Shown here piece by piece: positions 1 to 64,000 of a stretch of 64,000 nt of DNA (position 1 is the stretch's first letter; every line of letters starts with the position of its first letter). The notes below the pieces were generated by a model that saw only the letters and a program-made list of their open reading frames with translations, did not search any database and had not been told where the DNA came from. A program made the translations under genes and the position numbers. Source of the DNA: Streptomyces sp. NBC_01571 (GTDB lineage Bacteria; Actinomycetota; Actinomycetes; Streptomycetales; Streptomycetaceae); contig NZ_JAPEPZ010000001.1 of NCBI RefSeq assembly GCF_026339875.1, positions 4,712,001-4,776,000 on the forward strand, written 5' to 3'.

Positions 1-56
1 CCGCGGTCCTTGGACTCCTTCGTGCGGAGTCGGCGCGGGCAGTAGCGGCACTTCAT
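1..56 (-). CDS. Zinc-ribbon protein, 5' end only (DUF6011-like)
   Basis: Only the first 19 codons are in the window; the rest lies past the left edge. The visible start is MKCRYCPRR followed by LRTKESKDRG, with a CxxC pair. This resembles the small DUF6011-type zinc ribbons common in actinophage early regions, where a second CxxC pair would follow. The ATG overlaps the stop of the upstream gene in an ATGA, so it belongs to the same translationally coupled minus-strand operon. No function can be assigned beyond probable metal binding. Confidence 0.5.
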   Translation of the reverse strand, partial: MKCRYCPRRLRTKESKDR

Positions 57-349
57 CGGCGCTTCCTTCGGCGGTGCTCGGCGAGGCTGGTCACGCCCAC
101 GGGGAGGGCGAGCTGCTCGACGCGGGCGGGACAGGTAGCGATGTGCGGCATGTGGAGTCGCTCCCAGCCGCAGAGGGGGAGCTCGGCGGAGGGGCGGCGG
201 GACCGGAGGGCGCCGGTTCCGTCGCGCCAGATGGCGGCGTTGCCCTTGTCGTCCGGGGTGGGGTCGACGGCCAGGCGCTTCCCGGCCTCCGTGATGGTCC
301 ACAGGACGGGGCGCGAGCAGTCGTGGCACGCGGCGGGATGTCTGGTCAT
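53..349 (-). CDS. Small Cys-containing phage-type hypothetical protein (98 aa)
   Basis: A 98-aa protein of no recognised function. It opens with MTRHPAACHDCSRPVLW, giving a CxxC pair, and carries further cysteines around residues 62 and 73, so a structural zinc site is plausible. The C-terminus is strongly basic (EHRRRKRR). The start is fixed by an ATGA overlap with the upstream gene at 346-349, and its stop overlaps the next start at 53-56. It is part of an unbroken chain of tiny early genes downstream of the replication genes of element A. Confidence 0.6.
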   Translation of the reverse strand: MTRHPAACHDCSRPVLWTITEAGKRLAVDPTPDDKGNAAIWRDGTGALRSRRPSAELPLCGWERLHMPHIATCPARVEQLALPVGVTSLAEHRRRKRR

Positions 350-633
350 GGCCTGGTGGTGGGGATGGAGGCCGCGGTGATGCGGGCCTGGTGGGCGTCG
401 GGGGTGATGGTGCAGGGATGGCCGGCGGGGGCCTGGCAGATACGCTCGGGGCACTGGGTTGACATGACCCTGACCCAGTCGGTTTGCCGGGCGCCGTGCA
501 CGTCGCGGCGGCGGTCGGCAGTGCCGCGCTGGTTCGAGCACAGGTCGCCGACGCGCGCACGGCACCAGGTGCACTGCACTCCCATCGCGGCGAACCTGTA
601 CGGCTTGCGCTGACGGGGTACGGGGGTCGTCAT
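346..633 (-). CDS. Double zinc-finger small phage protein (95 aa)
   Basis: A 95-aa protein with two similar cysteine/histidine units. The first is CTWCRARVGDLCSNQ with a downstream RRDVHGAR; the second is CPERICQAPAGHPC followed by DAHQARI. The pattern C-x(2,3)-C-x(6)-C...H is the short zinc-finger type repeatedly seen in actinophage proteins and probably binds nucleic acid, though the target is unknown. A similar finger occurs at the C-terminal end of the upstream protein. The start is set by the ATGA overlap at 630-633. Confidence 0.6.
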   Translation of the reverse strand: MTTPVPRQRKPYRFAAMGVQCTWCRARVGDLCSNQRGTADRRRDVHGARQTDWVRVMSTQCPERICQAPAGHPCTITPDAHQARITAASIPTTRP

Positions 634-1328
634 GACGGGTCGACCTCCTGCTCCTGGCCCTGCTCCTTGAGCGCGAGGGCGGCGGCGGCCGCGGCCTTGA
701 TCCGGGCCTCGTCGGCGTCGGGGTCGAGCAGCGGGAGGCCGGCGGCCGCGCGCTGCATGTCCTGCAACCGGATCGGGTGCGGGTCCTTGAGGCGGCGCTT
801 CCCGGCGGTGCAGCTGCTGCCGGGGGCGGCTCCGCACCGTCGGCAGGCGCGGCCGCGGGGGTCCTTCGTGGCGTCGCGGCCGGTGGGCATCTTGCCGAGG
901 GCGGCCCGGGCAGCGGCTGCGCGGCCCTCGTACGGGCCATGATCGGCACCTGGGGGCAGCGCGAGGCGCTCAGCGGTACCGAGAGACCCGGCGATGCTGC
1001 TGGGGCCCGTGAGGCCGTCTCCAGCGGCTCGGATGATCTCCCGGAGGGCGGCGGCGGACTCCGCGCCGGTGTGGGTCGGGTCGCCATCGACGACGATGTT
1101 CGCCAGCTCGATGCGCTCGGCACGACGGGCCTTGACCTCGGCGATGATCTCGGCCGGGGCGACGAACGCCTGCCGCGAGGCGACGGTGACGACCGCGGCG
1201 CGGGCCTCGTCGAGGCTGTACGGGCCTAGGACATCGCCCCAGACGTCGGGAGTGTGCTCGTTGAAGCGCTGCTGAGGACACAGCTGGTGGACGTAGGCGC
1301 AGAGGGCGGTCGCCTCCTGGCTGTTCAT
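630..1328 (-). CDS. Helicase-loader-like phage replication protein with C-terminal zinc finger
   Basis: A 232-aa protein. The N-terminal ~70 residues (VWGDVLGPYSLDEARAAV, then AFVAPAEIIAEVKARR) have the layout of the phage G39P-type helicase loader/inhibitor domain: a short helical domain with a tryptophan, an acidic-aromatic helix and a PAEI segment. The C-terminal half carries CRRCGAAPGSSC followed by HPIR, a short zinc finger. It directly follows the initiator-like gene (ATGA overlap at 1325-1328) and has a strong AGGAGG ribosome site. That position, after an origin-binding protein, matches lambda P or SPP1 gene 39. The loader role is inferred from domain layout and context, not demonstrated. 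Confidence 0.55.
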   Translation of the reverse strand: MNSQEATALCAYVHQLCPQQRFNEHTPDVWGDVLGPYSLDEARAAVVTVASRQAFVAPAEIIAEVKARRAERIELANIVVDGDPTHTGAESAAALREIIRAAGDGLTGPSSIAGSLGTAERLALPPGADHGPYEGRAAAARAALGKMPTGRDATKDPRGRACRRCGAAPGSSCTAGKRRLKDPHPIRLQDMQRAAAGLPLLDPDADEARIKAAAAAALALKEQGQEQEVDPS

Positions 1329-2392
1329 GTGGTGCCTCCTTCTGCGGCTGCTGCGGCTGCTTCGTCTCGGGCCTTCGCGCGTTCCATGGCGCGGTCGAAG
1401 AGGTCCGTGCCGGTGGCGGGGTCGTAGCCGGGGCCGGCGGACTGGCGAGACGTGGCCGAGCTGGTGGTGTTCATGACCTCGTTCACGACGCTGGGGAGCG
1501 TCGAGGGGTGGAGGCCCTTGCGCATCCAGTGCGCGATGCCACGGCGGATCCAGTCGGGGTCGATCCGGTCCTCGTCGAGGAGGACCTTGATCTCTTTCGA
1601 GAGCTGGCCGATCACGCGGGACGGCGGGCGCTCGGTGCAGCGCTCCAGCCACTCGCCGACGATCGTCTGCGCGGTGACCGGTGCTTCGCCGTCTTCGGGC
1701 GGGGCGTCGTCGACGGGCTCTCCATCGAGGACCTCGTCTGGTGCGTCTCCTGTGTCACCGGGGGTCGGTGTGGCGGCGGCACCGGAGGCGTCGGCGGGAC
1801 CCGGGAACGGTTCCTGGTGGTTCTGCTGGTGGTTAATGACGGTTAGGGGGGCACTGAGTGCGTGACATTCGGACGCAGAGTGCGTGACGTCACGCATTTC
1901 GAGTGCGTGACTCACGGACTCTGAGTGCGTGACGCCCCCCTCTGTCACGTCGTCTGAGTGCGTGACAGTCACGGACTCTCCGTGCGTGACAGTCACGGAC
2001 TCTGACTGCGTGACACGCTTCTGCCGTGCCCGCCGCTGACGCTCCGCAGCCTGCCGCTTCGCGTCCTCGGCCTCGGCCTCCAGCTCCGCCCAGTCGAACT
2101 CCGGACGCTTCAGGTGCATCTGGAGCTTCCACACCGTCCGTCCCTGACGCGTCCCCGTCCGCTTGATGAGCCCGCCGGCCTCCAGGCGCCGGAACGCCCG
2201 CTGGACGGTGCGCTCGTCGTAACCGGTCCGGAACTGGATCCGCAGGACGGACGGGTGGCTGTTGGAGCCGTCAGGGCGCGCGTGCTCGCCGAGGACCTGG
2301 AGGACATGCCGCGCCGTGCTGTCGGGGCGGTCTTTGTCCGTCCGCAGCATCGGGGCGTCGTCCATCGCCCAGGTCACAGCCTCGGTGCTCAC
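1325..2392 (-). CDS. Lambda-O-like replication initiator with winged-helix N-terminus
   Basis: A 355-aa protein. Residues ~15-95 form a winged-helix domain (TARHVLQVLGEHA, then DERTVQRAFRRLEAGGLIKR), followed by a basic, Gln/Arg-rich stretch. Residues ~126-179 are a Ser/Thr/Val/His-rich linker encoded by the iteron array, then an acidic Ala/Pro linker. A helical C-terminal domain (~235-320, VGEWLERC to LPSVVNEVMN) is the sort that contacts a helicase loader. Initiator N-domain, iterons inside the gene, and a loader-like gene immediately downstream copy the lambda O-P arrangement. It is preceded by a terminator-like hairpin (2423-2462). Initiator function is inferred. Confidence 0.6.
   Translation of the reverse strand: MSTEAVTWAMDDAPMLRTDKDRPDSTARHVLQVLGEHARPDGSNSHPSVLRIQFRTGYDERTVQRAFRRLEAGGLIKRTGTRQGRTVWKLQMHLKRPEFDWAELEAEAEDAKRQAAERQRRARQKRVTQSESVTVTHGESVTVTHSDDVTEGGVTHSESVSHALEMRDVTHSASECHALSAPLTVINHQQNHQEPFPGPADASGAAATPTPGDTGDAPDEVLDGEPVDDAPPEDGEAPVTAQTIVGEWLERCTERPPSRVIGQLSKEIKVLLDEDRIDPDWIRRGIAHWMRKGLHPSTLPSVVNEVMNTTSSATSRQSAGPGYDPATGTDLFDRAMERAKARDEAAAAAAEGGTT
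1856..2014. repeat. Seven-copy iteron array inside the initiator gene; candidate replication origin
   Basis: Seven direct copies of GAGTGCGTGAC or one-base variants start at 1856, 1878, 1901, 1923, 1956, 1980 and 2004. Spacing is 22-24 nt, with one 33-nt step, so the copies lie on about the same face of the helix. Copy two is part of a perfect 16-bp palindrome, TGCGTGACGTCACGCA (1881-1896). A second motif, TCACGGACTCT, repeats at 1912, 1969 and 1993. The relatively AT-rich stretch at about 1820-1847 lies on one side. This is the classic layout of initiator-binding iterons placed within the initiator coding region. Confidence 0.6.
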
Positions 2393-2422
2393 GCGCTCCT
2401 CTTCCGGTCGGTGTGGGGGTGG

Positions 2423-2462
2423 CCGGTGGCCCGGCGGCCGGTGTCATCCGCCGGGCCACCGG
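2423..2462 (-). terminator. Strong hairpin between whiB-like gene and initiator gene
   Basis: Perfect inverted repeat of 15 bp (arms 2423-2437 and 2448-2462, loop of 10 nt) of almost pure GC, in the 73-nt gap between the WhiB-like stop (2466) and the initiator start (2392). No U-tract follows, as is common for Streptomyces terminators. It may attenuate read-through into the replication genes. Confidence 0.45.
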
Positions 2463-2465
2463 TGC

Positions 2466-2894
2466 TCATCGGGAGGTGAGGACCTTGGTGGAGCCCGTGC
2501 GCCGGTACTCCCGGTGGGTCAGGGCGTGCGCGTCCAGGCATGCCTGGTCGGCCGGTTCGCCCTTGCGCTGATGCCGCTGGTAGGCGCCCTCCGTGCCGCA
2601 CGGCGACAGCTTCCGGCCGGGCCCCGGAGCCTTCTTCGGCTTCTTCACGGCGGGCTGGCCGGTCTTCCGCTGTCGCTCGACCTCCCAGCGCTGCGCCCCA
2701 GTGAGGGCAGCGAAAATCCCCTCCCGCTGCGTCTTCGCCACGTGCGACTCACGAGCCAGAACGGCGTCGAGGCACTCCTCCTGGACCGGGCAGGCTCGAC
2801 AGGTCCGCCTGGCCAGGGACAGAGAGTCCTTCTTGAAGAAGACGTTGGGGTCCACGTCTCGACACGCGGCGGAGAGTTCCCACTCCCGTTCCAT
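2466..2894 (-). CDS. WhiB-family iron-sulfur regulator carried by element A
   Basis: A 142-aa protein with the four WhiB cysteines at residues 11, 32, 35 and 41 (CxxC then x5-C), which in the family ligate a 4Fe-4S cluster and allow binding to sigma region 4. The usual GVWGG turn is represented by GIFAALTGAQRW, and a Lys-rich stretch (KKPKKAPGPGRK) that could touch DNA follows. The C-terminal ~45 residues add CGTEGAYQRHQRKGEP and a later Cys, a motif also found at the end of the neighbouring gene at 2951. The start was chosen by GGGAG before the ATG. Phage-borne WhiB proteins are known to interfere with host WhiB regulation; that role here is inferred. Confidence 0.8.
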   Translation of the reverse strand: MEREWELSAACRDVDPNVFFKKDSLSLARRTCRACPVQEECLDAVLARESHVAKTQREGIFAALTGAQRWEVERQRKTGQPAVKKPKKAPGPGRKLSPCGTEGAYQRHQRKGEPADQACLDAHALTHREYRRTGSTKVLTSR

Positions 2895-2950
2895 AGATCG
2901 CTCCCTCGTTCTTGATGAATCGCGTTGGTGTGACGGGCCGTTGACACCCG

Positions 2951-3487
2951 TCACGCGGGGAATTCCGGCGCGCCGCTGTAGGTCCCGTGCTTCCGGAAGT
3001 GACGGTCCGCGGCGTTCCGCGCGAGCCTGCACGGCTCGCAGCAGGGCTCTTTGCGGCGTCGATGCCGTTGCGCGCCCCGGTAAGTGCCACACCGGATCGG
3101 TGGCTTCGCCGGCAGCTGCTTGGCCATCTCCTGGCACCACTCGGCCGCGGTACGGGCCCGTTGCAATGCCTCGCACAGGGGTGTGTCATCGGTCGGGAAC
3201 CAGGCCCGGAGGGTCCGATGGTCCATCCCGGCTCGGCGTGCGATCACCGAGCGGTCCATGCCGCGTTGGAGCATGATGTCCGCCGCATAGGCGGCCTCGG
3301 GCGGCGTGAGCTCCCCGGCCTGGTGCTCGCCGTTGACCGCGAGCTCCACGGCGATCAGGTCGAGGCAGACGAGTCCCTCGGCGGTCGCCATGAACACCGT
3401 GGGCGCGGTCAGGGCGGTGACAGAGATCCACTCGCGCTGGCTAGGCACCAGGACGGCGCGCTCACGGTCAGTGTGGAGGGCGCTCAC
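2951..3487 (-). CDS. HTH protein with C-terminal CGT zinc-like module
   Basis: A 178-aa protein. The middle contains a helix-turn-helix (RSVIARRAGMDHRTLRAWF), so it probably binds DNA. The C-terminal ~50 residues hold CGTYRGAQRHRRRKEPCCEPC, a small Cys/His/Arg module that resembles the tail of the WhiB-like protein next door. GTG start chosen because it overlaps the helicase stop in a GTGA (3484-3487), giving translational coupling. Function unknown; either an early regulator or part of the recombination-replication set. Confidence 0.6.
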   Translation of the reverse strand: MSALHTDRERAVLVPSQREWISVTALTAPTVFMATAEGLVCLDLIAVELAVNGEHQAGELTPPEAAYAADIMLQRGMDRSVIARRAGMDHRTLRAWFPTDDTPLCEALQRARTAAEWCQEMAKQLPAKPPIRCGTYRGAQRHRRRKEPCCEPCRLARNAADRHFRKHGTYSGAPEFPA

Positions 3488-4953
3488 GCTTTCACCGCCG
3501 TCACGGTCTGGACCCAGGCGAGGGCGGTGTCGTCGAGCTGCTCGCGGGCCCGGGTCACGGCGACGTATGCGAGGCGGGCCTCTTCGCGGGGCAGGATCAC
3601 CAGGCCGGTCTTCTGGTCGGCCTTCGGCGCCCGGAAGTCGGCGTGGATGCGGACGGCCGGCCACTCGCGGCCTTTGGCCTTGTGCGCGGTCGAGACGACG
3701 AGCTCGGCCTGCTGCTCGGAGACCAGGCCGTCCGCGGCCGCGACGATCCGGCCGGGCCCGTGCTCATCGATGAGCTTGACGAGCACTTCGAGGGAGCCGT
3801 CCTCTTCGGCTGCGTACTGCCGGACGTCGTCCCAGGACGCGAAGCCCATCAGCTCCGGGTGGTCGGTCGGCTTGCCGCCCTGGAGGGCCTCGGCCGCCCA
3901 GGCGAGCTGCTTGATCGCAGAGCCTCCACCGACCAGCGCGACCTTCCGCCCGGCCCCCAGGCCCTCCATGACGATCCCCATCGCGCCCGCGTTGGTGCGG
4001 CAGAGGATCGCGTCCGGGGTGTCGAGCGGGCCCACCGCGGACTCGGCGGCGTCCCAGCCGGTGAGCCGGAGGGGCGCGTCGATCAGCCGCAGCCACACGT
4101 TCGCGCGGGCGGCGATGGCCGGCCCGAACCGGAAACTCTGCGACAGCGTGAGCTCGGGGCAGCCGAGCTCACGGACAAAACCCTCGAGCGCGTCGTTGGC
4201 GCCGCGCCAGCTGTAGATCTGCTGCGCGGAGTCGCCGACCGCGATGCGCTGCGCGTGCTCCTGGGCGAGCAGGACCGCGCTCAGCACGTCGTTGGTGTCC
4301 TGGGCTTCGTCGAGCAGGACCACGTCCGTGGGGATCGTAGGCTTCGAGAGGGCCCACATCTTCAGGTAGTGGTCGTGGTTCAGGTTCAGCACGGAGTCAT
4401 CGCGCTGGAGATCCTCCCAGGCGGCTCGTGCCACCGGCAGGACCAGCTTTACGACCTCGCCGCGGGCCTTCCGCAGCCCGTCGTACTGCGGGATGTGCTT
4501 CTGGACCAGGTCCTCGTCGGCGCTGTGGCAGTAGCGCTCGATCGTGTCGAGGGCCATCCGCATGATGATCTTCGAGGTCATCGCCTTGAGACCACCGAGG
4601 TCTGTGAGGATGCTCGGCGTCGAGCCGATGATGCCGAGGATCGCGCGGACGTCGAGGGCCTGCGCGGCCTGGTGCGCGGTCTGGCGCGGACGCTGGAGCC
4701 GGGCGCCGTACTTCGGGTCGAAGGCGAGGCCGTGGCCCGTCTTCGCCGTGACGTTCGATGGGAACGACCTGCGGGCGTCCGCCGCGATGGTCTTGTTGTA
4801 CGCCACATAGGTCATGCGCCTACGCGCGTCAGCCTGGGCAATCATGCGCAGCGTCGCGGACTTGCCGCAGCCCGCGCCGGCCTGGAGGACCTGGTCCAGC
4901 CCGTCGCCGTACGAGTCGATCGCGTCGCGCTGTTCTGGGGTTGGGGTCACCAC
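3484..4953 (-). CDS. UvrD/Rep-type superfamily 1 DNA helicase
   Basis: A 489-aa ATP-dependent helicase. Walker A is AGAGCGKSATL (residues 25-35), Walker B is VVLLDEAQDTN with the DEAQ box, motif III is around GDSAQQIYSWRGA, and the C-terminal motifs are STAHKAKGREWPAV and YVAVTRAREQL. It is shorter than host UvrD (about 700-800 aa), typical of phage versions that lack the 2B insert. It likely acts in recombination or replication restart together with the Sak4-like ATPase upstream. Start GTG at 4953 follows a perfect AAAGGAGGT ribosome site at good spacing. The stop is coupled to the next gene by a GTGA overlap. Confidence 0.9.
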   Translation of the reverse strand: MVTPTPEQRDAIDSYGDGLDQVLQAGAGCGKSATLRMIAQADARRRMTYVAYNKTIAADARRSFPSNVTAKTGHGLAFDPKYGARLQRPRQTAHQAAQALDVRAILGIIGSTPSILTDLGGLKAMTSKIIMRMALDTIERYCHSADEDLVQKHIPQYDGLRKARGEVVKLVLPVARAAWEDLQRDDSVLNLNHDHYLKMWALSKPTIPTDVVLLDEAQDTNDVLSAVLLAQEHAQRIAVGDSAQQIYSWRGANDALEGFVRELGCPELTLSQSFRFGPAIAARANVWLRLIDAPLRLTGWDAAESAVGPLDTPDAILCRTNAGAMGIVMEGLGAGRKVALVGGGSAIKQLAWAAEALQGGKPTDHPELMGFASWDDVRQYAAEEDGSLEVLVKLIDEHGPGRIVAAADGLVSEQQAELVVSTAHKAKGREWPAVRIHADFRAPKADQKTGLVILPREEARLAYVAVTRAREQLDDTALAWVQTVTAVKA

Positions 4954-4979
4954 TGTGGTGCACCTCCTTTCTGGGGGCC

Positions 4980-5011
4980 GGGACCGCCCCGCACGGGGTC
5001 GGGGCGGTCCC
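4980..5011 (-). terminator. GC hairpin between Sak4-like and helicase genes
   Basis: An 11-bp perfect stem (4980-4990 with 5001-5011) and a 10-nt loop in the 70-nt gap between two minus-strand genes. It sits upstream of the helicase ribosome site and has no U-tract, so it could attenuate transcription or stabilise the mRNA end. Confidence 0.35.
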
Positions 5012-5024
5012 GCTCAGTGGCGAA

Positions 5025-6455
5025 TCAGACGGACTGCGCGGCGGCGACGTACAGGGCGTCACCAGCGGCCCGGGCGGCGTCGTCCTCCAGGCCCTGGACC
5101 ATCGCGGCGAACTCGTCAGCCGGGTTCTCTCGGTCGCCCCACGTCGTGAGCGTGTCGAGGAGGGTCTGCGCCTCGCCCTTGGTCAGCTCGTTCGCGGACG
5201 AGAGCGGACGGCCGACGATCAGCGCGGTCGCCCGGAGACGCTGCTCGCGCAGGTCCTTGTGGCCGAGCCCGACCTTGGTGAAGCAGGCGTGCATCATCCG
5301 CATCTGCGGGGGGCTGACGGGCTCCGGCGCCCGGTCCTGGTCGGTGGCAGTCGGCCGGACGAACTTCGATGCGACGGCCCGCAATTGCTCGGCCGTACCC
5401 CAGATCGCGTCCGTGCCGTACTCGGCTTTGAAGCGCGCGCTGGCCATGTCGAAGTCCAGACCAGCGGCCTTGGCCGCGTTGTACATCTCCTCGCGGGCCC
5501 TGGCCGTGTCGGCGGCGATCTCGGCATCCGACGTCGGTCCCGGCGGAGTGGTGGCGCCCGTCGTGACGGGCTTGACGGCCTGCCCGTACTCCTTGATGAC
5601 GTCCCCGAGCTTCGCGGGCTCCCCGGTCTTCGGGTGCAACAGGTCGGCCATGAGGAGACGCCGGTTCTTGGCCTGGCCGTACAGCTCCAGCGCCCGGTCA
5701 TACGTCAGACCGTCGGCGACCAGCTCGTCCACGATGACCTGGACGGGGTCGACGCCCTGGCCGAGCTGCTCCAGGATCGCCTCGGCGAATGCCTCGCCGG
5801 GGTGGTGGACAGAGGCGCCGTCGAGGGCCGTGTACCGGGTCTTGGTGACGGTGCCGGTGCCCGCGATCATGTCGACCAGGACGTCGACTTCGTACTCGGC
5901 ACCCTCACGCTGGACCGTCTTCACCCCGACCTTGGTGACCTTCTTCCCCTCCATCTCGTAGTCGTTCTTCGTCCGCATGGTCACGATGACGTGTCCGGGG
6001 AAGGTCAGCAGGGCGTCGAGCATCTCCTGCTCCAGCTCGTTCACCGGGCCCCAGGCAGTGAACTTCCCACCGCTCCCAGCCTTCTTGGCCTCCTCGTCGA
6101 CGCGTGCGAGGAGCCCGCCCCTCCCTGCCCAGAAGTGCGACCACGAGTCGATGATCAGGACCGCGAGCCGGGCCTCCTCGGCGGCCTTCACCGCGGCGAT
6201 CAGGTTCTCCGGGGAGCAGAACGCCATCGGCAGGTGAGCGAACTCGTGAGCCTCGATGTCCGGGCGGCCTGGGACCGGGGCGTACTTGAGAGCTGAGCCC
6301 CGCTCGGTGTCGACGACCCCGATGGCGCCGCCAGCCGCGAGGGCTTCGGCCATGCGGAGGGCCGTCTTGGTCTTGCCGGAGCCGCCGGGCCCCTGGATGC
6401 CGATGCGGGCCTTGGCGGTCTCGCGGGTCGCCGGGGCGAAGGTGAAGGTCGTCAT
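5025..6455 (-). CDS. RecA-fold ATPase of Sak4-like phage recombinase type
   Basis: A 476-aa ATP-binding protein. Walker A is GPGGSGKTKT (residues 22-31), a DTERGS motif follows, Walker B is LIIDSWSHFW, and a later sensor-like stretch reads HVIVTMRTKNDY. This is the minimal RecA-fold core of phage single-strand annealing proteins of the Sak4 type. The C-terminal ~200 residues are helical and end in a segment resembling those of phage recombination ATPases (PQMRMMHACFTKVGLG). It heads a likely recombination module with the UvrD-like helicase. The assignment to Sak4 rests on motif order, since such ATPases are diverse. Confidence 0.65.
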   Translation of the reverse strand: MTTFTFAPATRETAKARIGIQGPGGSGKTKTALRMAEALAAGGAIGVVDTERGSALKYAPVPGRPDIEAHEFAHLPMAFCSPENLIAAVKAAEEARLAVLIIDSWSHFWAGRGGLLARVDEEAKKAGSGGKFTAWGPVNELEQEMLDALLTFPGHVIVTMRTKNDYEMEGKKVTKVGVKTVQREGAEYEVDVLVDMIAGTGTVTKTRYTALDGASVHHPGEAFAEAILEQLGQGVDPVQVIVDELVADGLTYDRALELYGQAKNRRLLMADLLHPKTGEPAKLGDVIKEYGQAVKPVTTGATTPPGPTSDAEIAADTARAREEMYNAAKAAGLDFDMASARFKAEYGTDAIWGTAEQLRAVASKFVRPTATDQDRAPEPVSPPQMRMMHACFTKVGLGHKDLREQRLRATALIVGRPLSSANELTKGEAQTLLDTLTTWGDRENPADEFAAMVQGLEDDAARAAGDALYVAAAQSV

Positions 6456-6751
6456 GGGGTGCTCCGGGGGTCGCGCTGGGCGGGCGTGGTGAAACTGCGG
6501 GGGTTGCTGGCGAACTCGCGGACGAGGGCGAGGGTCCGCATCGCGATGCCGTACTTCTGCCGCTTGCGCCGGAACTCGGCGTTCGTGTCGGTGTCGGCCC
6601 GGCGGTACTGGCCGTCGAGGTCCTTCTCCACCGCGTCCGCCAGCTCCTGGCCGTACTCGCGGCGGAGGTCGGCGAGCAGCTGCACGACCTCGGCACGCGG
6701 GCGGGGCCGGCCGTCGGTGAGCGCGTCGTAGACCTTGCCGTACGCGTTCAC
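6452..6751 (-). CDS. Small charged helical protein (99 aa), unknown
   Basis: A 99-aa protein rich in Arg, Glu and Asp, predicted largely helical from its heptad-like pattern (VVQLLADLRREYGQELADAV). No catalytic motif is visible. GTG start chosen for the GTGA overlap with the upstream 54-aa gene; its stop overlaps the ATPase start by 4 nt. It probably belongs to the recombination module because of this coupling, but no function is recognised. Confidence 0.6.
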   Translation of the reverse strand: MNAYGKVYDALTDGRPRPRAEVVQLLADLRREYGQELADAVEKDLDGQYRRADTDTNAEFRRKRQKYGIAMRTLALVREFASNPRSFTTPAQRDPRSTP

Positions 6752-6912
6752 TGGACCTCGACCTCCCGGCCAGCAGGGGTCTCGGGCGGCCGAAGCATGC
6801 CTGCGGACTCCAGGGCCTCGGCTGCCTGCGTGGCCAGGTCGTATGGGGGCCCGGCCAGCCACGCGGCCTCGATCGTCTTCTTCGCCTGTGCGGCGACGCT
6901 GGAGAGGCTCAT
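6748..6912 (-). CDS. 54-aa hypothetical protein in the early operon
   Basis: A short reading frame of 54 codons (MSLSSVAAQAKKTIEAAW...). It starts in an ATGA overlap with the DUF2786 gene stop and ends in a GTGA overlap with the next gene. The perfect double coupling and GC-rich third positions support translation. It is Ala/Glu-rich and probably helical; no family recognised. Confidence 0.5.
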   Translation of the reverse strand: MSLSSVAAQAKKTIEAAWLAGPPYDLATQAAEALESAGMLRPPETPAGREVEVQ

Positions 6913-7637
6913 CGGCGGCCGCCCAGCGGCTTCCGTCCGCCAGACAGTCCCGTCTGGCCGATGTTCGCGGTGCGGCCCGCGGCCTGTCCGGCCCCGTAGC
7001 CGCTTCCCCGGTAGGTCGTGCGGCGCCTCCTGAGCTTCCCGAACTCAGCGAAGACGCGCTGTTCGACCAGGGCGCTGCGGTCCGCCAGGACGAGTTCCGT
7101 ACTGCGACCCGCGGGCTGGCTTTGCGGAGCACTCGCCGCGACGGCCCGGGCCTCTGCTTCCTTGATCCTTCGTACGACCTCTTGGCGGAAGCCGAGGATC
7201 CACGAGCGGCGGTAGCTACGGGCGTTGTCGCCCCACGGCACCTCGACTCGGTTCAGTTGCTGTGCCATCTGGAGGAGCAGCGAGGTGTACAGCAACTCGG
7301 CACGCTCCAGGTCCGACTGGAAGCCGAACATGTGCACTCGGTGCAGCGAGCCCTTGTCGCGGAGCACGGCTTGTCCCCGGAGTGCATCGACGATCCCGGA
7401 GACCAGGCTCTGCTTCTCCCGCGCCCACGGGTTGCTCATGGTGATGATGCGGTCGGTGAGCGCGTCGGAGTCGGATACCGAGTCGGCGAGGAGGGCACGT
7501 TCGATGCCGTACTTCGCCATGAGCTCGGTGGCCTTTGCCGTGAACGCCTCAGCTTCTGCCGTCGTGGACGCAGGGTCCTCGGCCTTGGCCAGGAGAGCGC
7601 GCACCTTCGCGAGCAATGATTCGGTGGGTTGCGTCAT
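6909..7637 (-). CDS. DUF2786 domain protein
   Basis: A 242-aa protein. The first ~45 residues (LLAKVRALLAKAEDPASTTAEAEAFTAKATELMAKYGI) are the DUF2786 signature, a short helical domain of unknown function frequent in actinophage and actinobacterial proteins. The middle contains a basic-aromatic region and WGDNARSYRRSWILGFRQEV, followed by a Ser/Gly/Arg-rich tail. Its start overlaps the stop of the upstream gene by 4 nt (ATGA). The function of DUF2786 is unknown; its repeated place beside phage recombination genes suggests a DNA-related task. Confidence 0.8.
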   Translation of the reverse strand: MTQPTESLLAKVRALLAKAEDPASTTAEAEAFTAKATELMAKYGIERALLADSVSDSDALTDRIITMSNPWAREKQSLVSGIVDALRGQAVLRDKGSLHRVHMFGFQSDLERAELLYTSLLLQMAQQLNRVEVPWGDNARSYRRSWILGFRQEVVRRIKEAEARAVAASAPQSQPAGRSTELVLADRSALVEQRVFAEFGKLRRRRTTYRGSGYGAGQAAGRTANIGQTGLSGGRKPLGGRR

Positions 7638-8461
7638 GCCTGCTCACCGCCCGTCACGGTCGTCATGACGGGCGTGACCAGCTGTGACGGGGAGTCCGTG
7701 ACGGGCGTCAGACCACCCGCCTGACGGGTCAGGTCCGACAGCCTGGACAGCTCGGGCCGGCCGTCCTGCGACAGCAGAGGCATGCCGTCCTCGGCCCGCG
7801 CGCCCTCGAAAAACCAGGTGCCGCCGTTCACGTCCTGCTGCGGCAGGGCCAGGTCGTACACGAGCCCTTCCAGCTCGTACGGCGCCTTCGCGATCCGCAT
7901 CGCGTGCGCCCGGGCCTCCGGCAGGTCGTACGCGACCACCGACACTCGGACCCCGTCACGATGACCGTCGCCACCGACCACGTACGGGAGGGGACGCTCC
8001 TTGTCGTGCGTGATCCCGAAGTACGTGCGCCACTCGCCCCATTGACGCTGGTCGACGATGTGTAGCGACACCAGGAGGCGGTCGCCGTCCACCTGGACGC
8101 CCTGGAAGGCGGGGTGCGCGCCGACGTGGAGCCGGATGGTGTCCGCGGCCCGCCGGGCGCGCTCGCATGCCTCGTCCCAGGCGCGGGCCTGCTGCTCGAG
8201 GTCGGTCTCCTGCGCCTGGCGCCTCGGCAGCTCGGGGCGCTCAGGCTGCTCGGCGTCCGCCGGGTACTCGGGCTGGCCCTGCGGCGCGCGTTCCCAGCCG
8301 CCGTCCGCCGCGCGGTGGAGGACGGTGCCGGCCGGGCGCTCCGGGTCGACCAGGAGCCGGACGTCGTCGAGGGCCTGGGCGACGGTGGCGGCCGGATCGC
8401 TGCTGCTCATGGCCATGGCCTCGCGGACGATCCTGATGGCCTCGGGGAGGTTCTTGTTCAT
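7634..8461 (-). CDS. Hypothetical phage protein (275 aa)
   Basis: A 275-aa protein without a recognised domain. The N-terminal ~70 residues are helical and acidic (MNKNLPEAIRIVREAMAMS), residues ~75-105 are a Gln/Glu/Arg linker, and the central part (~110-220) looks like an alpha/beta domain (RLLVSLHIVDQRQWGEWRTYF). The 3' end of the gene is rich in a repeated TGACGGG word, encoding PVTDSPSQLVTPVMTTVTGG. The start is fixed by an ATGA overlap with the sigma factor stop. Confidence 0.6.
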   Translation of the reverse strand: MNKNLPEAIRIVREAMAMSSSDPAATVAQALDDVRLLVDPERPAGTVLHRAADGGWERAPQGQPEYPADAEQPERPELPRRQAQETDLEQQARAWDEACERARRAADTIRLHVGAHPAFQGVQVDGDRLLVSLHIVDQRQWGEWRTYFGITHDKERPLPYVVGGDGHRDGVRVSVVAYDLPEARAHAMRIAKAPYELEGLVYDLALPQQDVNGGTWFFEGARAEDGMPLLSQDGRPELSRLSDLTRQAGGLTPVTDSPSQLVTPVMTTVTGGEQA

Positions 8462-9069
8462 GCCGCCGCCCCATCGGTGCTCAGCACGCGCCCCATGCTC
8501 CGCAGCGCGCGCCACTGGAGCGTCTTGACCGCTCCGACGTTGAGGTCCATGACCGCGGCGGTCTCCGGGATCGTGCAGTCCTCCAGGAAGCGGAGCCGCA
8601 CGCACTCCTGCTGGCGCTCCGTCAGCCCCTCCATGCCGGCCTTGACCGTTGCGGTCGCCTCGACGGCCTCCAGCTCACGAAACGCGCTGGACTCCGCTGA
8701 GTCGAGGAGCTCGTCAGCCTCGAAGTCGACGAACGAGCTCAGGGGGACTTCCAGCCTGGTGCGGCTCGACTTGCAGTGGTCCGTGTGCAGGTTCCGAGCG
8801 ATGGTCACCAGCCAGCCAGCGAATCCGCCGGTGCGCGGCCGCTCGTCGAACGTCTCGATCCGGCGCAGGGCGCGGACGAACGTCTCCTGCGTCAGGTCCT
8901 CCGCGAGCTCGCGATTCCGGATGCGGAAGTAGAGGAAGCGATACACGACGCGCTGGTACTCGTTGTAGAGGGTGGCGAAGGCGTCGCGGTCGCCGGTCCG
9001 GGCCCGGGCGAGGAGCTCGGGTTCCGCTCCTCTCGGCGGGGCGATCATGGCGTTAGCCTGTGTAGACAC
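8458..9069 (-). CDS. ECF-like sigma-70 family factor on element A
   Basis: A 203-aa sigma factor. Region 2 spans about residues 30-100 (AEDLTQETFVRALRRI, then GWLVTIARNLHTDHCK) and region 4 about 145-200 (GLTERQQECVRLRF, then AVKTLQWRALRSM); there is no region 1 or 3, as in ECF sigmas. No anti-sigma gene is adjacent. GTG start at 9069 was chosen because AGGAG lies 7 nt before it. Placed near the start of the early leftward operon, it could direct expression of later element genes. That regulatory role is inferred; sigma identity is clear. Confidence 0.85.
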   Translation of the reverse strand: MSTQANAMIAPPRGAEPELLARARTGDRDAFATLYNEYQRVVYRFLYFRIRNRELAEDLTQETFVRALRRIETFDERPRTGGFAGWLVTIARNLHTDHCKSSRTRLEVPLSSFVDFEADELLDSAESSAFRELEAVEATATVKAGMEGLTERQQECVRLRFLEDCTIPETAAVMDLNVGAVKTLQWRALRSMGRVLSTDGAAA

Positions 9070-9147
9070 AGCCGGTCTCCTGTGAAGTAGGGGTTTTCGG
9101 GTTGTGGGGGTCGTTCCGGGTCGCATCCGGGGCGGCCCCGCGGTGTG

Positions 9148-9444
9148 TCAGCCGGTCTTCTCGAACGGCTCGACGGCCGTCCGCTCGGCCTCCCTGCGGA
9201 GGTCCTCGGCGGTGAAGGTGATCCGGCCGCCGTCGTTGTGGTGCCAGACCTCGCGTCGGTAGCAGCGCTGCTTGAGTACTCGCACGCTGCGGTACGGCAG
9301 CAGTTGCTTCTCGACAACTTCCTCCGGCGTGCGCCGGCGGACGTCGTCTTCGAGCTGGTCTGTGGCCTCGCGCTTCGCGGCACTGGCGGCGATGAGGCGC
9401 TTGAGCTTGGAGTGGTGCCTGCGCGTGGCCTTCTTCCCGGTCAC
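9148..9444 (-). CDS. Basic small hypothetical protein (98 aa)
   Basis: A 98-aa very basic protein (MTGKKATRRHHSKLKRL...) with a central KQRCYRREVWHHNDGGRITF stretch. It could bind nucleic acid, but no known domain is visible. GTG start chosen for the GTGA overlap with the Cro-like gene (9441-9444). Second gene of the leftward early operon. Confidence 0.55.
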   Translation of the reverse strand: MTGKKATRRHHSKLKRLIAASAAKREATDQLEDDVRRRTPEEVVEKQLLPYRSVRVLKQRCYRREVWHHNDGGRITFTAEDLRREAERTAVEPFEKTG

Positions 9445-9650
9445 GGCTTCTCCTTGAGTTTGAGCAGGTCAGGGCTGATATCGAGCACCGTGGCGACCCG
9501 TTGGATTCGCTCGTCCGCCGTGGTGCGGATCAGGCCACGCTCCACGCGGGACAGCCAGCCCCGAGAGAGGCCGGTCTGCTTCTCCACCTGGCGAATGCTC
9601 AGATTCCGAGCAGGTCGCCAAGCCCTCATTGCTTGTCCGTGGGGTCTCAC
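9441..9650 (-). CDS. Cro-like XRE regulator, probably from a leaderless mRNA
   Basis: A 69-aa XRE helix-turn-helix protein (SIRQVEKQTGLSRGWLSRVERG) with no further domain, the size of a phage Cro. The GTG at 9650 has no ribosome site but lies exactly 7 nt downstream of a good -10 box, so translation from a leaderless transcript is likely; an internal ATG at 9629 is the alternative. It is the first gene of the leftward early operon and faces the larger XRE gene at 9853, forming a Cro/CI-like pair around a palindromic operator. Confidence 0.7.
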   Translation of the reverse strand: MRPHGQAMRAWRPARNLSIRQVEKQTGLSRGWLSRVERGLIRTTADERIQRVATVLDISPDLLKLKEKP

Positions 9651-9657
9651 GTTTACG

Positions 9658-9686
9658 ATCTAAGCGCACTCTGCCTACCGTTGCAA
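9658..9686 (-). promoter_or_regulatory. Leftward early promoter
   Basis: On the minus strand a -35 box TTGCAA (9681-9686) and a -10 box TTAGAT (9658-9663) are separated by 17 nt, close to the sigma-70/HrdB consensus. Initiation 7-8 nt downstream would fall on the GTG of the Cro-like gene. The promoter is adjacent to the palindrome at 9704-9722. Confidence 0.55.
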
Positions 9687-9703
9687 GCACTCTCGCGCAC
9701 TAC

Positions 9704-9722
9704 TTGCTTGGAATCCAAGCAA
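9704..9722. promoter_or_regulatory. Perfect palindromic operator in the phage switch region
   Basis: TTGCTTGGAATCCAAGCAA has 9-bp perfect arms and one central base. It lies between the diverging XRE genes, just upstream of the leftward -35 box, the expected place for repressor binding. A half-site-like TTGCAAGCA overlaps the -35 box at 9681. Confidence 0.6.
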
Positions 9723-9757
9723 TCGCGTGAGGAAACGGGGCTCTCAAGGGGCGCGTG

Positions 9758-9839
9758 ATGCAACCACGTGCGGACAATGCGCTCAATGTGCGCAGGTCAA
9801 TGCGCCGGAAGTGCTCTTTCTGCATGCAACCATGTGCGG
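9758..9839. repeat. Paired direct repeats upstream of the repressor gene
   Basis: Two 16-nt copies reading ATGCAACCACGTGCGG (9758-9773) and ATGCAACCATGTGCGG (9824-9839) flank a cluster of CAATGCGC/CAATGTGCGC words (9775-9805). The second copy ends 13 nt before the repressor ATG. The arrangement suggests tandem binding sites controlling the rightward repressor transcript. Confidence 0.4.
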
Positions 9840-9852
9840 CATCATGGGTGTC

Positions 9853-10365
9853 ATGGACCAGGACTTCGCACGGCTCGGCGAGCAGCTCAAAGCAGCTCGC
9901 GAACAGCGACGGCCGCGGATCTCGCAGGCGTACGTGGCCGCCGAGCTTGGAGTCGGCCGCAGCACCATCTACAAGATGGAGAGCGGCGACGGCGCCAGGG
10001 TCACATCAACGACCCTGCTCGCATACGCGCGCCTGCTCGGATGGACCGACGACTCCGTCAGCCGCGTTCTCGCCGGCGGGGACCCAGTCATCGCCACCTC
10101 CGAAACGGAAGCAGCAGCCCAACACGCCATCCCGGGCGTGCAGCTCTCCCCCGCCGTCGAGTACGAACTGCGGTCCGGCAAGGTCCTCGACAGCCAGGTC
10201 TTCAACCTCGGACCAGATGACGACGACGGGCAGATCATCGTCGTCTTGCAGGGCAAGAAGGACGCCACCCCGGAGGAAGCGGAACGCGTCGCGGCCCGGT
10301 ACCGCCGTGCCCGCCGGCACCTCCAGGGCCTCGCTTCTGACCTCGATGGGGTTGCAGAGTCGTAA
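9853..10365 (+). CDS. XRE-family repressor (CI-like role)
   Basis: A 170-aa protein. Residues ~5-65 form an XRE helix-turn-helix (ISQAYVAAELGVGRSTIYKM), followed by an acidic region (GPDDDDGQIIVV) and a basic helical tail (ERVAARYRRARRHLQGL). The ATG at 9853 was chosen because the HTH begins just after it; there is no clear ribosome site, so a leaderless or weakly initiated message is likely. It diverges from the Cro-like gene and leads a rightward set with the integrase, so it is the probable lysogeny repressor. Confidence 0.65.
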   Translation: MDQDFARLGEQLKAAREQRRPRISQAYVAAELGVGRSTIYKMESGDGARVTSTTLLAYARLLGWTDDSVSRVLAGGDPVIATSETEAAAQHAIPGVQLSPAVEYELRSGKVLDSQVFNLGPDDDDGQIIVVLQGKKDATPEEAERVAARYRRARRHLQGLASDLDGVAES

Positions 10366-10465
10366 ACGAGTTTTCCCAGATCACTGGCGCAACAACTGTA
10401 CGTATGGTTGCATGCACAGACCGTCACCGAGAGGGGGGCACCACTCGGCGGATCGGGGATGCACC

Positions 10466-10888
10466 ATGGACTTGAGCATTGAAGTGGAGCGGCACCAAGG
10501 CGCCTGGTTTGCGCCCTACATGAAGGACCACATCAGTGAAGCGGAAGGCCGCGCAACGGTCGTCTTCCACTTCCACTGGGATGACATCACAGACGAAGGC
10601 GCGGCAGCTTTTGCCGACGTCTTCACACAGCAGGCTCTGCGGTGGAAGCCGCGGACACCAGAGGCGCCTCGCGGCGAGCGCATCCCTATCTGGATGGAGC
10701 TCCGCACGGACATGGAGCCCGGGTGCGCGATCGTCGTCGACGACCGGCCGGAGTACATCCGGTACATCGTGCGCACGGGCCTGATCGAGCAGCGGGCTGC
10801 CGACGCGATCACCCGCTCTCAGTCCGAGCGATCACCGGACTGGGTACGCCTGCCCGCGCGCTACGTCGCGCACCTCCAGAGCGTCTGA
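10466..10888 (+). CDS. Hypothetical protein between repressor and integrase (140 aa)
   Basis: A 140-aa acidic protein of unknown function (MDLSIEVERHQGAWFAPYMK). It has an alternating beta-like pattern (GRATVVFHFHWDDIT) and a C-terminal helical part rich in Arg. No excisionase HTH is evident, although its place just before the integrase would suit a recombination directionality factor. The ATG at 10466 was chosen as the first one after a purine-rich GGGG stretch. GC-rich third positions support coding. Confidence 0.55.
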   Translation: MDLSIEVERHQGAWFAPYMKDHISEAEGRATVVFHFHWDDITDEGAAAFADVFTQQALRWKPRTPEAPRGERIPIWMELRTDMEPGCAIVVDDRPEYIRYIVRTGLIEQRAADAITRSQSERSPDWVRLPARYVAHLQSV

Positions 10889-10919
10889 CCCCAGCCGGTA
10901 CACCAGGCAGGGGTAAGCC

Positions 10920-12296
10920 ATGGCTCACGCGGAGAAGGTCTACAAAGTCCGCAACGGCGCGAAGACGAAGCAGTTCACCTGGCGTGCGCGCTACCAGCGG
11001 CCAGACGGGAGCACCGGCAGCGAGCCCGGGTTCCCGACGAAGGTCCTGGCCGAGGAGTGGGGAGCGAAGCAAGAGGCGCAGATCAAAGAGGGGACGTGGA
11101 TCGACCCCGACAAGTACCGTTCCCCCTTCGGCCAGTTCGCGCGGAAGTACATGGCGGAGAGGCCGAAGCGCGGCCGGACCGTGTCGACGCGGTGGGACCT
11201 GCTGGACACCTACATCCTGCCGAAGTGGGACCACGCCCCGCTGATCTCGCTCAACTGGTTCGACGTCGATTCCTGGCAGATGCTGCTCCCCTGCGACGAC
11301 GTCACCAAGGGCCACTGCGTCTCGCTGATGTCGACGATCCTCACGGGGGCCGTGGACGCCAGGTGGCTGCCGATCAACCCCGTGAAGGGTCGGCAGCGGA
11401 CGAAGGCCGTCGTGCACACTCCCGCGGCGCCGGCCGACGAGGACGAGGAGAAGGTGTTCACCGCGGAGGCGGTGCTCCGCGTCGCTGAGCGGCTCGGGCC
11501 CGCGAAGGGCCTGCACGTGATCACGACCGCGTGGACCGGGATCAACTGGGGCGAGGGGCTGGGCATCCAGCGCGAGCACTTCCGGGTGCGTCGGCAGCAG
11601 TGGGGCAAGTCCCACTGGGAGTGCTTCGTCCTGCGCATCGCCCAGGAGGTCGCCGAGTACGAGGAGCGTGACGAGCACGGGAAGAAGAAGGGGACCGTGC
11701 TCAAGCTGGAGCCGACGAAGAACGAGTGGCGGACCCGCGACCTGGACCTGCCCCCGTTCCTCGCCCGGCTGTGGCACTACCACCTGGCGGACTGGCCGTA
11801 CGACTGGATGCTGTGCACGCCGAGCGGGAAGTGGTGGCGCCGCAACAACTGGGGCGCGAAGCAGCTGCGGCCCGCGGCGGACGGACGACCCGAGCGCAAG
11901 AAGCGGCAGGGCTGCTCGTACCGTGCGGAGTGGGAGCCGATCGCGCCGGGCATGACGATGCGCGGACTGCGACATACCCACGACTCGTGGCAGGACCAGA
12001 TCGGCGTCCGGGCCGCGCTCTCCTTCGAGCAGGCCGGCCACAAGCGCCCGGGGATCAAGCGGGTCTACCAGCACCCGACGCCGGCGATGCGGCAGGCACG
12101 GCTCGACGGGCTGGAGGAGATCTTCTGGGAAGCGATGGGGAACCTCGGGTGGTCCTCGCTGTGGGGTCGGGTCAGCCTGGTGAAGCCTCCGGCGGCCCCT
12201 GCCGAAGATGATCTCCTAAATGCCCCCCAAACGATCTCCATGGAGGACTACCGGCGGGCGCGGGCTGGATATAAGAGCAGTTCAGAGGCCATGTGA
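10920..12296 (+). CDS. int: Tyrosine site-specific integrase of element A
   Basis: A 458-aa tyrosine recombinase: N-terminal SAM-like arm domain, core-binding helices (~70-150) and a catalytic domain (~190-400). Visible catalytic elements are GLRHTH (about residue 349), the AGHKRPG histidine and the nucleophile region RVYQHPT (about 381). Two positions are odd: the first catalytic arginine box reads TGINWGE instead of the usual TGLRWGE, and the HxLRH box reads RGLRHTH. The gene stops 31 nt before the tRNA-Arg att core, as expected for an integrase in its prophage. It should recombine at tRNA-Arg(CCU), but the missing first Arg leaves activity open. Confidence 0.85.
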   Translation: MAHAEKVYKVRNGAKTKQFTWRARYQRPDGSTGSEPGFPTKVLAEEWGAKQEAQIKEGTWIDPDKYRSPFGQFARKYMAERPKRGRTVSTRWDLLDTYILPKWDHAPLISLNWFDVDSWQMLLPCDDVTKGHCVSLMSTILTGAVDARWLPINPVKGRQRTKAVVHTPAAPADEDEEKVFTAEAVLRVAERLGPAKGLHVITTAWTGINWGEGLGIQREHFRVRRQQWGKSHWECFVLRIAQEVAEYEERDEHGKKKGTVLKLEPTKNEWRTRDLDLPPFLARLWHYHLADWPYDWMLCTPSGKWWRRNNWGAKQLRPAADGRPERKKRQGCSYRAEWEPIAPGMTMRGLRHTHDSWQDQIGVRAALSFEQAGHKRPGIKRVYQHPTPAMRQARLDGLEEIFWEAMGNLGWSSLWGRVSLVKPPAAPAEDDLLNAPQTISMEDYRRARAGYKSSSEAM

Positions 12297-12326
12297 GGTG
12301 ATCCACGGGAGGTTAGGTACGCCAGT

Positions 12327-12371
12327 CTCCTAAAGCGGGTGTCGCAGGTTCGAATCCTGCCGGGGGCACCA
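12327..12371 (+). other. att core 1: 3' half of tRNA-Arg(CCU)
   Basis: The 45 nt comprise the anticodon loop CTCCTAA (anticodon CCU), the 3' anticodon stem AGCGG, variable loop GTGTC, T-stem GCAGG/CCTGC around TTCGAAT, acceptor strand CGGGGGC, discriminator A and CCA. No 5' half precedes it, so this is an attachment-site copy, not a tRNA gene; the intact tRNA should lie left of the window. It marks the right end of element A and the left end of element B. Phage VWB is known to use a tRNA-Arg of this codon class. Confidence 0.85.
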
Positions 12372-12373
12372 GT

Positions 12374-12419
12374 TCAGAAGGGGACCACCTCCCAAAATTG
12401 GGAGGTGGTCCCCTTCTGA
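12374..12419. terminator. Perfect 21-bp hairpin after att core 1
   Basis: Arms 12374-12394 and 12399-12419 pair perfectly around AAAT. It lies between the convergent integrase of element A and the integrase-tail gene at 12447 and can terminate transcription from both sides. Confidence 0.75.
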
Positions 12420-12440
12420 CATCCAGATCTGACATCAACG
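12416..12440 (+). repeat. 25-bp arm-type repeat, copy A
   Basis: Two TGACATC half-sites 13 nt apart followed by AACG. The same 25-bp unit occurs at 17453-17477 and 21384-21408, each near an att core. It is probably an integrase or excisionase arm-binding site; this copy lies 45 nt after att core 1, on the left arm of element B. Confidence 0.55.
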
Positions 12441-12446
12441 CCGACG

Positions 12447-12998
12447 TCACCGACGACCGGGGCGCTTTCTGAGCAGCCGGTCCATGTGGCTCATGGCTTC
12501 GCGCTGAGTGTCCTGCACGACGTGCGTGTACACGTCCATGGTGATGCTGACCTGCGAGTGCCCAAGGATCTCCATCACGACGCGGGGCGCGACTCCGGCC
12601 GCCGTGAGCAGGGTGGCGGTGCCGTGCCGAGCGTCATGCAGCCGGATCACGCGAAGGCCGGCGGACTCGGCGACTCGGGTGAAGGAGCGGTAGACGTTCC
12701 GCGGCTCGACCTGGCGCCCGGTGCGGGTCGTGAAAACGTACCCCGACTCGTGCCACCGCAGGCCCGTCAGCGCGACCGGGGTACCCATCGCCAGGTCCTC
12801 GGAGACGCCCGGCGCCGGAACGGTGAGCTTGAGGATCTCCACCTCGTCCGGCGTGGAGAACATGACCTCCACCGTCATCAGCGTGACGCCGTCCTTGTCG
12901 AGGGCGATCTCACCGGTACGGCGGTCCTTGATCTTCGGCTGCGGAGCCTTGGCGACCATCACGGTCGCGTTCGTGGTGTCGACGGGAATCTGACGCAC
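12447..12998 (-). pseudogene. Deletion fusion: element protein N-terminus joined to integrase C-terminus
   Basis: An open 183-aa frame made of two unrelated parts. Residues 1 to ~80 (MRQIPVDTTNATVMVAKAPQ through MGTPVALTGL) match a small conserved protein usually encoded near the replication-transfer operon of pSAM2-type elements. Residues ~85-183 are the C-terminal half of a tyrosine integrase: GYVFTTRTGRQVEPRNVYRS, the HDARHG box, LGHSQVSITMDVYTH with the nucleophile Tyr. The join is at about 12,745-12,765. An internal deletion that removed integrase N-terminus, xis, rep and transfer genes explains it. Start GTG at 12998 has AGGAG upstream. It cannot be an active integrase, but the fused protein is probably made. 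Confidence 0.75.
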
Positions 12999-13030
12999 AG
13001 CGATTCACTCCTCTATAGAGGCTGGACTCC

Positions 13031-13086
13031 GTCACTCATGTATATGAGTGACATGAAGAAGAGTGCATGACTCCTATATATGAGTC
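13031..13086. promoter_or_regulatory. Two palindromic operators upstream of the fusion gene
   Basis: Site 1 (13031-13052) has perfect 9-bp arms GTCACTCAT/ATGAGTGAC around GTAT. Site 2 (13069-13086) has GACTC...GAGTC arms over an AT core with one mismatch. Both lie between the GntR gene and the GTG at 12998. A related half-site ATGAGTAAC overlaps the Nudix start (13948). They fit binding by the adjacent KorSA-like GntR protein. Confidence 0.55.
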
Positions 13087-13137
13087 AACCCGTCGCGAAG
13101 GAGAACTCGCGACGGGCTGAGGGGAGTTGAGGGCGCG

Positions 13138-13917
13138 TCAGTCGACGGCGGGGATCCGGTACTCGAAAACGAACTGGTCAGCGGCCATGAGCGTGTCGCA
13201 GACCTCGACCACACGACCCTCGGTCGTACGAGCCTCACGGATCAGGTGGATGACCGGGGCGCCGGGGCTGAGAGCCAGCTCCGAGGACTCCGCCTTGGAT
13301 GCCGGCCGCCCTTGCAGGGTCTCGACGAACTCCTCGAACTCGTGCCCGTGGTCTTCGAGTCGGGCGTAGATGCCGCCACCGCCGGGGTTCTCGGCGAACA
13401 GTTCGGGGATGTCCTTCACGACGTCCCAGGGGAGGTACGACGTCGCCGTCTCGACGGGCGTCCCGTTGCGGAAGTAGAGGCGTCGCCGGGCGAGCACCTG
13501 AGTGCCGGCGGGGACGCCCAGTCGCTCCGCGGCATCCTCCGGGGCCTCCATCGGGCCGATGTAGAGGACGCTCACCTTGGCCGTGGCGCCGGACTGCGCT
13601 GACTCGGCGAGATAGGCAGCTTTGCCACCCTGCCGGAGGGAGCGCCGGAAGCGGTCGGAGGACCGATGGCGCACGGGCGGCCGATCCTTCACGATCGATC
13701 CCTTGCCGTGCCGTGTCTCGACCAGCCCGCTCGCACGCACCTCGACCATGGCCTTGCGGATCGTGCCGCCTGATACGCCGTAGCGGTCGACCAGCTCGGA
13801 CTCGCTGGGCACCATGTCGCCGGGCTTGATGACACCGGCCCGGATCTGCTGCACGATCTCGTCGGCGATCTGTACGTAACGAGGTACGGACCGCTCACCT
13901 CCTACTGCTGTTCCCAT
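13138..13917 (-). CDS. KorSA-like GntR/HutC-family transcriptional repressor
   Basis: A 259-aa protein with an N-terminal winged helix (residues ~10-75; YVQIADEIVQQIRAG, then YGVSGGTIRKAMVEV) and a C-terminal UTRA-type effector domain (~95-250; ARRRLYFRNGTPVETATSYL). KorSA of pSAM2 is of this family and represses its own gene and the transfer/replication activator. Here the neighbour is a Nudix gene, as in pSAM2, and palindromes are present at 13031-13086. ATG at 13917 was chosen because a purine-rich GAGGAAGAGAAGGA precedes it. Only 30 nt separate it from the divergent Nudix start. Confidence 0.8.
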   Translation of the reverse strand: MGTAVGGERSVPRYVQIADEIVQQIRAGVIKPGDMVPSESELVDRYGVSGGTIRKAMVEVRASGLVETRHGKGSIVKDRPPVRHRSSDRFRRSLRQGGKAAYLAESAQSGATAKVSVLYIGPMEAPEDAAERLGVPAGTQVLARRRLYFRNGTPVETATSYLPWDVVKDIPELFAENPGGGGIYARLEDHGHEFEEFVETLQGRPASKAESSELALSPGAPVIHLIREARTTEGRVVEVCDTLMAADQFVFEYRIPAVD

Positions 13918-13947
13918 AGTCCTTCTCTTCCTCCTATGCTCCTGCAC

Positions 13948-14403
13948 ATGAGTAACAGTGCCCAGGAAGGCGAGTCAACGCCGCTCCACTCCGTGTCCGT
14001 AGCCGGAGTGGTCATCGGCGAGGACGGCCGACTGCTAGCGATCCGCCGCGCGGACAACGGCACTTGGGAACTTCCCGGCGGCGTACTCGAACTCGACGAG
14101 ACTCCCGAGGCCGGCGTCGCCCGCGAGGTCCTGGAAGAGACGGGCATCCACGTTGAGGTGGACCATCTCACCGGGGTCTACAAGAACACCACCAGGGGCA
14201 TCGTCGCCCTGGTCTTCCGTTGCAAGCCGTCTGGCGGCACCGAGCGCACGTCCAGCGAATCGACAGCGGTCGACTGGCTCACGCCCGAAGAGGTCAGCGA
14301 GCGCATGGCCGAGGTCTTCGCGATCCGACTCCTGGACGCCTTGGACGGCAACGGGCCTCACGTGCGGAGCCATGACGGCAAGAGCCTGATCGCAGCGCGG
14401 TAG
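13948..14403 (+). CDS. Nudix hydrolase (pSAM2 Nud-like)
   Basis: A 151-aa Nudix protein. The box runs through GGVLELDETPEAGVAREV then LEETGI (residues ~43-66), with all G, E, R and EE positions of GX5EX7REUXEEXGU. It would hydrolyse a nucleoside-diphosphate-linked substrate; in pSAM2 the nud gene sits beside korSA and pra and takes part in a conjugation-linked signal that keeps the element from re-entering. Diverges from the GntR gene and shares its control region. ATG at 13948 is preferred over 13936. The enzyme looks intact although its element is gutted. Confidence 0.85.
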   Translation: MSNSAQEGESTPLHSVSVAGVVIGEDGRLLAIRRADNGTWELPGGVLELDETPEAGVAREVLEETGIHVEVDHLTGVYKNTTRGIVALVFRCKPSGGTERTSSESTAVDWLTPEEVSERMAEVFAIRLLDALDGNGPHVRSHDGKSLIAAR

Positions 14404-14981
14404 AACTTTCCCTACTTCATCAAGCCCCGGCTGCGCTCCGCTCCGCCGGGCGCGCTTCCCGGCTCCGCTGCGGGCGCCGCTCCTGCCTCCGGCCCGCTCC
14501 GCCCGCGCTGCGCCGACGCGCGCCCACGTGTGGGTAGGGCCTATGGCCATGAGTCGATCACCGCATAGAGCGGCCCGCGGTCAAGGCGATGCCTCCGGCG
14601 GGGGATCGGCCGGCACCGGGATGGAGGGGGCGCCGCCGCCGACTGCGGGCCCCTAGGGGCGTGCGCGGGGAGCTCCCATCCCGTCCACCGCCGACCCAGG
14701 CAGAGCCGAGCAGACGCGGCCGATGGCGTCCAGGTCGTTCGTACAGTGGCGCGCTCCACCTGGACGCCATGGACCACGCCCGCTCCACGGTGTGTGGGTC
14801 GACGGCGGACGGGATGGGAGCTGGGGTGAGTGGTGGGCGGAGGAAGGGGTTCGGCTGCGTCCTGCGCACTAAAAAGCCTGATTAGGCGTGGCATCCTCGC
14901 CGGACCCGAGCCCGGGCAGTTCACCCAGCCCAGCCCATGACCCGGCAAGCGACGTAGCAGCGTCGTAGCCCCGCACCAGCC
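14404..14981. other. Gene-free stretch of element B
   Basis: No supported gene. Very GC-rich, with a run of GCTCCGCT-like words at about 14430-14510. Open frames here on both strands are Arg/Pro/Ala-rich and lack ribosome sites. It may be the residue of deleted element genes. Confidence 0.4.
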
Positions 14982-15158
14982 TCACGACCCAAAGACCACT
15001 TGGAGAACGACGCCGATGAGCCCCAGTCCGGGAAGCGCGGCGACTGCAAGGCAGAACCAGGAGGCCGCCTTCGCGAACCGCGTTCCGTGCTCCCGCAGGA
15101 CCGCGAAAGCTATCAATGCGACGCCGACCACGACAGCGGAGTAGAAGAGCGCGGCCAT
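14982..15158 (-). CDS. Small two-TM membrane protein (58 aa)
   Basis: A 58-codon frame starting MAALFYSAVVVGVALIAFAV with a second hydrophobic segment (SWFCLAVAALPGLGLIGVVL) separated by a basic loop (LREHGTRFAK). A very good ribosome site, GGGGAGGTGAGCC, precedes the ATG. Likely an integral membrane peptide of element B cargo. Function unknown; small membrane proteins of this type occur as immunity or spread (Spd-like) proteins in conjugative elements, but nothing here decides that. Confidence 0.6.
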   Translation of the reverse strand: MAALFYSAVVVGVALIAFAVLREHGTRFAKAASWFCLAVAALPGLGLIGVVLQVVFGS

Positions 15159-15572
15159 GGCTCACCTCCCCAGTCCGCGAGACTCTACCCCGGCAATACC
15201 TGCGCGTCGGCACCCGCCGAACACCCGAGACAGCGTGCCCCTGGCGTACCCGTTCCAGAGGCAAGCCACGGGGAACGCCGGTCAGCGCTCATCGAACAAA
15301 CAGGTCACCGTTATGCCAGCTCAAGCCGCACCCGCATACGCGATCTTCCAAACTAGTGCTGCGGATCGGCGAGGCGGCCCTTGTCAAGACCGCAAGCGGT
15401 GGCTGACACCAGCCGCTGACACCAACAAGCACGAACAGCGGCGGTCGACGCCGGACCCGGGTGGACGATCGGCCGAGGCGTCCGGGCGGTTGACCGATGT
15501 TGACAGTCCCCCGTGATCGACCTGATAAAGATGAGGCCACATGGTCAAACTCTTTGGCCAGGGCGCGTTCGG
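15159..15572. other. Non-coding gap in element B
   Basis: No supported gene. Base composition is slightly less GC-rich than the neighbours and no frame has a convincing ribosome site. Nothing recognisable found. Confidence 0.35.
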
Positions 15573-16003
15573 TTACCACCACCAGTCGCCACCATCCGTG
15601 AGTGAGCGGTGCAAGTAGTCTTCCAACTCCCTTGCAGCCCACAGCCGACTGTCGGTCTCGTGGTCCCAGACGAAGATGTCCGGACGCTCGGGCGTCAGCA
15701 CGAAGGCGAACTGGTCACCACCGCCGTTGTCGCCGAAGAACAGCAGCGGATCAAAGGGCATGTACAGCCCTGGGAACGTATCAGGAGCCCAGACAGCTGG
15801 TTCTGTTCCACGATCCGATCCAGAGACCAGACGACGTCCTTCGCGTAGGCGCCGACTACCCCATCAGTCTCCAGTAGCAGAGCTGCCAACTGGGTCGGCA
15901 AGCCTCGGCCGAGCCGCTGCTCCGTCGCAGCGAGAGCGGTCCTGTCCACAGGCGGTCGAAATGTCACGCCGGGTAGAGCCCCGGCAGCGGCTTCTTTCCA
16001 CAC
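15573..16003 (-). pseudogene. SUKH (SMI1/KNR4) family immunity-type protein, frameshifted
   Basis: The N-terminal part (TALAATEQRLGRGLPTQLAALLLETDG, here only partly quoted as LGRGLPTQLAALLLETDGV) and the C-terminal part (DPLLFFGDNGGGDQFAF, then VWDHETDSRLW) are both typical of SUKH proteins but lie in different frames. The break is near 15,797: the codons after AACCAGCTG read T-CTGG, and adding one base restores an unbroken ...NQLFWAPDTFPGLYMPFDP. A single-base deletion is the simplest cause. SUKH proteins are usually immunity proteins of polymorphic toxins. No partner toxin gene is visible, so this is an orphan, now dead. Confidence 0.7.
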
Positions 16004-16524
16004 AAGCGCAGCCTATTCGGCAGGACGAGCCATCCCGAGCGCAGGCACCGTACAGCAACGAAGCACAGCAACCCTCGCACTCGTGATTGATCGCCTCCAG
16101 CCCTAATCGACCGGCTGACGTGCCCGGCAAACCTCAGCGACCGTCCTGCCCATAGTTCGCATCGAGAAGGTCACCAGCGCAGGTCCCCGTGCCACTCTCG
16201 TGCCAGAACGGGCGGGGACTCAGAGGGAATCAGGGGGCGCAGGGGGACGCGCCGCCGAATCTGCCCAAGGCAGTGAACCCGCAGGTCAGGCTTGTGACCA
16301 CCTCACCTCGCTCCTAAGGCGGTGGTCCAAGTCAAGGGATGCCCCAGTTCAGCCTGTTGAGGGGTGAGGCGTAGCCCAGCCTCAAGTGCTCGACCCTTCG
16401 GAAGTCGTATCACGCCTCCCAGGTACGTTGAGCCGTCAGCCGAGGGGGAACGCTCGCGAGGGAGCGCCCCGCAACGCGTGGCTGCGGGGCGCCGATCCAC
16501 TTTCACAACGGGCCCTAGTGGGGT
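16004..16524. other. Non-coding stretch with a decayed integration scar
   Basis: No supported gene. At 16189-16206 there is GTGCCACTCTCGTGCCAG, the first of five similar GTGCCA pairs in the window. About 105 nt later CTCCTAAGGCGGTGG (16311-16325) resembles the tRNA-Arg att core with changes. The segment before it (GCAGGTCAGG, then GACCACCTCA) is also shared with the scar at 20513-20645. It looks like an old attP/att remnant. Confidence 0.4.
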
Positions 16525-16758
16525 TTAGTCGACCGTCTGCCCGTCGTTCATACCGCCTCTGCAGGTCGGGAGCATGGGCGTCGACCGATCGATCGTTCCG
16601 CCGCCGTCCGTGCACTCACCCGGGGTGACGCTGGCCGGGGTGACGCTGGCCGGGGTGACGCTGGCGGCGGTGGCGGTGGCGGTGGCCGCGCCTGTGAGGC
16701 CGAGTCCGGCGAGGGCTGCCGTGGCGAAGACTGCGGCGAGGATTCGTCGAATGCGCAT
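16525..16758 (-). CDS. Small secreted two-cysteine protein (77 aa)
   Basis: A 77-aa precursor with a clear Sec signal peptide (MRIRRILAAVFATAALAGLG..., cleavage after ATATA-type residues), a short (SVTPA)n repeat and a mature tail with two cysteines (GECTDGGGTIDRS, then PTCRGGMNDGQTVD). The spacing suggests one disulfide. The family of tiny secreted proteins with GECxxGGG...C.GG..DGQ occurs widely in Streptomyces; the role is unknown. The repeat is encoded by a 15-bp DNA tandem repeat. AAAGG precedes the ATG. Confidence 0.65.
   Translation of the reverse strand: MRIRRILAAVFATAALAGLGLTGAATATATAASVTPASVTPASVTPGECTDGGGTIDRSTPMLPTCRGGMNDGQTVD
16619..16665 (+). repeat. 15-bp tandem repeat inside the secreted-protein gene
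   Basis: Three consecutive copies of CGGGGTGACGCTGGC, followed by GGCGGT repeats. It codes for the SVTPA repeats and could vary in copy number between strains without breaking the frame. Confidence 0.6.
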
Positions 16759-16907
16759 TTGGTTCGCCTTTCACAGATTGCCTCGGTTGGGACACTACTC
16801 AGCCAATTGTTCATCCATGTGGGTGGCACGTCATGTTGGGCCGTTCGGTTGACATTGCTGTCGGGTGCGGGGTCGGTGACGCGACCCGTCAGAGCGGATG
16901 GAAGCCC

Positions 16908-17050
16908 GTGCCACATCCGTGCCAGAAAGAGCGGATCCCAGCGGTCAAGAGCAGTCAAGCGCGACGCCTCGCGATTAATCACCAGAGGCCGTTTGCGCTG
17001 GTCAGCGTCAACCCCCTCCGTGACGGCCCGGTGATTCCCAAGCTCAGGGC
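16908..17050 (+). other. Integration scar with tRNA-like core (GTGCCA pair to TTCCCAA)
   Basis: GTGCCACATCCGTGCCAG (16908-16925) is followed ~110 nt later by TTCCCAAGCTCAGGGC (17035-17050). The same pair of features occurs at 20513-20645 and, decayed, at 17978-18118. The second element has the 7-nt loop TTCCCAA of a CCC-anticodon tRNA (tRNA-Gly type). It is most simply read as an old phage/element attachment arm and core. Confidence 0.4.
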
Positions 17051-17397
17051 TCTTCGTTGCCGCGGCGGACAGATCCCGGGTACTGCTCCCCCTCGTCGCC
17101 GATCAGCTTCGCGGACAGTTCGGCTGCGAGGTCAGCCAAGCCGACCAGGTCCACACCAGGTGCGTGGGCCCCGGACAGAATCACTCGTCCCTCGCACCAA
17201 TGGAGCCCGACCGCGACGCTGTCCAGGATGCCCCATATGAACACCGGTTGCCGGCCTACGCTGTGCAGGTCGAGGTGGCCTTCTTGCCGAAGTGCCGCGC
17301 TGTTGTGTGCAAACTCAAGCCAGTCGCGCAGCGAGATGGGGCGTTCCTCGCTGTCCAACCAGTCCGAGGCGCGCGTCATGTGCAGTTCGTATCCCAT
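17044..17397 (-). CDS. Conserved small hypothetical protein (MGYELH family, 117 aa)
   Basis: A 117-aa protein beginning MGYELHMTRASDWLDSEE and continuing PISLRDWLEFA, a pattern seen in small actinobacterial proteins often found near toxin-immunity cargo. The middle (VFIWGILDSVAVGLHWCEGR) is beta-like; the tail is helical and acidic. No catalytic motif. Upstream ATG at 17409 is an alternative start; neither has a strong ribosome site. It is the last gene of element B, 155 nt before att core 2. An immunity-like role is only a guess from company. Confidence 0.6.
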   Translation of the reverse strand: MGYELHMTRASDWLDSEERPISLRDWLEFAHNSAALRQEGHLDLHSVGRQPVFIWGILDSVAVGLHWCEGRVILSGAHAPGVDLVGLADLAAELSAKLIGDEGEQYPGSVRRGNEEP

Positions 17398-17452
17398 ACC
17401 CGGGATCATTCACCGCAGGTCTGACACGTCTCCTGCCCTGTCGACGAGGCCT

Positions 17453-17477
17453 CTGACATCCACGCCCGACATCAACG
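17453..17477 (+). repeat. 25-bp arm-type repeat, copy B
   Basis: Same unit as at 12416 and 21384 with one change in the second TGACATC half-site (CGACATC). It ends exactly 83 nt before att core 2, the same distance as copy C from att core 3, so the spacing is conserved and probably functional. Confidence 0.6.
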
Positions 17478-17560
17478 GCACCGGACGGCGGCGTAAATCA
17501 GCATCCCTGTCCGGACGTCGTGCCAGTCACCGATAGCAGCGGGAGCCGGATCGGATCGAA

Positions 17561-17605
17561 CTCCTAAAGCGGGTGTCGCAGGTTCGAATCCTGCCGGGGG
17601 CACCA
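17561..17605 (+). other. att core 2: 3' half of tRNA-Arg(CCU)
   Basis: Identical over all 45 nt to att core 1, from CTCCTAA to the final CCA. It is preceded by CGAA, also present before core 3 but not before core 1. It marks the right end of element B and left end of element C. Confidence 0.85.
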
Positions 17606-17629
17606 GCTCTGACCTGCATCGGAGCATCA

Positions 17630-17666
17630 AAAAGGCCCCTCGGAGCTGGTCTCCGAGGGGCCTTTT
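17630..17666. terminator. Bidirectional hairpin terminator after att core 2
   Basis: A 16-bp perfect stem (17630-17645 with 17651-17666) around CTGGT, with A-tract on one side and T-tract on the other, giving a Rho-independent terminator in both directions. Confidence 0.8.
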
Positions 17667-18271
17667 GACCTTCCATGGGAACGAATGGGAACGCGCGGTC
17701 AGGCAGCGTCCTCCGTGAGAACGTCGGGCGTCTCCTCCAGTCCCTGGGCGACGTCCCGCCGCGGCGGCGACTTGCGCGGAACCAGAGCAAGCGGGGTCTC
17801 GGCTTGACCACGCCCAGGCCGACGCCGAAGCGACCGGCCCGGCCGCCGCCGACCAGCCCGCCCCGGAGCCGCAGCCCAGTTCGCTCGCGCTCCGCTGCCA
17901 GAAGAGCACCCTGACAGCGGCACACCCTATGGAATCGGCACCATCTACTCGGGGTCCTGACTCCCCGAGCTTGAGCCGCACCACACGCGCACCAGATCGA
18001 GCGGGGAACAGCGGGGAGCCACGGTGAAAGCCGCCGAGCCGACGAGGCCGGCCACCAACCGTTGATTCAGGTCAGCGCCCTACCAGGCCTCAAAGGGACG
18101 CAGCTTCCCAAGCTGATGCGCCCGGATCGTCCCGGTCGTTCGGCGGAGTCGGAGCCGTATGGCGTCAGGCGGTAGCACCTCTGTCCCATTCGACCCATGG
18201 CCAGCCTGTGTGAACGCGGCTCCCGGCATGTCCCAAGGACGCGCCGGGGGCCGCTCAGCGACGGTCGGCCG
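17667..18271. other. Decayed left part of element C with an integration scar
   Basis: No intact gene. On the minus strand a frame ending at 17699 (RKSPPRRDVAQGLEETPDVL) sits where an integrase or replication-gene tail would lie relative to att core 2, but it is not identifiable. At 17978-17995 GCACCACACGCGCACCAG looks like a mutated GTGCCA pair, followed by GGGGAACAGCGGGGAG. At 18101-18115 CAGCTTCCCAAGCTG is a perfect anticodon arm with a CCC loop. Confidence 0.4.
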
Positions 18272-20101
18272 TCAGCCGAAGAGGTTGTACTGCTGCCAGC
18301 CGGTGCCGATCGTCACAGGCGTGCCGAAGATGTCGGACGTGGCCTTGCCCGTGCCCGGGTACAGATAGAGCGTGCCGGCCGGGGTGCGGGCGACGAGGTC
18401 GGCCCTGCCGTCCCCGGTGATGTCGCCGACGGCGTCGAACGCGTTGAACTGGCCCCACGTACGGACCTGGATCCGGGCGCCGAACGCCCCCGAACCGGAC
18501 TTGCCGGTGCCCGGGTAGAGGTAGACGTAGGAGTTGCTGCTGCTGCGGGCGATCAGGTCGGCCTTGCCGTCGCCGGTGAAGTCGCCGTGGCCGAGCAGCA
18601 CGTTGTACTGGTTCCAGCCGCTACTGACCGCGACCGGCGAGCCGAAGGTGCCGTTGCCAAGGCCCGGGTAGATGTAGAGGATTCCGCTCGCCGTCACCGA
18701 GAGCAGGTCGGGCAGGGCGTCACCGGTGACATCGCCGGGTGCGACGATCTTCGTACGGGTGGACCAGTTGCCGAAGACCAGGGTGGTGGTCCAGCTGTCG
18801 CTTGCCGGGATGTAGTGCCGCCAGTAGACGGCGCCGGTGGAGGCGCGGCGGATGACCTGGTCCTGGTAGCCGTCCCGGTTGAGGTCGGTCTGCAGGACGA
18901 CGTTCTTGTCGGTGTAGGAGCCCCAGGAGATCCGCGTGGCGAAGGACGTGCCCTTGGAGTCGTACTCGAAGCCTGTGTTGTCGGACGCGCGGCGCACGAA
19001 CGGGTCGGCCATGGCGTCGCCGCTCAGGTTGGTGTCGTCGAGGCGCGGGTAGGCCGCGCCGACGTACGTACTCACCTTCGTGAACACGCTGTACGAGCCG
19101 GAGGCCACGCAGTCCTCGACACCCCAGGAGACCACGCCGACGATCTTGCCGCCGACGATCAGCGGGCCACCCGAGTCACCGTTGCAGGCGGCGACGGTGC
19201 CGCTGTCCGAGCCGGTGGCCGGGGTGCCTGCGCAGACCATGTGGCCGGCGACGAAGTTGGTGGTGTAGGTGCTGGAGCAGGTGGCGTCCCCGACCATGGG
19301 CAGGGTCGCGGTGCGCAGCGTCTGCGCGATGTCGCCGCTGGTGGAGCTGGTGCGGCCCCAGCCGTACAGGGTGGCGTTGGTGCCCGCCGTATAGGAGGAG
19401 GTGTCGTTCGACGTGGTGATGTTGATGGGCTTGGCGCTGACCGGGTTCGGCAGCGTCAGGACCGCGATGTCGTTGTCGATCGTGGTCGTGTTGAACGACG
19501 GGTGGTTCCACTGCCGCCATACGCCGGAGACGGTGCCTCCGTGCAGGTCGACCGAACCGTCGCTGTTGTCGGTCGGCAGCTGGTCGGTGCCAGTGACGAT
19601 GGTGCCGTTGGCGTTCCAGTCGTAACCCCTGACGCAGTGCGCGGCGGTGAGGATCTTCGTCGGCGACACGACCGAGCCGCCGCAGAAGAAGCCGGTGTCG
19701 TCCGAGGTGTCGCTGGTGCCCTTGTCGTCGTAGTACCAGAGCTGCGCCATCCACGGAGCCTTGGCGATCGTGGTGTCCGTGCCACCGATGATCTTCGGGT
19801 CGACGGGGGACGTCGCGGAGGCGGAGGACGTGGCGGTCGGCGTCGCGGTGGTCGCGGACGGTTTGGACCGCGTCTGCGAGGCCTGGTCGGTCTGCAGCGC
19901 GCCCTTCACACGGGCCGTCAGCTGGGCCTGTGAGGGGACTCCCGCCCTCGCCGGCGTGGGAGCGGCAGCGGGGGATGCGTGGGCGGACGCCAAGGTAAGG
20001 GCGCCGACGAGGGCGGCGGCAAGCGCCACGGCGGCGGGAACAACTCTCCGCGCCCGTCGCCTGCGTCTTACGCCCCCGTTGGCCCTGTAGGCAGAGAACA
20101 C
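18272..20101 (-). CDS. Secreted trypsin-like serine protease with C-terminal FG-GAP/VCBS repeats
   Basis: A 609-aa exported protein. An Arg-rich n-region and hydrophobic core (residues ~13-42) form the signal peptide. A Pro/Ala/Thr linker leads to the protease start IIGGTD (about 104). Catalytic residues are in LTAAHCV, TIDNDIAVL and GDSGGPL, with paired cysteines of the chymotrypsin fold. Residues ~360-609 hold FG-GAP-like repeats (DLNRDGYQDQVIRR, GDFTGDGKADLIAR, GDITGDGRADLVAR) with calcium-binding DxNxDG-type loops. GTG start with GGGAGATCTGA upstream. The sole large gene of element C. Such proteases are common secreted enzymes in Streptomyces; its presence between two att copies suggests cargo. 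Confidence 0.9.
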   Translation of the reverse strand: MFSAYRANGGVRRRRRARRVVPAAVALAAALVGALTLASAHASPAAAPTPARAGVPSQAQLTARVKGALQTDQASQTRSKPSATTATPTATSSASATSPVDPKIIGGTDTTIAKAPWMAQLWYYDDKGTSDTSDDTGFFCGGSVVSPTKILTAAHCVRGYDWNANGTIVTGTDQLPTDNSDGSVDLHGGTVSGVWRQWNHPSFNTTTIDNDIAVLTLPNPVSAKPINITTSNDTSSYTAGTNATLYGWGRTSSTSGDIAQTLRTATLPMVGDATCSSTYTTNFVAGHMVCAGTPATGSDSGTVAACNGDSGGPLIVGGKIVGVVSWGVEDCVASGSYSVFTKVSTYVGAAYPRLDDTNLSGDAMADPFVRRASDNTGFEYDSKGTSFATRISWGSYTDKNVVLQTDLNRDGYQDQVIRRASTGAVYWRHYIPASDSWTTTLVFGNWSTRTKIVAPGDVTGDALPDLLSVTASGILYIYPGLGNGTFGSPVAVSSGWNQYNVLLGHGDFTGDGKADLIARSSSNSYVYLYPGTGKSGSGAFGARIQVRTWGQFNAFDAVGDITGDGRADLVARTPAGTLYLYPGTGKATSDIFGTPVTIGTGWQQYNLFG

Positions 20102-20732
20102 TCAGATCTCCCGTCGGTGAAAGGGGTTTCTCGCACGCGGACAGGGAGAAAGCCGCCGGCCGACGGCAGCTCGCGGATACCACCAAATGGTTCGGGACCA
20201 ACACGTTCCCGAAAGTCTGTTCCCCGCCCCGCGGCCGCCCGATCGTACGACCGATCAGGAGTTAACCCCGAGACCAGCCAGGAAACGAACGCGGAACAAC
20301 CGCACATGAATTCGCAAAGTCGCCGAAGTCTGCGTCGCCGTGGACCACCCTGACCGTTCCCCTCCGGCAGGGGTGGCGACAGCGCCGTCGGCGCCCGGTG
20401 GATCCCGGTACGGCTGTGCGTGCGCTGGAAGCAAGGCCACGAACTCCGCATGAACGGCTAACTTCGGCCACTCACCACGACCTTGTGGCCACGGTTGGCG
20501 CCGGCGACGGACGTGCCAGATCCGTGCCAGGTCGTGCGGGGAACAGCAGGGAGCGTCGGGGACTGAGGCAACCGCCAGCGACACCGCCCCTCCGCAGGTC
20601 AGCACGGCAATCGGCGCTAGACCACCTCAGCTTCCCAAGCTCAGGGCACTCGTTGCGTTCTGTCACCCTTGTCCCTGGCGAAGGGCTCTTGAGGCTCAAC
20701 GTGAGGGTTTGAAGCTCACACAGACCGCCAAG
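20102..20732. other. Non-coding stretch with an integration scar
   Basis: No supported gene. GTGCCAGATCCGTGCCAG (20513-20530) is followed by GTGCGGGGAACAGCAGGGAG and, 97 nt later, by CAGCTTCCCAAGCTCAGG (20628-20645), a near-perfect anticodon arm with CCC loop. This is the best preserved of the scars. The stretch 20102-20260 upstream of the protease probably holds its promoter, but no clear boxes were found. Confidence 0.4.
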
Positions 20733-21374
20733 ATGGGAGGCATGGGCAGCTGGGGGGATCTAGCGGGACAAACAGCCAGTGCGCTTGTAGGGACGTTGGC
20801 CGGCGGAGGCATCGCGGTGTACGTGGCGCGGTGGCAAACCGCGAGGACTGTCGAATCACAAATCCAGCTCGCGGCATCTCAAGAAGCTGCCAACAGCGCG
20901 TTAGCACGTCAGCAAGGGATGCAGCAGCGCTCTGCGGAGGCTGCACAGCGGCTCTTGGACCACCTCGCAGAGCTTTACGCGTGGCTGCCATCGCTGCCGG
21001 ACCTCGCACAGGACGAGCCGCGGTTGAGTTTGCGGGCTCGTGAGCGATGTGCAGTGGCCCTCGACTCGGTCCGACGGGGCATGCAGACCGATCTCCTCTC
21101 CATAGGAGACAACCGTGTCCGCGATCGGTACAGGGCACTTGTGCGGTTGTGCTTCGACGTCGGCTACCGAGGCATCGGCCAGATCCATCGCGAACGCCAG
21201 ATTCGCGACGTGCGTGGGTACCTGCGCTATGTCCAGTTCACCCTTGAGGCCGTGGTCGACGGTAGTACTTTGCCGGATGACTGCGCGGCACCAGTGCTTG
21301 AGCGCAGTGACAGTACTCCCTGGCTGCCGCCGGTGCTGCCCTGGCACTGGCAGGACCCAGCCGACGGTAGTTGA
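20733..21374 (+). CDS. Membrane-anchored helical hypothetical protein (213 aa)
   Basis: A protein with one N-terminal membrane segment (ASALVGTLAGGGIAVYVARW) followed by a long helical, Gln/Ala/Arg-rich region (TVESQIQLAASQEAANSALA), so probably a membrane-tethered coiled coil. The C-terminal half is helical with a Trp/Pro-rich end. No known domain. The ATG at 20733 is preferred to TTG 20709; 20742 is also possible. It lies just before the arm-type repeat and att core 3 of element C and is likely element cargo of unknown role. Confidence 0.5.
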   Translation: MGGMGSWGDLAGQTASALVGTLAGGGIAVYVARWQTARTVESQIQLAASQEAANSALARQQGMQQRSAEAAQRLLDHLAELYAWLPSLPDLAQDEPRLSLRARERCAVALDSVRRGMQTDLLSIGDNRVRDRYRALVRLCFDVGYRGIGQIHRERQIRDVRGYLRYVQFTLEAVVDGSTLPDDCAAPVLERSDSTPWLPPVLPWHWQDPADGS

Positions 21375-21383
21375 ACTACTCAG

Positions 21384-21408
21384 CTGACATCCACACCTGA
21401 CATCAACG
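21384..21408 (+). repeat. 25-bp arm-type repeat, copy C
   Basis: Two TGACATC half-sites 13 nt apart plus AACG, ending 83 nt before att core 3, the same geometry as copy B at 17453. Confidence 0.6.
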
Positions 21409-21491
21409 ACAGCGAACTTCGGCAGACTTGAGCCACCAGGGACGACCGACGCTCTTGGCGCTGGCCGCAGCACGGACGGTTGCGGAGCGAA

Positions 21492-21534
21492 CTCCTAAAG
21501 CGGGTGTCGCAGGTTCGAATCCTGCCGGGGGCAC
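21492..21534 (+). other. att core 3: 3' half of tRNA-Arg(CCU), lacking the final CA
   Basis: Forty-three nucleotides identical to cores 1 and 2, then G instead of C, so identity ends at GGGGGCAC. It marks the right boundary of element C, the end of the mobile zone and the start of host DNA. CGAA precedes the core as at core 2. Confidence 0.8.
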
Positions 21535-21540
21535 GATACA

Positions 21541-21581
21541 AAGGGCCAGCTCAGGAGAGGTTTCCTCCCGAGCTGGCCCTT
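21541..21581. terminator. Hairpin terminator after att core 3
   Basis: Arms AAGGGCCAGCTC (21541-21552) and GAGCTGGCCCTT (21570-21581) pair perfectly, with a smaller AGGA/TCCT stem inside. Possibly the original tRNA-Arg terminator. Confidence 0.7.
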
Positions 21582-21809
21582 CGGCGTTTCAGGCGCCGTG
21601 CCACACGCGTGCCACTACGTCCGCATCCCCAGCCTGGGCGACCCGCCCGCACGTGGGCAGGAAGCCGCGCAACGGGCCGCCCGCCAGAAAGGCGGGCAGC
21701 CGATGGCGCGGACCGACAGCATCGCGCGGAGGCATGGGCACGGTGCATGACCCGTCGAGTGAACGGATCCCCGACGGATGCCGGCTGGGAACCCCGGTAC
21801 CGGAGTGGC
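21582..21809. other. Non-coding gap at the host junction
   Basis: No supported gene. It contains a fifth GTGCCA pair (GTGCCACACGCGTGCCAC, 21598-21615) just 17 nt after the terminator, but no tRNA-like core follows within 200 nt. Confidence 0.35.
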
Positions 21810-22277
21810 TCACCCCTGGTGGGACGGGGCATTGACGAAACGTCGGAACGTCTCCAGGGCCAGCCGGTCCGTCGTGACGCTCCTGCCGGACAGACGATGG
21901 ACGACGACCCAGCCCTGCGGTGCGGCCCCCGCGAAGACCGAGGCGCCACCCGTCGCGCCGTTGTGCCACAGCAGATGTCCCGCTTTCTGCCAGGCCGGTG
22001 CGGGCTCGCCGAGCCTGCGGTCGACGAGCAGGCCGGTGACGAGGCGGGCGGTGGCCTCGGGCGTGGCCCACAGGCCGCCGGCGGGCAGGATCGCACCGGT
22101 CATGGTCCAGGGCCGCTCCGGTCGTCCGAAGAGCCCCCGGTGGGACAGCCGTCTGCCGGGCGGCGGGTCGGCTGCGACGTCGGTGACGTCCAGGGGGTCG
22201 AGGACATGCCGGTGCAGGAGTTCCTCGTACGGGGTGCCGGTGGCCGCGACCAACACAGCGCCCAGCAGGGCGTATCC

Positions 22278-23758
22278 GGGTCTTCGAAGTTAGGCGGGGT
22301 TGAGGTGTCCGCGGGCTCGGCGGGTGGTGACGCAGCGTGTGCGTAGGCGCTGGCTGTCGGCATTGCGGAAGCCGAATGCGTTGCGGGCGACGAGCTTGAT
22401 GACGCGGTTGATGCCTTCGCTCTTGGCGTTGCTGTGGCCGGTGTCGATGAACCCGGCGATCTCGGGCCACCAGCGGTCGACGGTGGTGGCGAGGGTGCAG
22501 GCTTCGGGGATGTCTGAGTCCGCGCACCAGGTGAGGAACTTCCATCGGGCGTGGCCTACTTCTTCGCGGTCGGCGCCGGTTCGGGCCAGGGCGAGGAGGG
22601 TGCGCAGGCTCTCCTTGGCGATCCAGGCGGTCAGCAGCGTCTGCCCGATCGGCCCCTCGTCCAGCAGCGCGTTCCACATCGTGGCGAACTGCTGGTCGGT
22701 GAGGTCCTCACGGTTGCGCAGCAGCCGTCGACGGGCCTTCCATTCCGGGTCGGTGGCGCGTCCACGCCGGCCCCGGATCTCGGCGGTGGTGCGACGCCGT
22801 ACAGCAGAGAGCATCTTGTTCGCGAGCTGGACGATGTGGAAGTGGTCAACGACCACGATGGCATCGGGCAGGCCGGTGCGGATCGCGGCCCGGTAGGTGG
22901 CTGACATGTCGATGGCGACGTAGCGGATGTTCTTTCTCCACTCCAAAGGGGTGGTGGACAGCCAGGCCAGGACGTCGGCGGCGGCACGGCCCTCGACCTG
23001 CCCGAGCAGGCCACCGGCCCCGAGCGCGTCGACGAACCCGGTGTGCCACCTCTCGCGCACCAGGTGCCACTTGCCGGTGTCCGCATCCTGTTCCCAGCGC
23101 GGCCGTCCGCGCCGGGTCTCGTCGACGCCCAGCACCTCCACTTCCGGCAGCGGCGCCTCGGTGACCTCGCGGGCGGCCGCGCGGAAGGCGTCCATCACCG
23201 TCGGCCAGGACACGTGCAGGTCACGGGCGGCCTGGACCACGGTGGAAGCAGCATCCCGCACCCGCAGGGCGGCAGCCCGGCGCAGCCGGCCGGTGATCCG
23301 GGCCCCGGCCGGTATCTGCCGAACCTGCTCGGTGAACGACTTCCGCTCGCATCCGGACTCCCGGCAATACCAACGCCGCTTGCACCACACGAACTCCAAT
23401 CCCCGTTCTCCGTAAGGAAGATCACGTGGACGGGTGTACACGAGGCCCTTCACATGTGACGCGAACACGCCGCAGGAGGGACAGGCCCGGGCGGCTTCGT
23501 CCGCTGTGGTCAGATGCACCCGCCGGGTGCCGTCCATCAGCCGCTCAACGCTCTCGACGGCAAGGCCGTCCAAGTCGAGCAGCACCGCCGTATCGTTGTC
23601 CAAGCCCGTGGTTTCTGGTGATCAAACTGCCGGAGAACAGTCATGATCGCCGATGACCACGGACGCCCTGCACCCACGAGCCGACCACCCCCACGCTTAC
23701 CCTCCGTGAGAACCCCGGAGGACGAAGGCTCACCCACCCCGCCTAACTTCGAAGACCC
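22278..23758 (-). mobile_element. ISL3-family insertion sequence, complete, 1481 bp
   Basis: Perfect 23-bp terminal inverted repeats (22278-22300 and 23736-23758), beginning GGGTCTTCGAAG at the left. An 8-bp target duplication, GCGTATCC, lies at 22270-22277 and 23759-23766. One transposase gene fills it. Intact ends, intact duplication and intact transposase point to a recent, possibly still active insertion. The 8-bp duplication fits ISL3. Confidence 0.95.
22290..23603 (-). CDS. tnp: ISL3-family transposase
   Basis: A 437-aa DDE transposase. An N-terminal zinc finger (ARACPSCGVFASHVKG, with a second pair in KRRWYCRESGCERKSF), helix-turn-helix (ARDLHVSWPTVMDAF) and DDE domain with VLGVDETRRGR and YVAIDMSATYRAAI are in the order expected of ISL3 proteins. 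The C-terminal EGINRVIKLVARNAFGFRN is also typical. Start ATG at 23603; the stop lies inside the region next to the left inverted repeat. It appears full length. Confidence 0.95.
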   Translation of the reverse strand: MDNDTAVLLDLDGLAVESVERLMDGTRRVHLTTADEAARACPSCGVFASHVKGLVYTRPRDLPYGERGLEFVWCKRRWYCRESGCERKSFTEQVRQIPAGARITGRLRRAAALRVRDAASTVVQAARDLHVSWPTVMDAFRAAAREVTEAPLPEVEVLGVDETRRGRPRWEQDADTGKWHLVRERWHTGFVDALGAGGLLGQVEGRAAADVLAWLSTTPLEWRKNIRYVAIDMSATYRAAIRTGLPDAIVVVDHFHIVQLANKMLSAVRRRTTAEIRGRRGRATDPEWKARRRLLRNREDLTDQQFATMWNALLDEGPIGQTLLTAWIAKESLRTLLALARTGADREEVGHARWKFLTWCADSDIPEACTLATTVDRWWPEIAGFIDTGHSNAKSEGINRVIKLVARNAFGFRNADSQRLRTRCVTTRRARGHLNPA

Positions 23759-24137
23759 GCGTATCCGAGGTTCGAGTATTCCTCGGTGGTGCCCGCGGGA
23801 GCTGTGACCAGTGTGTCCAGGCGCCGTACGACCGTGTCCAGGGCCCGGGCGTCGAAGGCCGCGTAGGGGTCGCGGCCGCTGATCCCAGGGGGCAGCCGTG
23901 GCAGGCCCGAGGTGTGCTCGGCGAGGTGGCTCAGGGTGATGCCGGTGCTCCCGGGCGCGGGCAGGAACGACTCCAGCGGGTCGTCGAGGCTCAGGACACC
24001 GCGGCCGGCCAGGGCGGTCAGGACGGTTGCGGTGAGCGTCTTGGTCAGGGACCCGATCTGCACGAACAGGTCCAGGCTGTGGCCGTTGCGTACCCGTGGC
24101 GGCTCGAAGCTGCTGAGTACGCAGGTGGGGACTCGGA

Positions 24138-24562
24138 TCATGTTGGTCCTCGGTCGTGCGTCCGGGGCAGCGCGCATGCGACCGTGCCTCCAGGCATGCG
24201 GTGCCGGTGGGTGGCCACCCGGCGATGGACGAGCCGAGCGGCCTGCGTGATGACGGGCGCGCGCAGGAGCAGTCCCGTGGCCCGGTAGCGGGAACGGGGT
24301 GACGACGCGAGGTAGGAGCCGAGTGCCCGCGCTCCGGAATCAGCCACGCGGGCCCCGCGGAGGACGAGGACTTCTCGGTCGAGGCGCGTTCCCGGTGCGG
24401 CCGGGTGATGTGGTCGGCCAGGGCATGCCACGGCGTGGCCCGCATCCGTGGCCTGGCGTGGCGTTGCGGACGGCTGATGGCCGCCTGGCAGAAACCGCGG
24501 TCACCGTCGAAGGCGAGCGTGGGCGCGTCGGGGCCGATGGCTGCCGAGAGGTCTGTGCGCAC
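24138..24562 (-). pseudogene. DCC-family thiol-disulfide oxidoreductase (DUF393), frameshifted
   Basis: The N-terminal part (TLAFDGDRGFCQAAISRPQR, frame starting GTG 24562 after AGGAGG) and the C-terminal part (REVLVLRGARVADSGARALG through RHRMPGGTVACALPR, ending at 24138) together make a normal ~140-aa DUF393 protein, but they lie in different frames. The shift is within about 24,378-24,400. The family signature DGxCxxC is also damaged: it reads DGDRGFC, with Arg for the first Cys. DUF393 genes often accompany HTTM genes, as here. Its stop overlaps the hydrolase ATG, so the two were once co-translated. Confidence 0.7.
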
Positions 24563-24636
24563 GGGCTTGTCCTCCTGTGCGGGGTTCGTGGGCAGGGCCG
24601 GGCAGGCACGGGCGGCCCCCGAAGGGCCAATCAGGC

Positions 24637-25167
24637 TCACGCGAGCCAGAGTTCAAGCACGGCCTCCCGCTCACGTGACCGGAGGACCTTGGTCGGCCGG
24701 GTCTGTTCCCACCACTTGGTCATGACGGCGGGCGTGCCGGTGCCCTGGGTGAAGTCGTCGAGCAACCGGCGTGAGAGGGCGACCTCGCGCGGGGAGTAGG
24801 CGACGGAGGCGCTGGAGTAGACCGGCGTCCGGTAGGTGCCGTCGGACGCGATGACGGAGACGGTCATCTCGGTCGGGCTGCTCGGCACCCAGGCGTCCAG
24901 AGCTGCCGCGATGAAGCTCGCGGCGTGGGTCGCCCAGCGTTGCGGAGCGGAGCGGGTCGGGACTTCGGTGATCTCCAGGCCGACGAGGTCGGACCATGTC
25001 CACTCCCGTGGGTGCGGACCGGTGACGCGAGGCCCCGCTGTCGTGAGCACCATGTTGGGGGCCGGTGCCGTCGCCGGGGCTCCCATGTACACACCATCCG
25101 CCGAGACCCAGAACAGTCCCACCGTGGCGCCGTCCTCGGCGGGGTGCAGGGGCGGGATTTCTTCCAT
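24637..25167 (-). CDS. Conserved hypothetical protein (176 aa) in the HTTM cluster
   Basis: A 176-aa cytoplasmic-looking protein (MEEIPPLHPAEDGATVGLFW). Recognisable features are the Trp-rich WTWSDLVGLEI and a C-terminal helical region (REVALSRRLLDDFTQGTG). No catalytic motif or membrane segment. The ATG at 25167 was chosen over a longer upstream frame because AAGGAG lies before it and the upstream residues are low complexity. It lies between the HTTM gene and the DUF393 pseudogene on the same strand, so may be co-transcribed. Confidence 0.65.
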   Translation of the reverse strand: MEEIPPLHPAEDGATVGLFWVSADGVYMGAPATAPAPNMVLTTAGPRVTGPHPREWTWSDLVGLEITEVPTRSAPQRWATHAASFIAAALDAWVPSSPTEMTVSVIASDGTYRTPVYSSASVAYSPREVALSRRLLDDFTQGTGTPAVMTKWWEQTRPTKVLRSREREAVLELWLA

Positions 25168-25313
25168 GTCCTGTCGGTCTCCTTGGTCGACCCGGTGAAA
25201 CTGAGAACTTGCCCGTCGCCCGCCGCCGTTGCGCCGTTTTCGGTCAAAGGCGCGGGGAAGGCTGTGCGGACCCCTCTGCGCGGACGACCGGGGCCCCTTC
25301 TGGACGAACTCCG

Positions 25314-26309
25314 TTATACGGACTCCTCGGTGAGCGCTCCTTCGCGGGCGTTCTCTCCGCGCTGCCGCGTCTTCCGGACCCACCGGCTCAGCCGTACGGC
25401 CGACTCGCGCGCCATGGAGACGGCCTTGCCGAGTTCCCTGTCGAGGAAGACGAGGTCACAGGCGATCATCGTCAGGGCGAAGCCGGTCAGCCCCATGCAC
25501 ACCGCGATGGCGAGGTGGAAGCTGATCGACATCGCGGCGGCCCAGGGACGCAGCGCCGGGACCAGCACGCCCATGGGGAAGTAGACGAGGAAGAAGACGG
25601 TGACGTACGTCCCGGCCACGACCAGGAAGTCGTTGCCGTAGACCAGGTTCGAGACGCCGGGCAGCGAGAACTCCGGAACCCGGAGCACGTAGAACAAGGC
25701 GGTCCCGTCCTGCCACATCTGCCCCTGCACCTTGTACAGGCCGCTGACGACGTACACCAGGCACATCTGGGCGGCCACGGCCACGACACCGAGATTGTGC
25801 AGCGGCGTGGTCAGCGAGCCCAGCTGCGCCGGCACGCGCCGGGCGAGTCTGTCCGCGAGGCCGGAGGACAGGGAGAACCGGTCGTAGCAGCGTGTGGCGA
25901 GGAGCATGAGAATGACCAGGTAGGCGAGGTTGTCGCCGCCGTCGAGCAGGACCGGCTGGCGCTCGTAGAGGGACCACAGGAGCACCCAGTGGCAGGCGAG
26001 TACGGCCCTGCCGCCGATGCCCAGGGTCACCATCAGGGCGGCGAGCAGGCCCAGATGGAAGACCAGTTGGAACCATGCCTCCGAGGAACTCCAGGCGTAC
26101 AGGCTGAAGGAACCGCCCTCGTGCACCTGTGCGACGAATTCACGCCACGGCAGAACGGCGGTGGGCCCGAAGAGGTAATCCCGGTCGGCGTACTGACTGA
26201 CGTAGAACATCAGCCCGACGAACCCCAGCAGGGCACGGGTTCCGGACACCCCGACGACGCCGAGCGGTACCGAACTCCACCTGTCGACAGCGGAGATGAG
26301 CTTTTTCAC
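25314..26309 (-). CDS. HTTM domain membrane protein (SdpB/VKGC-like)
   Basis: A 331-aa protein with about seven to eight membrane segments. The HTTM hallmarks are a DGGDNLAYLVILMLL segment, the aromatic WQDGTALFYVL segment and C-terminal FHLAIAVCMGLTGFALTMIA. HTTM proteins are related to vitamin-K gamma-carboxylase membrane domains and include SdpB, which matures the SDP peptide toxin. GTG start at 26309 overlaps the DUF5819 stop in a GTGA; a longer frame to 26390 is unlikely. Part of a coupled secreted peptide/DUF5819/HTTM trio. The sdp-like role is inferred from gene order and domain. Confidence 0.85.
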   Translation of the reverse strand: MKKLISAVDRWSSVPLGVVGVSGTRALLGFVGLMFYVSQYADRDYLFGPTAVLPWREFVAQVHEGGSFSLYAWSSSEAWFQLVFHLGLLAALMVTLGIGGRAVLACHWVLLWSLYERQPVLLDGGDNLAYLVILMLLATRCYDRFSLSSGLADRLARRVPAQLGSLTTPLHNLGVVAVAAQMCLVYVVSGLYKVQGQMWQDGTALFYVLRVPEFSLPGVSNLVYGNDFLVVAGTYVTVFFLVYFPMGVLVPALRPWAAAMSISFHLAIAVCMGLTGFALTMIACDLVFLDRELGKAVSMARESAVRLSRWVRKTRQRGENAREGALTEESV

Positions 26310-26947
26310 CCCGCCGCCTCCGCATTCCGCCACTTGAGGTCTTCGAAGCTGGTCTTTCCTTTGGCGAAGGAATCCTTGCGCTGCGACCACGAGGGCAGTT
26401 CGTGCACGTACATGCGCACCTGCACACGAGAAGGCGCCGAGCCCTCACAGACCTCCGGCAACTGGGACTGCGCATACCGCGCCAGGAAGTTCTCCGCGTC
26501 GTTCCGGGACGCCTTCTCGTCCGGAAGGAGAGGAACCGGCCGCTTCTTCTTCTCCATTTCCTTGTTCCGCAAGCGCGCCAGAACCGGATCCGGAGTGGCC
26601 ATCTGAGTGATGGTCCCGCTGACGAGCCGGTCCATACGAGACGGAAAGAACCGGTCGTGTTGAACCCTGGCCACATAGGGCCGGGTGACGTCATAGAAGC
26701 CGGTGACCCGGCCGTCTCCGCACTTGGCCCGCGCGACAATGCCGCGGTCGTCCGACAAGGGGTCCGGAGCGAAAAGCATCCAGTTCTGCGACAGATAGGG
26801 CTCCGTCACGGAATTGATCTCGTCGTAGTAGCGCAGCTTGACGGGGTTCAGCGGCGCCTGGGTCAGTGCGGCGGCGGCGAGGTAGGTGCCCAGGAGGGCG
26901 GCCCCGGAAACGAGGACCGCCCTCCTGAGCATGACGTGCTCGGTCAC
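26306..26947 (-). CDS. DUF5819 family protein (SdpA-like position)
   Basis: A 213-aa membrane-anchored protein. An N-terminal hydrophobic segment (AVLVSGAALLGTYLAAAAL) is followed by an extracytoplasmic region with YLSQNWMLFAPDPLSDDRG, a conserved W-x-F-AP-P signature of this family, and a basic C-terminal part. GTG at 26947 overlaps the stop of the secreted-peptide gene in GTGA; an ATG at 26932 is an alternative. DUF5819 proteins are regularly encoded beside HTTM proteins. By analogy with SdpA it may help mature the upstream small secreted protein, an inference from synteny. Confidence 0.75.
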   Translation of the reverse strand: MTEHVMLRRAVLVSGAALLGTYLAAAALTQAPLNPVKLRYYDEINSVTEPYLSQNWMLFAPDPLSDDRGIVARAKCGDGRVTGFYDVTRPYVARVQHDRFFPSRMDRLVSGTITQMATPDPVLARLRNKEMEKKKRPVPLLPDEKASRNDAENFLARYAQSQLPEVCEGSAPSRVQVRMYVHELPSWSQRKDSFAKGKTSFEDLKWRNAEAAG

Positions 26948-27252
26948 TTGTCGAAGACCGTCTCGGCCGCCTTGGCACCGCCGACGCCTCCGGTGGGCTT
27001 CAGATGAGTCCCGAAGACGTCGTTGGCCACCTGGCCGAGCCCCTTCGCCACATGCGGGCAGGCCGCGCGGCCGTGCACCACGGCCTTGCCCAGCAGGCTG
27101 CCGAAGCCGGCGGGCGTCCTCGCGGCGCCCGGCTGGACGGCCGCCGGAGCGGCGTGCACCTGCGGCGCGGCGGCCTGCGCGGTTCCCTGCACGCTCAGCA
27201 CGGCCGCGACACCGGCCGTGGCGATACCCGCGACGGCGAACAGCTTTTTCAT
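26944..27252 (-). CDS. Small secreted protein, candidate peptide precursor (102 aa)
   Basis: A 102-aa precursor with a textbook signal peptide (MKKLFAVAGIATAGVAAVLS, cleavage near AQA-AA). The mature part is Ala/Gly-rich with one cysteine (GRAACPHVAKG) and a glycine-rich hydrophobic C-terminal stretch. ATG at 27252 has AAGGAG 6 nt upstream. The stop is coupled to the DUF5819 gene. First gene of the trio, so it is the natural candidate for a processed secreted peptide, like SdpC. It differs from SdpC in being shorter and in having one cysteine only. Confidence 0.6.
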   Translation of the reverse strand: MKKLFAVAGIATAGVAAVLSVQGTAQAAAPQVHAAPAAVQPGAARTPAGFGSLLGKAVVHGRAACPHVAKGLGQVANDVFGTHLKPTGGVGGAKAAETVFDK

Positions 27253-27713
27253 CTTCTCTCCTTGCACCTGCCGAATTTCGGGCAGATTTATCCGAGGGAC
27301 AGAAGAGGGATGGAATGCCGACAGCACGGAAGTGTGCTGCCCAAATTTCCCCCTGTTGACCACGAGGACACTTTCGGCATGTGGTCAGCACGCCGTGTCC
27401 TCGTTGGCTTGAATACTTCCACACCGAGAGCCGATGTTTCTCGCCAGTAACAACGGCGCGACCGAAAACGATCACCCGCGGGGCGAGGCGTGACCAAATT
27501 GGTCAAAAAATGAACTTTTACCTCATGGTCAATTCAGAACAAATAAGGACAACAGCTGGGGTGGTTCATGGCGATCAGGGGTGGATGCCCCCAGGGCGTC
27601 CAGCGGAAGGGTTGGCCGAAAACACGCGGGCTCGGCGTGAGCGGATCCGGCTGGCGGCCGCCCGTTTGACCGAGGCCGGGGGACCAGGGCGACGCCGGTG
27701 CAAAGCGCGTCGG
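27253..27713. other. Non-coding upstream region with AT-rich patch and palindrome
   Basis: No supported gene. The region 27480-27560 is unusually AT-rich for this genome and contains TGACCAAATTGGTCA (27491-27505), a 7-bp-arm palindrome that could be an operator. It is upstream of the secreted peptide trio. No -35/-10 pair was identified with confidence. Confidence 0.35.
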
Positions 27714-28052
27714 CTACGCCGCACGCGCGGCCGGTCGGCTGTGCGTGCGGGTTCTCGAAGGGGCCGGTGAGCGCCCCGACTCGTCCCGGTTCAGACGCGG
27801 TCGGTGGACGGTCCCGAGGGCTTCGGTCTCACGAGGGGCTGCCGGGGCGGACCGTGAGGTGCCGGAATCCTGACGCAAAGTGACCGCACCGGACCCGTCG
27901 ACGGACCCGATGCCGCCGGTGCCCGCGCCTGCCGTTCCGTACCCGAACCAGAGCGTGCCCCCGGCGACGGCCGGCGAGTCGGGATGCGTGCCCGCGCCCG
28001 TGCCGTGACGAGCCGACTGGGTCAGGTTCTCCGTACTGATCGCCGCGATCAC
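27714..28052 (-). pseudogene. Possible fragment of a beta-propeller-like surface protein
   Basis: A short frame reads STENLTQSARHGTGAGTHPD, then LWFGYGTAGAGTGGIGS and GAVTLRQDSG. This looks like one blade of a repetitive secreted beta-propeller protein, without start, signal peptide or following repeats. The rest of the frame is low complexity. Weakly supported; could be chance. Confidence 0.25.
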
Positions 28053-28079
28053 CGCGGTCGGCCGTGCGGGACCTCGCTG

Positions 28080-28838
28080 TCACCCGGTCGCGACGCTGAG
28101 GGCCGGTCCCGCGATGGTCATGCTGCCGCTGAGCCGGGCGACCTGTGAGACGGTCACGTTCTCGAAGGTGATGGTGCGGGTGGGCACGGCGGGGTGGGAG
28201 AGCCACGGGGGCAGTGCGTCGGGGGTGACGGTGACGCTGCGGTCCGCCGGGAGCGGAGCGCCGCCCAGTCCGACGAGCGTCCCGTACAGCTTCCGGGTGT
28301 AGAGGGTCACCACGTCCTTGCCCTTGAACGTGGAGGTGGTCGCGGGCTTGGCCCGCAGACGCATCGCCGCGCGGCCGCGGCCCGCCGTCAGGTCGAGGTC
28401 GCCGAAGTCCAGCGACCGTGCGGTGAACTTCAGCAGCCGCTCGGACCCGGCGGCGGTCCTGACGATGACCACGCCGCGGAAGGCGCTCCCGTGGAGCACG
28501 AGTCTGTCGGCACGCAGCACCCAGGGGACATTGGCCGGATGGTCCGGTGGTCGGGCGACCGGCGTGCCGGCCCCTGCCGGCTGTCCTGACGTACGGATGC
28601 CGCCAGGGGCGAGCAACGCCTTCGAGGCCGCTGGTGTGGCGAGTTGCAGGACCAAGGACAGGGCGGCCACTGTCAGCGCGCAGGCGAGGGACCGCAGCAG
28701 TTGGCCGGTCGAGGGGCCCTTCGCCGCACCGGTCGGACGGCAGGGGTCCGGCGCCGGCCCGCTCGCAGCGCAGCCGGACAGGGCGGACGCACGGTCGGAC
28801 ACGGCGGCTGCACGGCCGGTCAGCGTGTCACTCGCCAC
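28080..28838 (-). CDS. Exported hypothetical protein of the DUF6230/DUF6114 cluster
   Basis: A 252-aa protein. An N-terminal low-complexity region precedes a hydrophobic segment (LACALTVAALSLVLQLATPA), after which the chain is extracytoplasmic and beta-rich (LRADRLVLHGSAFRGVVIVR, then GDLDLTAGRGRAAMRLRA). GTG at 28838 lies inside the 3' end of the DUF6114 gene (11-nt overlap), so the genes are coupled. Third gene after DUF6230 and DUF6114, the usual location for a variable exported partner in Streptomyces. No enzymatic motif. Role unknown. Confidence 0.6.
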   Translation of the reverse strand: MASDTLTGRAAAVSDRASALSGCAASGPAPDPCRPTGAAKGPSTGQLLRSLACALTVAALSLVLQLATPAASKALLAPGGIRTSGQPAGAGTPVARPPDHPANVPWVLRADRLVLHGSAFRGVVIVRTAAGSERLLKFTARSLDFGDLDLTAGRGRAAMRLRAKPATTSTFKGKDVVTLYTRKLYGTLVGLGGAPLPADRSVTVTPDALPPWLSHPAVPTRTITFENVTVSQVARLSGSMTIAGPALSVATG

Positions 28839-29310
28839 CGTGGTCCTCGCCCACGGGGACGGGGGTCGGCGCACTGTTCGCCGCGGGCTGCGACTCGGCT
28901 GCGCCCGCCGGAGGAATCCAGGCACAGGCCAGGGATCCGCCGGTCAGGCCGCAGACCAACCCGATGAGAAGACCCCCGAAATTGGCGACGGGAAACGAGA
29001 TGAGGGCAAGCAGAATGACCGTGATCCCTGCGAATACGCGCATCTGCTGCTGGAACCAGAGGGAGACGGCGAGGGTCACGAGGAGAACCCCGATGATCAG
29101 CGACCCCGCGCCGGCCGAGGTCGACAGTGCCAGCGGGATGGCGCCGAAGTTCAGGTGTGCGTACGGAAAGTAGATGATGGGCAAGCCCGCCGCGAAGGTG
29201 AACAGCCCGGCCCAGAAGGGGCGTTCGCCACGCCAGGTCCTGAATCGTCGTCGGGCGTCGGTGGCGGCGACGCGCACGTTCTCGCGTCTGCCGCTGCGTG
29301 GGAAGAACAC
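28828..29310 (-). CDS. DUF6114 membrane protein
   Basis: A 160-aa protein with four membrane segments (PFWAGLFTFAAGLPIIYFPY, then LALSTSAGAGSLIIGVLLV, and two more to about residue 130) and a polar Pro/Ala tail. The start WRGERPFWAGLF and order of segments match DUF6114. GTG at 29310 was chosen for GGAG 7 nt upstream. It is typically encoded after a DUF6230 protein, as here. Function unknown; the pair probably acts at the cell surface. Confidence 0.8.
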   Translation of the reverse strand: MFFPRSGRRENVRVAATDARRRFRTWRGERPFWAGLFTFAAGLPIIYFPYAHLNFGAIPLALSTSAGAGSLIIGVLLVTLAVSLWFQQQMRVFAGITVILLALISFPVANFGGLLIGLVCGLTGGSLACAWIPPAGAAESQPAANSAPTPVPVGEDHGGE

Positions 29311-29387
29311 GTGAGCTCTCCGTGATGTCCGGCGGGCGGGAGTACGTGGCGGGCGGGCAGGCAGTGTGCGTGTTGTGTGCCGCTGGA

Positions 29388-30011
29388 TCAGAAGCACTCG
29401 TGGTGGCCCTGCCTGAGTCGCACATCGAGGCCCGGAACGTTGAACGTGGCGGCCGAGACCGCGACCGTGGTGAAGTGCACGTCCCTCAGAAGCGCCGAAT
29501 CCGCCTGCTGGGCAAAGCCGTTGGGATCGAAGAACCGGGAGTTCCTGTCTCCCCGGCTGATCGGGCCCTTGCTGACCGCTCCCGCCGCCACACCGATGTC
29601 GAGGTCGTTGAAATTCGCCTGCCCGCTCGACACGGATGTCGCGTCGAGGAACAGGTCCCTCGCCTCGATGCGGCTGCGTTGGCCGCCGGTGATCCTCAGT
29701 GTGTACGGGCCCAGGACCGGGATCGGGACCACCACGGACTGGCACAGCCCGCTGATCTCCGCACGGCGGGCTCCGGTGACCACGACCGGCACGAGGGTGC
29801 CCTCCCTGGTCACGTCCACCGTGCCGTAGATGCTCAGACCGTGCGCGTCCAGGGTGTCCAGGGCCACCTGGAACTTCTGGCCCGAGATGAGGAACGACGC
29901 GGCCAGTGCTCCTTGGGCCATACCGACACCGAGGGCCGCCGCGGCCACCACACTCGGGACGAGGACGCGGGCGAAGCGCTTCCAGGAGGTCCTGCCGGCG
30001 CGGTGCAGCAT
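29388..30011 (-). CDS. DUF6230 family exported protein
   Basis: A 207-aa protein. N-terminal signal/anchor (VLVPSVVAAAALGVGMAQGA) is followed by a beta-rich extracytoplasmic domain (SFLISGQKFQVALDTLDAHG, then VPVVVTGARRAEISGLCQSV). The order matches DUF6230, sometimes labelled cholesterol esterase without experimental support. GGAGGAGACGGG before the ATG confirms the start. First gene of a three-gene minus-strand operon. Function unknown. Confidence 0.8.
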   Translation of the reverse strand: MLHRAGRTSWKRFARVLVPSVVAAAALGVGMAQGALAASFLISGQKFQVALDTLDAHGLSIYGTVDVTREGTLVPVVVTGARRAEISGLCQSVVVPIPVLGPYTLRITGGQRSRIEARDLFLDATSVSSGQANFNDLDIGVAAGAVSKGPISRGDRNSRFFDPNGFAQQADSALLRDVHFTTVAVSAATFNVPGLDVRLRQGHHECF

Positions 30012-30297
30012 CCCGTCTCCTCCGGTCAGACGTGAGCTCGCCGATGCCAGACAGGGGTAGGCGACGTCTCTCTAGTGGCGGATCCTAGGCTTCCCGGCGC
30101 GGCAGCCGACGGCACCTCAGGTCGGCCGGACGGGTGAGTCGGTTTCCGTTGCGCCATCCGGTTGACACCCGGTGCAGTGGCGCCGCCGAGGTCTCGCCGG
30201 TCTCGCCAGGGGCACCCGAAGTTCCTTGACGATCAACCGGGCATTCCACGATTGTTCTGTCCATGTCGCTCCCGGAGGGGGTGAAAGGGAGGAAACC

Positions 30298-30909
30298 GTG
30301 AGTGCCGCACCGACTGACGCATGCATGACCGCCGCGCTGACGAAGGAATCGGGTTCCCGCCCTGGCCGGCACCTGATGAAGCCGCCCCCGCGGGCCGTCG
30401 GCCTGTCGGCCCTGGTACTGGTACTGGTGTCGGCCTGTTCCGGCGGCGCTCACCCCCGGGCGACCGCCGCGCACACGGTGACACCGCCGCCGGAGAGAAC
30501 GACGACGAGGACCGGCGGGACCGCCGGTGCGACCGCCGGCGCGACTCCTTCTCCGGTGCAGACTCCGAAGAGCCCGGACCGCCTTCCCGACCCGGTGCGC
30601 TCCCCGATCCCTGTGGGGTCGAAAATCCTGTACACGCGGTCGGGTCACGGTGCGGGCGGTGTCACCCTTCCCGCGTCAGCCGGGAGAGCCTCATCCGTCA
30701 CGGTGGCGTGGACCTGCGCCGGCCCCTCCGAGTTCGACATCACCGCCGCCGGGAAGCCCCTCGCCGGGTCTCGGTGCGGGGACGGCACCGGCGTGTTCAC
30801 CGCCGAAGTTCCGCACGCCCATATGCGCGAACTGGCATGGAAGTTCTCAGCTGCCCCTTCGGTGGTCTGGCGGATCGTCGTCACCCAGCCACCCGGGACG
30901 CAGAAATGA
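30298..30909 (+). CDS. Putative lipoprotein
   Basis: A protein with a lipobox LVSAC after a hydrophobic segment (VGLSALVLVLVSAC), then a Thr/Pro/Ala linker and a C-terminal domain with two cysteines (VAWTCAGPSEFDI, GSRCGDGTG) that would form a disulfide. GTG at 30298 is chosen for GGGAGG five nt upstream but adds 26 residues before the signal; ATG at 30376 gives a more standard lipoprotein of 177 aa. The sequence is genuinely coding by third-position GC. It diverges from DUF6230. No known domain. Confidence 0.6.
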   Translation: MSAAPTDACMTAALTKESGSRPGRHLMKPPPRAVGLSALVLVLVSACSGGAHPRATAAHTVTPPPERTTTRTGGTAGATAGATPSPVQTPKSPDRLPDPVRSPIPVGSKILYTRSGHGAGGVTLPASAGRASSVTVAWTCAGPSEFDITAAGKPLAGSRCGDGTGVFTAEVPHAHMRELAWKFSAAPSVVWRIVVTQPPGTQK

Positions 30910-31009
30910 GCGCGCCGACTCCACCGCGCCGGCCGTCGCCGCGACCAGGGAGTGGAGCCGGACGCGCCTGTCCCGGCGTTGCGGCGGCGGCCGGGGCAGC
31001 CGGTCCGGG

Positions 31010-31747
31010 CTAGAGGAGGCCGAGGTCGCCGAGTTCCTTGTGCAGGTCCGCACGAGGGTTGTCGGCCGCCGTCCGCGGGGCGCGGCGGGAGGTTCCCCCG
31101 GTGGCGCCACCTGAGCGGGCGGGCGGGAGGGACCGTGGGCGCCGGTCCCGGAAGAGCCAGGCTCCGAGCAGACCGCCGACCAGACCCCCGAGGTGGCCGA
31201 GCCAGCTCACCCCGGGTGTCCCGGGTACGGCAACGGTGAGCAGGTAGGCGAAGGAGGCCGCCATGACGATGCCGATCAGCGTGTCGATCAGGTGCCGGTC
31301 GAAGATCCCGCGGACCACGACGTAGCCGAAGTACCCGAAGATCAGGCCGCTGGCGCCCACCGTGTCGACGCCGCCCCGTTCGAAGAACCACACCATGAGT
31401 CCGCTGGTCACCGCAACGAGCAGGCTCAGCCCGAGGAAGCGGACGACACCTCGGTACGCCGCGAGGAACCCGAACACGAACAGGGGCCCGGAGTTGCTCT
31501 CGATGTGTGCCCAACTCCAGTGGAGGAAGGGAGCGCTGAGGATGTCGGGCAACGCCCCGAGGTCGCCCGGGACAACCCCGTAGTCCCGTGAAAGGGCGTA
31601 GTGGTCCGCCGAGTTGGCCAACTGCACCAGCCAGACGACCACCAGGAACGCGAACATGACGAAGAACGCCTTGCGCGCCTCCGCGACCATCTGCTCGGGG
31701 TCGACCGGCCCTCCGCCCGCCCGCTCCTGATCCGGTCTGCCGCCCAT
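31010..31747 (-). CDS. Rhomboid-family intramembrane serine protease
   Basis: A 245-aa membrane protein with six segments. The catalytic serine is in VGASGLIFG and the histidine in SWLGHLGGLVGG; HIESNSGPL is the HxxxN motif of the family. The active-site residues are all present, so it should cleave membrane-spanning substrates. The N-terminus is cytoplasmic and Gly/Pro-rich; the C-terminal tail is basic. Start ATG at 31747. Substrate unknown. It is convergent with the lipoprotein gene. Confidence 0.85.
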   Translation of the reverse strand: MGGRPDQERAGGGPVDPEQMVAEARKAFFVMFAFLVVVWLVQLANSADHYALSRDYGVVPGDLGALPDILSAPFLHWSWAHIESNSGPLFVFGFLAAYRGVVRFLGLSLLVAVTSGLMVWFFERGGVDTVGASGLIFGYFGYVVVRGIFDRHLIDTLIGIVMAASFAYLLTVAVPGTPGVSWLGHLGGLVGGLLGAWLFRDRRPRSLPPARSGGATGGTSRRAPRTAADNPRADLHKELGDLGLL

Positions 31748-31899
31748 GGCGCGTTCCCCTCCCCCGGCGGATCCGTATCCGCGTCACCGCGAACTCTACG
31801 AAGTCCCGGCGGGACCGCCCAGGGGGAGGCGGGGTGCGGAGTACGGGGGGGGGGAGGGGTGCGGGGCCGCGGGGTACGGGCTGGTCCTGGTCCGCGCTC

Positions 31900-33159
31900 C
31901 TACGGAAGGGGCTTCGCCTGGTGCGGCGTCGACTCCGGCGCGGCTCCGGCGACGCTCCCCCGGTCGCCCGACCCCGACCCCGACCCCGCTCCCGCTCCCG
32001 CTCCCGCTCCCGCTCCCGACAGCGTGACCGCCGCCGTCACGGCGATCGACGCCGTCGCCATCACCGTCATCGCCGCGCCGGGCGAGGTCAGTTGGGCGAC
32101 CGAGCCCGCCAGGGCCGCGCTCGCGCCCTGCAGGGTCAGCATCCCGGAGGAGTGCAGCCCGAGGGCGTGGCCGCCGAGTTCCTCGGGTGTCAGCGCCATC
32201 AGCCGTTCCTGCTGGATCAGGCTCGACCCGAAGCCGATGGAGGCGACGGCCGCGCAGGCCGCGGAGACCGCGATGCCCGGGTGGAGGGCGAAGAGGAGGT
32301 ACGGCGCGGCCAGGAGCACGAGGAACGGGACACCCAGCCGTGCCCGGACGCGCGGTGCGAGGAGACGGCCGGTGGTCACGTCGCCCACCAGCATGCCGAA
32401 GGCCGCCGAGGCGAAGAGGACACCCGCGTGCTCGGGGGCGTACGAGACGAAGAGGGACTCGCAGCCGACGATCAGACCGTTGGGGATCCAGAGGAGCAGA
32501 TAGACGGTGCGGCGGGGACCGTACGACCACAGGAGGGCGTTCGTGCGCCAGGTCCGGGCGACCGACGGGCGGCCGGAGGCACGGGGCGCGCGGCGCGTCA
32601 GGCCGAGGCGGGTGCCGGCCGCCGCCGCCAGGTACAGCGCCGCCGCCGTCAGGAGTCCGACGCGGGGGGACACGGCGGCCACCAGGACGCCGCCTGCCGC
32701 GTACCCCGTGACCTGGGTGATCCCGCTCATCATGTTGAAGACGGAGCGGCCCAGCAGATAGCCGTCCCTGGGGAGGATCTCGTTCAGCAGGCCCCAGCGG
32801 ACTCCGCCGCCCAGGGAGGCGATCAGGCCGAGCGCGAAGAGGATGCCGAAGATCGCGGCCACCGGGAGGCCCGGCAGCGCCACCGCCGCCGTACCGAACG
32901 CGAAGGCGAGGGCGATGCCCGTCGTCGTCGCGCGCGGCGGCAGCCGGTCCGCCGCGGACAGGAGCGTGGTCGCGCCGAGCACCTGGGCCAGGGACGGCCC
33001 GAACATGCTCAGGGCGGAGAGCAGGGGCGAGTCCGTCGCCCGGTAGACCAGGGTGCCCAGGGCCAGGCCGCCCACCGTCGAGGCCGCTCCCTGGAGCGCG
33101 GACGTCAGGAAGAGGGGGGTGAACTCCGGGGTGCGGAAGAGGTCGGAGTAGCTGCGCAT
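31900..33159 (-). CDS. Major facilitator superfamily exporter
   Basis: A 419-aa protein with about twelve hydrophobic segments and a RWGLLNEILPRDGYLLGRSV loop 4-5 region, typical of drug-efflux MFS proteins. The C-terminus ends in a Gly/Ala/Ser repeat encoded by hexamer repeats (31961-32020) and is probably disordered. The ATG at 33159 begins MRSYSDLFRTPEFTPLFL, a normal MFS start. It diverges from an ArsR-type regulator at 33474, which likely controls it. Substrate unknown. Confidence 0.85.
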   Translation of the reverse strand: MRSYSDLFRTPEFTPLFLTSALQGAASTVGGLALGTLVYRATDSPLLSALSMFGPSLAQVLGATTLLSAADRLPPRATTTGIALAFAFGTAAVALPGLPVAAIFGILFALGLIASLGGGVRWGLLNEILPRDGYLLGRSVFNMMSGITQVTGYAAGGVLVAAVSPRVGLLTAAALYLAAAAGTRLGLTRRAPRASGRPSVARTWRTNALLWSYGPRRTVYLLLWIPNGLIVGCESLFVSYAPEHAGVLFASAAFGMLVGDVTTGRLLAPRVRARLGVPFLVLLAAPYLLFALHPGIAVSAACAAVASIGFGSSLIQQERLMALTPEELGGHALGLHSSGMLTLQGASAALAGSVAQLTSPGAAMTVMATASIAVTAAVTLSGAGAGAGAGAGSGSGSGDRGSVAGAAPESTPHQAKPLP

Positions 33160-33473
33160 GCGCGCAGTCTCGGGCGGGGTACGAGGCTGTCGGTATTGTT
33201 TCGCGGGGTGGCGAAAGCAAGGGGAGTACGGGGCGGCCCGGCGAGGAGGGTCGCCGAGCTGGACGGCCCGCCGGCACGTCCGGGGACCAGCAGGTATGCG
33301 GAACCGGAGGGGTGCGGGGGCGGCCGCATGGGCAGGAGCAGGCCCGGAGGGACAGGTCCGGGACGGGAACATGCCCGGGGACAGGCCCAGGGACAGGAAA
33401 CGCCGGGGACAGGAAACGCCCGGGGCCGGAGCGGACGCCGGGACGGTTGCGGCGGAAGGGACAGGGTGCGGAC

Positions 33474-34439
33474 ATGGGGTGGTGGCAGGTCAATGCCGAC
33501 ACCCTCGCCGGCAGCCGTTTCGTGCTCTCGCCGCTCGCCGAGACCTTCGCCAGCCTGAAGGTGCTGCAGTCGGGCACGGCCGCGCACCCCGGCGAACGGG
33601 CCTGGCTCGACGCCCATCTGCCCGCGTACCGCCGTCGGCTTGCCGAGGATCCGGTCACCGCGCTGCTCATCCGGTCCGGGCTCGGCCGGGAGTGGATCGC
33701 GGACTTCCTGACGCCCACGCCACGGGGCGAGGCCGGCTTCGAGGAGGAGGTCGCACGGGTCAGGGAGGTGCCGGCCGCGGACGCCCGCGCCCACCTCGCC
33801 GTCGCTCTGCGCGGGCCGCTCCCCGACGCCCTGCACCGCGACGATCTGCCGGAGCGTGCCGCGGATCTCCTCACCGACGTCTGGACCGAGACCGTACGCC
33901 CCTACTGGGCCCGGCGTCGGCGCGTTCTGGAGGCCGACGTCGTCGCCCGCAGCGCACAGCTCAGCCAGGGTGGCTGGGCGGCCGCCCTGGACGCGCTGCG
34001 GCCCGGAATGCGCTGGCTCGGCGACAACCGGCTGCAGGTCAACCCTCACGAGTATCCGCCGCGCGAGATCTCGGGTGCCGAGCTGTACTTCGTACCCGTC
34101 ACACCGCAGAGTCACGGCTGGGTGTCGTGGGAGGAGCCGCACCGGTACGCGGTGGTCTACCCGTGCGTCGGGGCGCTCGCCCACGCCGGACCCGAGGCCG
34201 TGCCGGCGAGCCTGGGCGCGCTGCTCGGTCCCGCCCGCGCCGGTGTCCTCGTCCTCCTCGGCTCTCCGCTGAGCACGACCCAGCTGGTGGCGCTGACCGG
34301 GCAGGGGCTGGGTTCGGTCGGCCGGCATCTGAGGGTGCTGCTGGACGCCCGGCTGATCCAGCGGCGGCGGGCCGGGCGGTCGGTGCTGTACTCCCGTACG
34401 GCCGCCGGCGAGGTGCTCGTGAAGGCTCAGGGCGGCTGA
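33474..34439 (+). CDS. ArsR-type winged-helix regulator (DUF5937 N-domain)
   Basis: A 321-aa protein. Residues 1-~220 form a helical domain typical of DUF5937 transcription factors (LSPLAETFASLKVLQ, then RAWLDAHLPAYRRRLA). The C-terminal ~80 residues are an ArsR-like winged helix (GSPLSTTQLVALTGQGLGSV, then VLLDARLIQRRRAGRSVLYS). ATG at 33474 was chosen over upstream low-complexity frames. Divergent from the MFS gene, the usual regulator-transporter pair. The 315-nt gap (33159-33474) contains GGGACAGGAAACGCC tandem copies at about 33,375-33,420. Confidence 0.8.
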   Translation: MGWWQVNADTLAGSRFVLSPLAETFASLKVLQSGTAAHPGERAWLDAHLPAYRRRLAEDPVTALLIRSGLGREWIADFLTPTPRGEAGFEEEVARVREVPAADARAHLAVALRGPLPDALHRDDLPERAADLLTDVWTETVRPYWARRRRVLEADVVARSAQLSQGGWAAALDALRPGMRWLGDNRLQVNPHEYPPREISGAELYFVPVTPQSHGWVSWEEPHRYAVVYPCVGALAHAGPEAVPASLGALLGPARAGVLVLLGSPLSTTQLVALTGQGLGSVGRHLRVLLDARLIQRRRAGRSVLYSRTAAGEVLVKAQGG

Positions 34440-34476
34440 GTCCGGTGGCCGTACCGGGCGGAGTTAGCATCCGGTC

Positions 34477-34974
34477 ATGACTACTGACAACTCTGTGTTC
34501 GACGTCCGGATCGATTCTCTGCAGGGCGGCTCCGCGGATCTCGGGCAGTACCGCGGCAAGACCGTGCTCATCGTGAACGTGGCCTCCAAGTGCGGGCTGA
34601 CCCCGCAGTACGCGGGCCTCGAGCGGCTGCAGGAGCGGTACGCCGCCCAGGGCTTCACCGTGCTCGGTGTGCCCTGCAACCAGTTCATGGGGCAGGAGCC
34701 CGGTACCTCCGAGGAGATCGCCGAGTTCTGCTCCGCGACGTACGGGGTGACCTTCCCGATGACCGAGAAGGTCGAGGTGAACGGGGACGCGCGGCACGAG
34801 CTGTACCAGCGGCTGGTGGACAGTGCCGACGGTGAGGGCCACACCGGTGACATCCGCTGGAACTTCGAGAAGTTCCTGATCGGGCCGGCTGGGGATGTGG
34901 TGGCGCGGTTCTCGCCGCAGGTCGAGCCGGAGTCGGTGGAGGTCGTGGCGGCGGTGGAGAAGTCGCTCGCGTAG
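34477..34974 (+). CDS. Glutathione peroxidase-family thiol peroxidase
   Basis: A 165-aa protein with the peroxidatic Cys at residue 39 (VASKCGLTPQY), the FPCNQF-type motif at VPCNQFMGQEPG and WNFEKFLI. A second Cys at about 85 (EIAEFCSATYG) is where bacterial and plant members hold a resolving Cys, so thioredoxin rather than glutathione is the probable reductant (Streptomyces uses mycothiol). Complete at the family's usual length. Acts on hydrogen peroxide and organic hydroperoxides. It closely follows the ArsR-type gene on the same strand. Confidence 0.95.
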   Translation: MTTDNSVFDVRIDSLQGGSADLGQYRGKTVLIVNVASKCGLTPQYAGLERLQERYAAQGFTVLGVPCNQFMGQEPGTSEEIAEFCSATYGVTFPMTEKVEVNGDARHELYQRLVDSADGEGHTGDIRWNFEKFLIGPAGDVVARFSPQVEPESVEVVAAVEKSLA

Positions 34975-35161
34975 TTCGCGGCTCGGCTCGGGTCTCGCTT
35001 TCGGTGCCGGGGCCGGTGCCGGTGCCGTGCGGCTTTCGACTCCGCTTTCGATTCCGGTTCCGGTTCCGTATCCGTTCCGCGGGGTTTGACCTTGCCCCTG
35101 GGGCAGGGACCACTGTTCCTCGTCACCGGGCGGGCCTCGCCCGGTGACGGAGGATGGGCTC

Positions 35162-36010
35162 GTGCATCAGGAACTGCTCACGATCGGCGCGTTCGCCGCC
35201 CGCGCGCGGCTCTCGCCGAAGGCACTTCGGCTGTACGACCGGCTCGGACTGCTCGCTCCGGCATACGTCGACGAGCTCAGCGGCTACCGCTACTACCGCG
35301 CCGACCAGGTCGAACGCGCCCGTTTGGTCGCGCTACTGCGCCGGCTCAACATGCCGCTCGCGCGGATCGCGGAGGTGGTGGAGGCCGACGGGACCGACGG
35401 TGCCGCTCTGCTCGCCGCGTACTGGGCGGAGGCCGAGTCGCGGTTCGCATCGCAGCGGACGCTCGCCGAGTACCTCCGTGGACGGCTGTCGGGAAGGAGC
35501 TCCGAGATGTACGGGAAGTTCGTGGTCGAGACAGTGGACGTACCGGAGCGGGTGGTGCTGACGGAGACGCGGCACACGCTCGCGGATGAGCTGCCGGTGT
35601 GGATCCCCGCCTCGCTCGGGCGGCTGGAGGAGGGGGCGCGGGAGTGCGGGGGGACGACCGGGGCGCCCTTCGTCGTCTACTACGCCGAGGTCAGCATGGA
35701 GAGCGACGGGCCTGCCGAGTCGTGCGTGCCCGTCGCCGACGGGGACGCCGCGCGGGTCTGGGCCGAGCGGTGGGGGCGGGGTTCCGGGGTGGGGGTGCGG
35801 GTCGAACCGGCGCGGCGGTTGGCGTATGCGCGGATCGCCAAGGCGCAGGTGGCTCATCCGCAGATCGTGGCGGCGTTCGAGGCGGTGGAGGCGTGGGTTC
35901 GGGAGCGGGGGCTCTCGGTCGACGGGCCCTGTCGGGAGGTGTACTTCGGGGACTGGGATGCGGCGGGGCCGGAGGACGCGGTGTGCGATGTGGCGTTTCC
36001 GGTGACGTGA
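35162..36010 (+). CDS. MerR-family regulator with GyrI-like effector domain
   Basis: A 282-aa protein. The N-terminal winged helix (LTIGAFAARARLSPKALRLY, then SGYRYYRADQVERARLVALL) is a MerR DNA-binding domain; a coiled coil follows, then a GyrI-like ligand-binding domain (~110-282; RRLAYARIAKAQVAHPQIVA). GTG at 35162 was chosen because GGAGG lies 8 nt upstream; the GTG at 35144 lacks a site. Such proteins bind small hydrophobic compounds and activate efflux genes. No obvious target gene is adjacent. The preceding gap holds GGTTCC/GGTGCC simple repeats. Confidence 0.85.
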   Translation: MHQELLTIGAFAARARLSPKALRLYDRLGLLAPAYVDELSGYRYYRADQVERARLVALLRRLNMPLARIAEVVEADGTDGAALLAAYWAEAESRFASQRTLAEYLRGRLSGRSSEMYGKFVVETVDVPERVVLTETRHTLADELPVWIPASLGRLEEGARECGGTTGAPFVVYYAEVSMESDGPAESCVPVADGDAARVWAERWGRGSGVGVRVEPARRLAYARIAKAQVAHPQIVAAFEAVEAWVRERGLSVDGPCREVYFGDWDAAGPEDAVCDVAFPVT

Positions 36011-36069
36011 CCCTCCGGGGGCGGGCGGAATTCCTCGGCCCCGCCGCCCCTACCCGACCTCTCCCGTAC

Positions 36070-36283
36070 CTGGGGGCTCCGCCCCCGGACCCCCGCCTCG
36101 CCCGAAGGGCTCGTCCTCAGACGCCGGACGGGCTGAAAGACATGACCCCGGGCGTCGGAAATACGCGACCCCGGGCGTCGGCCTTCCAGCACCCTTTCGG
36201 CGCGGGCCCGCATCTCCAGCCCGTCCGGCGCTTGAGGACGAGGCCGTCCGGGCCGAACGGGGGTCTGGGGGCGGAGCCCCCAG
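36070..36283. repeat. Long imperfect inverted repeat of Streptomyces intergenic type
   Basis: Arms 36070-36137 and 36217-36283 are imperfectly complementary, with GGGGGCTCCGCCCCC and GGGGGCGGAGCCCCC at the outer ends and CGCCGGACGGGCT and AGCCCGTCCGGCG inside. Between them GACCCCGGGCGTCGG occurs twice. This resembles a palindromic repeat that recurs in many Streptomyces intergenic regions. It is between the convergent MerR and 36287 genes and may act as a terminator for both. Confidence 0.7.
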
Positions 36284-36286
36284 GGG

Positions 36287-38170
36287 TCAGCGGAGTTCCT
36301 CCGGGCACGGGGTGCCCCTGGGGAGCTGATAGGGCGCCGCCAGGCGATACGTGCCGGGGCCCGGCGCCAGGAGTTCCGTCCATTTGTCGCCGGAGGCGTT
36401 CTCCTGGGTCTCCATCAGGCAGCCGTTGAGGTTGTCGTACGTCTTCGGGGCGCCCCCGGCCCGGTGCTTGGACTTCTCCGTCTCCTGCGGCGGCTTCACG
36501 CTCTTGCCCCCGGCGTCGACGAGGCCCAGCCACGGCGAGTACGGCACGCGGATGAGAACGCGGCCGGCCTTCTTCACCTCGATGGTCAGCTCGCCCTGCT
36601 CGGCACGGTCGACGACGGCCGGCGGGTCGGCGAGCGGCGTCGGATCGGTCACGGCGAAGAGCTGCCAGTTCGCGTCGCCCCAGATCTGCCGGAGATAGGG
36701 CATGCCGCGCTGGACCAGCTGACGTTCGCGTTCACCGCCGTTGCCGTCCGGCTCCCCCTTGGGCAGCACCACGTAGTGGACGGCCCAGCGCTGGAGCCAC
36801 TCGTGGTAATTCGCCGAGTTGAGCGTGTCGTCGTAGAAGAGCGGGTTGCGCTCCATGTCGGCCTGCCGGTTCCAGCCGCGGGCGAGGTTCACGTACGGCG
36901 CGAGCGCGGACGCCTCGCGGTGGGAGCGGGCCGGGACGACCTCGACGCGGCCCTTCTCGGCACCGACGACCTGGAGCTGGTTCACGAGCGGGGCGAGCTC
37001 CCGCGCCCACGACGCCGCCGGTGTCGTGTGCACGATGTCGTCGACGGACTTGAAACCGATCCACCCGGTGAATCCGACGAAGGCGATGAGGGTGACGTAC
37101 CACTTGCGCGTCCTCGGCACGGTGAAGGGAAGGGCCGCCAGCAGCGCCACCCCGGCGAACAGCATCGCCAGCCGGGTGATGTTGGAGCCGATCTGCGAGC
37201 TGATCAGCCAGACGAGGAGGACACCGAGGCCGTACACCGCCGACGTGATCCGTACCGTCTTCCACTCCTTGGGCACGAGCGCGAAGACCAGCACGGAGTA
37301 GATCAGCGGCAGCGAGGCCGAGCCCACGGACATCGGCTGGGTCCCGGAGAACGGGAACAGCCAGGCCGAGGCGGCCACCACGAGTGTCGGCGCGATCCCG
37401 AGCGCGTACGCCCCCGGGCGCCGCTTCTGGAGGAAGAGGGCCGCCGCGACCAGGCCCACGAACAGCCCGGCCACGGGTGACGCGGCGGTGGCGAGCGCGG
37501 CGAGGGGCGCCGCGCACAGGGCCTTCGCCCAGCGTTTGTGGCGCCAGCGGTAGGGCCAGCAGAAGACGACGGCGGCCGCGGCGAGCGCGAACACCATGCC
37601 CAGGCCGTACGTGACGCGGCCCGACGCCGCGTTGCACAGCAGCGCGAAGACCCCCGCGAACGCGGGCCACAGCGGCTTGCGCACGGCACGGCTGCGGATC
37701 AGGATCATCGTCAGCAGCCCGGCGGAGAGCGTCCCCGCGATCATCATGGTGGTCCGGACGCCGAGCACGGACATCAGATACGGCGACACCACGCTGTACG
37801 ACACCGGGTGCATACCGCCGTACCAGGCGAGGTTGTACGCGGAGTCCGGATGCCGTCCGACGAACTCCGCCCAGGCGTCCTGCGCCGCGAGATCCCCGCC
37901 GCTGTTCGCGAACGAGAAGAACCACGCGAGGTGGAGCAGCCCGGCCAGCACGGTGACGACTGCGACGGGGTGCCGGTCCAGGAAGCCCTTCAGGCGGGCG
38001 GCACGGGTCCCGGGCTCCTCGTCGACGCTGTTCGGTCCGTCGACACCGTTCGGTCCATCAGCGCCGTTCGGTCCGTCGGAGTCGGCGGGACGTGCGGGTA
38101 GCCGTATTCGCGAACCCGCTCCGGGGCCCGGATCGGCGTCGTCGGCGTGTGTCGGCTCCGCTGTCGCCAC
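36287..38170 (-). CDS. Large polytopic membrane protein with extracytoplasmic C-domain
   Basis: A 627-aa protein. The N-terminal ~65 residues are acidic with GPNG repeats (DGPNGADGPNGVDGPN). Residues ~70-385 hold about ten to eleven membrane segments, and the last ~230 residues are extracytoplasmic, including a PLFYDDTLNSANYHEWLQRW region. The layout is that of GT-C-like or oligosaccharide-handling membrane proteins, often labelled MFS in Streptomyces. No catalytic motif could be assigned. GTG at 38170 was chosen for AGGAG 9 nt upstream. Function unknown. Confidence 0.7.
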   Translation of the reverse strand: MATAEPTHADDADPGPGAGSRIRLPARPADSDGPNGADGPNGVDGPNSVDEEPGTRAARLKGFLDRHPVAVVTVLAGLLHLAWFFSFANSGGDLAAQDAWAEFVGRHPDSAYNLAWYGGMHPVSYSVVSPYLMSVLGVRTTMMIAGTLSAGLLTMILIRSRAVRKPLWPAFAGVFALLCNAASGRVTYGLGMVFALAAAAVVFCWPYRWRHKRWAKALCAAPLAALATAASPVAGLFVGLVAAALFLQKRRPGAYALGIAPTLVVAASAWLFPFSGTQPMSVGSASLPLIYSVLVFALVPKEWKTVRITSAVYGLGVLLVWLISSQIGSNITRLAMLFAGVALLAALPFTVPRTRKWYVTLIAFVGFTGWIGFKSVDDIVHTTPAASWARELAPLVNQLQVVGAEKGRVEVVPARSHREASALAPYVNLARGWNRQADMERNPLFYDDTLNSANYHEWLQRWAVHYVVLPKGEPDGNGGERERQLVQRGMPYLRQIWGDANWQLFAVTDPTPLADPPAVVDRAEQGELTIEVKKAGRVLIRVPYSPWLGLVDAGGKSVKPPQETEKSKHRAGGAPKTYDNLNGCLMETQENASGDKWTELLAPGPGTYRLAAPYQLPRGTPCPEELR

Positions 38171-38406
38171 TGCAAGGCACTCCTGTGTCCCGTTTTCCTC
38201 GCGCTCGCCCCGGGACCCGCGGCCCGCGACCTGCCCCGATCTCGCGACGCTAGCACGCACCCCGCCGGGGAGCGCCCGGGTGGGGCGCCCCCGACGGGGT
38301 GCGGCACGTTCGCGCTGCGCTCACCGCGCGTTCAGGTGGTGTTCCGGGGCACGCTCGCGGCGCACGGTGACGCACCGCCGTGAGCACGCCCCGCAGGAAC
38401 ATCCGC

Positions 38407-41118
38407 TCAGCTCACGCGGGTCAGCTTGGCGCCGAAGCCCGGTTCGGCGAGGTCCTTCTGGAGCGCGACGGGGATCTTGACGGCGTCGCTCGTACCGTCG
38501 CCGACCGTCAGCACCCCGACGGTCTCGCCCGCCTTGCCCGTGTGCGGGACCGCCTGTCCGCCCTCACCGATCGATAGCTTCGTCTTCAGACCGGGCCAGC
38601 CGACCGCCGTCATGTTCTTGGTGGCGACGACCGGGGTCCGGCCGCCGAGCTGGTCGTCCACGTACCCGACGACGTCGCCCTTCTTCACCACCGTGGCGGA
38701 GGTCAGGCCCCTCTGGACCTTGTCGATCAGCTTCTGGCTGTTGGTGAGGGCGAGCTGGAGGCTGTCCCAGACCTTGCCGGTCCCGGCGTTCTGGCCGAGG
38801 ACCGCGCCGTAGATCGTCTGCTGCTTGCCGTTCACCGTCTTGGTGGCGGCCCACACCAGGTTGCCGCCGGCGGGGGTCGACGAGCCGGTCTTCAGGCCGA
38901 TCACACCGACCTGCTTCACCAGCAGGTCGTTGTTGTTGTAGATCTTGCTGTCGAGGCCGGGGATCTGGGCGCTGGCCATCCCGACGATGCCGCGGAACAC
39001 GTCGTTCTGCATGACCTCCTTGGCCAGCTTGAGCTGGTCGGTCGCGGTGCTCACCGTCGTCTTCTGGAGACCGCTCGGGTCCGTGTACGTCGAGTTCGTC
39101 ATGCCGAGCTTCTTGGCGGCGGCGTTCATCTTGGCGACGAAGGACTTGCTGTCGGAGTCCCAACGGGCGAGCAGCCGCGCCGCGTTGTTGCCGGACGGGA
39201 TCATCAGCATCTGGAGCATCTCGCGCTCCGTGAACTGCTGCCCCTTCGACATGGCGGCCGTCGACTCGTCCGGCAGCTTCGACTCGTCCTCGGCCTGCTG
39301 GTCGACGGTGATCTTCTCGCCTCCCTCGTTCCCCTTCAGAGGGTGCTCCTGGAGGATCACGTACGCCGTCATGATCTTGGCGACGCTCGCGATGGGGGCG
39401 GGTGCCTGCTTGCCGTCCGTGCCGAGGCTGCCGACGCCCTCGACCTCTATGGCCGACTGTCCCCGGCCCGGCCAGGGCAGGTCGAGGGCGCCGCCCTCGA
39501 AGGTGTACGTGGCGTTGGCGGTGAGCCCGAGAGACGCGCTCGGCAGGGGACGTACGGCCTGCGCGATCGCGAAGATCACCACGAGCAGCAGGACCAGCGG
39601 GGTCCAGATCTTGACGCGGCGCACCAGTGTGCGCACCGGAGTCTGCGGAGGCGGCGGCGTGTTCGTCAGCTCGGCGAGCAGGTCGAGCGGCGGCTTCGGC
39701 GGAAGCGGCTGCTGGGTGGTGCGCTCGGGGCCGACCTGGGGCATCGCGGTGGTGGCGTCGGCGGGGGTCACCCGCGGCTTCGCCGGTGCCGGTTCGTCCA
39801 GGGGCCTGAGGGCGACGAATTTGCTGGTGCGTTCGGCCTCGGCCTCGGTCTTCGACTTCGGCTTCGGCTCGCCCTCGGGCTTCGCTCCGGTCTTCGGCTC
39901 GGGCTTCGATCCCGGCTTCGACACGGGCTTGTCCGTCGGCGTTCCGGTGGATCTGGCGGCGGACTCGGCGACGGGCTTGTCCGTGGCCGCCTTCGCGTCC
40001 GCCTTCGCGCCAGGCCTCGCGTCGCCCAGCTTGAGCATGGTGGTGGGCTGGTCCACGGCCGGGCGCCGCGGTGCCTTGAAGACGGCGGTGGGCTGGTCGA
40101 CGGGGGACTCCGAGGGCACGGAGCCCGAGGGCGTCGCCGATCCCCCGGCGTCCTTCGGGTCCTCGGAGTCGTCCCGCGAGTCCTTGGACGAGTCCTTCGG
40201 GGCATCCTTCGGGCTCGGCTCCACGTCCGACCTGGAGCCGAACTTGCCGTCCTCGACCGGGCCGCCATCGGAACGGGAGTCGTCACCGGACCCGGAGTCG
40301 GCCTCGGTTTCGGTTTCGGTCTCGGTTTCGGCGTCGGCGGTCTTCGTCCCGGCCGCGGCCTTCACTTCGCCGGCGGCCGCGGGCTCGGCGTCCTTCTTCG
40401 GCCCGGCGCCGGCGTCCACATCCGTGTCCGCCTCGGCTCCGTCGGCCACCGCACGATCGCCCTCGCCCTCGCCCTCGGCATCGGCAGCGGCATCGGCATC
40501 GTTGTCGTCCGCGGACTCCTCAGCCGACGCTCCGTCAGTCGCGTCGCCGGCATCCCCGGCATCTCCGGCGTTCCCGGCCGCCGCGTCGGCGTGCTCCTCG
40601 GCTCCGGCCCCCGCCTCCGCGTCCTCAGCGGCCGTCCCCGAGTCCTCCGCAGCCGTCTCCGCGCCCTTCGTGGCCGAGGTGGACTCCTCCGCCTCCTCGG
40701 CGCCCGCAGCCCCGCTCCCGGCCTCCTGCGGAACCTTCGGCTCCTCCTCGTCCGCGCCCGACACCCACGCGGCCACCGCGGCCCGCAGCCGGGCGTCCCC
40801 GCCGGAACCCTTCTCGCCGGACCCGCCGGAACTCTCCTCCTCGGACCCGCCGGAGGCCTTCTCCCCGGACCCCGCGGAAACCTTCTCCCCGGTTCCGGCG
40901 GAACCTTCCGCCAGGGCCCGCGTCGAGAACACCGCCGTGGCCTGATCCACCCGCACGGTGGCGGCCCGCTCGCGGGCCACCGCCAGCCGGGGGTCCGCCG
41001 ACGCGGCCGCGGCGGACCGGACCGGCCCCGGAACCGCGGCGGGGGTCCCCGACGTCGCTTCTGCCGACGACGCCGACGACTCGTGCTGCTTCGACCTGTC
41101 GGGGGACTCGCCCGCCAC
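38407..41118 (-). CDS. D-alanyl-D-alanine carboxypeptidase with long acidic cytoplasmic tail
   Basis: A 903-aa penicillin-binding protein. Residues 1-~490 are a low-complexity Ala/Glu/Asp/Ser/Pro/Lys tail, followed by one membrane segment (~500-520, TPLVLLLVVIFAIAQAV). The C-terminal catalytic domain has SVAK (about 575), SGNN and KTGSS (GLKTGSSTPAGG), the three active-site motifs of the S11 family. It should trim peptidoglycan pentapeptides outside the membrane. GTG at 41118 was chosen for AGGAGG five nt upstream. The tail is far longer than in typical DacA-like enzymes and might serve as an interaction or signalling platform. Confidence 0.9.
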   Translation of the reverse strand: MAGESPDRSKQHESSASSAEATSGTPAAVPGPVRSAAAASADPRLAVARERAATVRVDQATAVFSTRALAEGSAGTGEKVSAGSGEKASGGSEEESSGGSGEKGSGGDARLRAAVAAWVSGADEEEPKVPQEAGSGAAGAEEAEESTSATKGAETAAEDSGTAAEDAEAGAGAEEHADAAAGNAGDAGDAGDATDGASAEESADDNDADAAADAEGEGEGDRAVADGAEADTDVDAGAGPKKDAEPAAAGEVKAAAGTKTADAETETETETEADSGSGDDSRSDGGPVEDGKFGSRSDVEPSPKDAPKDSSKDSRDDSEDPKDAGGSATPSGSVPSESPVDQPTAVFKAPRRPAVDQPTTMLKLGDARPGAKADAKAATDKPVAESAARSTGTPTDKPVSKPGSKPEPKTGAKPEGEPKPKSKTEAEAERTSKFVALRPLDEPAPAKPRVTPADATTAMPQVGPERTTQQPLPPKPPLDLLAELTNTPPPPQTPVRTLVRRVKIWTPLVLLLVVIFAIAQAVRPLPSASLGLTANATYTFEGGALDLPWPGRGQSAIEVEGVGSLGTDGKQAPAPIASVAKIMTAYVILQEHPLKGNEGGEKITVDQQAEDESKLPDESTAAMSKGQQFTEREMLQMLMIPSGNNAARLLARWDSDSKSFVAKMNAAAKKLGMTNSTYTDPSGLQKTTVSTATDQLKLAKEVMQNDVFRGIVGMASAQIPGLDSKIYNNNDLLVKQVGVIGLKTGSSTPAGGNLVWAATKTVNGKQQTIYGAVLGQNAGTGKVWDSLQLALTNSQKLIDKVQRGLTSATVVKKGDVVGYVDDQLGGRTPVVATKNMTAVGWPGLKTKLSIGEGGQAVPHTGKAGETVGVLTVGDGTSDAVKIPVALQKDLAEPGFGAKLTRVS

Positions 41119-41349
41119 CGATGCCTCCTCCGTGCGCCACCCACCGGGCGCCCAACGACCCATGAAACCCTTGACCCGCTGCCCGGACATCGCTGTCCGA
41201 ACCATGTACCAGTGTCCTGTGTGCGGGCTTAACCCCTGCGGTAGACGAGAACGACATACCTGCCGGTTCCACTACGAACCGGTCACGCACTCTCGACAGA
41301 CCATTGTGAGAGGGGTCACCCTGTCATTCATCCACGCGGGGAGGCATGG

Positions 41350-42105
41350 ATGGGCAGGAGCCGCAGAACACTTCCGGAGGAGCTTCTGCTGCTGGCGTTG
41401 GACCCGACCACGGGTACCACCGCACAGCCGCAGTCGCTCGACCTCGGTCTGGCCGGAGCACAGCTAGTAGAGCTGGCGCTGGCCGGACGGATAGCCCCAG
41501 ACGGGGATCGTATCGCCGTGGTGGCACCACGGCCGACTGGAGATCCAACACTGGACTGTGCGTTGGAACTGCTTCGCCGACGCGGAGCACCCGTACGCGC
41601 GGTCAACTGGATTGGCGGGCCCCGACTGGGACTTCGCCAGACCTACCTCTCGCATCTGGAGAGGTGCGGCATGGTGCATGCCGTGGCCGGCCAGATGTGC
41701 GGGGTGCTTCCGACGACTCGCTACCAAGCGACGGACACGGAGATCAGCCGGGAGATCAGGTCCCGGCTGGACAGCGCGATCCGCACCGGCGTACCGCCGG
41801 ACCCGCGGACCGCGGCGCTCGCCGCGCTGGCCCATGCGGTCGGTCTCGGCAAGCACCTGTATCCGGGTAATGAGGGACGCTCGTCCCGCTCCCGGCTGCG
41901 GGACCTGATCAGACACGACCCCATGGGCGGCCTCGTGGCCCACGCGGTCATGGACGTTCAGAACGGTGTGGCCGCACAGCCGCGCCGCAGCCCGGCACCG
42001 GCAGGCCGTCCGGCCACCGCCGGAGTCAGGTCCGCACCGGAACCCGCCCGTGGGGTTCCGATGCAACCGCGCCACGGTTCCATGGCGCGCGCCGTGGTCC
42101 ACTGA
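41350..42105 (+). CDS. GPP34 (GOLPH3-domain) family protein
   Basis: A 251-aa protein. The first ~190 residues follow the GPP34 pattern: LPEELLLLALD, LDLGLAGAQLVELALAGRI, then SRLRDLIRHDPMGG. Eukaryotic GOLPH3 binds phosphoinositides; the bacterial members are of unknown role and are numerous in Streptomyces. The ~60-residue C-terminal tail is Pro/Ala/Arg-rich and probably disordered. ATG at 41350 has GGAGG five nt upstream. Divergent from the carboxypeptidase gene. Confidence 0.85.
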   Translation: MGRSRRTLPEELLLLALDPTTGTTAQPQSLDLGLAGAQLVELALAGRIAPDGDRIAVVAPRPTGDPTLDCALELLRRRGAPVRAVNWIGGPRLGLRQTYLSHLERCGMVHAVAGQMCGVLPTTRYQATDTEISREIRSRLDSAIRTGVPPDPRTAALAALAHAVGLGKHLYPGNEGRSSRSRLRDLIRHDPMGGLVAHAVMDVQNGVAAQPRRSPAPAGRPATAGVRSAPEPARGVPMQPRHGSMARAVVH

Positions 42106-42537
42106 GCCGCAGTCCCTCGGCACGCACCAGCGGGCACCGTAGTACGCACCGGCCGCGCCGCGTTCGCACGGCGCACGCACCACACGCAGTACCCAGCACC
42201 GCCGGCACCACCCCAGCATCACCCAGCGCCGCACCGCAGTCCCCAGGATCCGGTTCGGGAGCCGCTGGCTCGCGCGGGGCGGTGGGCCGTACGTCCGGAC
42301 GACGACACGGCTCCGCCGCCCCGCGCGGCCGCATTCCGGGGTGGCGCGCATATGCGCGCGGTATGCGCCGACGGAAGGCGCGGGTGCCCGGGAGGCACCC
42401 CGGTACGCGCCGCGTCCCCGAACTGGCCCGTACCCAGCGCATATCCGCGGTTTCCCAGCGGTAGAAAGCACCTTGGTGGCAATCTGCTCAACAGCAGATA
42501 CGCAAAGTAGAGGCCCGCAGCCGGAGGTGCACGTCCC
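42106..42537. promoter_or_regulatory. Long intergenic region with a perfect 16-bp palindrome
   Basis: No supported gene in this 432-nt stretch. At 42344-42359 GCGCGCATATGCGCGC is a perfect palindrome, 180 nt upstream of the XRE gene, and GCGCATAT is found again near 42,436. It may hold an operator for the XRE/DUF397 regulators. CACAACAGC-like AT-richer sequence at 42460-42510 probably includes the promoter. Confidence 0.35.
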
Positions 42538-43395
42538 GTGGCGTCAAGTGTCAATCCCACCGTCCGGCGGCGCCGGCTGGGCCAGGAGCTGCGCCGGCTC
42601 CGTGAGCTCAAGGGCATGACGGCCGAAGAGGTCGCCGAGCGTCTGCTGGTCTCGCAGTCGAAGATCAGCCGGCTGGAGAACGGGCGGCGCAGCATCAGTC
42701 AGCGCGACGTCCGCGACCTGTGCGGGGTCTACGAGGTCGAGGACCACCGGATCGTCGACTCGCTGATGCAGATGGCCAAGGACTCGCGCCAGCAGGGCTG
42801 GTGGCACTCCTTCGGCGACATTCCGTACAGCGTCTACATCGGCCTCGAGACCGACGCGGCGAGCCTGCGCGTGTACGACCCCCAGGTCGTCCCGGGCCTG
42901 CTGCAGACCCGGCCGTACGCCGAGGCACTCATCGCGGGCGCGCTGCCCGAGACCGCGCCCGCGGACATCGACAAACGCGTCCAGGTACGTCTGCGCCGAC
43001 AGGAACGTATCTCCGCCCCGGACAACCCGCTGCGCCTGTGGACCGTCCTCGACGAGTCCGCGCTGCGCCGGGTCGTCGGGAACCGCTCCCTCATGCGCGA
43101 CCAGCTGGAGCACCTGGTGGAGCAGTCCCAGTTGCCGCACGTCACGGTGCAGGTGATCCCCTTCGAGATGGGCGCGCACCCGGGCCTCAACGGCCAGTAC
43201 GCGATCCTGGAGTTCCCCGACGCGGCCGACTCCAGCGTCGTCTACATCGAGGGTGTCACCAGCGACCTGTACCTGGAGAAGGCGAACGACGTCCAGAAGT
43301 ACAGCGTGATGTACGAGCATCTGCGGGCGCAGGCGCTGAACGTGGAGCAGTCGCGGCAGCTCATCGCGGACATCGCCAAGGAGTACGCGCGCTGA
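42538..43395 (+). CDS. XRE-family regulator with DUF5753
   Basis: A 285-aa protein. Residues ~10-75 are an XRE helix-turn-helix (AEEVAERLLVSQSKISRLEN), and the remainder is the DUF5753 domain (YDPQVVPGLLQTRPYAEALI, then LPHVTVQVIPFEMGAHPGLN). GTG at 42538 has GGAGG 10 nt upstream. The DUF397 gene that follows is its usual partner in Streptomyces, where such pairs (WhiJ/AbaA-like) modulate development and antibiotic production. The exact role here is not known. Confidence 0.9.
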   Translation: MASSVNPTVRRRRLGQELRRLRELKGMTAEEVAERLLVSQSKISRLENGRRSISQRDVRDLCGVYEVEDHRIVDSLMQMAKDSRQQGWWHSFGDIPYSVYIGLETDAASLRVYDPQVVPGLLQTRPYAEALIAGALPETAPADIDKRVQVRLRRQERISAPDNPLRLWTVLDESALRRVVGNRSLMRDQLEHLVEQSQLPHVTVQVIPFEMGAHPGLNGQYAILEFPDAADSSVVYIEGVTSDLYLEKANDVQKYSVMYEHLRAQALNVEQSRQLIADIAKEYAR

Positions 43396-43644
43396 GGCGT
43401 GCTCCTGTGCTCCGAGCACACCCCTGATGGAGAAGTGGGGCACCCTACACTCCCCCTACTACGGGGCGGAAGACCCCACTGGAATATGCCACCCGGTCGA
43501 GTGAATAGTCGCTTCGCCCGCCGATGTTGGCGAGTAGCGTCGATCACGCCATCAAGCAACAACGTTGGCGTAAACCGCACCGCGGTTCCGTAGCGAATCC
43601 GCGGTGCGGTGACAGCAACTCGACGACTGGCTATCGGAGCAATC

Positions 43645-43854
43645 ATGGCAATCCAGCAAGGCGCCACGGACACGTGGACCAAATCCTCGTACTCGACCGG
43701 CAACGGCGCTTGTGTCGAGGTCAAGTCCCCGGTTCTCGCGGCGATGGCCGTCCGGGACTCCAAGGTCCCCGAGGGCCCCACGCTGGCGTTCCCCGCGAAC
43801 TCGTGGAACGCCTTCGTGGCAGAGGTGAGCCGGGGGGCTTTCGACCTCGCCTGA
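43645..43854 (+). CDS. DUF397 small partner protein
   Basis: A 69-aa protein with the DUF397 signature WTKSSYSTGNGACVEV, then VRDSKVPEGPTLAFP and NSWNAFVAEV. ATG at 43645 was chosen over upstream frame because GGAG lies just before and the signature begins there. It follows the XRE-DUF5753 gene by 249 nt. DUF397 proteins act as small partners of that class of regulators, possibly antagonists. Confidence 0.9.
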   Translation: MAIQQGATDTWTKSSYSTGNGACVEVKSPVLAAMAVRDSKVPEGPTLAFPANSWNAFVAEVSRGAFDLA

Positions 43855-43983
43855 TGCATCGACATCTTCGCCGACACCCACAACTGCACCGACCAACCGC
43901 ATACGCATCACAGACAGAGCCCTCTCGACTGGCCCGCCGTCCCGGCCGAGGGGGCTCGGCCCTTTCCCGGCAGCTCCCCCGGT

Positions 43984-44823
43984 TCAGCGCAGGCGGTCCA
44001 CGTACCGGTCCGTCCCCGGCACCGTGGGAACGAACGGCGCCACCAACTCGACCTTTCCCAGGCCGCCTTCGGCCACCTCCGCCTCCCGCCCGGCGAAGTA
44101 CCCGTCCCAGCACTCCCGCGGATCCGTCTCCAGGAACCACAGCAGGGTCAGCCGTGTGCCGACGCCCTCGACCTGTTTCACGTACGTCATGCGGTCGCCG
44201 GGGAGCGGGGTGGGGCGGAAGACCGTGACCAGGGCGGCCGGGGAGTGCGCGAGCCGCCCGGGGAGGTGGCGGGAGCGCAGCCACTCCAGCAACTCGGCCC
44301 GCTGCTCCGGCCCTTCGGCGTCGATCACCTCCAGGACCAGCCCGGCGTAGGGGTGGTCGAGGGCGTGGAAGTCGCGGGGCCCCGCGGCGCCGTCCCTGTA
44401 CACCGTCGCCTCGTGGTCCTGGAAGGCCGTGAAGACATGTGTCCGGTCCCGGTACACCCGGCCGTCGCGATTCAGCCGTTTGTTGATCCCGACGGTCCAC
44501 CTCATGTGGTCGCCGTAGCGGCCCTCGGTGACCCAGTACGTCGAGAGGTAGCACCCGGCGGTGACGGGCTGGGCGATCGCCGACTTCTCCGGCCGGCGCA
44601 GGAGTTGGAGGTCACGGGTGGCGACCCAGCGGCGGCCCGCGTACATCCAGGGCATGGCCATCGCCCCGGCGTAGTAGTGGTCGTCCTCGTACCAGCGGTT
44701 GTACGCGTACTCGTGGCCCGGGTGCGGCTCGACCATGGTGATCAGCGCGTGGCCCGGACGGACTCCGTACGGGCCGAGGGCGGCCAGTTCCGCGTACACC
44801 TCGCTGCGGGTGTCCTCACTCAC
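43984..44823 (-). CDS. Hypothetical ferredoxin-fold (EthD/dimeric alpha-beta barrel-like) protein
   Basis: A 279-aa protein. The N-terminal segment (ALITMVEPHPGHEYAYNRWY) and the C-terminal segment (TRLTLLWFLETDPRECWDGY) each look like an EthD-like dimeric alpha/beta barrel unit, so the protein may be a fused dimer. No metal- or haem-binding set was recognised. The gene diverges from an SDR gene 149 nt away, hinting at a shared pathway. Function unknown. Confidence 0.6.
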   Translation of the reverse strand: MSEDTRSEVYAELAALGPYGVRPGHALITMVEPHPGHEYAYNRWYEDDHYYAGAMAMPWMYAGRRWVATRDLQLLRRPEKSAIAQPVTAGCYLSTYWVTEGRYGDHMRWTVGINKRLNRDGRVYRDRTHVFTAFQDHEATVYRDGAAGPRDFHALDHPYAGLVLEVIDAEGPEQRAELLEWLRSRHLPGRLAHSPAALVTVFRPTPLPGDRMTYVKQVEGVGTRLTLLWFLETDPRECWDGYFAGREAEVAEGGLGKVELVAPFVPTVPGTDRYVDRLR

Positions 44824-44971
44824 GTCGCTCCCCTTCCTTCCTCCGCCGGTCGCCCATACTCTGACGCTCCGTCAGGCAAAGCGCCAGAGCCACGGCGCCC
44901 CGCGGCACGTGGACCGGAGGGGCGGGCCGGCCCGGAGGCGGACCGAGCCGCAAGAGGGAGGGGAGACTGCG

Positions 44972-45757
44972 ATGTCACTGCTCGCGGGCAAGACCGTGGT
45001 CGTTTCGGGGGTCGGCGCCGGTCTCGGCCATCAGGTCGCGGCGGCGGTCGTACGCGACGGGGGGAACGCCGTGCTGGGGGCGCGCACGGAGGCCAATCTG
45101 GCCAAGTCCGCGGCCGACCTCGACCCGGACGGCGCGCACACCGCGTACCGGGCGACGGACATCACGGACGAGGCGCAGTGCGAGGCGCTGGCCGCGCTGG
45201 CGACGGAGCGGTTCGGCCGGATCGACGCGATCGTCCATGTCGCCGCCTGGGACAGCTACTTCGGCGGCCTCCAGGACGCGGATTTCGCGACCTGGCAGTC
45301 GGTCATCGACGTGAACCTGCTGGGCACCCTGCGGATGACCCGTGCCTGTCTGCCCGCGCTGAAGGTGTGCGGCGGCTCGGTCGTCATCATCGGGACGCAG
45401 TCGTCGGTGGCCGCCCCGTCACAGGTGCGGCAGGCGGCGTACGCGACCTCGAAGGGCGCGCTGACGAGCGCGATGTACTCCATGGCGCGGGAGCTCGGTC
45501 CGCACCGGATCCGGGTCAACACCGTGCTGCCGGGCTGGATGTGGGGGCCGCCGGTGGAGGCGTACGTCCAGTTCACCGCGTACACCGAGGGCGTACCGGA
45601 GGCGGACGTCCTGAAGCGGCTCACCGAACGGATGGCCCTGCCCGAGCTGGCCACGGACGGGGATGTCGCGGACGCCGCGGTGTTCCTGGCCTCCGACCGG
45701 GCGCGGGCGGTCACCGGGCAGTCCCTGCTCGTGAACGCCGGCGAGATCATGCGGTAG
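44972..45757 (+). CDS. Short-chain dehydrogenase/reductase
   Basis: A 261-aa SDR. The cofactor-binding motif is VVSGVGAGLGHQVA; the catalytic Ser is in GTQSSVAAPS and the YxxxK motif is YATSK. A DVNLLGTLRMT segment gives the structural Asn. Complete at the family's usual length. ATG at 44972 has GGGAGGGGAG upstream. It would oxidise or reduce an alcohol/ketone with NAD(P). Substrate unknown; the divergent ferredoxin-fold protein may be a partner. Confidence 0.9.
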   Translation: MSLLAGKTVVVSGVGAGLGHQVAAAVVRDGGNAVLGARTEANLAKSAADLDPDGAHTAYRATDITDEAQCEALAALATERFGRIDAIVHVAAWDSYFGGLQDADFATWQSVIDVNLLGTLRMTRACLPALKVCGGSVVIIGTQSSVAAPSQVRQAAYATSKGALTSAMYSMARELGPHRIRVNTVLPGWMWGPPVEAYVQFTAYTEGVPEADVLKRLTERMALPELATDGDVADAAVFLASDRARAVTGQSLLVNAGEIMR

Positions 45758-46130
45758 CCGTACCAGTCCCGCCGTCCCTTCCCAGCCGTACGGGACCCGC
45801 ATCCCGTACGCCCGTGTCACCTAGGTCGTCCTGTCGATGTGCTGGCGAAGTGCCCGCTCATGGTGTGGTCCGCGTCACGGACACGACAACAGCCCGGTGG
45901 GTAAAGTAGAGGCAAAATCGTTCTGCTTTCTGATCTGCGTTCATATCTGTGACCGCGAAGGGTCTTGACCGCCCCCTCCGAACGGCGGTTCAATCCCCGA
46001 AGTCCCCGCTCCCGCACGGGGGCGCCGCCCTCCCTCGTTCGGCTCCGCCCGAGCAGGGGGAACCCATGCGTACTGGCGAAGTGCCGTCCGGTATCTGCAG
46101 GTTCACAAGGCGGACCCCTGGAGGGGGCAC
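45758..46130. promoter_or_regulatory. Intergenic region upstream of the symporter gene
   Basis: No supported gene. The less GC-rich patch at about 45,890-45,950 (GGTAAAGTAGAGGCAAAATCG) probably holds the promoter for the symporter; no single -35/-10 pair was convincing. The remainder is GC-rich without repeats. Confidence 0.3.
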
Positions 46131-47699
46131 ATGAACGGTCTCGACTGGGCCGTCCTGGTCGCGTACTTCGGCGTCATGACCGCGATCGGCTTCTGGTCCC
46201 ACAAGCGTGTGGACGACGTCAGCGACTTCTTCACCGCGGGCGGCAAGATGCCGTGGTGGCTGTCCGGCATCTCGCACCACATGTCGGGCTACAGCGCGGT
46301 GATGTTCACCGGGTACGCCGGCATCGCGTACACCTACGGCATCACGTCGTACGTCACCTGGGCCCTGCCCATCGCCATCGGCGTGCTGCTCGGCGCCAAG
46401 CTCTTCGCGCCCCGGCTCAACCGCCTGCGGTCCCGGCTGCACGTGGCCTCACCGCTCGAATATCTCAAGGACCGCTACAACGTCTCGACCCAGCAGGCAC
46501 TCGCCTGGTCCGGCATCCTGCTGAAGATCGTGGACGTCGGCGCGAAGTGGGCGGCCATCGCCACCCTGCTGAGCGTCTTCACCGGGGTCACGCTCACCCA
46601 GGGCATCCTGATCACCGGCGGCATCACGGCCGTGTACTGCACGATCGGCGGACTGTGGGCCGACGCGCTCACCGAACTCGGCCAGTTCGTCATCCAGTTG
46701 CTGGCCGGGCTCTCGATGCTGATCATCGCGCTGAACAAGATCTCCGACCAGGGCGGCCTGTCCAAGGCGCTGGACTCACCGAAGCTGCACGGTCACGCGA
46801 ACGGCTTCGCGGGTCCCTATCTGACCGTCTTCTTCATCGCGTACCTCTTCATCAAGCTCTTCGAGTACAACGGCGGCATGTGGAACCAGGCCCAGCGCTA
46901 CATGGCGACGGGCAGCGCGAAGCAGGCCACGAAGTCGGCCTTCCTCTCCGCGGGACTGTGGTTCGTCTGGCCGGTGATCCTCTTCATCCCCATGTGGCTG
47001 TCGCCGCTGCTCGTCACGGCGAAGAAGCCGGACGGTTCCGACGCCTACGGCCTGATGACCGAACAGCTGCTTCCGCACGGGCTGTTGGGCCTGGTCGTCG
47101 TCGGCTTCTTCTCGCACACGATGGCCATGTGCTCCTCGGACGCCAACGCCATCGCCGCCGTGTTCACCCGGGACGTCGTGCCGGTCCTGTCCAAGGCCGC
47201 GCGGACCTGGGACACCCGGGCCGGGCTGATCGCCGGACGCGTCACGACCGTCGCGTTCCTCGGCCTGTCGATGGCGGTGGCCACGCAGGTCAACTCGCCC
47301 ACCTTCAAGGACATCATCACGGTGGTCATCAAGTGGGTGGCCGGTCTGATGGGTCCGATCGCGATCCCGTTCATCCTGGGACTGCTGCGGCAGTTCCGGA
47401 AGTCCGGACCGACGGCGGCCCTCACCAGCTGGGCCTGCGGGCTGCTCGCGTTCTTCTTCGTCAACTACCACCTGGACTTCTCGCAGCGCACGGACGTGAA
47501 GCTCGAGTACCAGGTCTCCCTCCCGATGGTCATCTCCCTCGTCCTGTACATCCTCATCGGCCTGATCAAGCCCGAGGACACACCGGAGCGGGACGCGATC
47601 ATCGAGAAGATCAACACGGACGACGACGGGGACGGGGCGGCCTCGGCGGCGATCCCGGCCCAGGCGGACGGTGCGTCGGCCAGCCCGTCGGGCGTCTGA
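46131..47699 (+). CDS. Sodium:solute symporter (SSS family)
   Basis: A 522-aa protein with about thirteen membrane segments. The start (DWAVLVAYFGVMTAIGFWSH) and the SDFFTAGGKMPWWLSGIS motif are the SSS signature. Later NGGMWNQAQRYMATGSAKQA and SSDANAIAAVFTRDV are conserved helices near the sodium site. GGAGG lies before the ATG. It imports a sugar, vitamin or similar solute with sodium; the substrate cannot be deduced. The C-terminal ~30 residues are acidic and disordered. Confidence 0.9.
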   Translation: MNGLDWAVLVAYFGVMTAIGFWSHKRVDDVSDFFTAGGKMPWWLSGISHHMSGYSAVMFTGYAGIAYTYGITSYVTWALPIAIGVLLGAKLFAPRLNRLRSRLHVASPLEYLKDRYNVSTQQALAWSGILLKIVDVGAKWAAIATLLSVFTGVTLTQGILITGGITAVYCTIGGLWADALTELGQFVIQLLAGLSMLIIALNKISDQGGLSKALDSPKLHGHANGFAGPYLTVFFIAYLFIKLFEYNGGMWNQAQRYMATGSAKQATKSAFLSAGLWFVWPVILFIPMWLSPLLVTAKKPDGSDAYGLMTEQLLPHGLLGLVVVGFFSHTMAMCSSDANAIAAVFTRDVVPVLSKAARTWDTRAGLIAGRVTTVAFLGLSMAVATQVNSPTFKDIITVVIKWVAGLMGPIAIPFILGLLRQFRKSGPTAALTSWACGLLAFFFVNYHLDFSQRTDVKLEYQVSLPMVISLVLYILIGLIKPEDTPERDAIIEKINTDDDGDGAASAAIPAQADGASASPSGV

Positions 47700-47783
47700 G
47701 GGCAACGCCCTTCCGGCGCCCGCGCACGCGTCGTGAGGACCGACCCCGGGGACGGCGTTCCAGTACGGCCCCGGGGACGGCCC

Positions 47784-48899
47784 TCAGGCCCGCGGATAGC
47801 GGGCGAGCCACCCGGGGGACGACGCTCCGGGGCTGTGCAACGCGGGCCCCTGCGTCATCTCCATCGCGAAGTCGTCCGCGAGGACGAGCATCGTGGGACG
47901 GCCCTCCAGCTCGGCCAGCCAGGCCGGCGGGAGGGCCGTCTCGCCGTGCAGGGCCCCCAGCAGCCCCCCGGTCAGGGCCCCGGCCACCGCGGAGCGCCCG
48001 CCGTGGTTCACGGCCAGACACAGCCCGTGCCGGATGTCCTCCCCCACCAGCGCGCAGTACACGGCGACCGCGAGCAGCCGCTCCGCCGTGCCCTCCCCCG
48101 CCAGATCCTCCACCCGGGCCGGCGACGGCATCCCCTGCCGTACGGCCCCCAGCGCGTGCTGCAGGGCGTCGCTGACGGGCTGCTGCCCCGGCCGCGCGGC
48201 CAGGATCGCGAGCGCCCGCTGCACGGCGCTGTCGAGGCTCTCGCCGCGTGCCAGCGCGTGGACGATGACGGCGTACGCGCCCGCCGCGAGATACGCCGTG
48301 GGGTGCCCGTGCGTCTGCGCGGCGCACTCGACGGCGAGCTGCACCACCAGCTGCGGCTCCCAGCCGACGAGCAGTCCGAAGGGCGCGGAGCGCGCGGCGG
48401 CCTCGGGGCCCAGCTCGCCGGGGTTCTTGGGCGCGTCCGGCGTGCCCATGGTCTCGTCGCCCAAGCCGGTCAGGCAGGCCCTGGCGGGGTCGCGCCGGGC
48501 GTACAGCCACTCCTCGCGGGCCAGCCAGCCGTCGTCCTCGCGGCGCTCGTCCGGACCCCAGTCGCTCTGGGTCGCCGCCCAGCGGCGGTACGCGCGGTGC
48601 AGGTCGGTCGGCGGATGCCAGGCGCCGGTGTCGCGGCGCACCTGGGCGCGGACGAGGCCGTCGAGGGTGAAGAGCGTGAGCTGGGTGAGGTGGGTGACGG
48701 TGCCGCGGCGGTCGTGCCCGACGGCGAGGTCGTTCAGCCCCTCCGCGCCGTACTCCTGACGGATCTCCTCCAGGGTGAGCCCGTCGAGCGGAGTGCCCAG
48801 GGCGTCGCCGACAGCCGTGCCCAGCAGGGTTCCACGGACCCGGCTGCGGAAGTCCTGCTGTTCGGCACGGCCCCAGACGGCACCGGCTGTCGCACCCAC
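47784..48899 (-). CDS. ADP-ribosylglycohydrolase-fold protein lacking metal-site residues
   Basis: A 371-aa protein with the overall pattern of ARH family members: LLGTAVGDALGTPLDG, THGHPTAYLAAGAYAVIV, AVYCALVGEDI and LLGALHGETALPPAWL. Key magnesium ligands are gone: the TDDTQ motif reads THLTQ, and the GDSDS motif reads GGRSA. The SKGCGGVMR region is replaced by ELGPEAAARS. So it is probably a pseudo-enzyme, either binding ADP-ribosylated targets or serving as a scaffold. GTG at 48899 was chosen for GGGGAGG five nt upstream. It is downstream of the STAND-TPR gene on the same strand. Confidence 0.8.
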   Translation of the reverse strand: MGATAGAVWGRAEQQDFRSRVRGTLLGTAVGDALGTPLDGLTLEEIRQEYGAEGLNDLAVGHDRRGTVTHLTQLTLFTLDGLVRAQVRRDTGAWHPPTDLHRAYRRWAATQSDWGPDERREDDGWLAREEWLYARRDPARACLTGLGDETMGTPDAPKNPGELGPEAAARSAPFGLLVGWEPQLVVQLAVECAAQTHGHPTAYLAAGAYAVIVHALARGESLDSAVQRALAILAARPGQQPVSDALQHALGAVRQGMPSPARVEDLAGEGTAERLLAVAVYCALVGEDIRHGLCLAVNHGGRSAVAGALTGGLLGALHGETALPPAWLAELEGRPTMLVLADDFAMEMTQGPALHSPGASSPGWLARYPRA

Positions 48900-49065
48900 C
48901 GAGACCTCCCCAGGCACCGTCCGCACGTCCGACAGTTCAGCACTGTAATCGACAGGGAACGGTCCGTTCAGAGCACGGAACGGTATGCGAAGTGTGACCC
49001 GACTGAACCAAGTGATCGCTTATGGACGCCGTTCGGTCGGCTTCTCCCGGATCACGCGAGGCGGG

Positions 49066-51768
49066 TCATCCGGGACGCGGGGCGGACCGGGCAGCCCGCG
49101 CCGCGGCGACGCGTTCGACGAGCGGCGCGAGCCGGTCCCGGTCGGCGCCGGGCGCGTGCAGCAAGGCGTCGAGCGCGTCGGACAGGTCGTCGAGGGCCCC
49201 TCCGCCCGGCCCGTCCCCGGAGCGGGGTCCCAGGGCGTGGTCCAGGTCGAGGCGGGCCTCCTCGTGGCGCCGCAGGGCGGTCAGGGCGCGGGCGCGGCAC
49301 AGCAGCACGGCTGTCTCGTCGGGCCGCAGGGCCTTCGCCCGGTCGGCGTCGGACAGGGCCCCGGCGGCATCGCCCAGCCCGAGGCGGAGTTCCGCCCGGT
49401 GACGCAGCGCCCAGGGGTACTCCGGCACCAGGGCGATGGCCCGGTCCAGGTCCGCGAGGGCCTCGGCCGACCGGCCGAGGTCCCGGTGGCAGACCCCCCG
49501 GCTCGCGTACGCCGAAGCGTACGCGCCGTCGATGCCGATGGCCCGGTCGTAGTCGGCCAGCGCCTCCTCGTACCGGCCCGCCGAGCGGAGCGCGTCACCG
49601 CGCTCGCACAGTCCCCAGCCCCAGTCGGGCAGCAGGCGCAGGCCCAGGTCGAGGTCGGCCAGCTGCCGGGCCGGCTCTCCCAGGCCCCGCCAAACCCGGG
49701 CCCGGCGGCCCAGCGCCCAGGGGTAGTCGGGCTTGATTTCCAGCGCGCGGTTCAGATCCGCGAGGGCCTCGGCGAGCTGTCCGAGCCGCTGCCGGGTCGC
49801 TCCCCTGGACGCCCAGGCGAAGTGGTACGAGGGGTCGAGTGCGATCGCCCGGTCCAGATCGCCGATCGCCTCGGCGTCGTGCCCGAGGATGCGGCGGTAC
49901 TCACCGCGCACGGAGATCGTCTCGGCGTCGTCCGGGGCGAGCGCGGCGGCCCGGTCCAGGTCGGTGATGCCGTTCTCGTAGTCGCCCAGACCGTTGCGGC
50001 CGAGGGCCCTGCCGCGGTAGGCCCGCGCCAGTCCGGGATCGAGGGCGATGGCCCGGTCGTACTCCGCCAGCGCCTCCTCGTACGCGCCGCCGTGCCGCAG
50101 CGCGCTGCCGCGGACCACCCGGGCGAGGGCCTGCCGCCGTTCGTCCAGTCCGCCGCGGTCCAGCAGCACCCCGAGCGCGGAGGCCACCCCGCCGTCGGCG
50201 AACGCCTCCGACAGGGCCCGCCCCCACGTCCGCACGGGCTCCGCGTCCGCGTCCTCGCCCGCCTCCGCCAGGACGCGTGCCCAGCGCCGGGCGGCGACGT
50301 CACCGCCGTCGCAGGCGTCCACGAAGTCCCGCAGCGCGGCGGGCAGCGCCGTGCGGGCGTTCGCGCACAGCAGGTGGTAGGTCTCCGCGAGCCGCAGCTC
50401 GCGCCAGCCCTCGTCCGCCCACAACTCCCCGGTGTCCCGGCCGTCCTCGGCCTCGGTCTCGGCCCGCCACCGCCCGAACGTCTCCGCGAGCCGGGTGTGC
50501 CGCTGCGCCCACCCTCGTGGCGAGCGCAGCCGCTGCAGGCGCAGCATCGGGGCCCGTACGACGTCGTGGTACTGGACGCGGTCCCCGCGGTCGCTGACGA
50601 AGGGGAGGCCGCGCAGCCAGCCGAACAGCGCGTCGGCCTCGTCCTGCGGGCAGTGCGCGGCGGCCCTGAAGACGTCGGCGTCCAGCCTCCTCGGCAGGGC
50701 GCAGGCGAGGGCCGCGGCCCGCCGGACGGGGTCCTGTTCCCACTTCAGGAAGCGCTCCACGGCCGTGGCGCTGGGGTCGCCCACGTCGTCCGGCCCGGTG
50801 GGCCGTCCGGCGGCGAGGGTGGACACCAGTACCGGCAGTCCGCCGGTGAGGCGCAGCACCTCCTCGACGACCGGTTCGGCCACCACTCCCTTGCCGGCGA
50901 GCAGGGCCCGCGCCTCGGCCTCCGTGAAGGGCGCCAGCGGTACGTCGGCCACGAAGTCGGCGAAGCCGCCCCAGCGGGCGGTGTCGAAGGGGCGCTGTCC
51001 GGCGGTGACGACCACGACGTTCGCCGGCAGGGCGCCGTGGCGGTCGGTCGTCATCAGCTCGTGCAGCCAGCCGTCGAGGAAGGGCGCGGTCCGCTCGTAG
51101 GTGTCGAAGAGCAGGACGAGCCAGGGGGCCTCGGCGGCGACGGACGTCAGCTCGTCCAGCAGGACCGGGGTGAGGACCCGCTCCGGTGACTGGACCAGCC
51201 GCACGTCCTCCTGGTTGCGCAGCCGGGCGCCGATCCCGGCCCGCAACCAGTCGGCTCCGTGGGCGAGTTGGTTCGGGTCGAGGGCTCCCGCGAAGGCGCC
51301 GACACCGGGCAGCAGGCCGAGCCCGACCAGGCTCGCGCGGGCGGCGGCCAGACTCGCGGGCGACGGCGGGGACGCCGGGGGTTCCGGCGTCTCCAGCGCT
51401 GCCGCCTCGGCTTCGTGCCGGCGCTCCCGGTGGGTGGCCAGCAGCCGGTCGAGGTCCTTGAACCGGTGGCCCTGCCGGGCGAATCGCTCGCTGACCGCCG
51501 CCATCGCCTCGGGCACGCTGCCCACACCCTCGTCGACGTACGCGGTCAGCGCCCCGCGTTCCCGGGCGAGCTGTTCCAACTCCCGGACCAGGAAGGTCTT
51601 TCCGACTCCCGCGTTCCCGTGCACATGGAACAGGAACCGGTGCCGCTCGTCCTCCGGCGACAGCTCGAAGTTCTCCCGGAAGGCGGCCCGTTCGGCGCCG
51701 CGCCCGACGAACCCCTGCCGTCTGCGCTGCCGGATCAGCTCCTGCATCGACGGCCGCCCCCGCACCAT
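49066..51768 (-). CDS. STAND ATPase with C-terminal TPR repeats
   Basis: A 900-aa protein. A P-loop GNAGVGKT (residues 51-58) and Walker B region PWLVLLFDTYE (about 230) define a STAND-type NTPase module; a winged-helix-like middle follows. From about residue 555 there are ten or so TPR-like repeats (YEEALAEYDRAIALDPGLAR, then ALADLDRAIALVPEYPWALR). ATG at 51768 has GGAGGG upstream. STAND-TPR proteins are switch-like sensors; some act in signalling and others in phage defence. No effector domain was seen. It is adjacent to the ARH-like gene on the same strand. Confidence 0.8.
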   Translation of the reverse strand: MVRGRPSMQELIRQRRRQGFVGRGAERAAFRENFELSPEDERHRFLFHVHGNAGVGKTFLVRELEQLARERGALTAYVDEGVGSVPEAMAAVSERFARQGHRFKDLDRLLATHRERRHEAEAAALETPEPPASPPSPASLAAARASLVGLGLLPGVGAFAGALDPNQLAHGADWLRAGIGARLRNQEDVRLVQSPERVLTPVLLDELTSVAAEAPWLVLLFDTYERTAPFLDGWLHELMTTDRHGALPANVVVVTAGQRPFDTARWGGFADFVADVPLAPFTEAEARALLAGKGVVAEPVVEEVLRLTGGLPVLVSTLAAGRPTGPDDVGDPSATAVERFLKWEQDPVRRAAALACALPRRLDADVFRAAAHCPQDEADALFGWLRGLPFVSDRGDRVQYHDVVRAPMLRLQRLRSPRGWAQRHTRLAETFGRWRAETEAEDGRDTGELWADEGWRELRLAETYHLLCANARTALPAALRDFVDACDGGDVAARRWARVLAEAGEDADAEPVRTWGRALSEAFADGGVASALGVLLDRGGLDERRQALARVVRGSALRHGGAYEEALAEYDRAIALDPGLARAYRGRALGRNGLGDYENGITDLDRAAALAPDDAETISVRGEYRRILGHDAEAIGDLDRAIALDPSYHFAWASRGATRQRLGQLAEALADLNRALEIKPDYPWALGRRARVWRGLGEPARQLADLDLGLRLLPDWGWGLCERGDALRSAGRYEEALADYDRAIGIDGAYASAYASRGVCHRDLGRSAEALADLDRAIALVPEYPWALRHRAELRLGLGDAAGALSDADRAKALRPDETAVLLCRARALTALRRHEEARLDLDHALGPRSGDGPGGGALDDLSDALDALLHAPGADRDRLAPLVERVAAARAARSAPRPG

Positions 51769-51864
51769 CCGCCCGTTCCCTCCGTCACCGCCCGCTCGGA
51801 CCGGGCTCCAGTCTGGCGCATGGCATCGGGATCGGCGTGGGTCCGGTCCCGGCGGGCGACGCCG

Positions 51865-52437
51865 TCACTCGACCACCGAGACGGCCGTCCCCTTGCTGCC
51901 GAACTTCCAGACCGCGTCCCCGTCGGCGCTGTGCATCCGGATCGCCCCGGTCCGCGTCCCGGCGGACGGCTTGGGCGAGGAGCCGTCCTGGGCGTTGGAG
52001 AACGCGATCGAGACGCCGGAGCTGACGGTGAAGAAGACGATGTTCTCGACCTTCGTTCCATCGGTTCCCGTCTTCGAGGCGACGGTGGACGACACCGCGT
52101 ACCGGCCCGGCGCGGGGCTCACCGTGCCCGGCCACACCGCGAAGGTGCGGCGGGCGGCGCCGGTCGCGTCGACGAGCCACACCCGGCGCTGGGCGAGGGA
52201 GTAGACGATGCGGCGGCCCGTACCCGAGCCGTCGGGGACCGCGGCCGGTGCGCTCTTCCTGGGCGAGGCGGAGGGGTGCGGGCTCGCCGACGCCGAGGGC
52301 TTCGCCTTCGGGGCGGAGGCGAGCGGGTGTGCCCCCTGGTCGGCCTGTGCGGCCAGGGCCGTGACGCCGACGAGCGCCGCCGCGGTCAGACCGGTGACCC
52401 AGACCCAGGAGGGAAGCCGTCGGGCAGGCACGGACAC
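51865..52437 (-). CDS. L,D-transpeptidase-like exported protein without catalytic Cys
   Basis: A 190-aa protein with an N-terminal membrane segment (VWVTGLTAAALVGVTALAA), a Ser/Pro/Ala linker and a beta-rich domain (RIVYSLAQRRVWLVDATGAA, then GAIRMHSADGDAVWKFGSKG). The latter looks like the YkuD fold of L,D-transpeptidases, but the SHGCVR motif is not present: the equivalent stretch has no Cys. Probably a non-catalytic cell-wall associated relative. GTG at 52437 with GGAG just upstream. It follows fbiC on the same strand with a terminator between. Confidence 0.65.
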   Translation of the reverse strand: MSVPARRLPSWVWVTGLTAAALVGVTALAAQADQGAHPLASAPKAKPSASASPHPSASPRKSAPAAVPDGSGTGRRIVYSLAQRRVWLVDATGAARRTFAVWPGTVSPAPGRYAVSSTVASKTGTDGTKVENIVFFTVSSGVSIAFSNAQDGSSPKPSAGTRTGAIRMHSADGDAVWKFGSKGTAVSVVE

Positions 52438-52476
52438 GCAACTCCTCAGCTCATGAAGCTTCCGGCTGACGAAGCT

Positions 52477-52500
52477 TCCGACCCTCGGCCGAGGGTCGGA
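52477..52500. terminator. Perfect 24-bp palindrome downstream of fbiC
   Basis: A perfect palindrome centred on CTCGGCCGAG with CCGACC/GGTCGG outer arms, between fbiC (stop 52643) and the 51865 gene (start 52437). It can act as a terminator on either strand. The flanking 52520-52620 contains short CCCCGGAGGCCC-like repeats. Confidence 0.55.
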
Positions 52501-52642
52501 TCATCGTACTGCGAGACGCCGAGCGCCAACGCCGACCCCGGAGGCCCCGACTCCGGAGGCCCGACCCCGGACGCCCCGCCGCCCGAAGGCCCGACCCCGA
52601 TACGCCGGTCCCGGAAGCCGCTCACCGCCACCGCCGGGTCCC

Positions 52643-55228
52643 TCACTCCAGCACGGGAAGCAGTTCCGGCAGGTGGCCGTCCGACGCCGCCGCCGCCCGC
52701 TGCCGCTCCTCGGGCACCTCGCCGTACAGGGTCGTCCGCGGCTTCGCCGGGCGCCCCGCCGCCTCCGCGACCGCGACGAGGTCCTTGACGGACTTGTAGG
52801 AGCCGTACGAGGAGCCCGCCATCCGGGAGATGGTCTCCTCCATCAGCGTGCCGCCGAGGTCGTTGGCGCCGGAGCGGAGCATCTCCGCCGCGCCCTCGGT
52901 GCCCAGCTTCACCCAGCTGGTCTGGATGTTGGGGATGTGCGGGTGGAGCAGGAGGCGGGCCATGGCGGTCACCGCGCGGTTGTCGCGGATCGTCGGGCCC
53001 GGCCGGGAGATGCCCGCCAGGTACACCGGCGCGTTGGTGTGGATGAAGGGGAGCGTCACGAACTCCGTGAAGCCGCCGGTCCGCTGCTGGATGCGGGACA
53101 GGGTGCGGAAGTGGCCGAGCCAGTGCCGGGGCTGGTCGACATGGCCGTACATCATCGTCGAGGACGAGCGGATGCCCAGCTCGTGCGCGGTCGTGACGAC
53201 CTCGATCCAGGTCGCCGCGGGCAGCTTGCCCTTGGTCAGGATCCAGCGGACCTCGTCGTCCAGGATCTCCGCGGCGGTGCCGGGGATGGTGTCGAGGCCG
53301 GCCTCCTTGGCCGCGGTCAGCCATTCGCGCACCGACATCCCGGTGCGGGTCGCGCCGTTCACCACCTCCATGGGCGAGAAGGCGTGCACATGCATGCCGG
53401 GGACCCGCTCCTTGACCGCCTTCGCGATGTCGAAGTACGCGGTGCCGGGCAGGTCGGGATGGATGCCGCCCTGCATGCAGACCTCGACCGCCCCGACGTC
53501 CCAGGCCTGGGCGGCCCGGTCGGCCACCTGGTCCAGGGACAGGGTGTAGGCGTCGGCGTCCGTACGGCGCTGGGCGAAGGCGCAGAAGCGGCAGCCGGTG
53601 TAGCAGACGTTGGTGAAGTTGATGTTCCTGGTGACGATGTACGTGACGTCGTCGCCGACGACGGACCTGCGGACGTCGTCCGCGATGCGGCACAGGGCGT
53701 CCAGCGCGGGCCCGTCCGCGTGCAGCAGCGCGAGCGCCTCGTCGTCCGTCAGCCTCGTCGGGTCGTCGGCGGCCGTCGCCAGCGCGGACCGGACGTCGGT
53801 GTCGATGCGGGACGGCACCATGCCGGGGGCCGCCGCCTCCCGCAGCGCCTCCCAGTCGCCGTAGACGAGGTCGAAGTCCTCGCGGCGGTCGCCGGTGCGG
53901 CCCTCGGTGTCGATCGACGCGTGCAGGTCCGTACGCCCCGACGCCGTGAACGCCTCCTCGGGTTCCTGCCAGGGGTGCCCCTCGACGACGGCGCCGGGCA
54001 GCGCCAGACCCGTCTCCGGGTCGGCCAGTGCCCGTACGTGCGGCAGCAGCCGCGGGTCCAGCCAGGGTTCGCCGCGCTGGACGAACTCCGGGTAGACACA
54101 GAGCCGTTCGCGCAGTTCGAAGCCGGCCGCGCGGGACTGCTCGGCCAGCTGCTCGATCCGCGGCCACGGCCGCTCGGGGTTGACGTGGTCGATGGTCAGC
54201 GGGGACACCCCGCCCCAGTCGTCGATCCCCGCGCCGATCAGCCGACCGTACTCGGAGTCCACCAGGTTGGGCGGTGCCTGGAGGCAGGCGGCCGGTCCCA
54301 TGATGTGCCGGGCCACGGCCACCGTGGCGACCAGCTCGTCCAGTTCCGCGTCCGGCATCCCGCGCATCGCGGTGTCCGGCTTGGCGCGGAAGTTCTGGAT
54401 GATCAGTTCCTGGATGCCGTGGTAGGCGCGGGAGACACGGCGGAGCGCGAAGAGGGACTCGGCGCGCTCCTCGTACGTCTCGCCGATGCCGATCAGCAGC
54501 CCGCTGGTGAAGGGGACCGAGGAACGGCCGGCGTCCTCCAGGACCCGCAGCCGTACGGCGGGTTCCTTGTCCGGGGAGCCGTGGTGCGGCCCGCCGGGCT
54601 CGCTCCACAGCCGGGTGGCCGTCGTCTCCAGCATCATGCCCATACTGGGCGCGACGGGCTTGAGCCGCTGGAAGTCGGTCCAGGACATGACGCCCGGGTT
54701 GAGGTGCGGGAGCAGTCCCGTCTCCTCCAGGATGCGGATGGAGATGGCCCGCACATAGGCGATCGTGTCGTCGTACCCGTGCGCGTCCAGCCACTCCCGC
54801 GCCTCGGGCCAGCGGTCCTCGGGCTTGTCGCCGAGGGTGATGAGGGCTTCCTTGCAGCCGAGTTCGGCACCGCGCCGGGCGATGTCCAGGACCTCGTCCG
54901 GGGACATGAACATCCCGTGCCCGGCCCGGCGCAGCTTGCCCGGGACGGTCACGAAGGTGCAGTAGTGGCACTTGTCCCGGCACAGCCGGGTGAGCGGGAT
55001 GAACACGCTCTTGGAGTACGTGATGACGCCGGGGCGGCCCGCGGCGTCGAGGCCCGCGTCACGCACCCGCGCGGCGGACGCGGCGAGGTCGTCGAGATCG
55101 TCGCCGCGCGCCTGGAGCAGCACGGCCGCCTCGGTGACGTCGAGCGCGACGCCGTCCCGCGCGCGCCTGAGCGCCCGCCGCATGGAGTTCGCCGTCGGCC
55201 CGGTCCCGGGAGTCGCGGAAGTCGTCAT
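52643..55228 (-). CDS. fbiC: FO synthase (bifunctional CofG-CofH), coenzyme F420 biosynthesis
   Basis: An 861-aa bifunctional radical SAM enzyme. The N-terminal CofG half has C83-x3-C87-x2-C90 (CRDKCHYC) and the C-terminal CofH half CYTGCRFC at about residue 541. These bind two 4Fe-4S clusters. It joins 5-amino-6-ribitylamino-uracil to tyrosine to make the FO chromophore of F420. Length and order are as in other actinobacterial FbiC. The gene is complete. The neighbouring LLM oxidoreductase at the right edge belongs to a family that often uses F420 or FMN. Confidence 0.97.
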
Positions 55229-55498
55229 CCTTCGAGCATACGATCGCCGTGATCAGGCATTGGAGGGCGTGGGCGGATTCCTCCGGCCGGGCGTACCGGC
55301 ACGGGGGCGGCCGGCGGCCGTGTGCGGGACCGGTTCCCCGTCGCCGGAGCGGTGCCCGCCTCGCGCGCCGCTTCGCCGAAAGCTGTCGATCCCCTTCCCT
55401 TGCACCACCGTTCACTGCTGAATACCAGGGTTGGACGGGATACGCCCGCACCACCCCTGCACCACCCATGTCAGCGACGACACCCTGGGAGCGGCAGT

Positions 55499-57016
55499 AT
55501 GTGCGAGGACGAGCACGGCGACGGCATGGCCAGGCGCGCGCTGTTCGCGACGGGAGCGGCCGCGGCGCTTACGTTGGGAAGCGTGACCTTCGCGAGTGGC
55601 GCCGGAGCGGCCGGCCGTACCGGGACCCGGACGGTGTCGGGCACCCTGCCCGTCGGTGCGCCGGACTTCGTGTACCTCCCGGTCGAGGTCCCACACGGGG
55701 TGCGGGAGATCCACGTCGCGTACACCTACGAGAAGCCGTCGGTCCCGGCGGGCACCGCGGGCAACGCGCTCGACATCGGCCTCTTCGACGATCGCGGCAC
55801 GGAGCTGGGCGGCGAGGGCTTCCGCGGCTGGTCGGGCGGGGCGCGTACGGAGTTCTTCGTCCGGGCGGACGACGCGACCCCGGGATACGTCCCCGGCCGG
55901 ATCCGCCCCGGCACCTGGCACATCGCGCTCGGCCCGTACACGGTGGCTCCGCAGGGCCTGTCGTACGAGGTCACCGTCACGCTCACGTACGGGGAGCAGG
56001 CCGCGACGCCGGCCCCGGTGTACCCCCCGTCACGCGCGAAGGGCCGCGGGCGTGCCTGGTACCGGGGCGACTGTCATCTGCACTCCTGGCACTCGGACGG
56101 CCGCCGCACCCCGGCGGAGATCGCGGCACTGGCCCGGGCGGCGGGCCTGGACTTCATCAACAGCTCGGACCACAACACGCACTCCTCGCATCCGCACTGG
56201 GCGGACCAGGCGGGCGACGACCTGCTGATCATGCTCGGTGAGGAGGTCACCACGCGCAACGGCCATGTGGTGGCGCTCGGCACGGACCCGGGCACGTTCG
56301 TCGACTGGCGCTACCGCGCGCGCGACAACCGGTTCGGCCGTTTCGCCCGCCGGATCCGCCGCGCGGGCGGCCTGGTCGTCCCGGCGCATCCGCACGCCAC
56401 CTGCATCGGCTGCGGCTGGAAGTTCGGGTTCGGGGAGGCGGACGCGGTCGAGGTGTGGAACGGCCCGTACACGCCGGACGACGAGGTGGCCCTCGCCGAG
56501 TGGGACAACACGCTGGTGGCGTCGGTCCGTTCGGAGTCGCGGTCCTGGCTCCCGGCGACGGGCAACAGCGACGCCCATCGCGACCCGGACGCGGTCGGCA
56601 CGCCCCAGACGGTCGTCCTCGCCGACGACCTGACCCGGGAGGCCGTCCAGGAGGGCATCCGGGCGGGCCGCGCGTACGTGGCGGAGTCGAAACTCGTGTC
56701 GCTCTCCTTCTCCGCCACCGGTGCGAAGGGCGAGCACGTCGGGATCGGCGAACGCCTGCGGGTCGCCCACGACACCCCGGTCACCGTCCGACTGGAGGTC
56801 TCCGGCGCCCCGCGCTGCACGGCCCGCTTCGTCACCGACCAGGGCGTCCTGTTCACCGGTGATGTCCTGCCGGTCTCCGGCTCGGGCACGGTGGAGTGGC
56901 GGACGACCGCTCAGTACGCGGCGTACGTACGGGCCGAACTGCGCCACGAGACGGCGGCGGGTCCCGTCCCGGGGGCGTTGGCGGCGTTCACCAACCCGAT
57001 CTTCCTGGGCACCTGA
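55499..57016 (+). CDS. Exported CehA/McbA-type PHP-domain metallohydrolase
   Basis: A 505-aa protein with an RR-containing start (MARRALFATGAAAALTLGS) that suggests Tat export. After an N-terminal beta-rich region (~45-180) comes a PHP metal-dependent domain: GDCHLHSWHSDG, NSSDHNTH, PAHPHATCIGCG and NSDAHRDPD supply the metal-binding His and Asp residues. The C-terminal ~130 residues are beta-rich. ATG at 55499 was chosen for GGGAG seven nt upstream; the frame runs farther without a site. PHP enzymes hydrolyse phosphoesters; the substrate is unknown. Confidence 0.8.
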   Translation: MCEDEHGDGMARRALFATGAAAALTLGSVTFASGAGAAGRTGTRTVSGTLPVGAPDFVYLPVEVPHGVREIHVAYTYEKPSVPAGTAGNALDIGLFDDRGTELGGEGFRGWSGGARTEFFVRADDATPGYVPGRIRPGTWHIALGPYTVAPQGLSYEVTVTLTYGEQAATPAPVYPPSRAKGRGRAWYRGDCHLHSWHSDGRRTPAEIAALARAAGLDFINSSDHNTHSSHPHWADQAGDDLLIMLGEEVTTRNGHVVALGTDPGTFVDWRYRARDNRFGRFARRIRRAGGLVVPAHPHATCIGCGWKFGFGEADAVEVWNGPYTPDDEVALAEWDNTLVASVRSESRSWLPATGNSDAHRDPDAVGTPQTVVLADDLTREAVQEGIRAGRAYVAESKLVSLSFSATGAKGEHVGIGERLRVAHDTPVTVRLEVSGAPRCTARFVTDQGVLFTGDVLPVSGSGTVEWRTTAQYAAYVRAELRHETAAGPVPGALAAFTNPIFLGT

Positions 57017-57122
57017 CCAGCGGGTCTCACGCCCGGCCGAGGGCCGGCAGGAACACCAGGAGGACCGTCGGCGCGCCGTCGTCGTACTCGGGTCGCCGCG
57101 GCCCGTGTCCTGGGGAGCGTCG

Positions 57123-57899
57123 CTACGGCTGTTCCGGCGCGGTGTTGGAGAGCCGGTCGAGCCACTCCCCGAGCAGCGCGGACTCGCCGGGGGTGAAGGC
57201 CGGGCTGGGGGTCTGCCGGAGGAGCGCGCCGAGGCGGCTGGCGGTGGCGGGGACCGGTGCCTCGCCGGGGCCGGCCGTCGCGGTGCCGGACGAGGCGGGG
57301 GCGGCCGTGCCGGTGGCGGGGTCCGTCATCACCTCCGGTACGAAGACCGCGGTGTGCACGGCGTCCCGTACCCGGCGCGACAGGGTCCTGTCGTCGAAGG
57401 TGGCCGGGCGGGAGACCAGCATCAGGCAGACGCCCACGTTGGCGGACATGATCATCTGTGCGGCCAGTTCGGGGGCCAGGCGCAGCTTGCCCTGCTCGGC
57501 CGCCCGCCGGAGGTCCTCGGTGAGGATGCGGTGGGACTCCAGGGCGGCGGCGGGCGGGGTGCGCATCGCCGGGGAGTTCATCAGCCGGTAGAGGTTGGGG
57601 TTGCGCAGGGCGAAGTCCGTGTGGGTGTCCCAGCCGTCGCGCAGGTCCCGCACGGGATCGGTGCCGGGGCCGCGCTCGCGCTTGGTCGCCAGGTACTGGT
57701 CGAAGCCGTGGTCGACGACCGCCGAGAGCAGGCCCTCCTTGTCCCCGAAGTGGCGGTAGAGCGCCGGGGCGCCGACCCCGGCGGCCTCGCACACCGCCCG
57801 GGTCGAGACGTCACCGTCCGGGGACTGGGCGACCAGGGCGGCCGCCACCTCGAGGATCCGCGCCTTCGTACTCACGGGGCCGACGGTAGCGGAGGTCAC
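57123..57899 (-). CDS. TetR-family transcriptional repressor
   Basis: A 258-aa TetR protein. The N-terminal helix-turn-helix is STRAVCEAAGVGAPALYRHF; the rest is an effector-binding helical domain with an extended disordered region (~175-210, TGTAAPASSGTATAGPGEAP). GTG at 57899 overlaps the SDR stop in GTGA, giving translational coupling; GTG at 57875 is an alternative. Last gene of the SDR-SDR-TetR operon, which it likely represses. The repeat region at 59687 may hold its operator. Confidence 0.85.
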   Translation of the reverse strand: MTSATVGPVSTKARILEVAAALVAQSPDGDVSTRAVCEAAGVGAPALYRHFGDKEGLLSAVVDHGFDQYLATKRERGPGTDPVRDLRDGWDTHTDFALRNPNLYRLMNSPAMRTPPAAALESHRILTEDLRRAAEQGKLRLAPELAAQMIMSANVGVCLMLVSRPATFDDRTLSRRVRDAVHTAVFVPEVMTDPATGTAAPASSGTATAGPGEAPVPATASRLGALLRQTPSPAFTPGESALLGEWLDRLSNTAPEQP

Positions 57900-58831
57900 G
57901 CGGCCCCTTCGCGCGGGGCCGGGCGCGGGGTCAGCAGGTCGTCCAGGCCGATCCGGGTCAGGAACTCGGCGCGGATGCGGTCCGCGACCCGGCTGACCTC
58001 CTCCGAGCCGTCGTCGGCCGGGTCCACGTGCACCCGGAAGGGCCGCTCGCCGTCCGGGGCGTCGACGACCTCGACGAGGGCGTCGGCGACGAGGGACGCG
58101 TCCGCGTCGGCGGGTGCCAGGGCCGCGAGGCGCCGGGCGACCTGGTCCGTGAGGCCCGCGTAGCGCTCCTCGTACGCCCGGATCACCGCGGCGTCCGCGG
58201 GGTGGCCGCCGTTCGCGAAGTGGGCGGTCCCGGAGGTGAAGGCGCCCGGCACCACGATGCTGGTCTCGATGCCGAAGCGGGCCAGTTCGGCGGCGTACGA
58301 CACGGCGAGCGCGTCCATCGCGGCCTTGGCGGCGAAGTACGGCGCCAGGTAGGGCGGGGTGCCGCCGCGCGAGGAGGTCGAGCCGACCCACACCAGCAGG
58401 CCGTGCCCCTGGGCGCGCAGGTGCGGCAGCGCGGCCCGGTTGACCCGCTGGGTGCCGAGCACGTTCGTGTCGTAGACCGCGGCCAGTTCTCCGGGGGTGA
58501 AGGCCTCCGCCGGTCCGGTCACCATGTGCCCGGCGTTGTGCACCAGCACGTCCAGGGTGCCGGACCGCGCCAGCACCTCGGCGATCGCCGCGTCGGCCGA
58601 CTCCTGGGAGAGGACGTCCAGTTCGACCGTACGGAGGTCCACGCCGTGTTCGGCGGCGTACTCCCCGGCGGCGGCGGCCCGCTCCGCGTTGCGGCCGGCG
58701 GTGTCGCGCATCGCCGCGTACACCGTGTGACCGGCGCGGGCGAGGGCACGGGCGGACAGTGCGCCGAAGCCCGAACCGGCGCCGGTGATGACGATCGTCC
58801 TGGGGGGGACGGGACGCGGATCGGCGTCCAT
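57896..58831 (-). CDS. SDR family oxidoreductase (first of the operon's pair)
   Basis: A 311-aa SDR with TGAGSGFGALSA cofactor motif, Ser in WVGSTSSRGG and YFAAK active-site motif. It is longer than a standard SDR, with a ~55-residue C-terminal extension (FRVHVDPADDGSEEVSRVA). ATG at 58831 was chosen from the visible start MDADPRPVPPRTIVITG. It sits between another SDR and the TetR gene. Substrate unknown. Confidence 0.9.
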   Translation of the reverse strand: MDADPRPVPPRTIVITGAGSGFGALSARALARAGHTVYAAMRDTAGRNAERAAAAGEYAAEHGVDLRTVELDVLSQESADAAIAEVLARSGTLDVLVHNAGHMVTGPAEAFTPGELAAVYDTNVLGTQRVNRAALPHLRAQGHGLLVWVGSTSSRGGTPPYLAPYFAAKAAMDALAVSYAAELARFGIETSIVVPGAFTSGTAHFANGGHPADAAVIRAYEERYAGLTDQVARRLAALAPADADASLVADALVEVVDAPDGERPFRVHVDPADDGSEEVSRVADRIRAEFLTRIGLDDLLTPRPAPREGAA

Positions 58832-58887
58832 GGCCGAACTCCTTCGAAGCCGAGGGGGGTGGGTCGAGAAGGGTGGGCCGAGGGGGA

Positions 58888-59637
58888 TCAGGCGATGCCG
58901 CCGTTGGCGCGGAGCACCTGCCCGTTGACCCAGCGGCCGTCCGGGCCCGCGAGGAAGGAGACGACCCCGGCGATGTCCTGGGGGGTGCCGAGGCGCTCCA
59001 GCGGGGGCTGGGCCGCCGCGCGGGCGATGGTCTCCTCGTCCTTGCCGTCCAGGTACAGCGCGGTGGCGGTGGGGCCGGGGGCCACCACGTTGACGGTGAT
59101 GTCGCGGCCGCGCATCTCGCGGGCGACGATCAGGGTCATGGCCTCGACGGCGCCCTTGCCGGCGGCGTAGCCGCTGTACCCGGGGAGTGCCAGCGCCAGC
59201 ACGGAGCTGGAGAAGTTGATGAGGGCGCCGCCCGCGCGCAGCCGGCGCACGGCCTGCTGTCCGACGACGAACGTGCCGCGGATGTTGGTGCGGTGCATCC
59301 GGTCCAGGGCGTCGAGGTCGAGGTCGGCCAGCGGGGCCAGGGTCATGACTCCGGCGGCGTGGACGACGACGTCGACACCGCCGAAGCGGGCCTCCACCGC
59401 GTCGAAGAGGGCCGCCATCGCGGTCTCGTCGGCGACGTCGGCGCGCAGGGCGAGGGCCTCGCCGCCCGCGTCGGTGATCGCGGCGACGGCCTTGTCGGCC
59501 TCCGCCTCGTTGCCCGCGTAGTCGACCACGACGGCGTATCCGTCGGCGGCCAGTCGCTCGGCGGTCTCGCGGCCGATCCCGCGGGATCCGCCGGTGACGA
59601 TCGCGACGCGCGGGGAGGTGCCGGTCCGCTCGCTCAT
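58888..59637 (-). CDS. SDR family oxidoreductase (3-oxoacyl-ACP reductase type)
   Basis: A 249-aa SDR of FabG-like length with TGGSRGIGRETAERL cofactor motif, Ser in LINFSSSVLALALPG and YAAGKG active-site motif. The Tyr-x3-Lys reads YAAGK. ATG at 59637 has GAGGAG seven nt upstream. First gene of a minus-strand operon leading to the other SDR and TetR. Substrate unknown. Confidence 0.9.
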   Translation of the reverse strand: MSERTGTSPRVAIVTGGSRGIGRETAERLAADGYAVVVDYAGNEAEADKAVAAITDAGGEALALRADVADETAMAALFDAVEARFGGVDVVVHAAGVMTLAPLADLDLDALDRMHRTNIRGTFVVGQQAVRRLRAGGALINFSSSVLALALPGYSGYAAGKGAVEAMTLIVAREMRGRDITVNVVAPGPTATALYLDGKDEETIARAAAQPPLERLGTPQDIAGVVSFLAGPDGRWVNGQVLRANGGIA

Positions 59638-59686
59638 GACGTTGCTCCTCGACCTTCGGGGGTAGCGGTGTTCGCAACCCGACGAG

Positions 59687-59743
59687 AGCAACGCTAACAC
59701 TTATTCGATAGCAACGCTACCTTCCGGCGTAGCGACGTTACGG
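59687..59743. promoter_or_regulatory. Repeat-containing control region of the SDR-SDR-TetR operon
   Basis: AGCAACGCTA occurs at 59688 and 59711, and a related GTAGCGACGTTAC lies at 59729-59742. The stretch is AT-richer than its surroundings and lies 50-100 nt upstream of the SDR start. This is consistent with operator copies for the TetR protein encoded at the end of the operon. TAGCAACGCTA has short palindromic arms. Confidence 0.45.
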
Positions 59744-59772
59744 ACCGGCCGGCCACCTCCGCCGTACGAGGG

Positions 59773-61251
59773 TCATCCCGGCCATACGAGGGCCTGCACC
59801 TCGCTGTACGCGTGCAGGGCGTAGGACCCCACGTCCCTCCCGACACCGCTCTTCTTGAACCCGCCGAAGGGCGCCTCCATGTTGCGGCCGACGGTGTTGA
59901 TCCCGACCCCGCCCGCCCTGAGCCGCCGGGCGACCCGGAAGGCGCGGGCCACATCGCCCGACCAGACGTAGTCGATCAGCCCGTAGTCGCTGTCGTTGGC
60001 GAGCGCGATCCCCTCCTCCTCGTCGTCGAAGGGGACGACCACGACGACGGGCCCGAAGATCTCCTCGCGCACCACCCGCATGTCCGCGGTGCAGTCCGCG
60101 AGAAGCGTGGGAGCGACGTAGAAACCCCGGTCGTACTGCGGCCGTTCACCACCCGCGACCACCCGCGCTCCCTCCTTCCGGCCGAGTTCGACGTACGCCT
60201 CGACCCGGTCCCGGTGGGCCGCCGAGATGACCGGCCCGACCACCGTCCCCGGCTCCCGCGGATCCCCGACCGTCAACCGCCCGGCGTACGCCGCGAGTTC
60301 GCCGACCAGCCGGTCGTACACACCCCGCTGCGCGAGCACCCGGGTGGGCGCCGTACAGATCTGCCCGCTGTAGAACGAGTAGGTGGTGCCGATCCCGGAC
60401 ACCGCCGAATCGAGGTCGGCGTCGTCGAAGACGACCGCCGCCCCCTTCCCGCCCAGCTCCATCAGCTGACGCTTCATCCCGCGTCCGCACACCTCGGCGA
60501 TCCGCCGGCCGACCGCGGTCGAGCCGGTGAAGCTGACCATGTCCACGTCCTCGCAGTCCACGGACGCCTCCCCGGCCTCCGCACGCGAACCGCTCACCAC
60601 GTTGAGCACGCCCGGTGGCACCCCCGCCGCCTCCAGCGCCTCGGCCATCCGGTACACGGACAGCGGGTCCTGCGGGGCGGGCTTCACGACCACCGTGTTG
60701 CCCATGGCGAGCGCGGGGGCGACCTTGCCCGCCGGGTTGGCCCAGGGGTTGTTGTACGAGGTGATGCAGGTGACCACGCCGACGGGCTGGCGCACCGCGA
60801 GGGCGCCCATCACGGCCGCCCCGCCGAACGGCCCCACCTCGTTGATCTGCGGCGGCAGCGGCTGCTCGGCCGGCTCGACCCTGGCGTAGCGCCGGAAGCG
60901 GGCGGCACCCACCCCCACCTGCATCCCGCGCGCCGTCGCCGTCGTGGCACCGCTCTCGGCCGCGGCGAGTTCGGCGTACGGGACGAAATGGCGCTGGATG
61001 ATGTCGGCCGCCCGGCCCAGCACGGCGGCTCGTTCCTCCGGGGGCGTCCGGGACCAGGGTCCGAAGGCCTCGCGGGCGGCGGCCGCCGCCGCCCGCACCT
61101 GGTCCCGGGAGGCCTCCGGCGCCCATCCGACGAGCCCCTCGGTCGCCGGGTCGGTCACCGCGTAGTGCCCGTCGTCGGGCGCGACCCACGAGCCGCCGAT
61201 GAACAGCCGCTGCCCGTCGGCCGCCGGGCCGCTCCCGATGGCATCGCTCAC
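59773..61251 (-). CDS. NAD(P)-dependent aldehyde dehydrogenase
   Basis: A 492-aa ALDH. The nucleotide-binding motif FTGSTAVGRRIAE, the Glu in LMELGGKGAAVV and the nucleophile Cys in YSGQICTAPT are all present. GTG at 61251 overlaps the amidohydrolase stop in GTGA, so the two are co-translated. Length is as usual for the family. It would oxidise an aldehyde to a carboxylate in the pathway of the upstream amidohydrolase and LLM oxidoreductase. Confidence 0.95.
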   Translation of the reverse strand: MSDAIGSGPAADGQRLFIGGSWVAPDDGHYAVTDPATEGLVGWAPEASRDQVRAAAAAAREAFGPWSRTPPEERAAVLGRAADIIQRHFVPYAELAAAESGATTATARGMQVGVGAARFRRYARVEPAEQPLPPQINEVGPFGGAAVMGALAVRQPVGVVTCITSYNNPWANPAGKVAPALAMGNTVVVKPAPQDPLSVYRMAEALEAAGVPPGVLNVVSGSRAEAGEASVDCEDVDMVSFTGSTAVGRRIAEVCGRGMKRQLMELGGKGAAVVFDDADLDSAVSGIGTTYSFYSGQICTAPTRVLAQRGVYDRLVGELAAYAGRLTVGDPREPGTVVGPVISAAHRDRVEAYVELGRKEGARVVAGGERPQYDRGFYVAPTLLADCTADMRVVREEIFGPVVVVVPFDDEEEGIALANDSDYGLIDYVWSGDVARAFRVARRLRAGGVGINTVGRNMEAPFGGFKKSGVGRDVGSYALHAYSEVQALVWPG

Positions 61252-62978
61252 CGCGTGCTCACCGTCCTCGTGTCCCGCCCGGAGCGGAGCACCTTCCCGG
61301 GGACGGCCCCGGTCACCGTGTCGTCGCGGATGGCCTCGACGCCGTTGACCCACACCGCCCGCACGCCGATCGCCTTCGAGTCCAGCCGCGGGCTGTCCCC
61401 CGGCAGGTCGTGCACCAGGGTGGCCTTGCCCGCGTCGATCCGCTCCGGGTCGAAGAGCACGAGGTCCGCGTGGAAGCCCTCCGCGACGCGCCCGCGTTCC
61501 CGCAGCCCGAAGAGCCGCGCCGGGTCGTCCGTGAGCATCCGCACGGCCCGCTCCAGTGGCACCAGTCTCCGCCCGCGCAGACAGTCCCCGAGGAACCGGG
61601 TCGTGTACGGGGCCCCGCACATGCGGTCCAGATGGGCGCCCGCGTCCGAGCCGCCGAGCAGCACGTCCGGGTGCTGCCAGGTCTCAGCGCGCAGCGACCA
61701 GGAGTCGGGATCGTTGTCGGAGGGCATGGGCCACAGCACGGTCCGCAGCTCGTCGGCGGCGCAGATCTCGACCAGGCACTCGAAGGGCTCCTGGCCGCGC
61801 TCGGCCGCGATGTCCCCGACCACCCGTCCGGTGAGTCCCTCGTTGGCCGCGCTGTAGGTGTCGCCGACGACGTACCGCCCGAAGTGCGCGAGCCGCCGGA
61901 AGACACCGGCCTCCTTCGAGCCGGCCCGGCGCAGCATCTCGGCCCGTACGTCCGCGTCGCGCAGTCGCGCGATGCGCTCCGGCACGGGCAGCGCGAGGAC
62001 CGGTCCCCAGCCGGGGATCAGGTTCAGCGCGCAGAAGGTGCCCAGCGACATGTTCATGGGGGTGAGGATCGGCATGGTGAGGGCCACCACCCGGCCGCCC
62101 GCCTTCCGCGCCCGCTCGCTCGCCAGCAGCTGCCTCGGCACCCGTTCGGGAACGGCGGCGTCGATCGTCAGCACGTTCCAGTTCAGCGGCCGGCCCGCCA
62201 CCGCGCTCATCTCGGCGAAGAGGTCGATCTCCGCGTCGCTGAACTGGTCCAGGCACCCGGCCACGATCGCCTCGATCTGGGTGCCCTCGTGCTCCCCCAC
62301 CGCCCGGCTGAGCGCCAGCAGTTCGCCGGGTCCGGCGTGCCGTGAGGCGACCGGCTTCCCGTCACCGTCGGAGTGGGTGGAGGACTGGGTGGTGGACAGA
62401 CCCCAGGCGCCGGCGTCCATCGCCTCGTGGAACAGCGTGAGCATCCGGGCCAGTTGCTCCCCGGTCGGCTGTCCGCCCACCGCGTCCGCGCCCATCACGT
62501 ACCGTCGCAGCGCGCAGTGGCCCACCATGAAACCCGCGTTGACGGCGATCCGCCCCTCCAGGGCGTCCAGGTACTCGCCGAAGGTGTGCCAGTTCCAGGG
62601 CGCGCCCTCCTCCAGGGCGACCAGGGACATGCCCTCGACCTTGGACATCATCCGCCGTGTGTAGTCGGCGTCCTCGGGCCGCTCGGGGTTGAGCGGGGCG
62701 AGCGTGAAGCCGCAGTTGCCGCCCGCGACCGTGGTGACCCCGTGGTTCAGGGACGGGGTCGCGTACGGGTCCCAGAACAGCTGGGCGTCGTAGTGCGTGT
62801 GCGGGTCGACGAAGCCGGGGGCGAGGACGAGACCCGTGGCGTCCTCGCTCGTCCGGGACGGTTCGGTCACCGTGCCGATCACGGCGATCCGGCCGTCCCG
62901 GATGCCGACGTCGGCCCGGCGGCCGGGCGCGCCCGTGCCGTCCACGACGGTCGCGTCCCTGATGACGTGGTCGAGCAT
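61248..62978 (-). CDS. N-acyl-D-amino-acid deacylase-type amidohydrolase
   Basis: A 576-aa amidohydrolase. FVDPHTHYDAQLFWDP gives the metal-binding HxH, AGGNCGFTLAPL the conserved Cys region, and LGGSDAGAHLDRMCGA a late Asp. These are features of D-aminoacylase/N-acyl-D-amino-acid deacylase relatives in the amidohydrolase superfamily. ATG at 62978 was chosen for AAGGGGG upstream and is 14 nt after the LLM gene. It would cleave an amide or related bond. Substrate unknown; enzymes annotated this way often have other specificities. Confidence 0.9.
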   Translation of the reverse strand: MLDHVIRDATVVDGTGAPGRRADVGIRDGRIAVIGTVTEPSRTSEDATGLVLAPGFVDPHTHYDAQLFWDPYATPSLNHGVTTVAGGNCGFTLAPLNPERPEDADYTRRMMSKVEGMSLVALEEGAPWNWHTFGEYLDALEGRIAVNAGFMVGHCALRRYVMGADAVGGQPTGEQLARMLTLFHEAMDAGAWGLSTTQSSTHSDGDGKPVASRHAGPGELLALSRAVGEHEGTQIEAIVAGCLDQFSDAEIDLFAEMSAVAGRPLNWNVLTIDAAVPERVPRQLLASERARKAGGRVVALTMPILTPMNMSLGTFCALNLIPGWGPVLALPVPERIARLRDADVRAEMLRRAGSKEAGVFRRLAHFGRYVVGDTYSAANEGLTGRVVGDIAAERGQEPFECLVEICAADELRTVLWPMPSDNDPDSWSLRAETWQHPDVLLGGSDAGAHLDRMCGAPYTTRFLGDCLRGRRLVPLERAVRMLTDDPARLFGLRERGRVAEGFHADLVLFDPERIDAGKATLVHDLPGDSPRLDSKAIGVRAVWVNGVEAIRDDTVTGAVPGKVLRSGRDTRTVSTR

Positions 62979-62992
62979 GGCCGCCACCCCCT

Positions 62993-64000
62993 TCAGGAAG
63001 CCTGGCGGAACCGGGTGGTCCGGTGCACCGGGTCCGTGTCGATCTTCGGAATCACGTGCCGGCCGATCAGCTCGATGGTCTGGAGCGTGTACTCGCGCGA
63101 GACCCCGACCGGCAGGCCGAAGGAGAGCTGGTCGGCGCCCGCCTGCTCCCACCGCTTGCACTGGGTGAGCACCTCGTCCGGGTCGCCGCAGATCAGCAGC
63201 TCCTCGGCGATCAGCAGCTCGATGAACTCCTCGTTGTACTCGGGGAGGGTCTCGGGCCAGACGGGGAAGCCCTCGGGGCGCGGGAAGGTGTCGTGGTAGC
63301 GGAAGACGAGGGAGGGCAGGTAGTGCAGGCCGCCGCTGACGGCGATCCGGATGGCCTCGTCGTGCGTCGGCGCGCAGATCGCGGTGGTCGTCACCATCAC
63401 GTTGTCGTTGACGAAGTCCCCGACGGGTTCCGCCTCGACCACGGCCGTCTTGTACTGCTCCAGGACCCATTCCATGTCGGAGACCTTCTGCACGCTGAAG
63501 CCGAGCACGCCGAGCCCCTTGCGGGCGGCCATCGCGTACGAGGGCGGCGATCCGGCGGCGTACCACATGGCGGGGTGCGACTTCCCGTACGGCTTGGGCA
63601 GGATCTTGCGCGGCGGGAGCTGCCAGTGCTTGCCCTGGAAGCCGGCGTACTCGTCCTGGAGCCACATCTTCGGGAACTCGGCGATGGTCTCCTCCCAGAT
63701 CTCCTTGGTGTAGTTCATGTCGGTGACACCGGGGATGAAACCGAGGATCTCGTGACTGCCGGCCCCCCGCCCGCTGCCGAACTCGAAGCGGTTGCCGGTG
63801 AGATGGTCGAGCATGGCGACCTTCTCGGCGACCTTCACCGGGTGGTTGACCTGGGCGAGCGGGTTGAAGATGCCCGACCCGAGGTGGATCCGCTCGGTCG
63901 CGTGCGCCAGGTACCCGAGGTAGACGTCGTTGGCCGAGAGGTGCGAGTACTCCTCCAGGAAGTGGTGTTCGGACGCCCAGGCGTACTTGAAGCCGGACCT
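62993..64000 (-). CDS. LLM-class flavin-dependent oxidoreductase, 5' end beyond the window
   Basis: At least 335 residues, with the N-terminus outside. The visible part has AWASEHHFLEEYSH, HLGSGIFNPLAQVNHPVK, then FEFGSGRGAGSHEILGF and a long TIM-barrel C-terminal region. It is a luciferase-like monooxygenase family protein, using FMN or F420. The reading frame continues uninterrupted to 64000. It is the first visible gene of a minus-strand operon with an amidohydrolase 14 nt downstream and ALDH. Pathway unknown. Confidence 0.9.
   Translation of the reverse strand, partial: RSGFKYAWASEHHFLEEYSHLSANDVYLGYLAHATERIHLGSGIFNPLAQVNHPVKVAEKVAMLDHLTGNRFEFGSGRGAGSHEILGFIPGVTDMNYTKEIWEETIAEFPKMWLQDEYAGFQGKHWQLPPRKILPKPYGKSHPAMWYAAGSPPSYAMAARKGLGVLGFSVQKVSDMEWVLEQYKTAVVEAEPVGDFVNDNVMVTTTAICAPTHDEAIRIAVSGGLHYLPSLVFRYHDTFPRPEGFPVWPETLPEYNEEFIELLIAEELLICGDPDEVLTQCKRWEQAGADQLSFGLPVGVSREYTLQTIELIGRHVIPKIDTDPVHRTTRFRQAS

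Follow-up and report, generated by a model that had tools for sequence, protein, structure and literature searches.

The minus-strand ORF at 1325-2392 of the window (the whole 64-kb stretch of DNA analysed here) is best explained as the replication initiator gene of a prophage that carries a replication origin inside its own coding sequence, in the style of phages lambda and SPP1. A probability of about 0.87 is given to this reading, in which both binding and replication are predicted. Written into the DNA that encodes the initiator's own disordered linker are seven palindromic iterons, most of them spaced by some two turns of the helix, to which dimers of the N-terminal winged-helix domain would bind. 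The resulting nucleoprotein complex would open an adjoining AT-richer, G-poor tract of AACC boxes, and the helical C-terminal domain would recruit a G39P-like loader, encoded by the overlapping gene downstream, to deliver the host DnaB helicase. The computed features behind this proposal are the repeats, their conservation in several reading frames, their association with the N-domain, the asymmetric tract that flanks them, and the association of the C-domain with the downstream gene.

The ORF encodes 355 aa from a GTG start. The gene, its domains and the gene that overlaps its end are arranged as follows:

1325..2392, minus strand: O-like replication initiator gene (PHROG phrog_8064, phrog_1032 and phrog_391; Pfam HTH_36)
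2009..2392, minus strand: N-terminal winged-helix domain with trailing helix, aa 1-128, the putative iteron binder (AlphaFold, winged-helix matches)
1682..2002, minus strand: linker, predicted to be disordered, aa 131-237, holding most of the predicted origin (AF2 block means)
1454..1681, minus strand: C-terminal helical domain, aa 238-313, the putative partner of the loader (AF2, phrog_8064 at 236-314, downstream-gene linkage)
630..1328, minus strand: candidate helicase loader gene, sharing 4 nt with the end of the initiator ORF (remotely G39P-like N-terminus and Phage_zn_bind_8 zinc finger)

Comparison of the 355-aa protein with the PHROG replication-initiation families returned phrog_8064 (E=4.6e-35, aa 236-314) and phrog_1032 (1.6e-15). 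A further match, to phrog_391 ('replication initiation O-like', E=1.9e-8), relates the protein to O-like families. These matches to known families contradict the original prediction, made from the DNA letters, that the sequence was unrelated. The named close relatives of the protein came from Streptomyces. The gene sits within the early-gene block of a prophage in a host genome of 11.5 Mb. To the left of the window, the same prophage contains portal, terminase, major head, minor head and tape-measure genes, and to the right of the initiator lie a repressor-like gene (9727-10365) and an integrase (10920-12296). No tRNA was found within the 64-kb window. The initiator is adjoined by a WhiB-like regulator (2466-2894, minus strand), and the initiator-like genes of phages TurkishDelight, P1312 and Laroye likewise have WhiB genes nearby. 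A second, short integrase-like ORF (12447-12998, minus strand; 183 aa, phrog_1), possibly a remnant, adjoins the integrase, and a Nudix hydrolase-like gene (13936-14403, plus strand) lies toward the integrase end of the prophage. Elsewhere in the window are a transposase-like gene (22290-23603, minus strand; phrog_5749) and, inside large ORFs, tandem arrays at 38020-38078 and 40798-40905 with 18- and 24-bp units.

The structure of the initiator was predicted with AlphaFold from an alignment of 72 sequences (the window protein plus 71), drawn from at least 120 homologous proteins listed. Block means of pLDDT were 89-98 over aa 1-120 (the winged helix), 75 over aa 121-130, 38-51 (very low confidence) over the linker at aa 131-230, and 92-97 over the helical C-domain at aa 241-310. 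In this model, the iterons map to the end of the N-terminal helix and to the linker. A winged-helix N-terminus had been proposed from the outset, and the model, the Pfam HTH_36 match and winged-helix matches in the PDB support it. The PDB matches were generic winged-helix ones, with none at E≤0.001 for the initiator in Foldseek. A phage initiator was absent among the matches listed (50 from the PDB), which excludes nothing.

One 11-bp word occurs seven times inside the initiator gene. Five copies are exact (GAGTGCGTGAC) and two are degenerate; on the gene strand the iteron reads GTCACGCACTC. Word matching located the direct copies and the degenerate inverted copies interspersed among them:

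2004..2014, minus strand: iteron 1, GTCACGCAGTC, one mismatch, frame 0
1980..1990, minus strand: iteron 2, GTCACGCACGG, two mismatches, frame 0
1956..1966, minus strand: iteron 3, exact, frame 0
1923..1933, minus strand: iteron 4, exact, frame 0
1901..1911, minus strand: iteron 5, exact, frame 1, read as SHAL
1878..1888, minus strand: iteron 6, exact, frame 0
1856..1866, minus strand: iteron 7, exact, frame 1, read as CHAL
1992..2002, plus strand: inverted degenerate iteron arm, one mismatch
1968..1978, plus strand: inverted degenerate iteron arm, one mismatch
1911..1921, plus strand: inverted degenerate iteron arm, two mismatches
1889..1899, plus strand: inverted degenerate iteron arm, two mismatches
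1881-1896, no strand: perfect 16-bp palindrome TGCGTGACGTCACGCA, formed by iteron 6 abutting an inverted arm

By coordinate, the iterons are spaced 22, 23, 22, 33, 24 and 24 nt apart (24, 24, 33, 22, 23 and 22 in gene order). The seven copies announced in the original prediction are all present, but its spacing of 22-24 nt fails for one gap of 33. The offsets modulo 3 are 0,0,0,0,1,0,1, that is, two reading frames are used. The last four iterons alternate between these frames, so that the same DNA word yields VTHS in one frame and SHAL/CHAL in the other.

A chance origin of the repeats was rejected by 20,000 synonymous recodings and by shuffles of the window. The exact word, with five copies in the gene, averaged 0.384 copies in the recodings and never exceeded four. 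Window-wide, 13 matches with at most one mismatch were found against 2.63 expected, a number reached by none of 100 shuffles. The excess shrinks when the word is loosened to at most two mismatches, the observed seven then being reached by 313 of the 20,000 recodings. When codons were permuted instead, the observed one-mismatch repeat count was often reached by the shuffles, a null that is too weak. A search of this genome for the exact word turned up no further cluster.

The inverted arms of the window gene, taken alone, are weakly supported, since their number (four) was reached by 778 of 20,000 recodings. A consensus of 339 sites, taken from genes with at least four sites (those with fewer were excluded), showed moderate information in the right flank of the word, in agreement with an inverted half-site; since the word served to pick these sites, information can be read from the flanks only. 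The 16-bp palindrome, which had been predicted, occurs once on the plus strand of the window. A 'second triple repeat' had been predicted too, and this can be read in two ways. As TCACGGACTCT, it is indeed present three times (at 1912, 1969 and 1993), the copies being degenerate inverted versions of the iteron; as GGTT/AACC boxes, the copies number four, not three.

Homologues were gathered from GTDB contigs, IMG/VR and whole genomes. The 141 genes obtained were reduced to 135 by counting the copies of the window gene (L003-L007) once and dropping identical and ≥95% identical genes. Nine of the 135 contain both domains, 68 the N-domain only and 58 the C-domain only. Among the non-redundant type-1 N-domain genes (the truncated L068 being excluded from their counts of iteron copies and AT maxima), 54 of 59 had at least four copies of GTCACGSAC with at most one mismatch, whereas none of the 58 C-only relatives and none of the 17 weak-N genes did. 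Copies lay in at least two reading frames in 55 of the 59 type-1 genes and in all three in 24, where the word is read, depending on the frame, as VTHS, as RHAL/SHAL/CHAL or as PSRT/SSRT. Because the homologues are related, counts among them are not independent. The iteron word is associated with the N-domain across relatives, and its copies were not seen to vary freely among homologues, the outcome that would have refuted the original prediction.

In a search that presupposed no word, the repeats outscored every one of 100 recodings in 51 of the 59 type-1 genes, in 31 of the 58 C-only genes and in eight of the 17 weak-N genes; in 21 of the 58 C-only relatives, the repeat score was reached by two or more of the 100 recodings. 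The words of the C-only genes, for example CAGTGTCCGG, CAGGAGATGC and GCTAGGTCGG, differ from the window iteron, and several are palindromic by inspection. Some C-only relatives (L069, L074, L075, L078 and L085) show a different style of in-gene repeat, with words about 11 or 22 bp apart that occupy all three frames.

Codon choice was compared between the linker (aa 113-206) and the rest of the gene in 65 genes. Dipeptides were used for this since they avoid choosing sites by their DNA. Alanine after histidine was encoded by GCA in 115 of 116 linker cases and in 9 of 86 outside the linker, histidine before alanine by CAC in 116/116 versus 75/86, threonine after valine by ACG in 284/443 versus 16/65, and serine before arginine by TCA in 31/98 versus 1/58. 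Valine before threonine went in the opposite direction (GTC in 244/443 cases in the linker versus 47/65 elsewhere), perhaps because the inverted arms read GTG, and for arginine after serine codon use was the same in the linker and elsewhere. The choice of codons in the linker thus follows the iteron word in four of six dipeptide comparisons. The prediction that the word would be conserved at synonymous sites as well holds for those four comparisons and not for the other two. Together with the retention of the copies among relatives and their spread over frames, the codon choice points to the DNA signal, and not the protein, as what dictates this stretch of the gene, as had been proposed for the linker.

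A tract of short boxes adjoins the array on the side of iteron 7:

1809..1844, minus strand: AACC-box tract, boxes at 1809, 1819, 1831 and 1841, candidate unwinding element (box search; type-1 composition)

The four boxes of the window appear as GGTT on the plus strand (AACC on the gene strand). In type-1 genes such boxes directly follow the last iteron and are mostly 10-12 bp apart. After exclusion of genes with fewer than four sites, 56 of 58 genes had at least three AACC boxes in the 81 nt that follow the last iteron, and in 57 of 58 the boxes occupied at least two frames. The encoded peptide explains the boxes in part: recoded sequences had a mean of 1.72 against 3.52 observed, and p<0.05 was obtained in only 29 of the 58 genes. 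Nor do AACC boxes generally follow the arrays in other families (a mean of 0.73 per 100 nt against a background of 0.38, 45 genes), one of which has pyrimidine tracts at that place. The type-1 tract is rich in A/C and poor in G/T, with about 50% A+T versus a gene mean of 32%, so that an AT-richer, strand-asymmetric tract does lie beside the iterons, the AT enrichment being mild. In 44 of 59 type-1 genes the AT maximum of the gene falls 0-120 nt beyond the last iteron; a range of 0-150 nt captures it in only 15 of 37 C-only genes. The G-poorest 30-nt window of the gene begins no more than 70 nt beyond the array in 37 of 55 type-1 genes (4.2 expected) and in 22 of 45 other genes (3.3 expected). 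Genes whose repeat was reached by at least two of 100 recodings were left out of this last test and of the AACC test in other families.

The gene downstream of the initiator is linked to the C-domain. An ORF starting four bases before the end of the initiator was present in 72 of 129 genes, and a downstream ORF was absent from the locus in six of 135. With C-domain membership set at an HMM score over 130 bits, a homologue of the window's downstream gene (>150 bits) followed 25 of 28 genes with this C-domain versus 0 of 101 others (Fisher 1e-23, uncorrected for relatedness). It was found in all nine genes that combine the C-domain with the window-type N-domain and in 16 of 19 with other N-domains; the C-domain therefore travels with the downstream gene. 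Weak homologues (20-150 bits) were detected in six of the 101 genes lacking this C-domain. Three C-domain genes had no strong homologue downstream: L055 is followed by a weak homologue, L069 by a DnaC-like gene and L161 by one that starts like a DnaB helicase. Scanning seven other or distant downstream genes identified two DnaC-like loaders (phrog_50) and one DnaB-like helicase (phrog_19); of the remainder, three matched unknown-function families that the window's downstream gene also matches, and one had no match.

The original prediction called this neighbour a G39P-like loader, and only a remote likeness was found. A profile built from 25 diverse relatives of the downstream gene (A5) matched the SPP1 G39P structure 1NO1 with E=0.002 over residues 1-52, and phrog_2289 ('helicase loader') gave weak matches in three of the 25. 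A G39P match was returned neither by a narrower profile (A4), nor by Foldseek with a model of the downstream protein of mean pLDDT 73, nor by Pfam, and the window gene itself had no direct loader match in Pfam or PHROG. The G39P-like N-terminus is followed by the zinc-finger domain Phage_zn_bind_8. The product of 630-1328 is a likely, though not established, helicase loader.

By its anatomy, the system would work like those of lambda and SPP1. According to PMC4488673 and PMC7466680, the lambda origin has four 19-bp iterons inside gene O, which are bound by O through its amino-terminal half, and a 49-bp A-T-rich, strand-asymmetric part of ori, also within gene O, adjoins them. For SPP1, PMC6316719 places direct repeats and an AT-rich element (oriL) within initiator gene 38, describes a second origin, oriR, and reports that the helicase loader gp39 is needed for initiation. 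Compared with lambda O, the window gene likewise has an origin (here predicted) in the initiator gene, an N-terminal part as predicted binder, an adjoining asymmetric tract and matches to O-like PHROG families. It differs in having seven iterons, 22-33 bp apart and in two frames, a tract of about 50% A+T with AACC boxes, and a neighbour gene that matches no family named P-like in Pfam or PHROG. With gene 38 and oriL it shares in-gene repeats beside an AT-richer tract and a downstream family that weakly matches gp39 (1NO1, E=0.002); the hosts are different, the candidate loader of the window carries a zinc-finger match, and SPP1 has oriR where this genome has no second exact-word cluster. The lambda O-P layout originally proposed is supported as regards the predicted in-gene origin, with SPP1 gene 38 and gp39 at least as close a model.

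Related genes with in-gene repeats were found in three actinobacterial phages. TurkishDelight gp71, annotated as an HTH protein, has the N-domain in common with the window gene, while Thermobifida P1312_087 (a hypothetical protein) and Arthrobacter Laroye gp88 (a transcriptional repressor) have the C-domain. No origin was present among the features listed around these initiator-like genes. Among Pseudomonas phages, a few relatives of aa 1-78 carry the annotation replication initiation, replisome organizer or primosomal protein. Among the papers listed, with subscription journals thinly covered, none had a title on origins inside genes of prophages from Streptomyces or other actinobacteria.

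The label of Laroye gp88 raises the alternative that the HTH protein is a transcriptional repressor or autoregulator of its operon and the repeats its operators. Winged-helix repressors bind dyads, relatives are annotated as 'transcriptional repressor' or 'helix-turn-helix DNA binding', and an initiator that binds its own gene may repress it as well. The sites, however, lie deep inside the gene rather than at a promoter, and a sigma-70 consensus scan, poorly suited to Streptomyces, found no promoter-like site in 1-9000. A repressor role also leaves aside the PHROG 'replication initiation' matches, the C-domain that goes with a loader-like gene, the asymmetric tract adjoining the array, which fits an origin, and the phage relatives of aa 1-78 annotated as replication initiation or replisome organizer proteins; it is considered unlikely.

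Iteron-like arrays also act as partition sites, and the array might be a centromere or maintenance site, bound by the protein for the partition of an extrachromosomal prophage. The integrase and structural genes point instead to an integrating phage, and the downstream genes of relatives include helicase loaders and helicases, which makes this role very improbable. Least credible of all is a tandem repeat at the protein level (a Ser/Thr/Val linker) with no function in the DNA. The linker is predicted to be disordered and copies spaced 24 and 33 stay in frame, but those spaced 22 and 23 shift it, and the peptides differ while the DNA word stays. A pure protein repeat was rejected on these frame changes and on the codon choice, which follows the word in the four comparisons given above.

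Origins inside initiator genes are already known as a kind (lambda O, SPP1 gene 38); the new aspects of an in-gene origin of the type proposed here are its scale, the iterons in several frames and the two-way modular exchange. The odds are about even that actinobacterial phages form a natural combinatorial system, in which N-domains, each paired with iterons of its own, and C-domains, each paired with a helicase-delivery gene of its own, are recombined across an origin-bearing linker. There the word would be kept against the reading frame, so that the origin writes the protein, and a short recognition code may exist. The family is wide, its members being mostly named helix-turn-helix or hypothetical protein among the matches listed, and it supplies numerous natural pairs of initiator and origin, the gene itself disclosing the likely cognate word of each. 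Both initiator-origin co-evolution and the tolerance of a disordered linker for multi-frame DNA function thereby become directly testable.

The fold of the N-domain and its co-occurrence with the iterons point to it as the specificity part of the initiator, with binding itself a prediction. Among 65 N-domains (three genes under 600 nt were excluded), the word was changed in four of the six without Gln64-Arg65 versus three of the 59 with it (Fisher 7e-4), the latter three being L112, L051 and L023. A link between residue 65 and word positions 7-8 is suggestive only, with two or three independent changes at most. Arg65 is replaced in three of the 65 N-domains (Asn in L022, Asp in L185, Glu in L214), whose pairwise identity is 58-64%; L214 stands beside L022 in the tree, which limits the independence of the word changes. 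In these three genes, pyrimidine-C occupied positions 7-8 in 6/6, 6/7 and 6/8 copies, respectively (18/21), whereas in the 62 genes with Arg65 it did so in 14 of 389 copies and was the commonest form in none.
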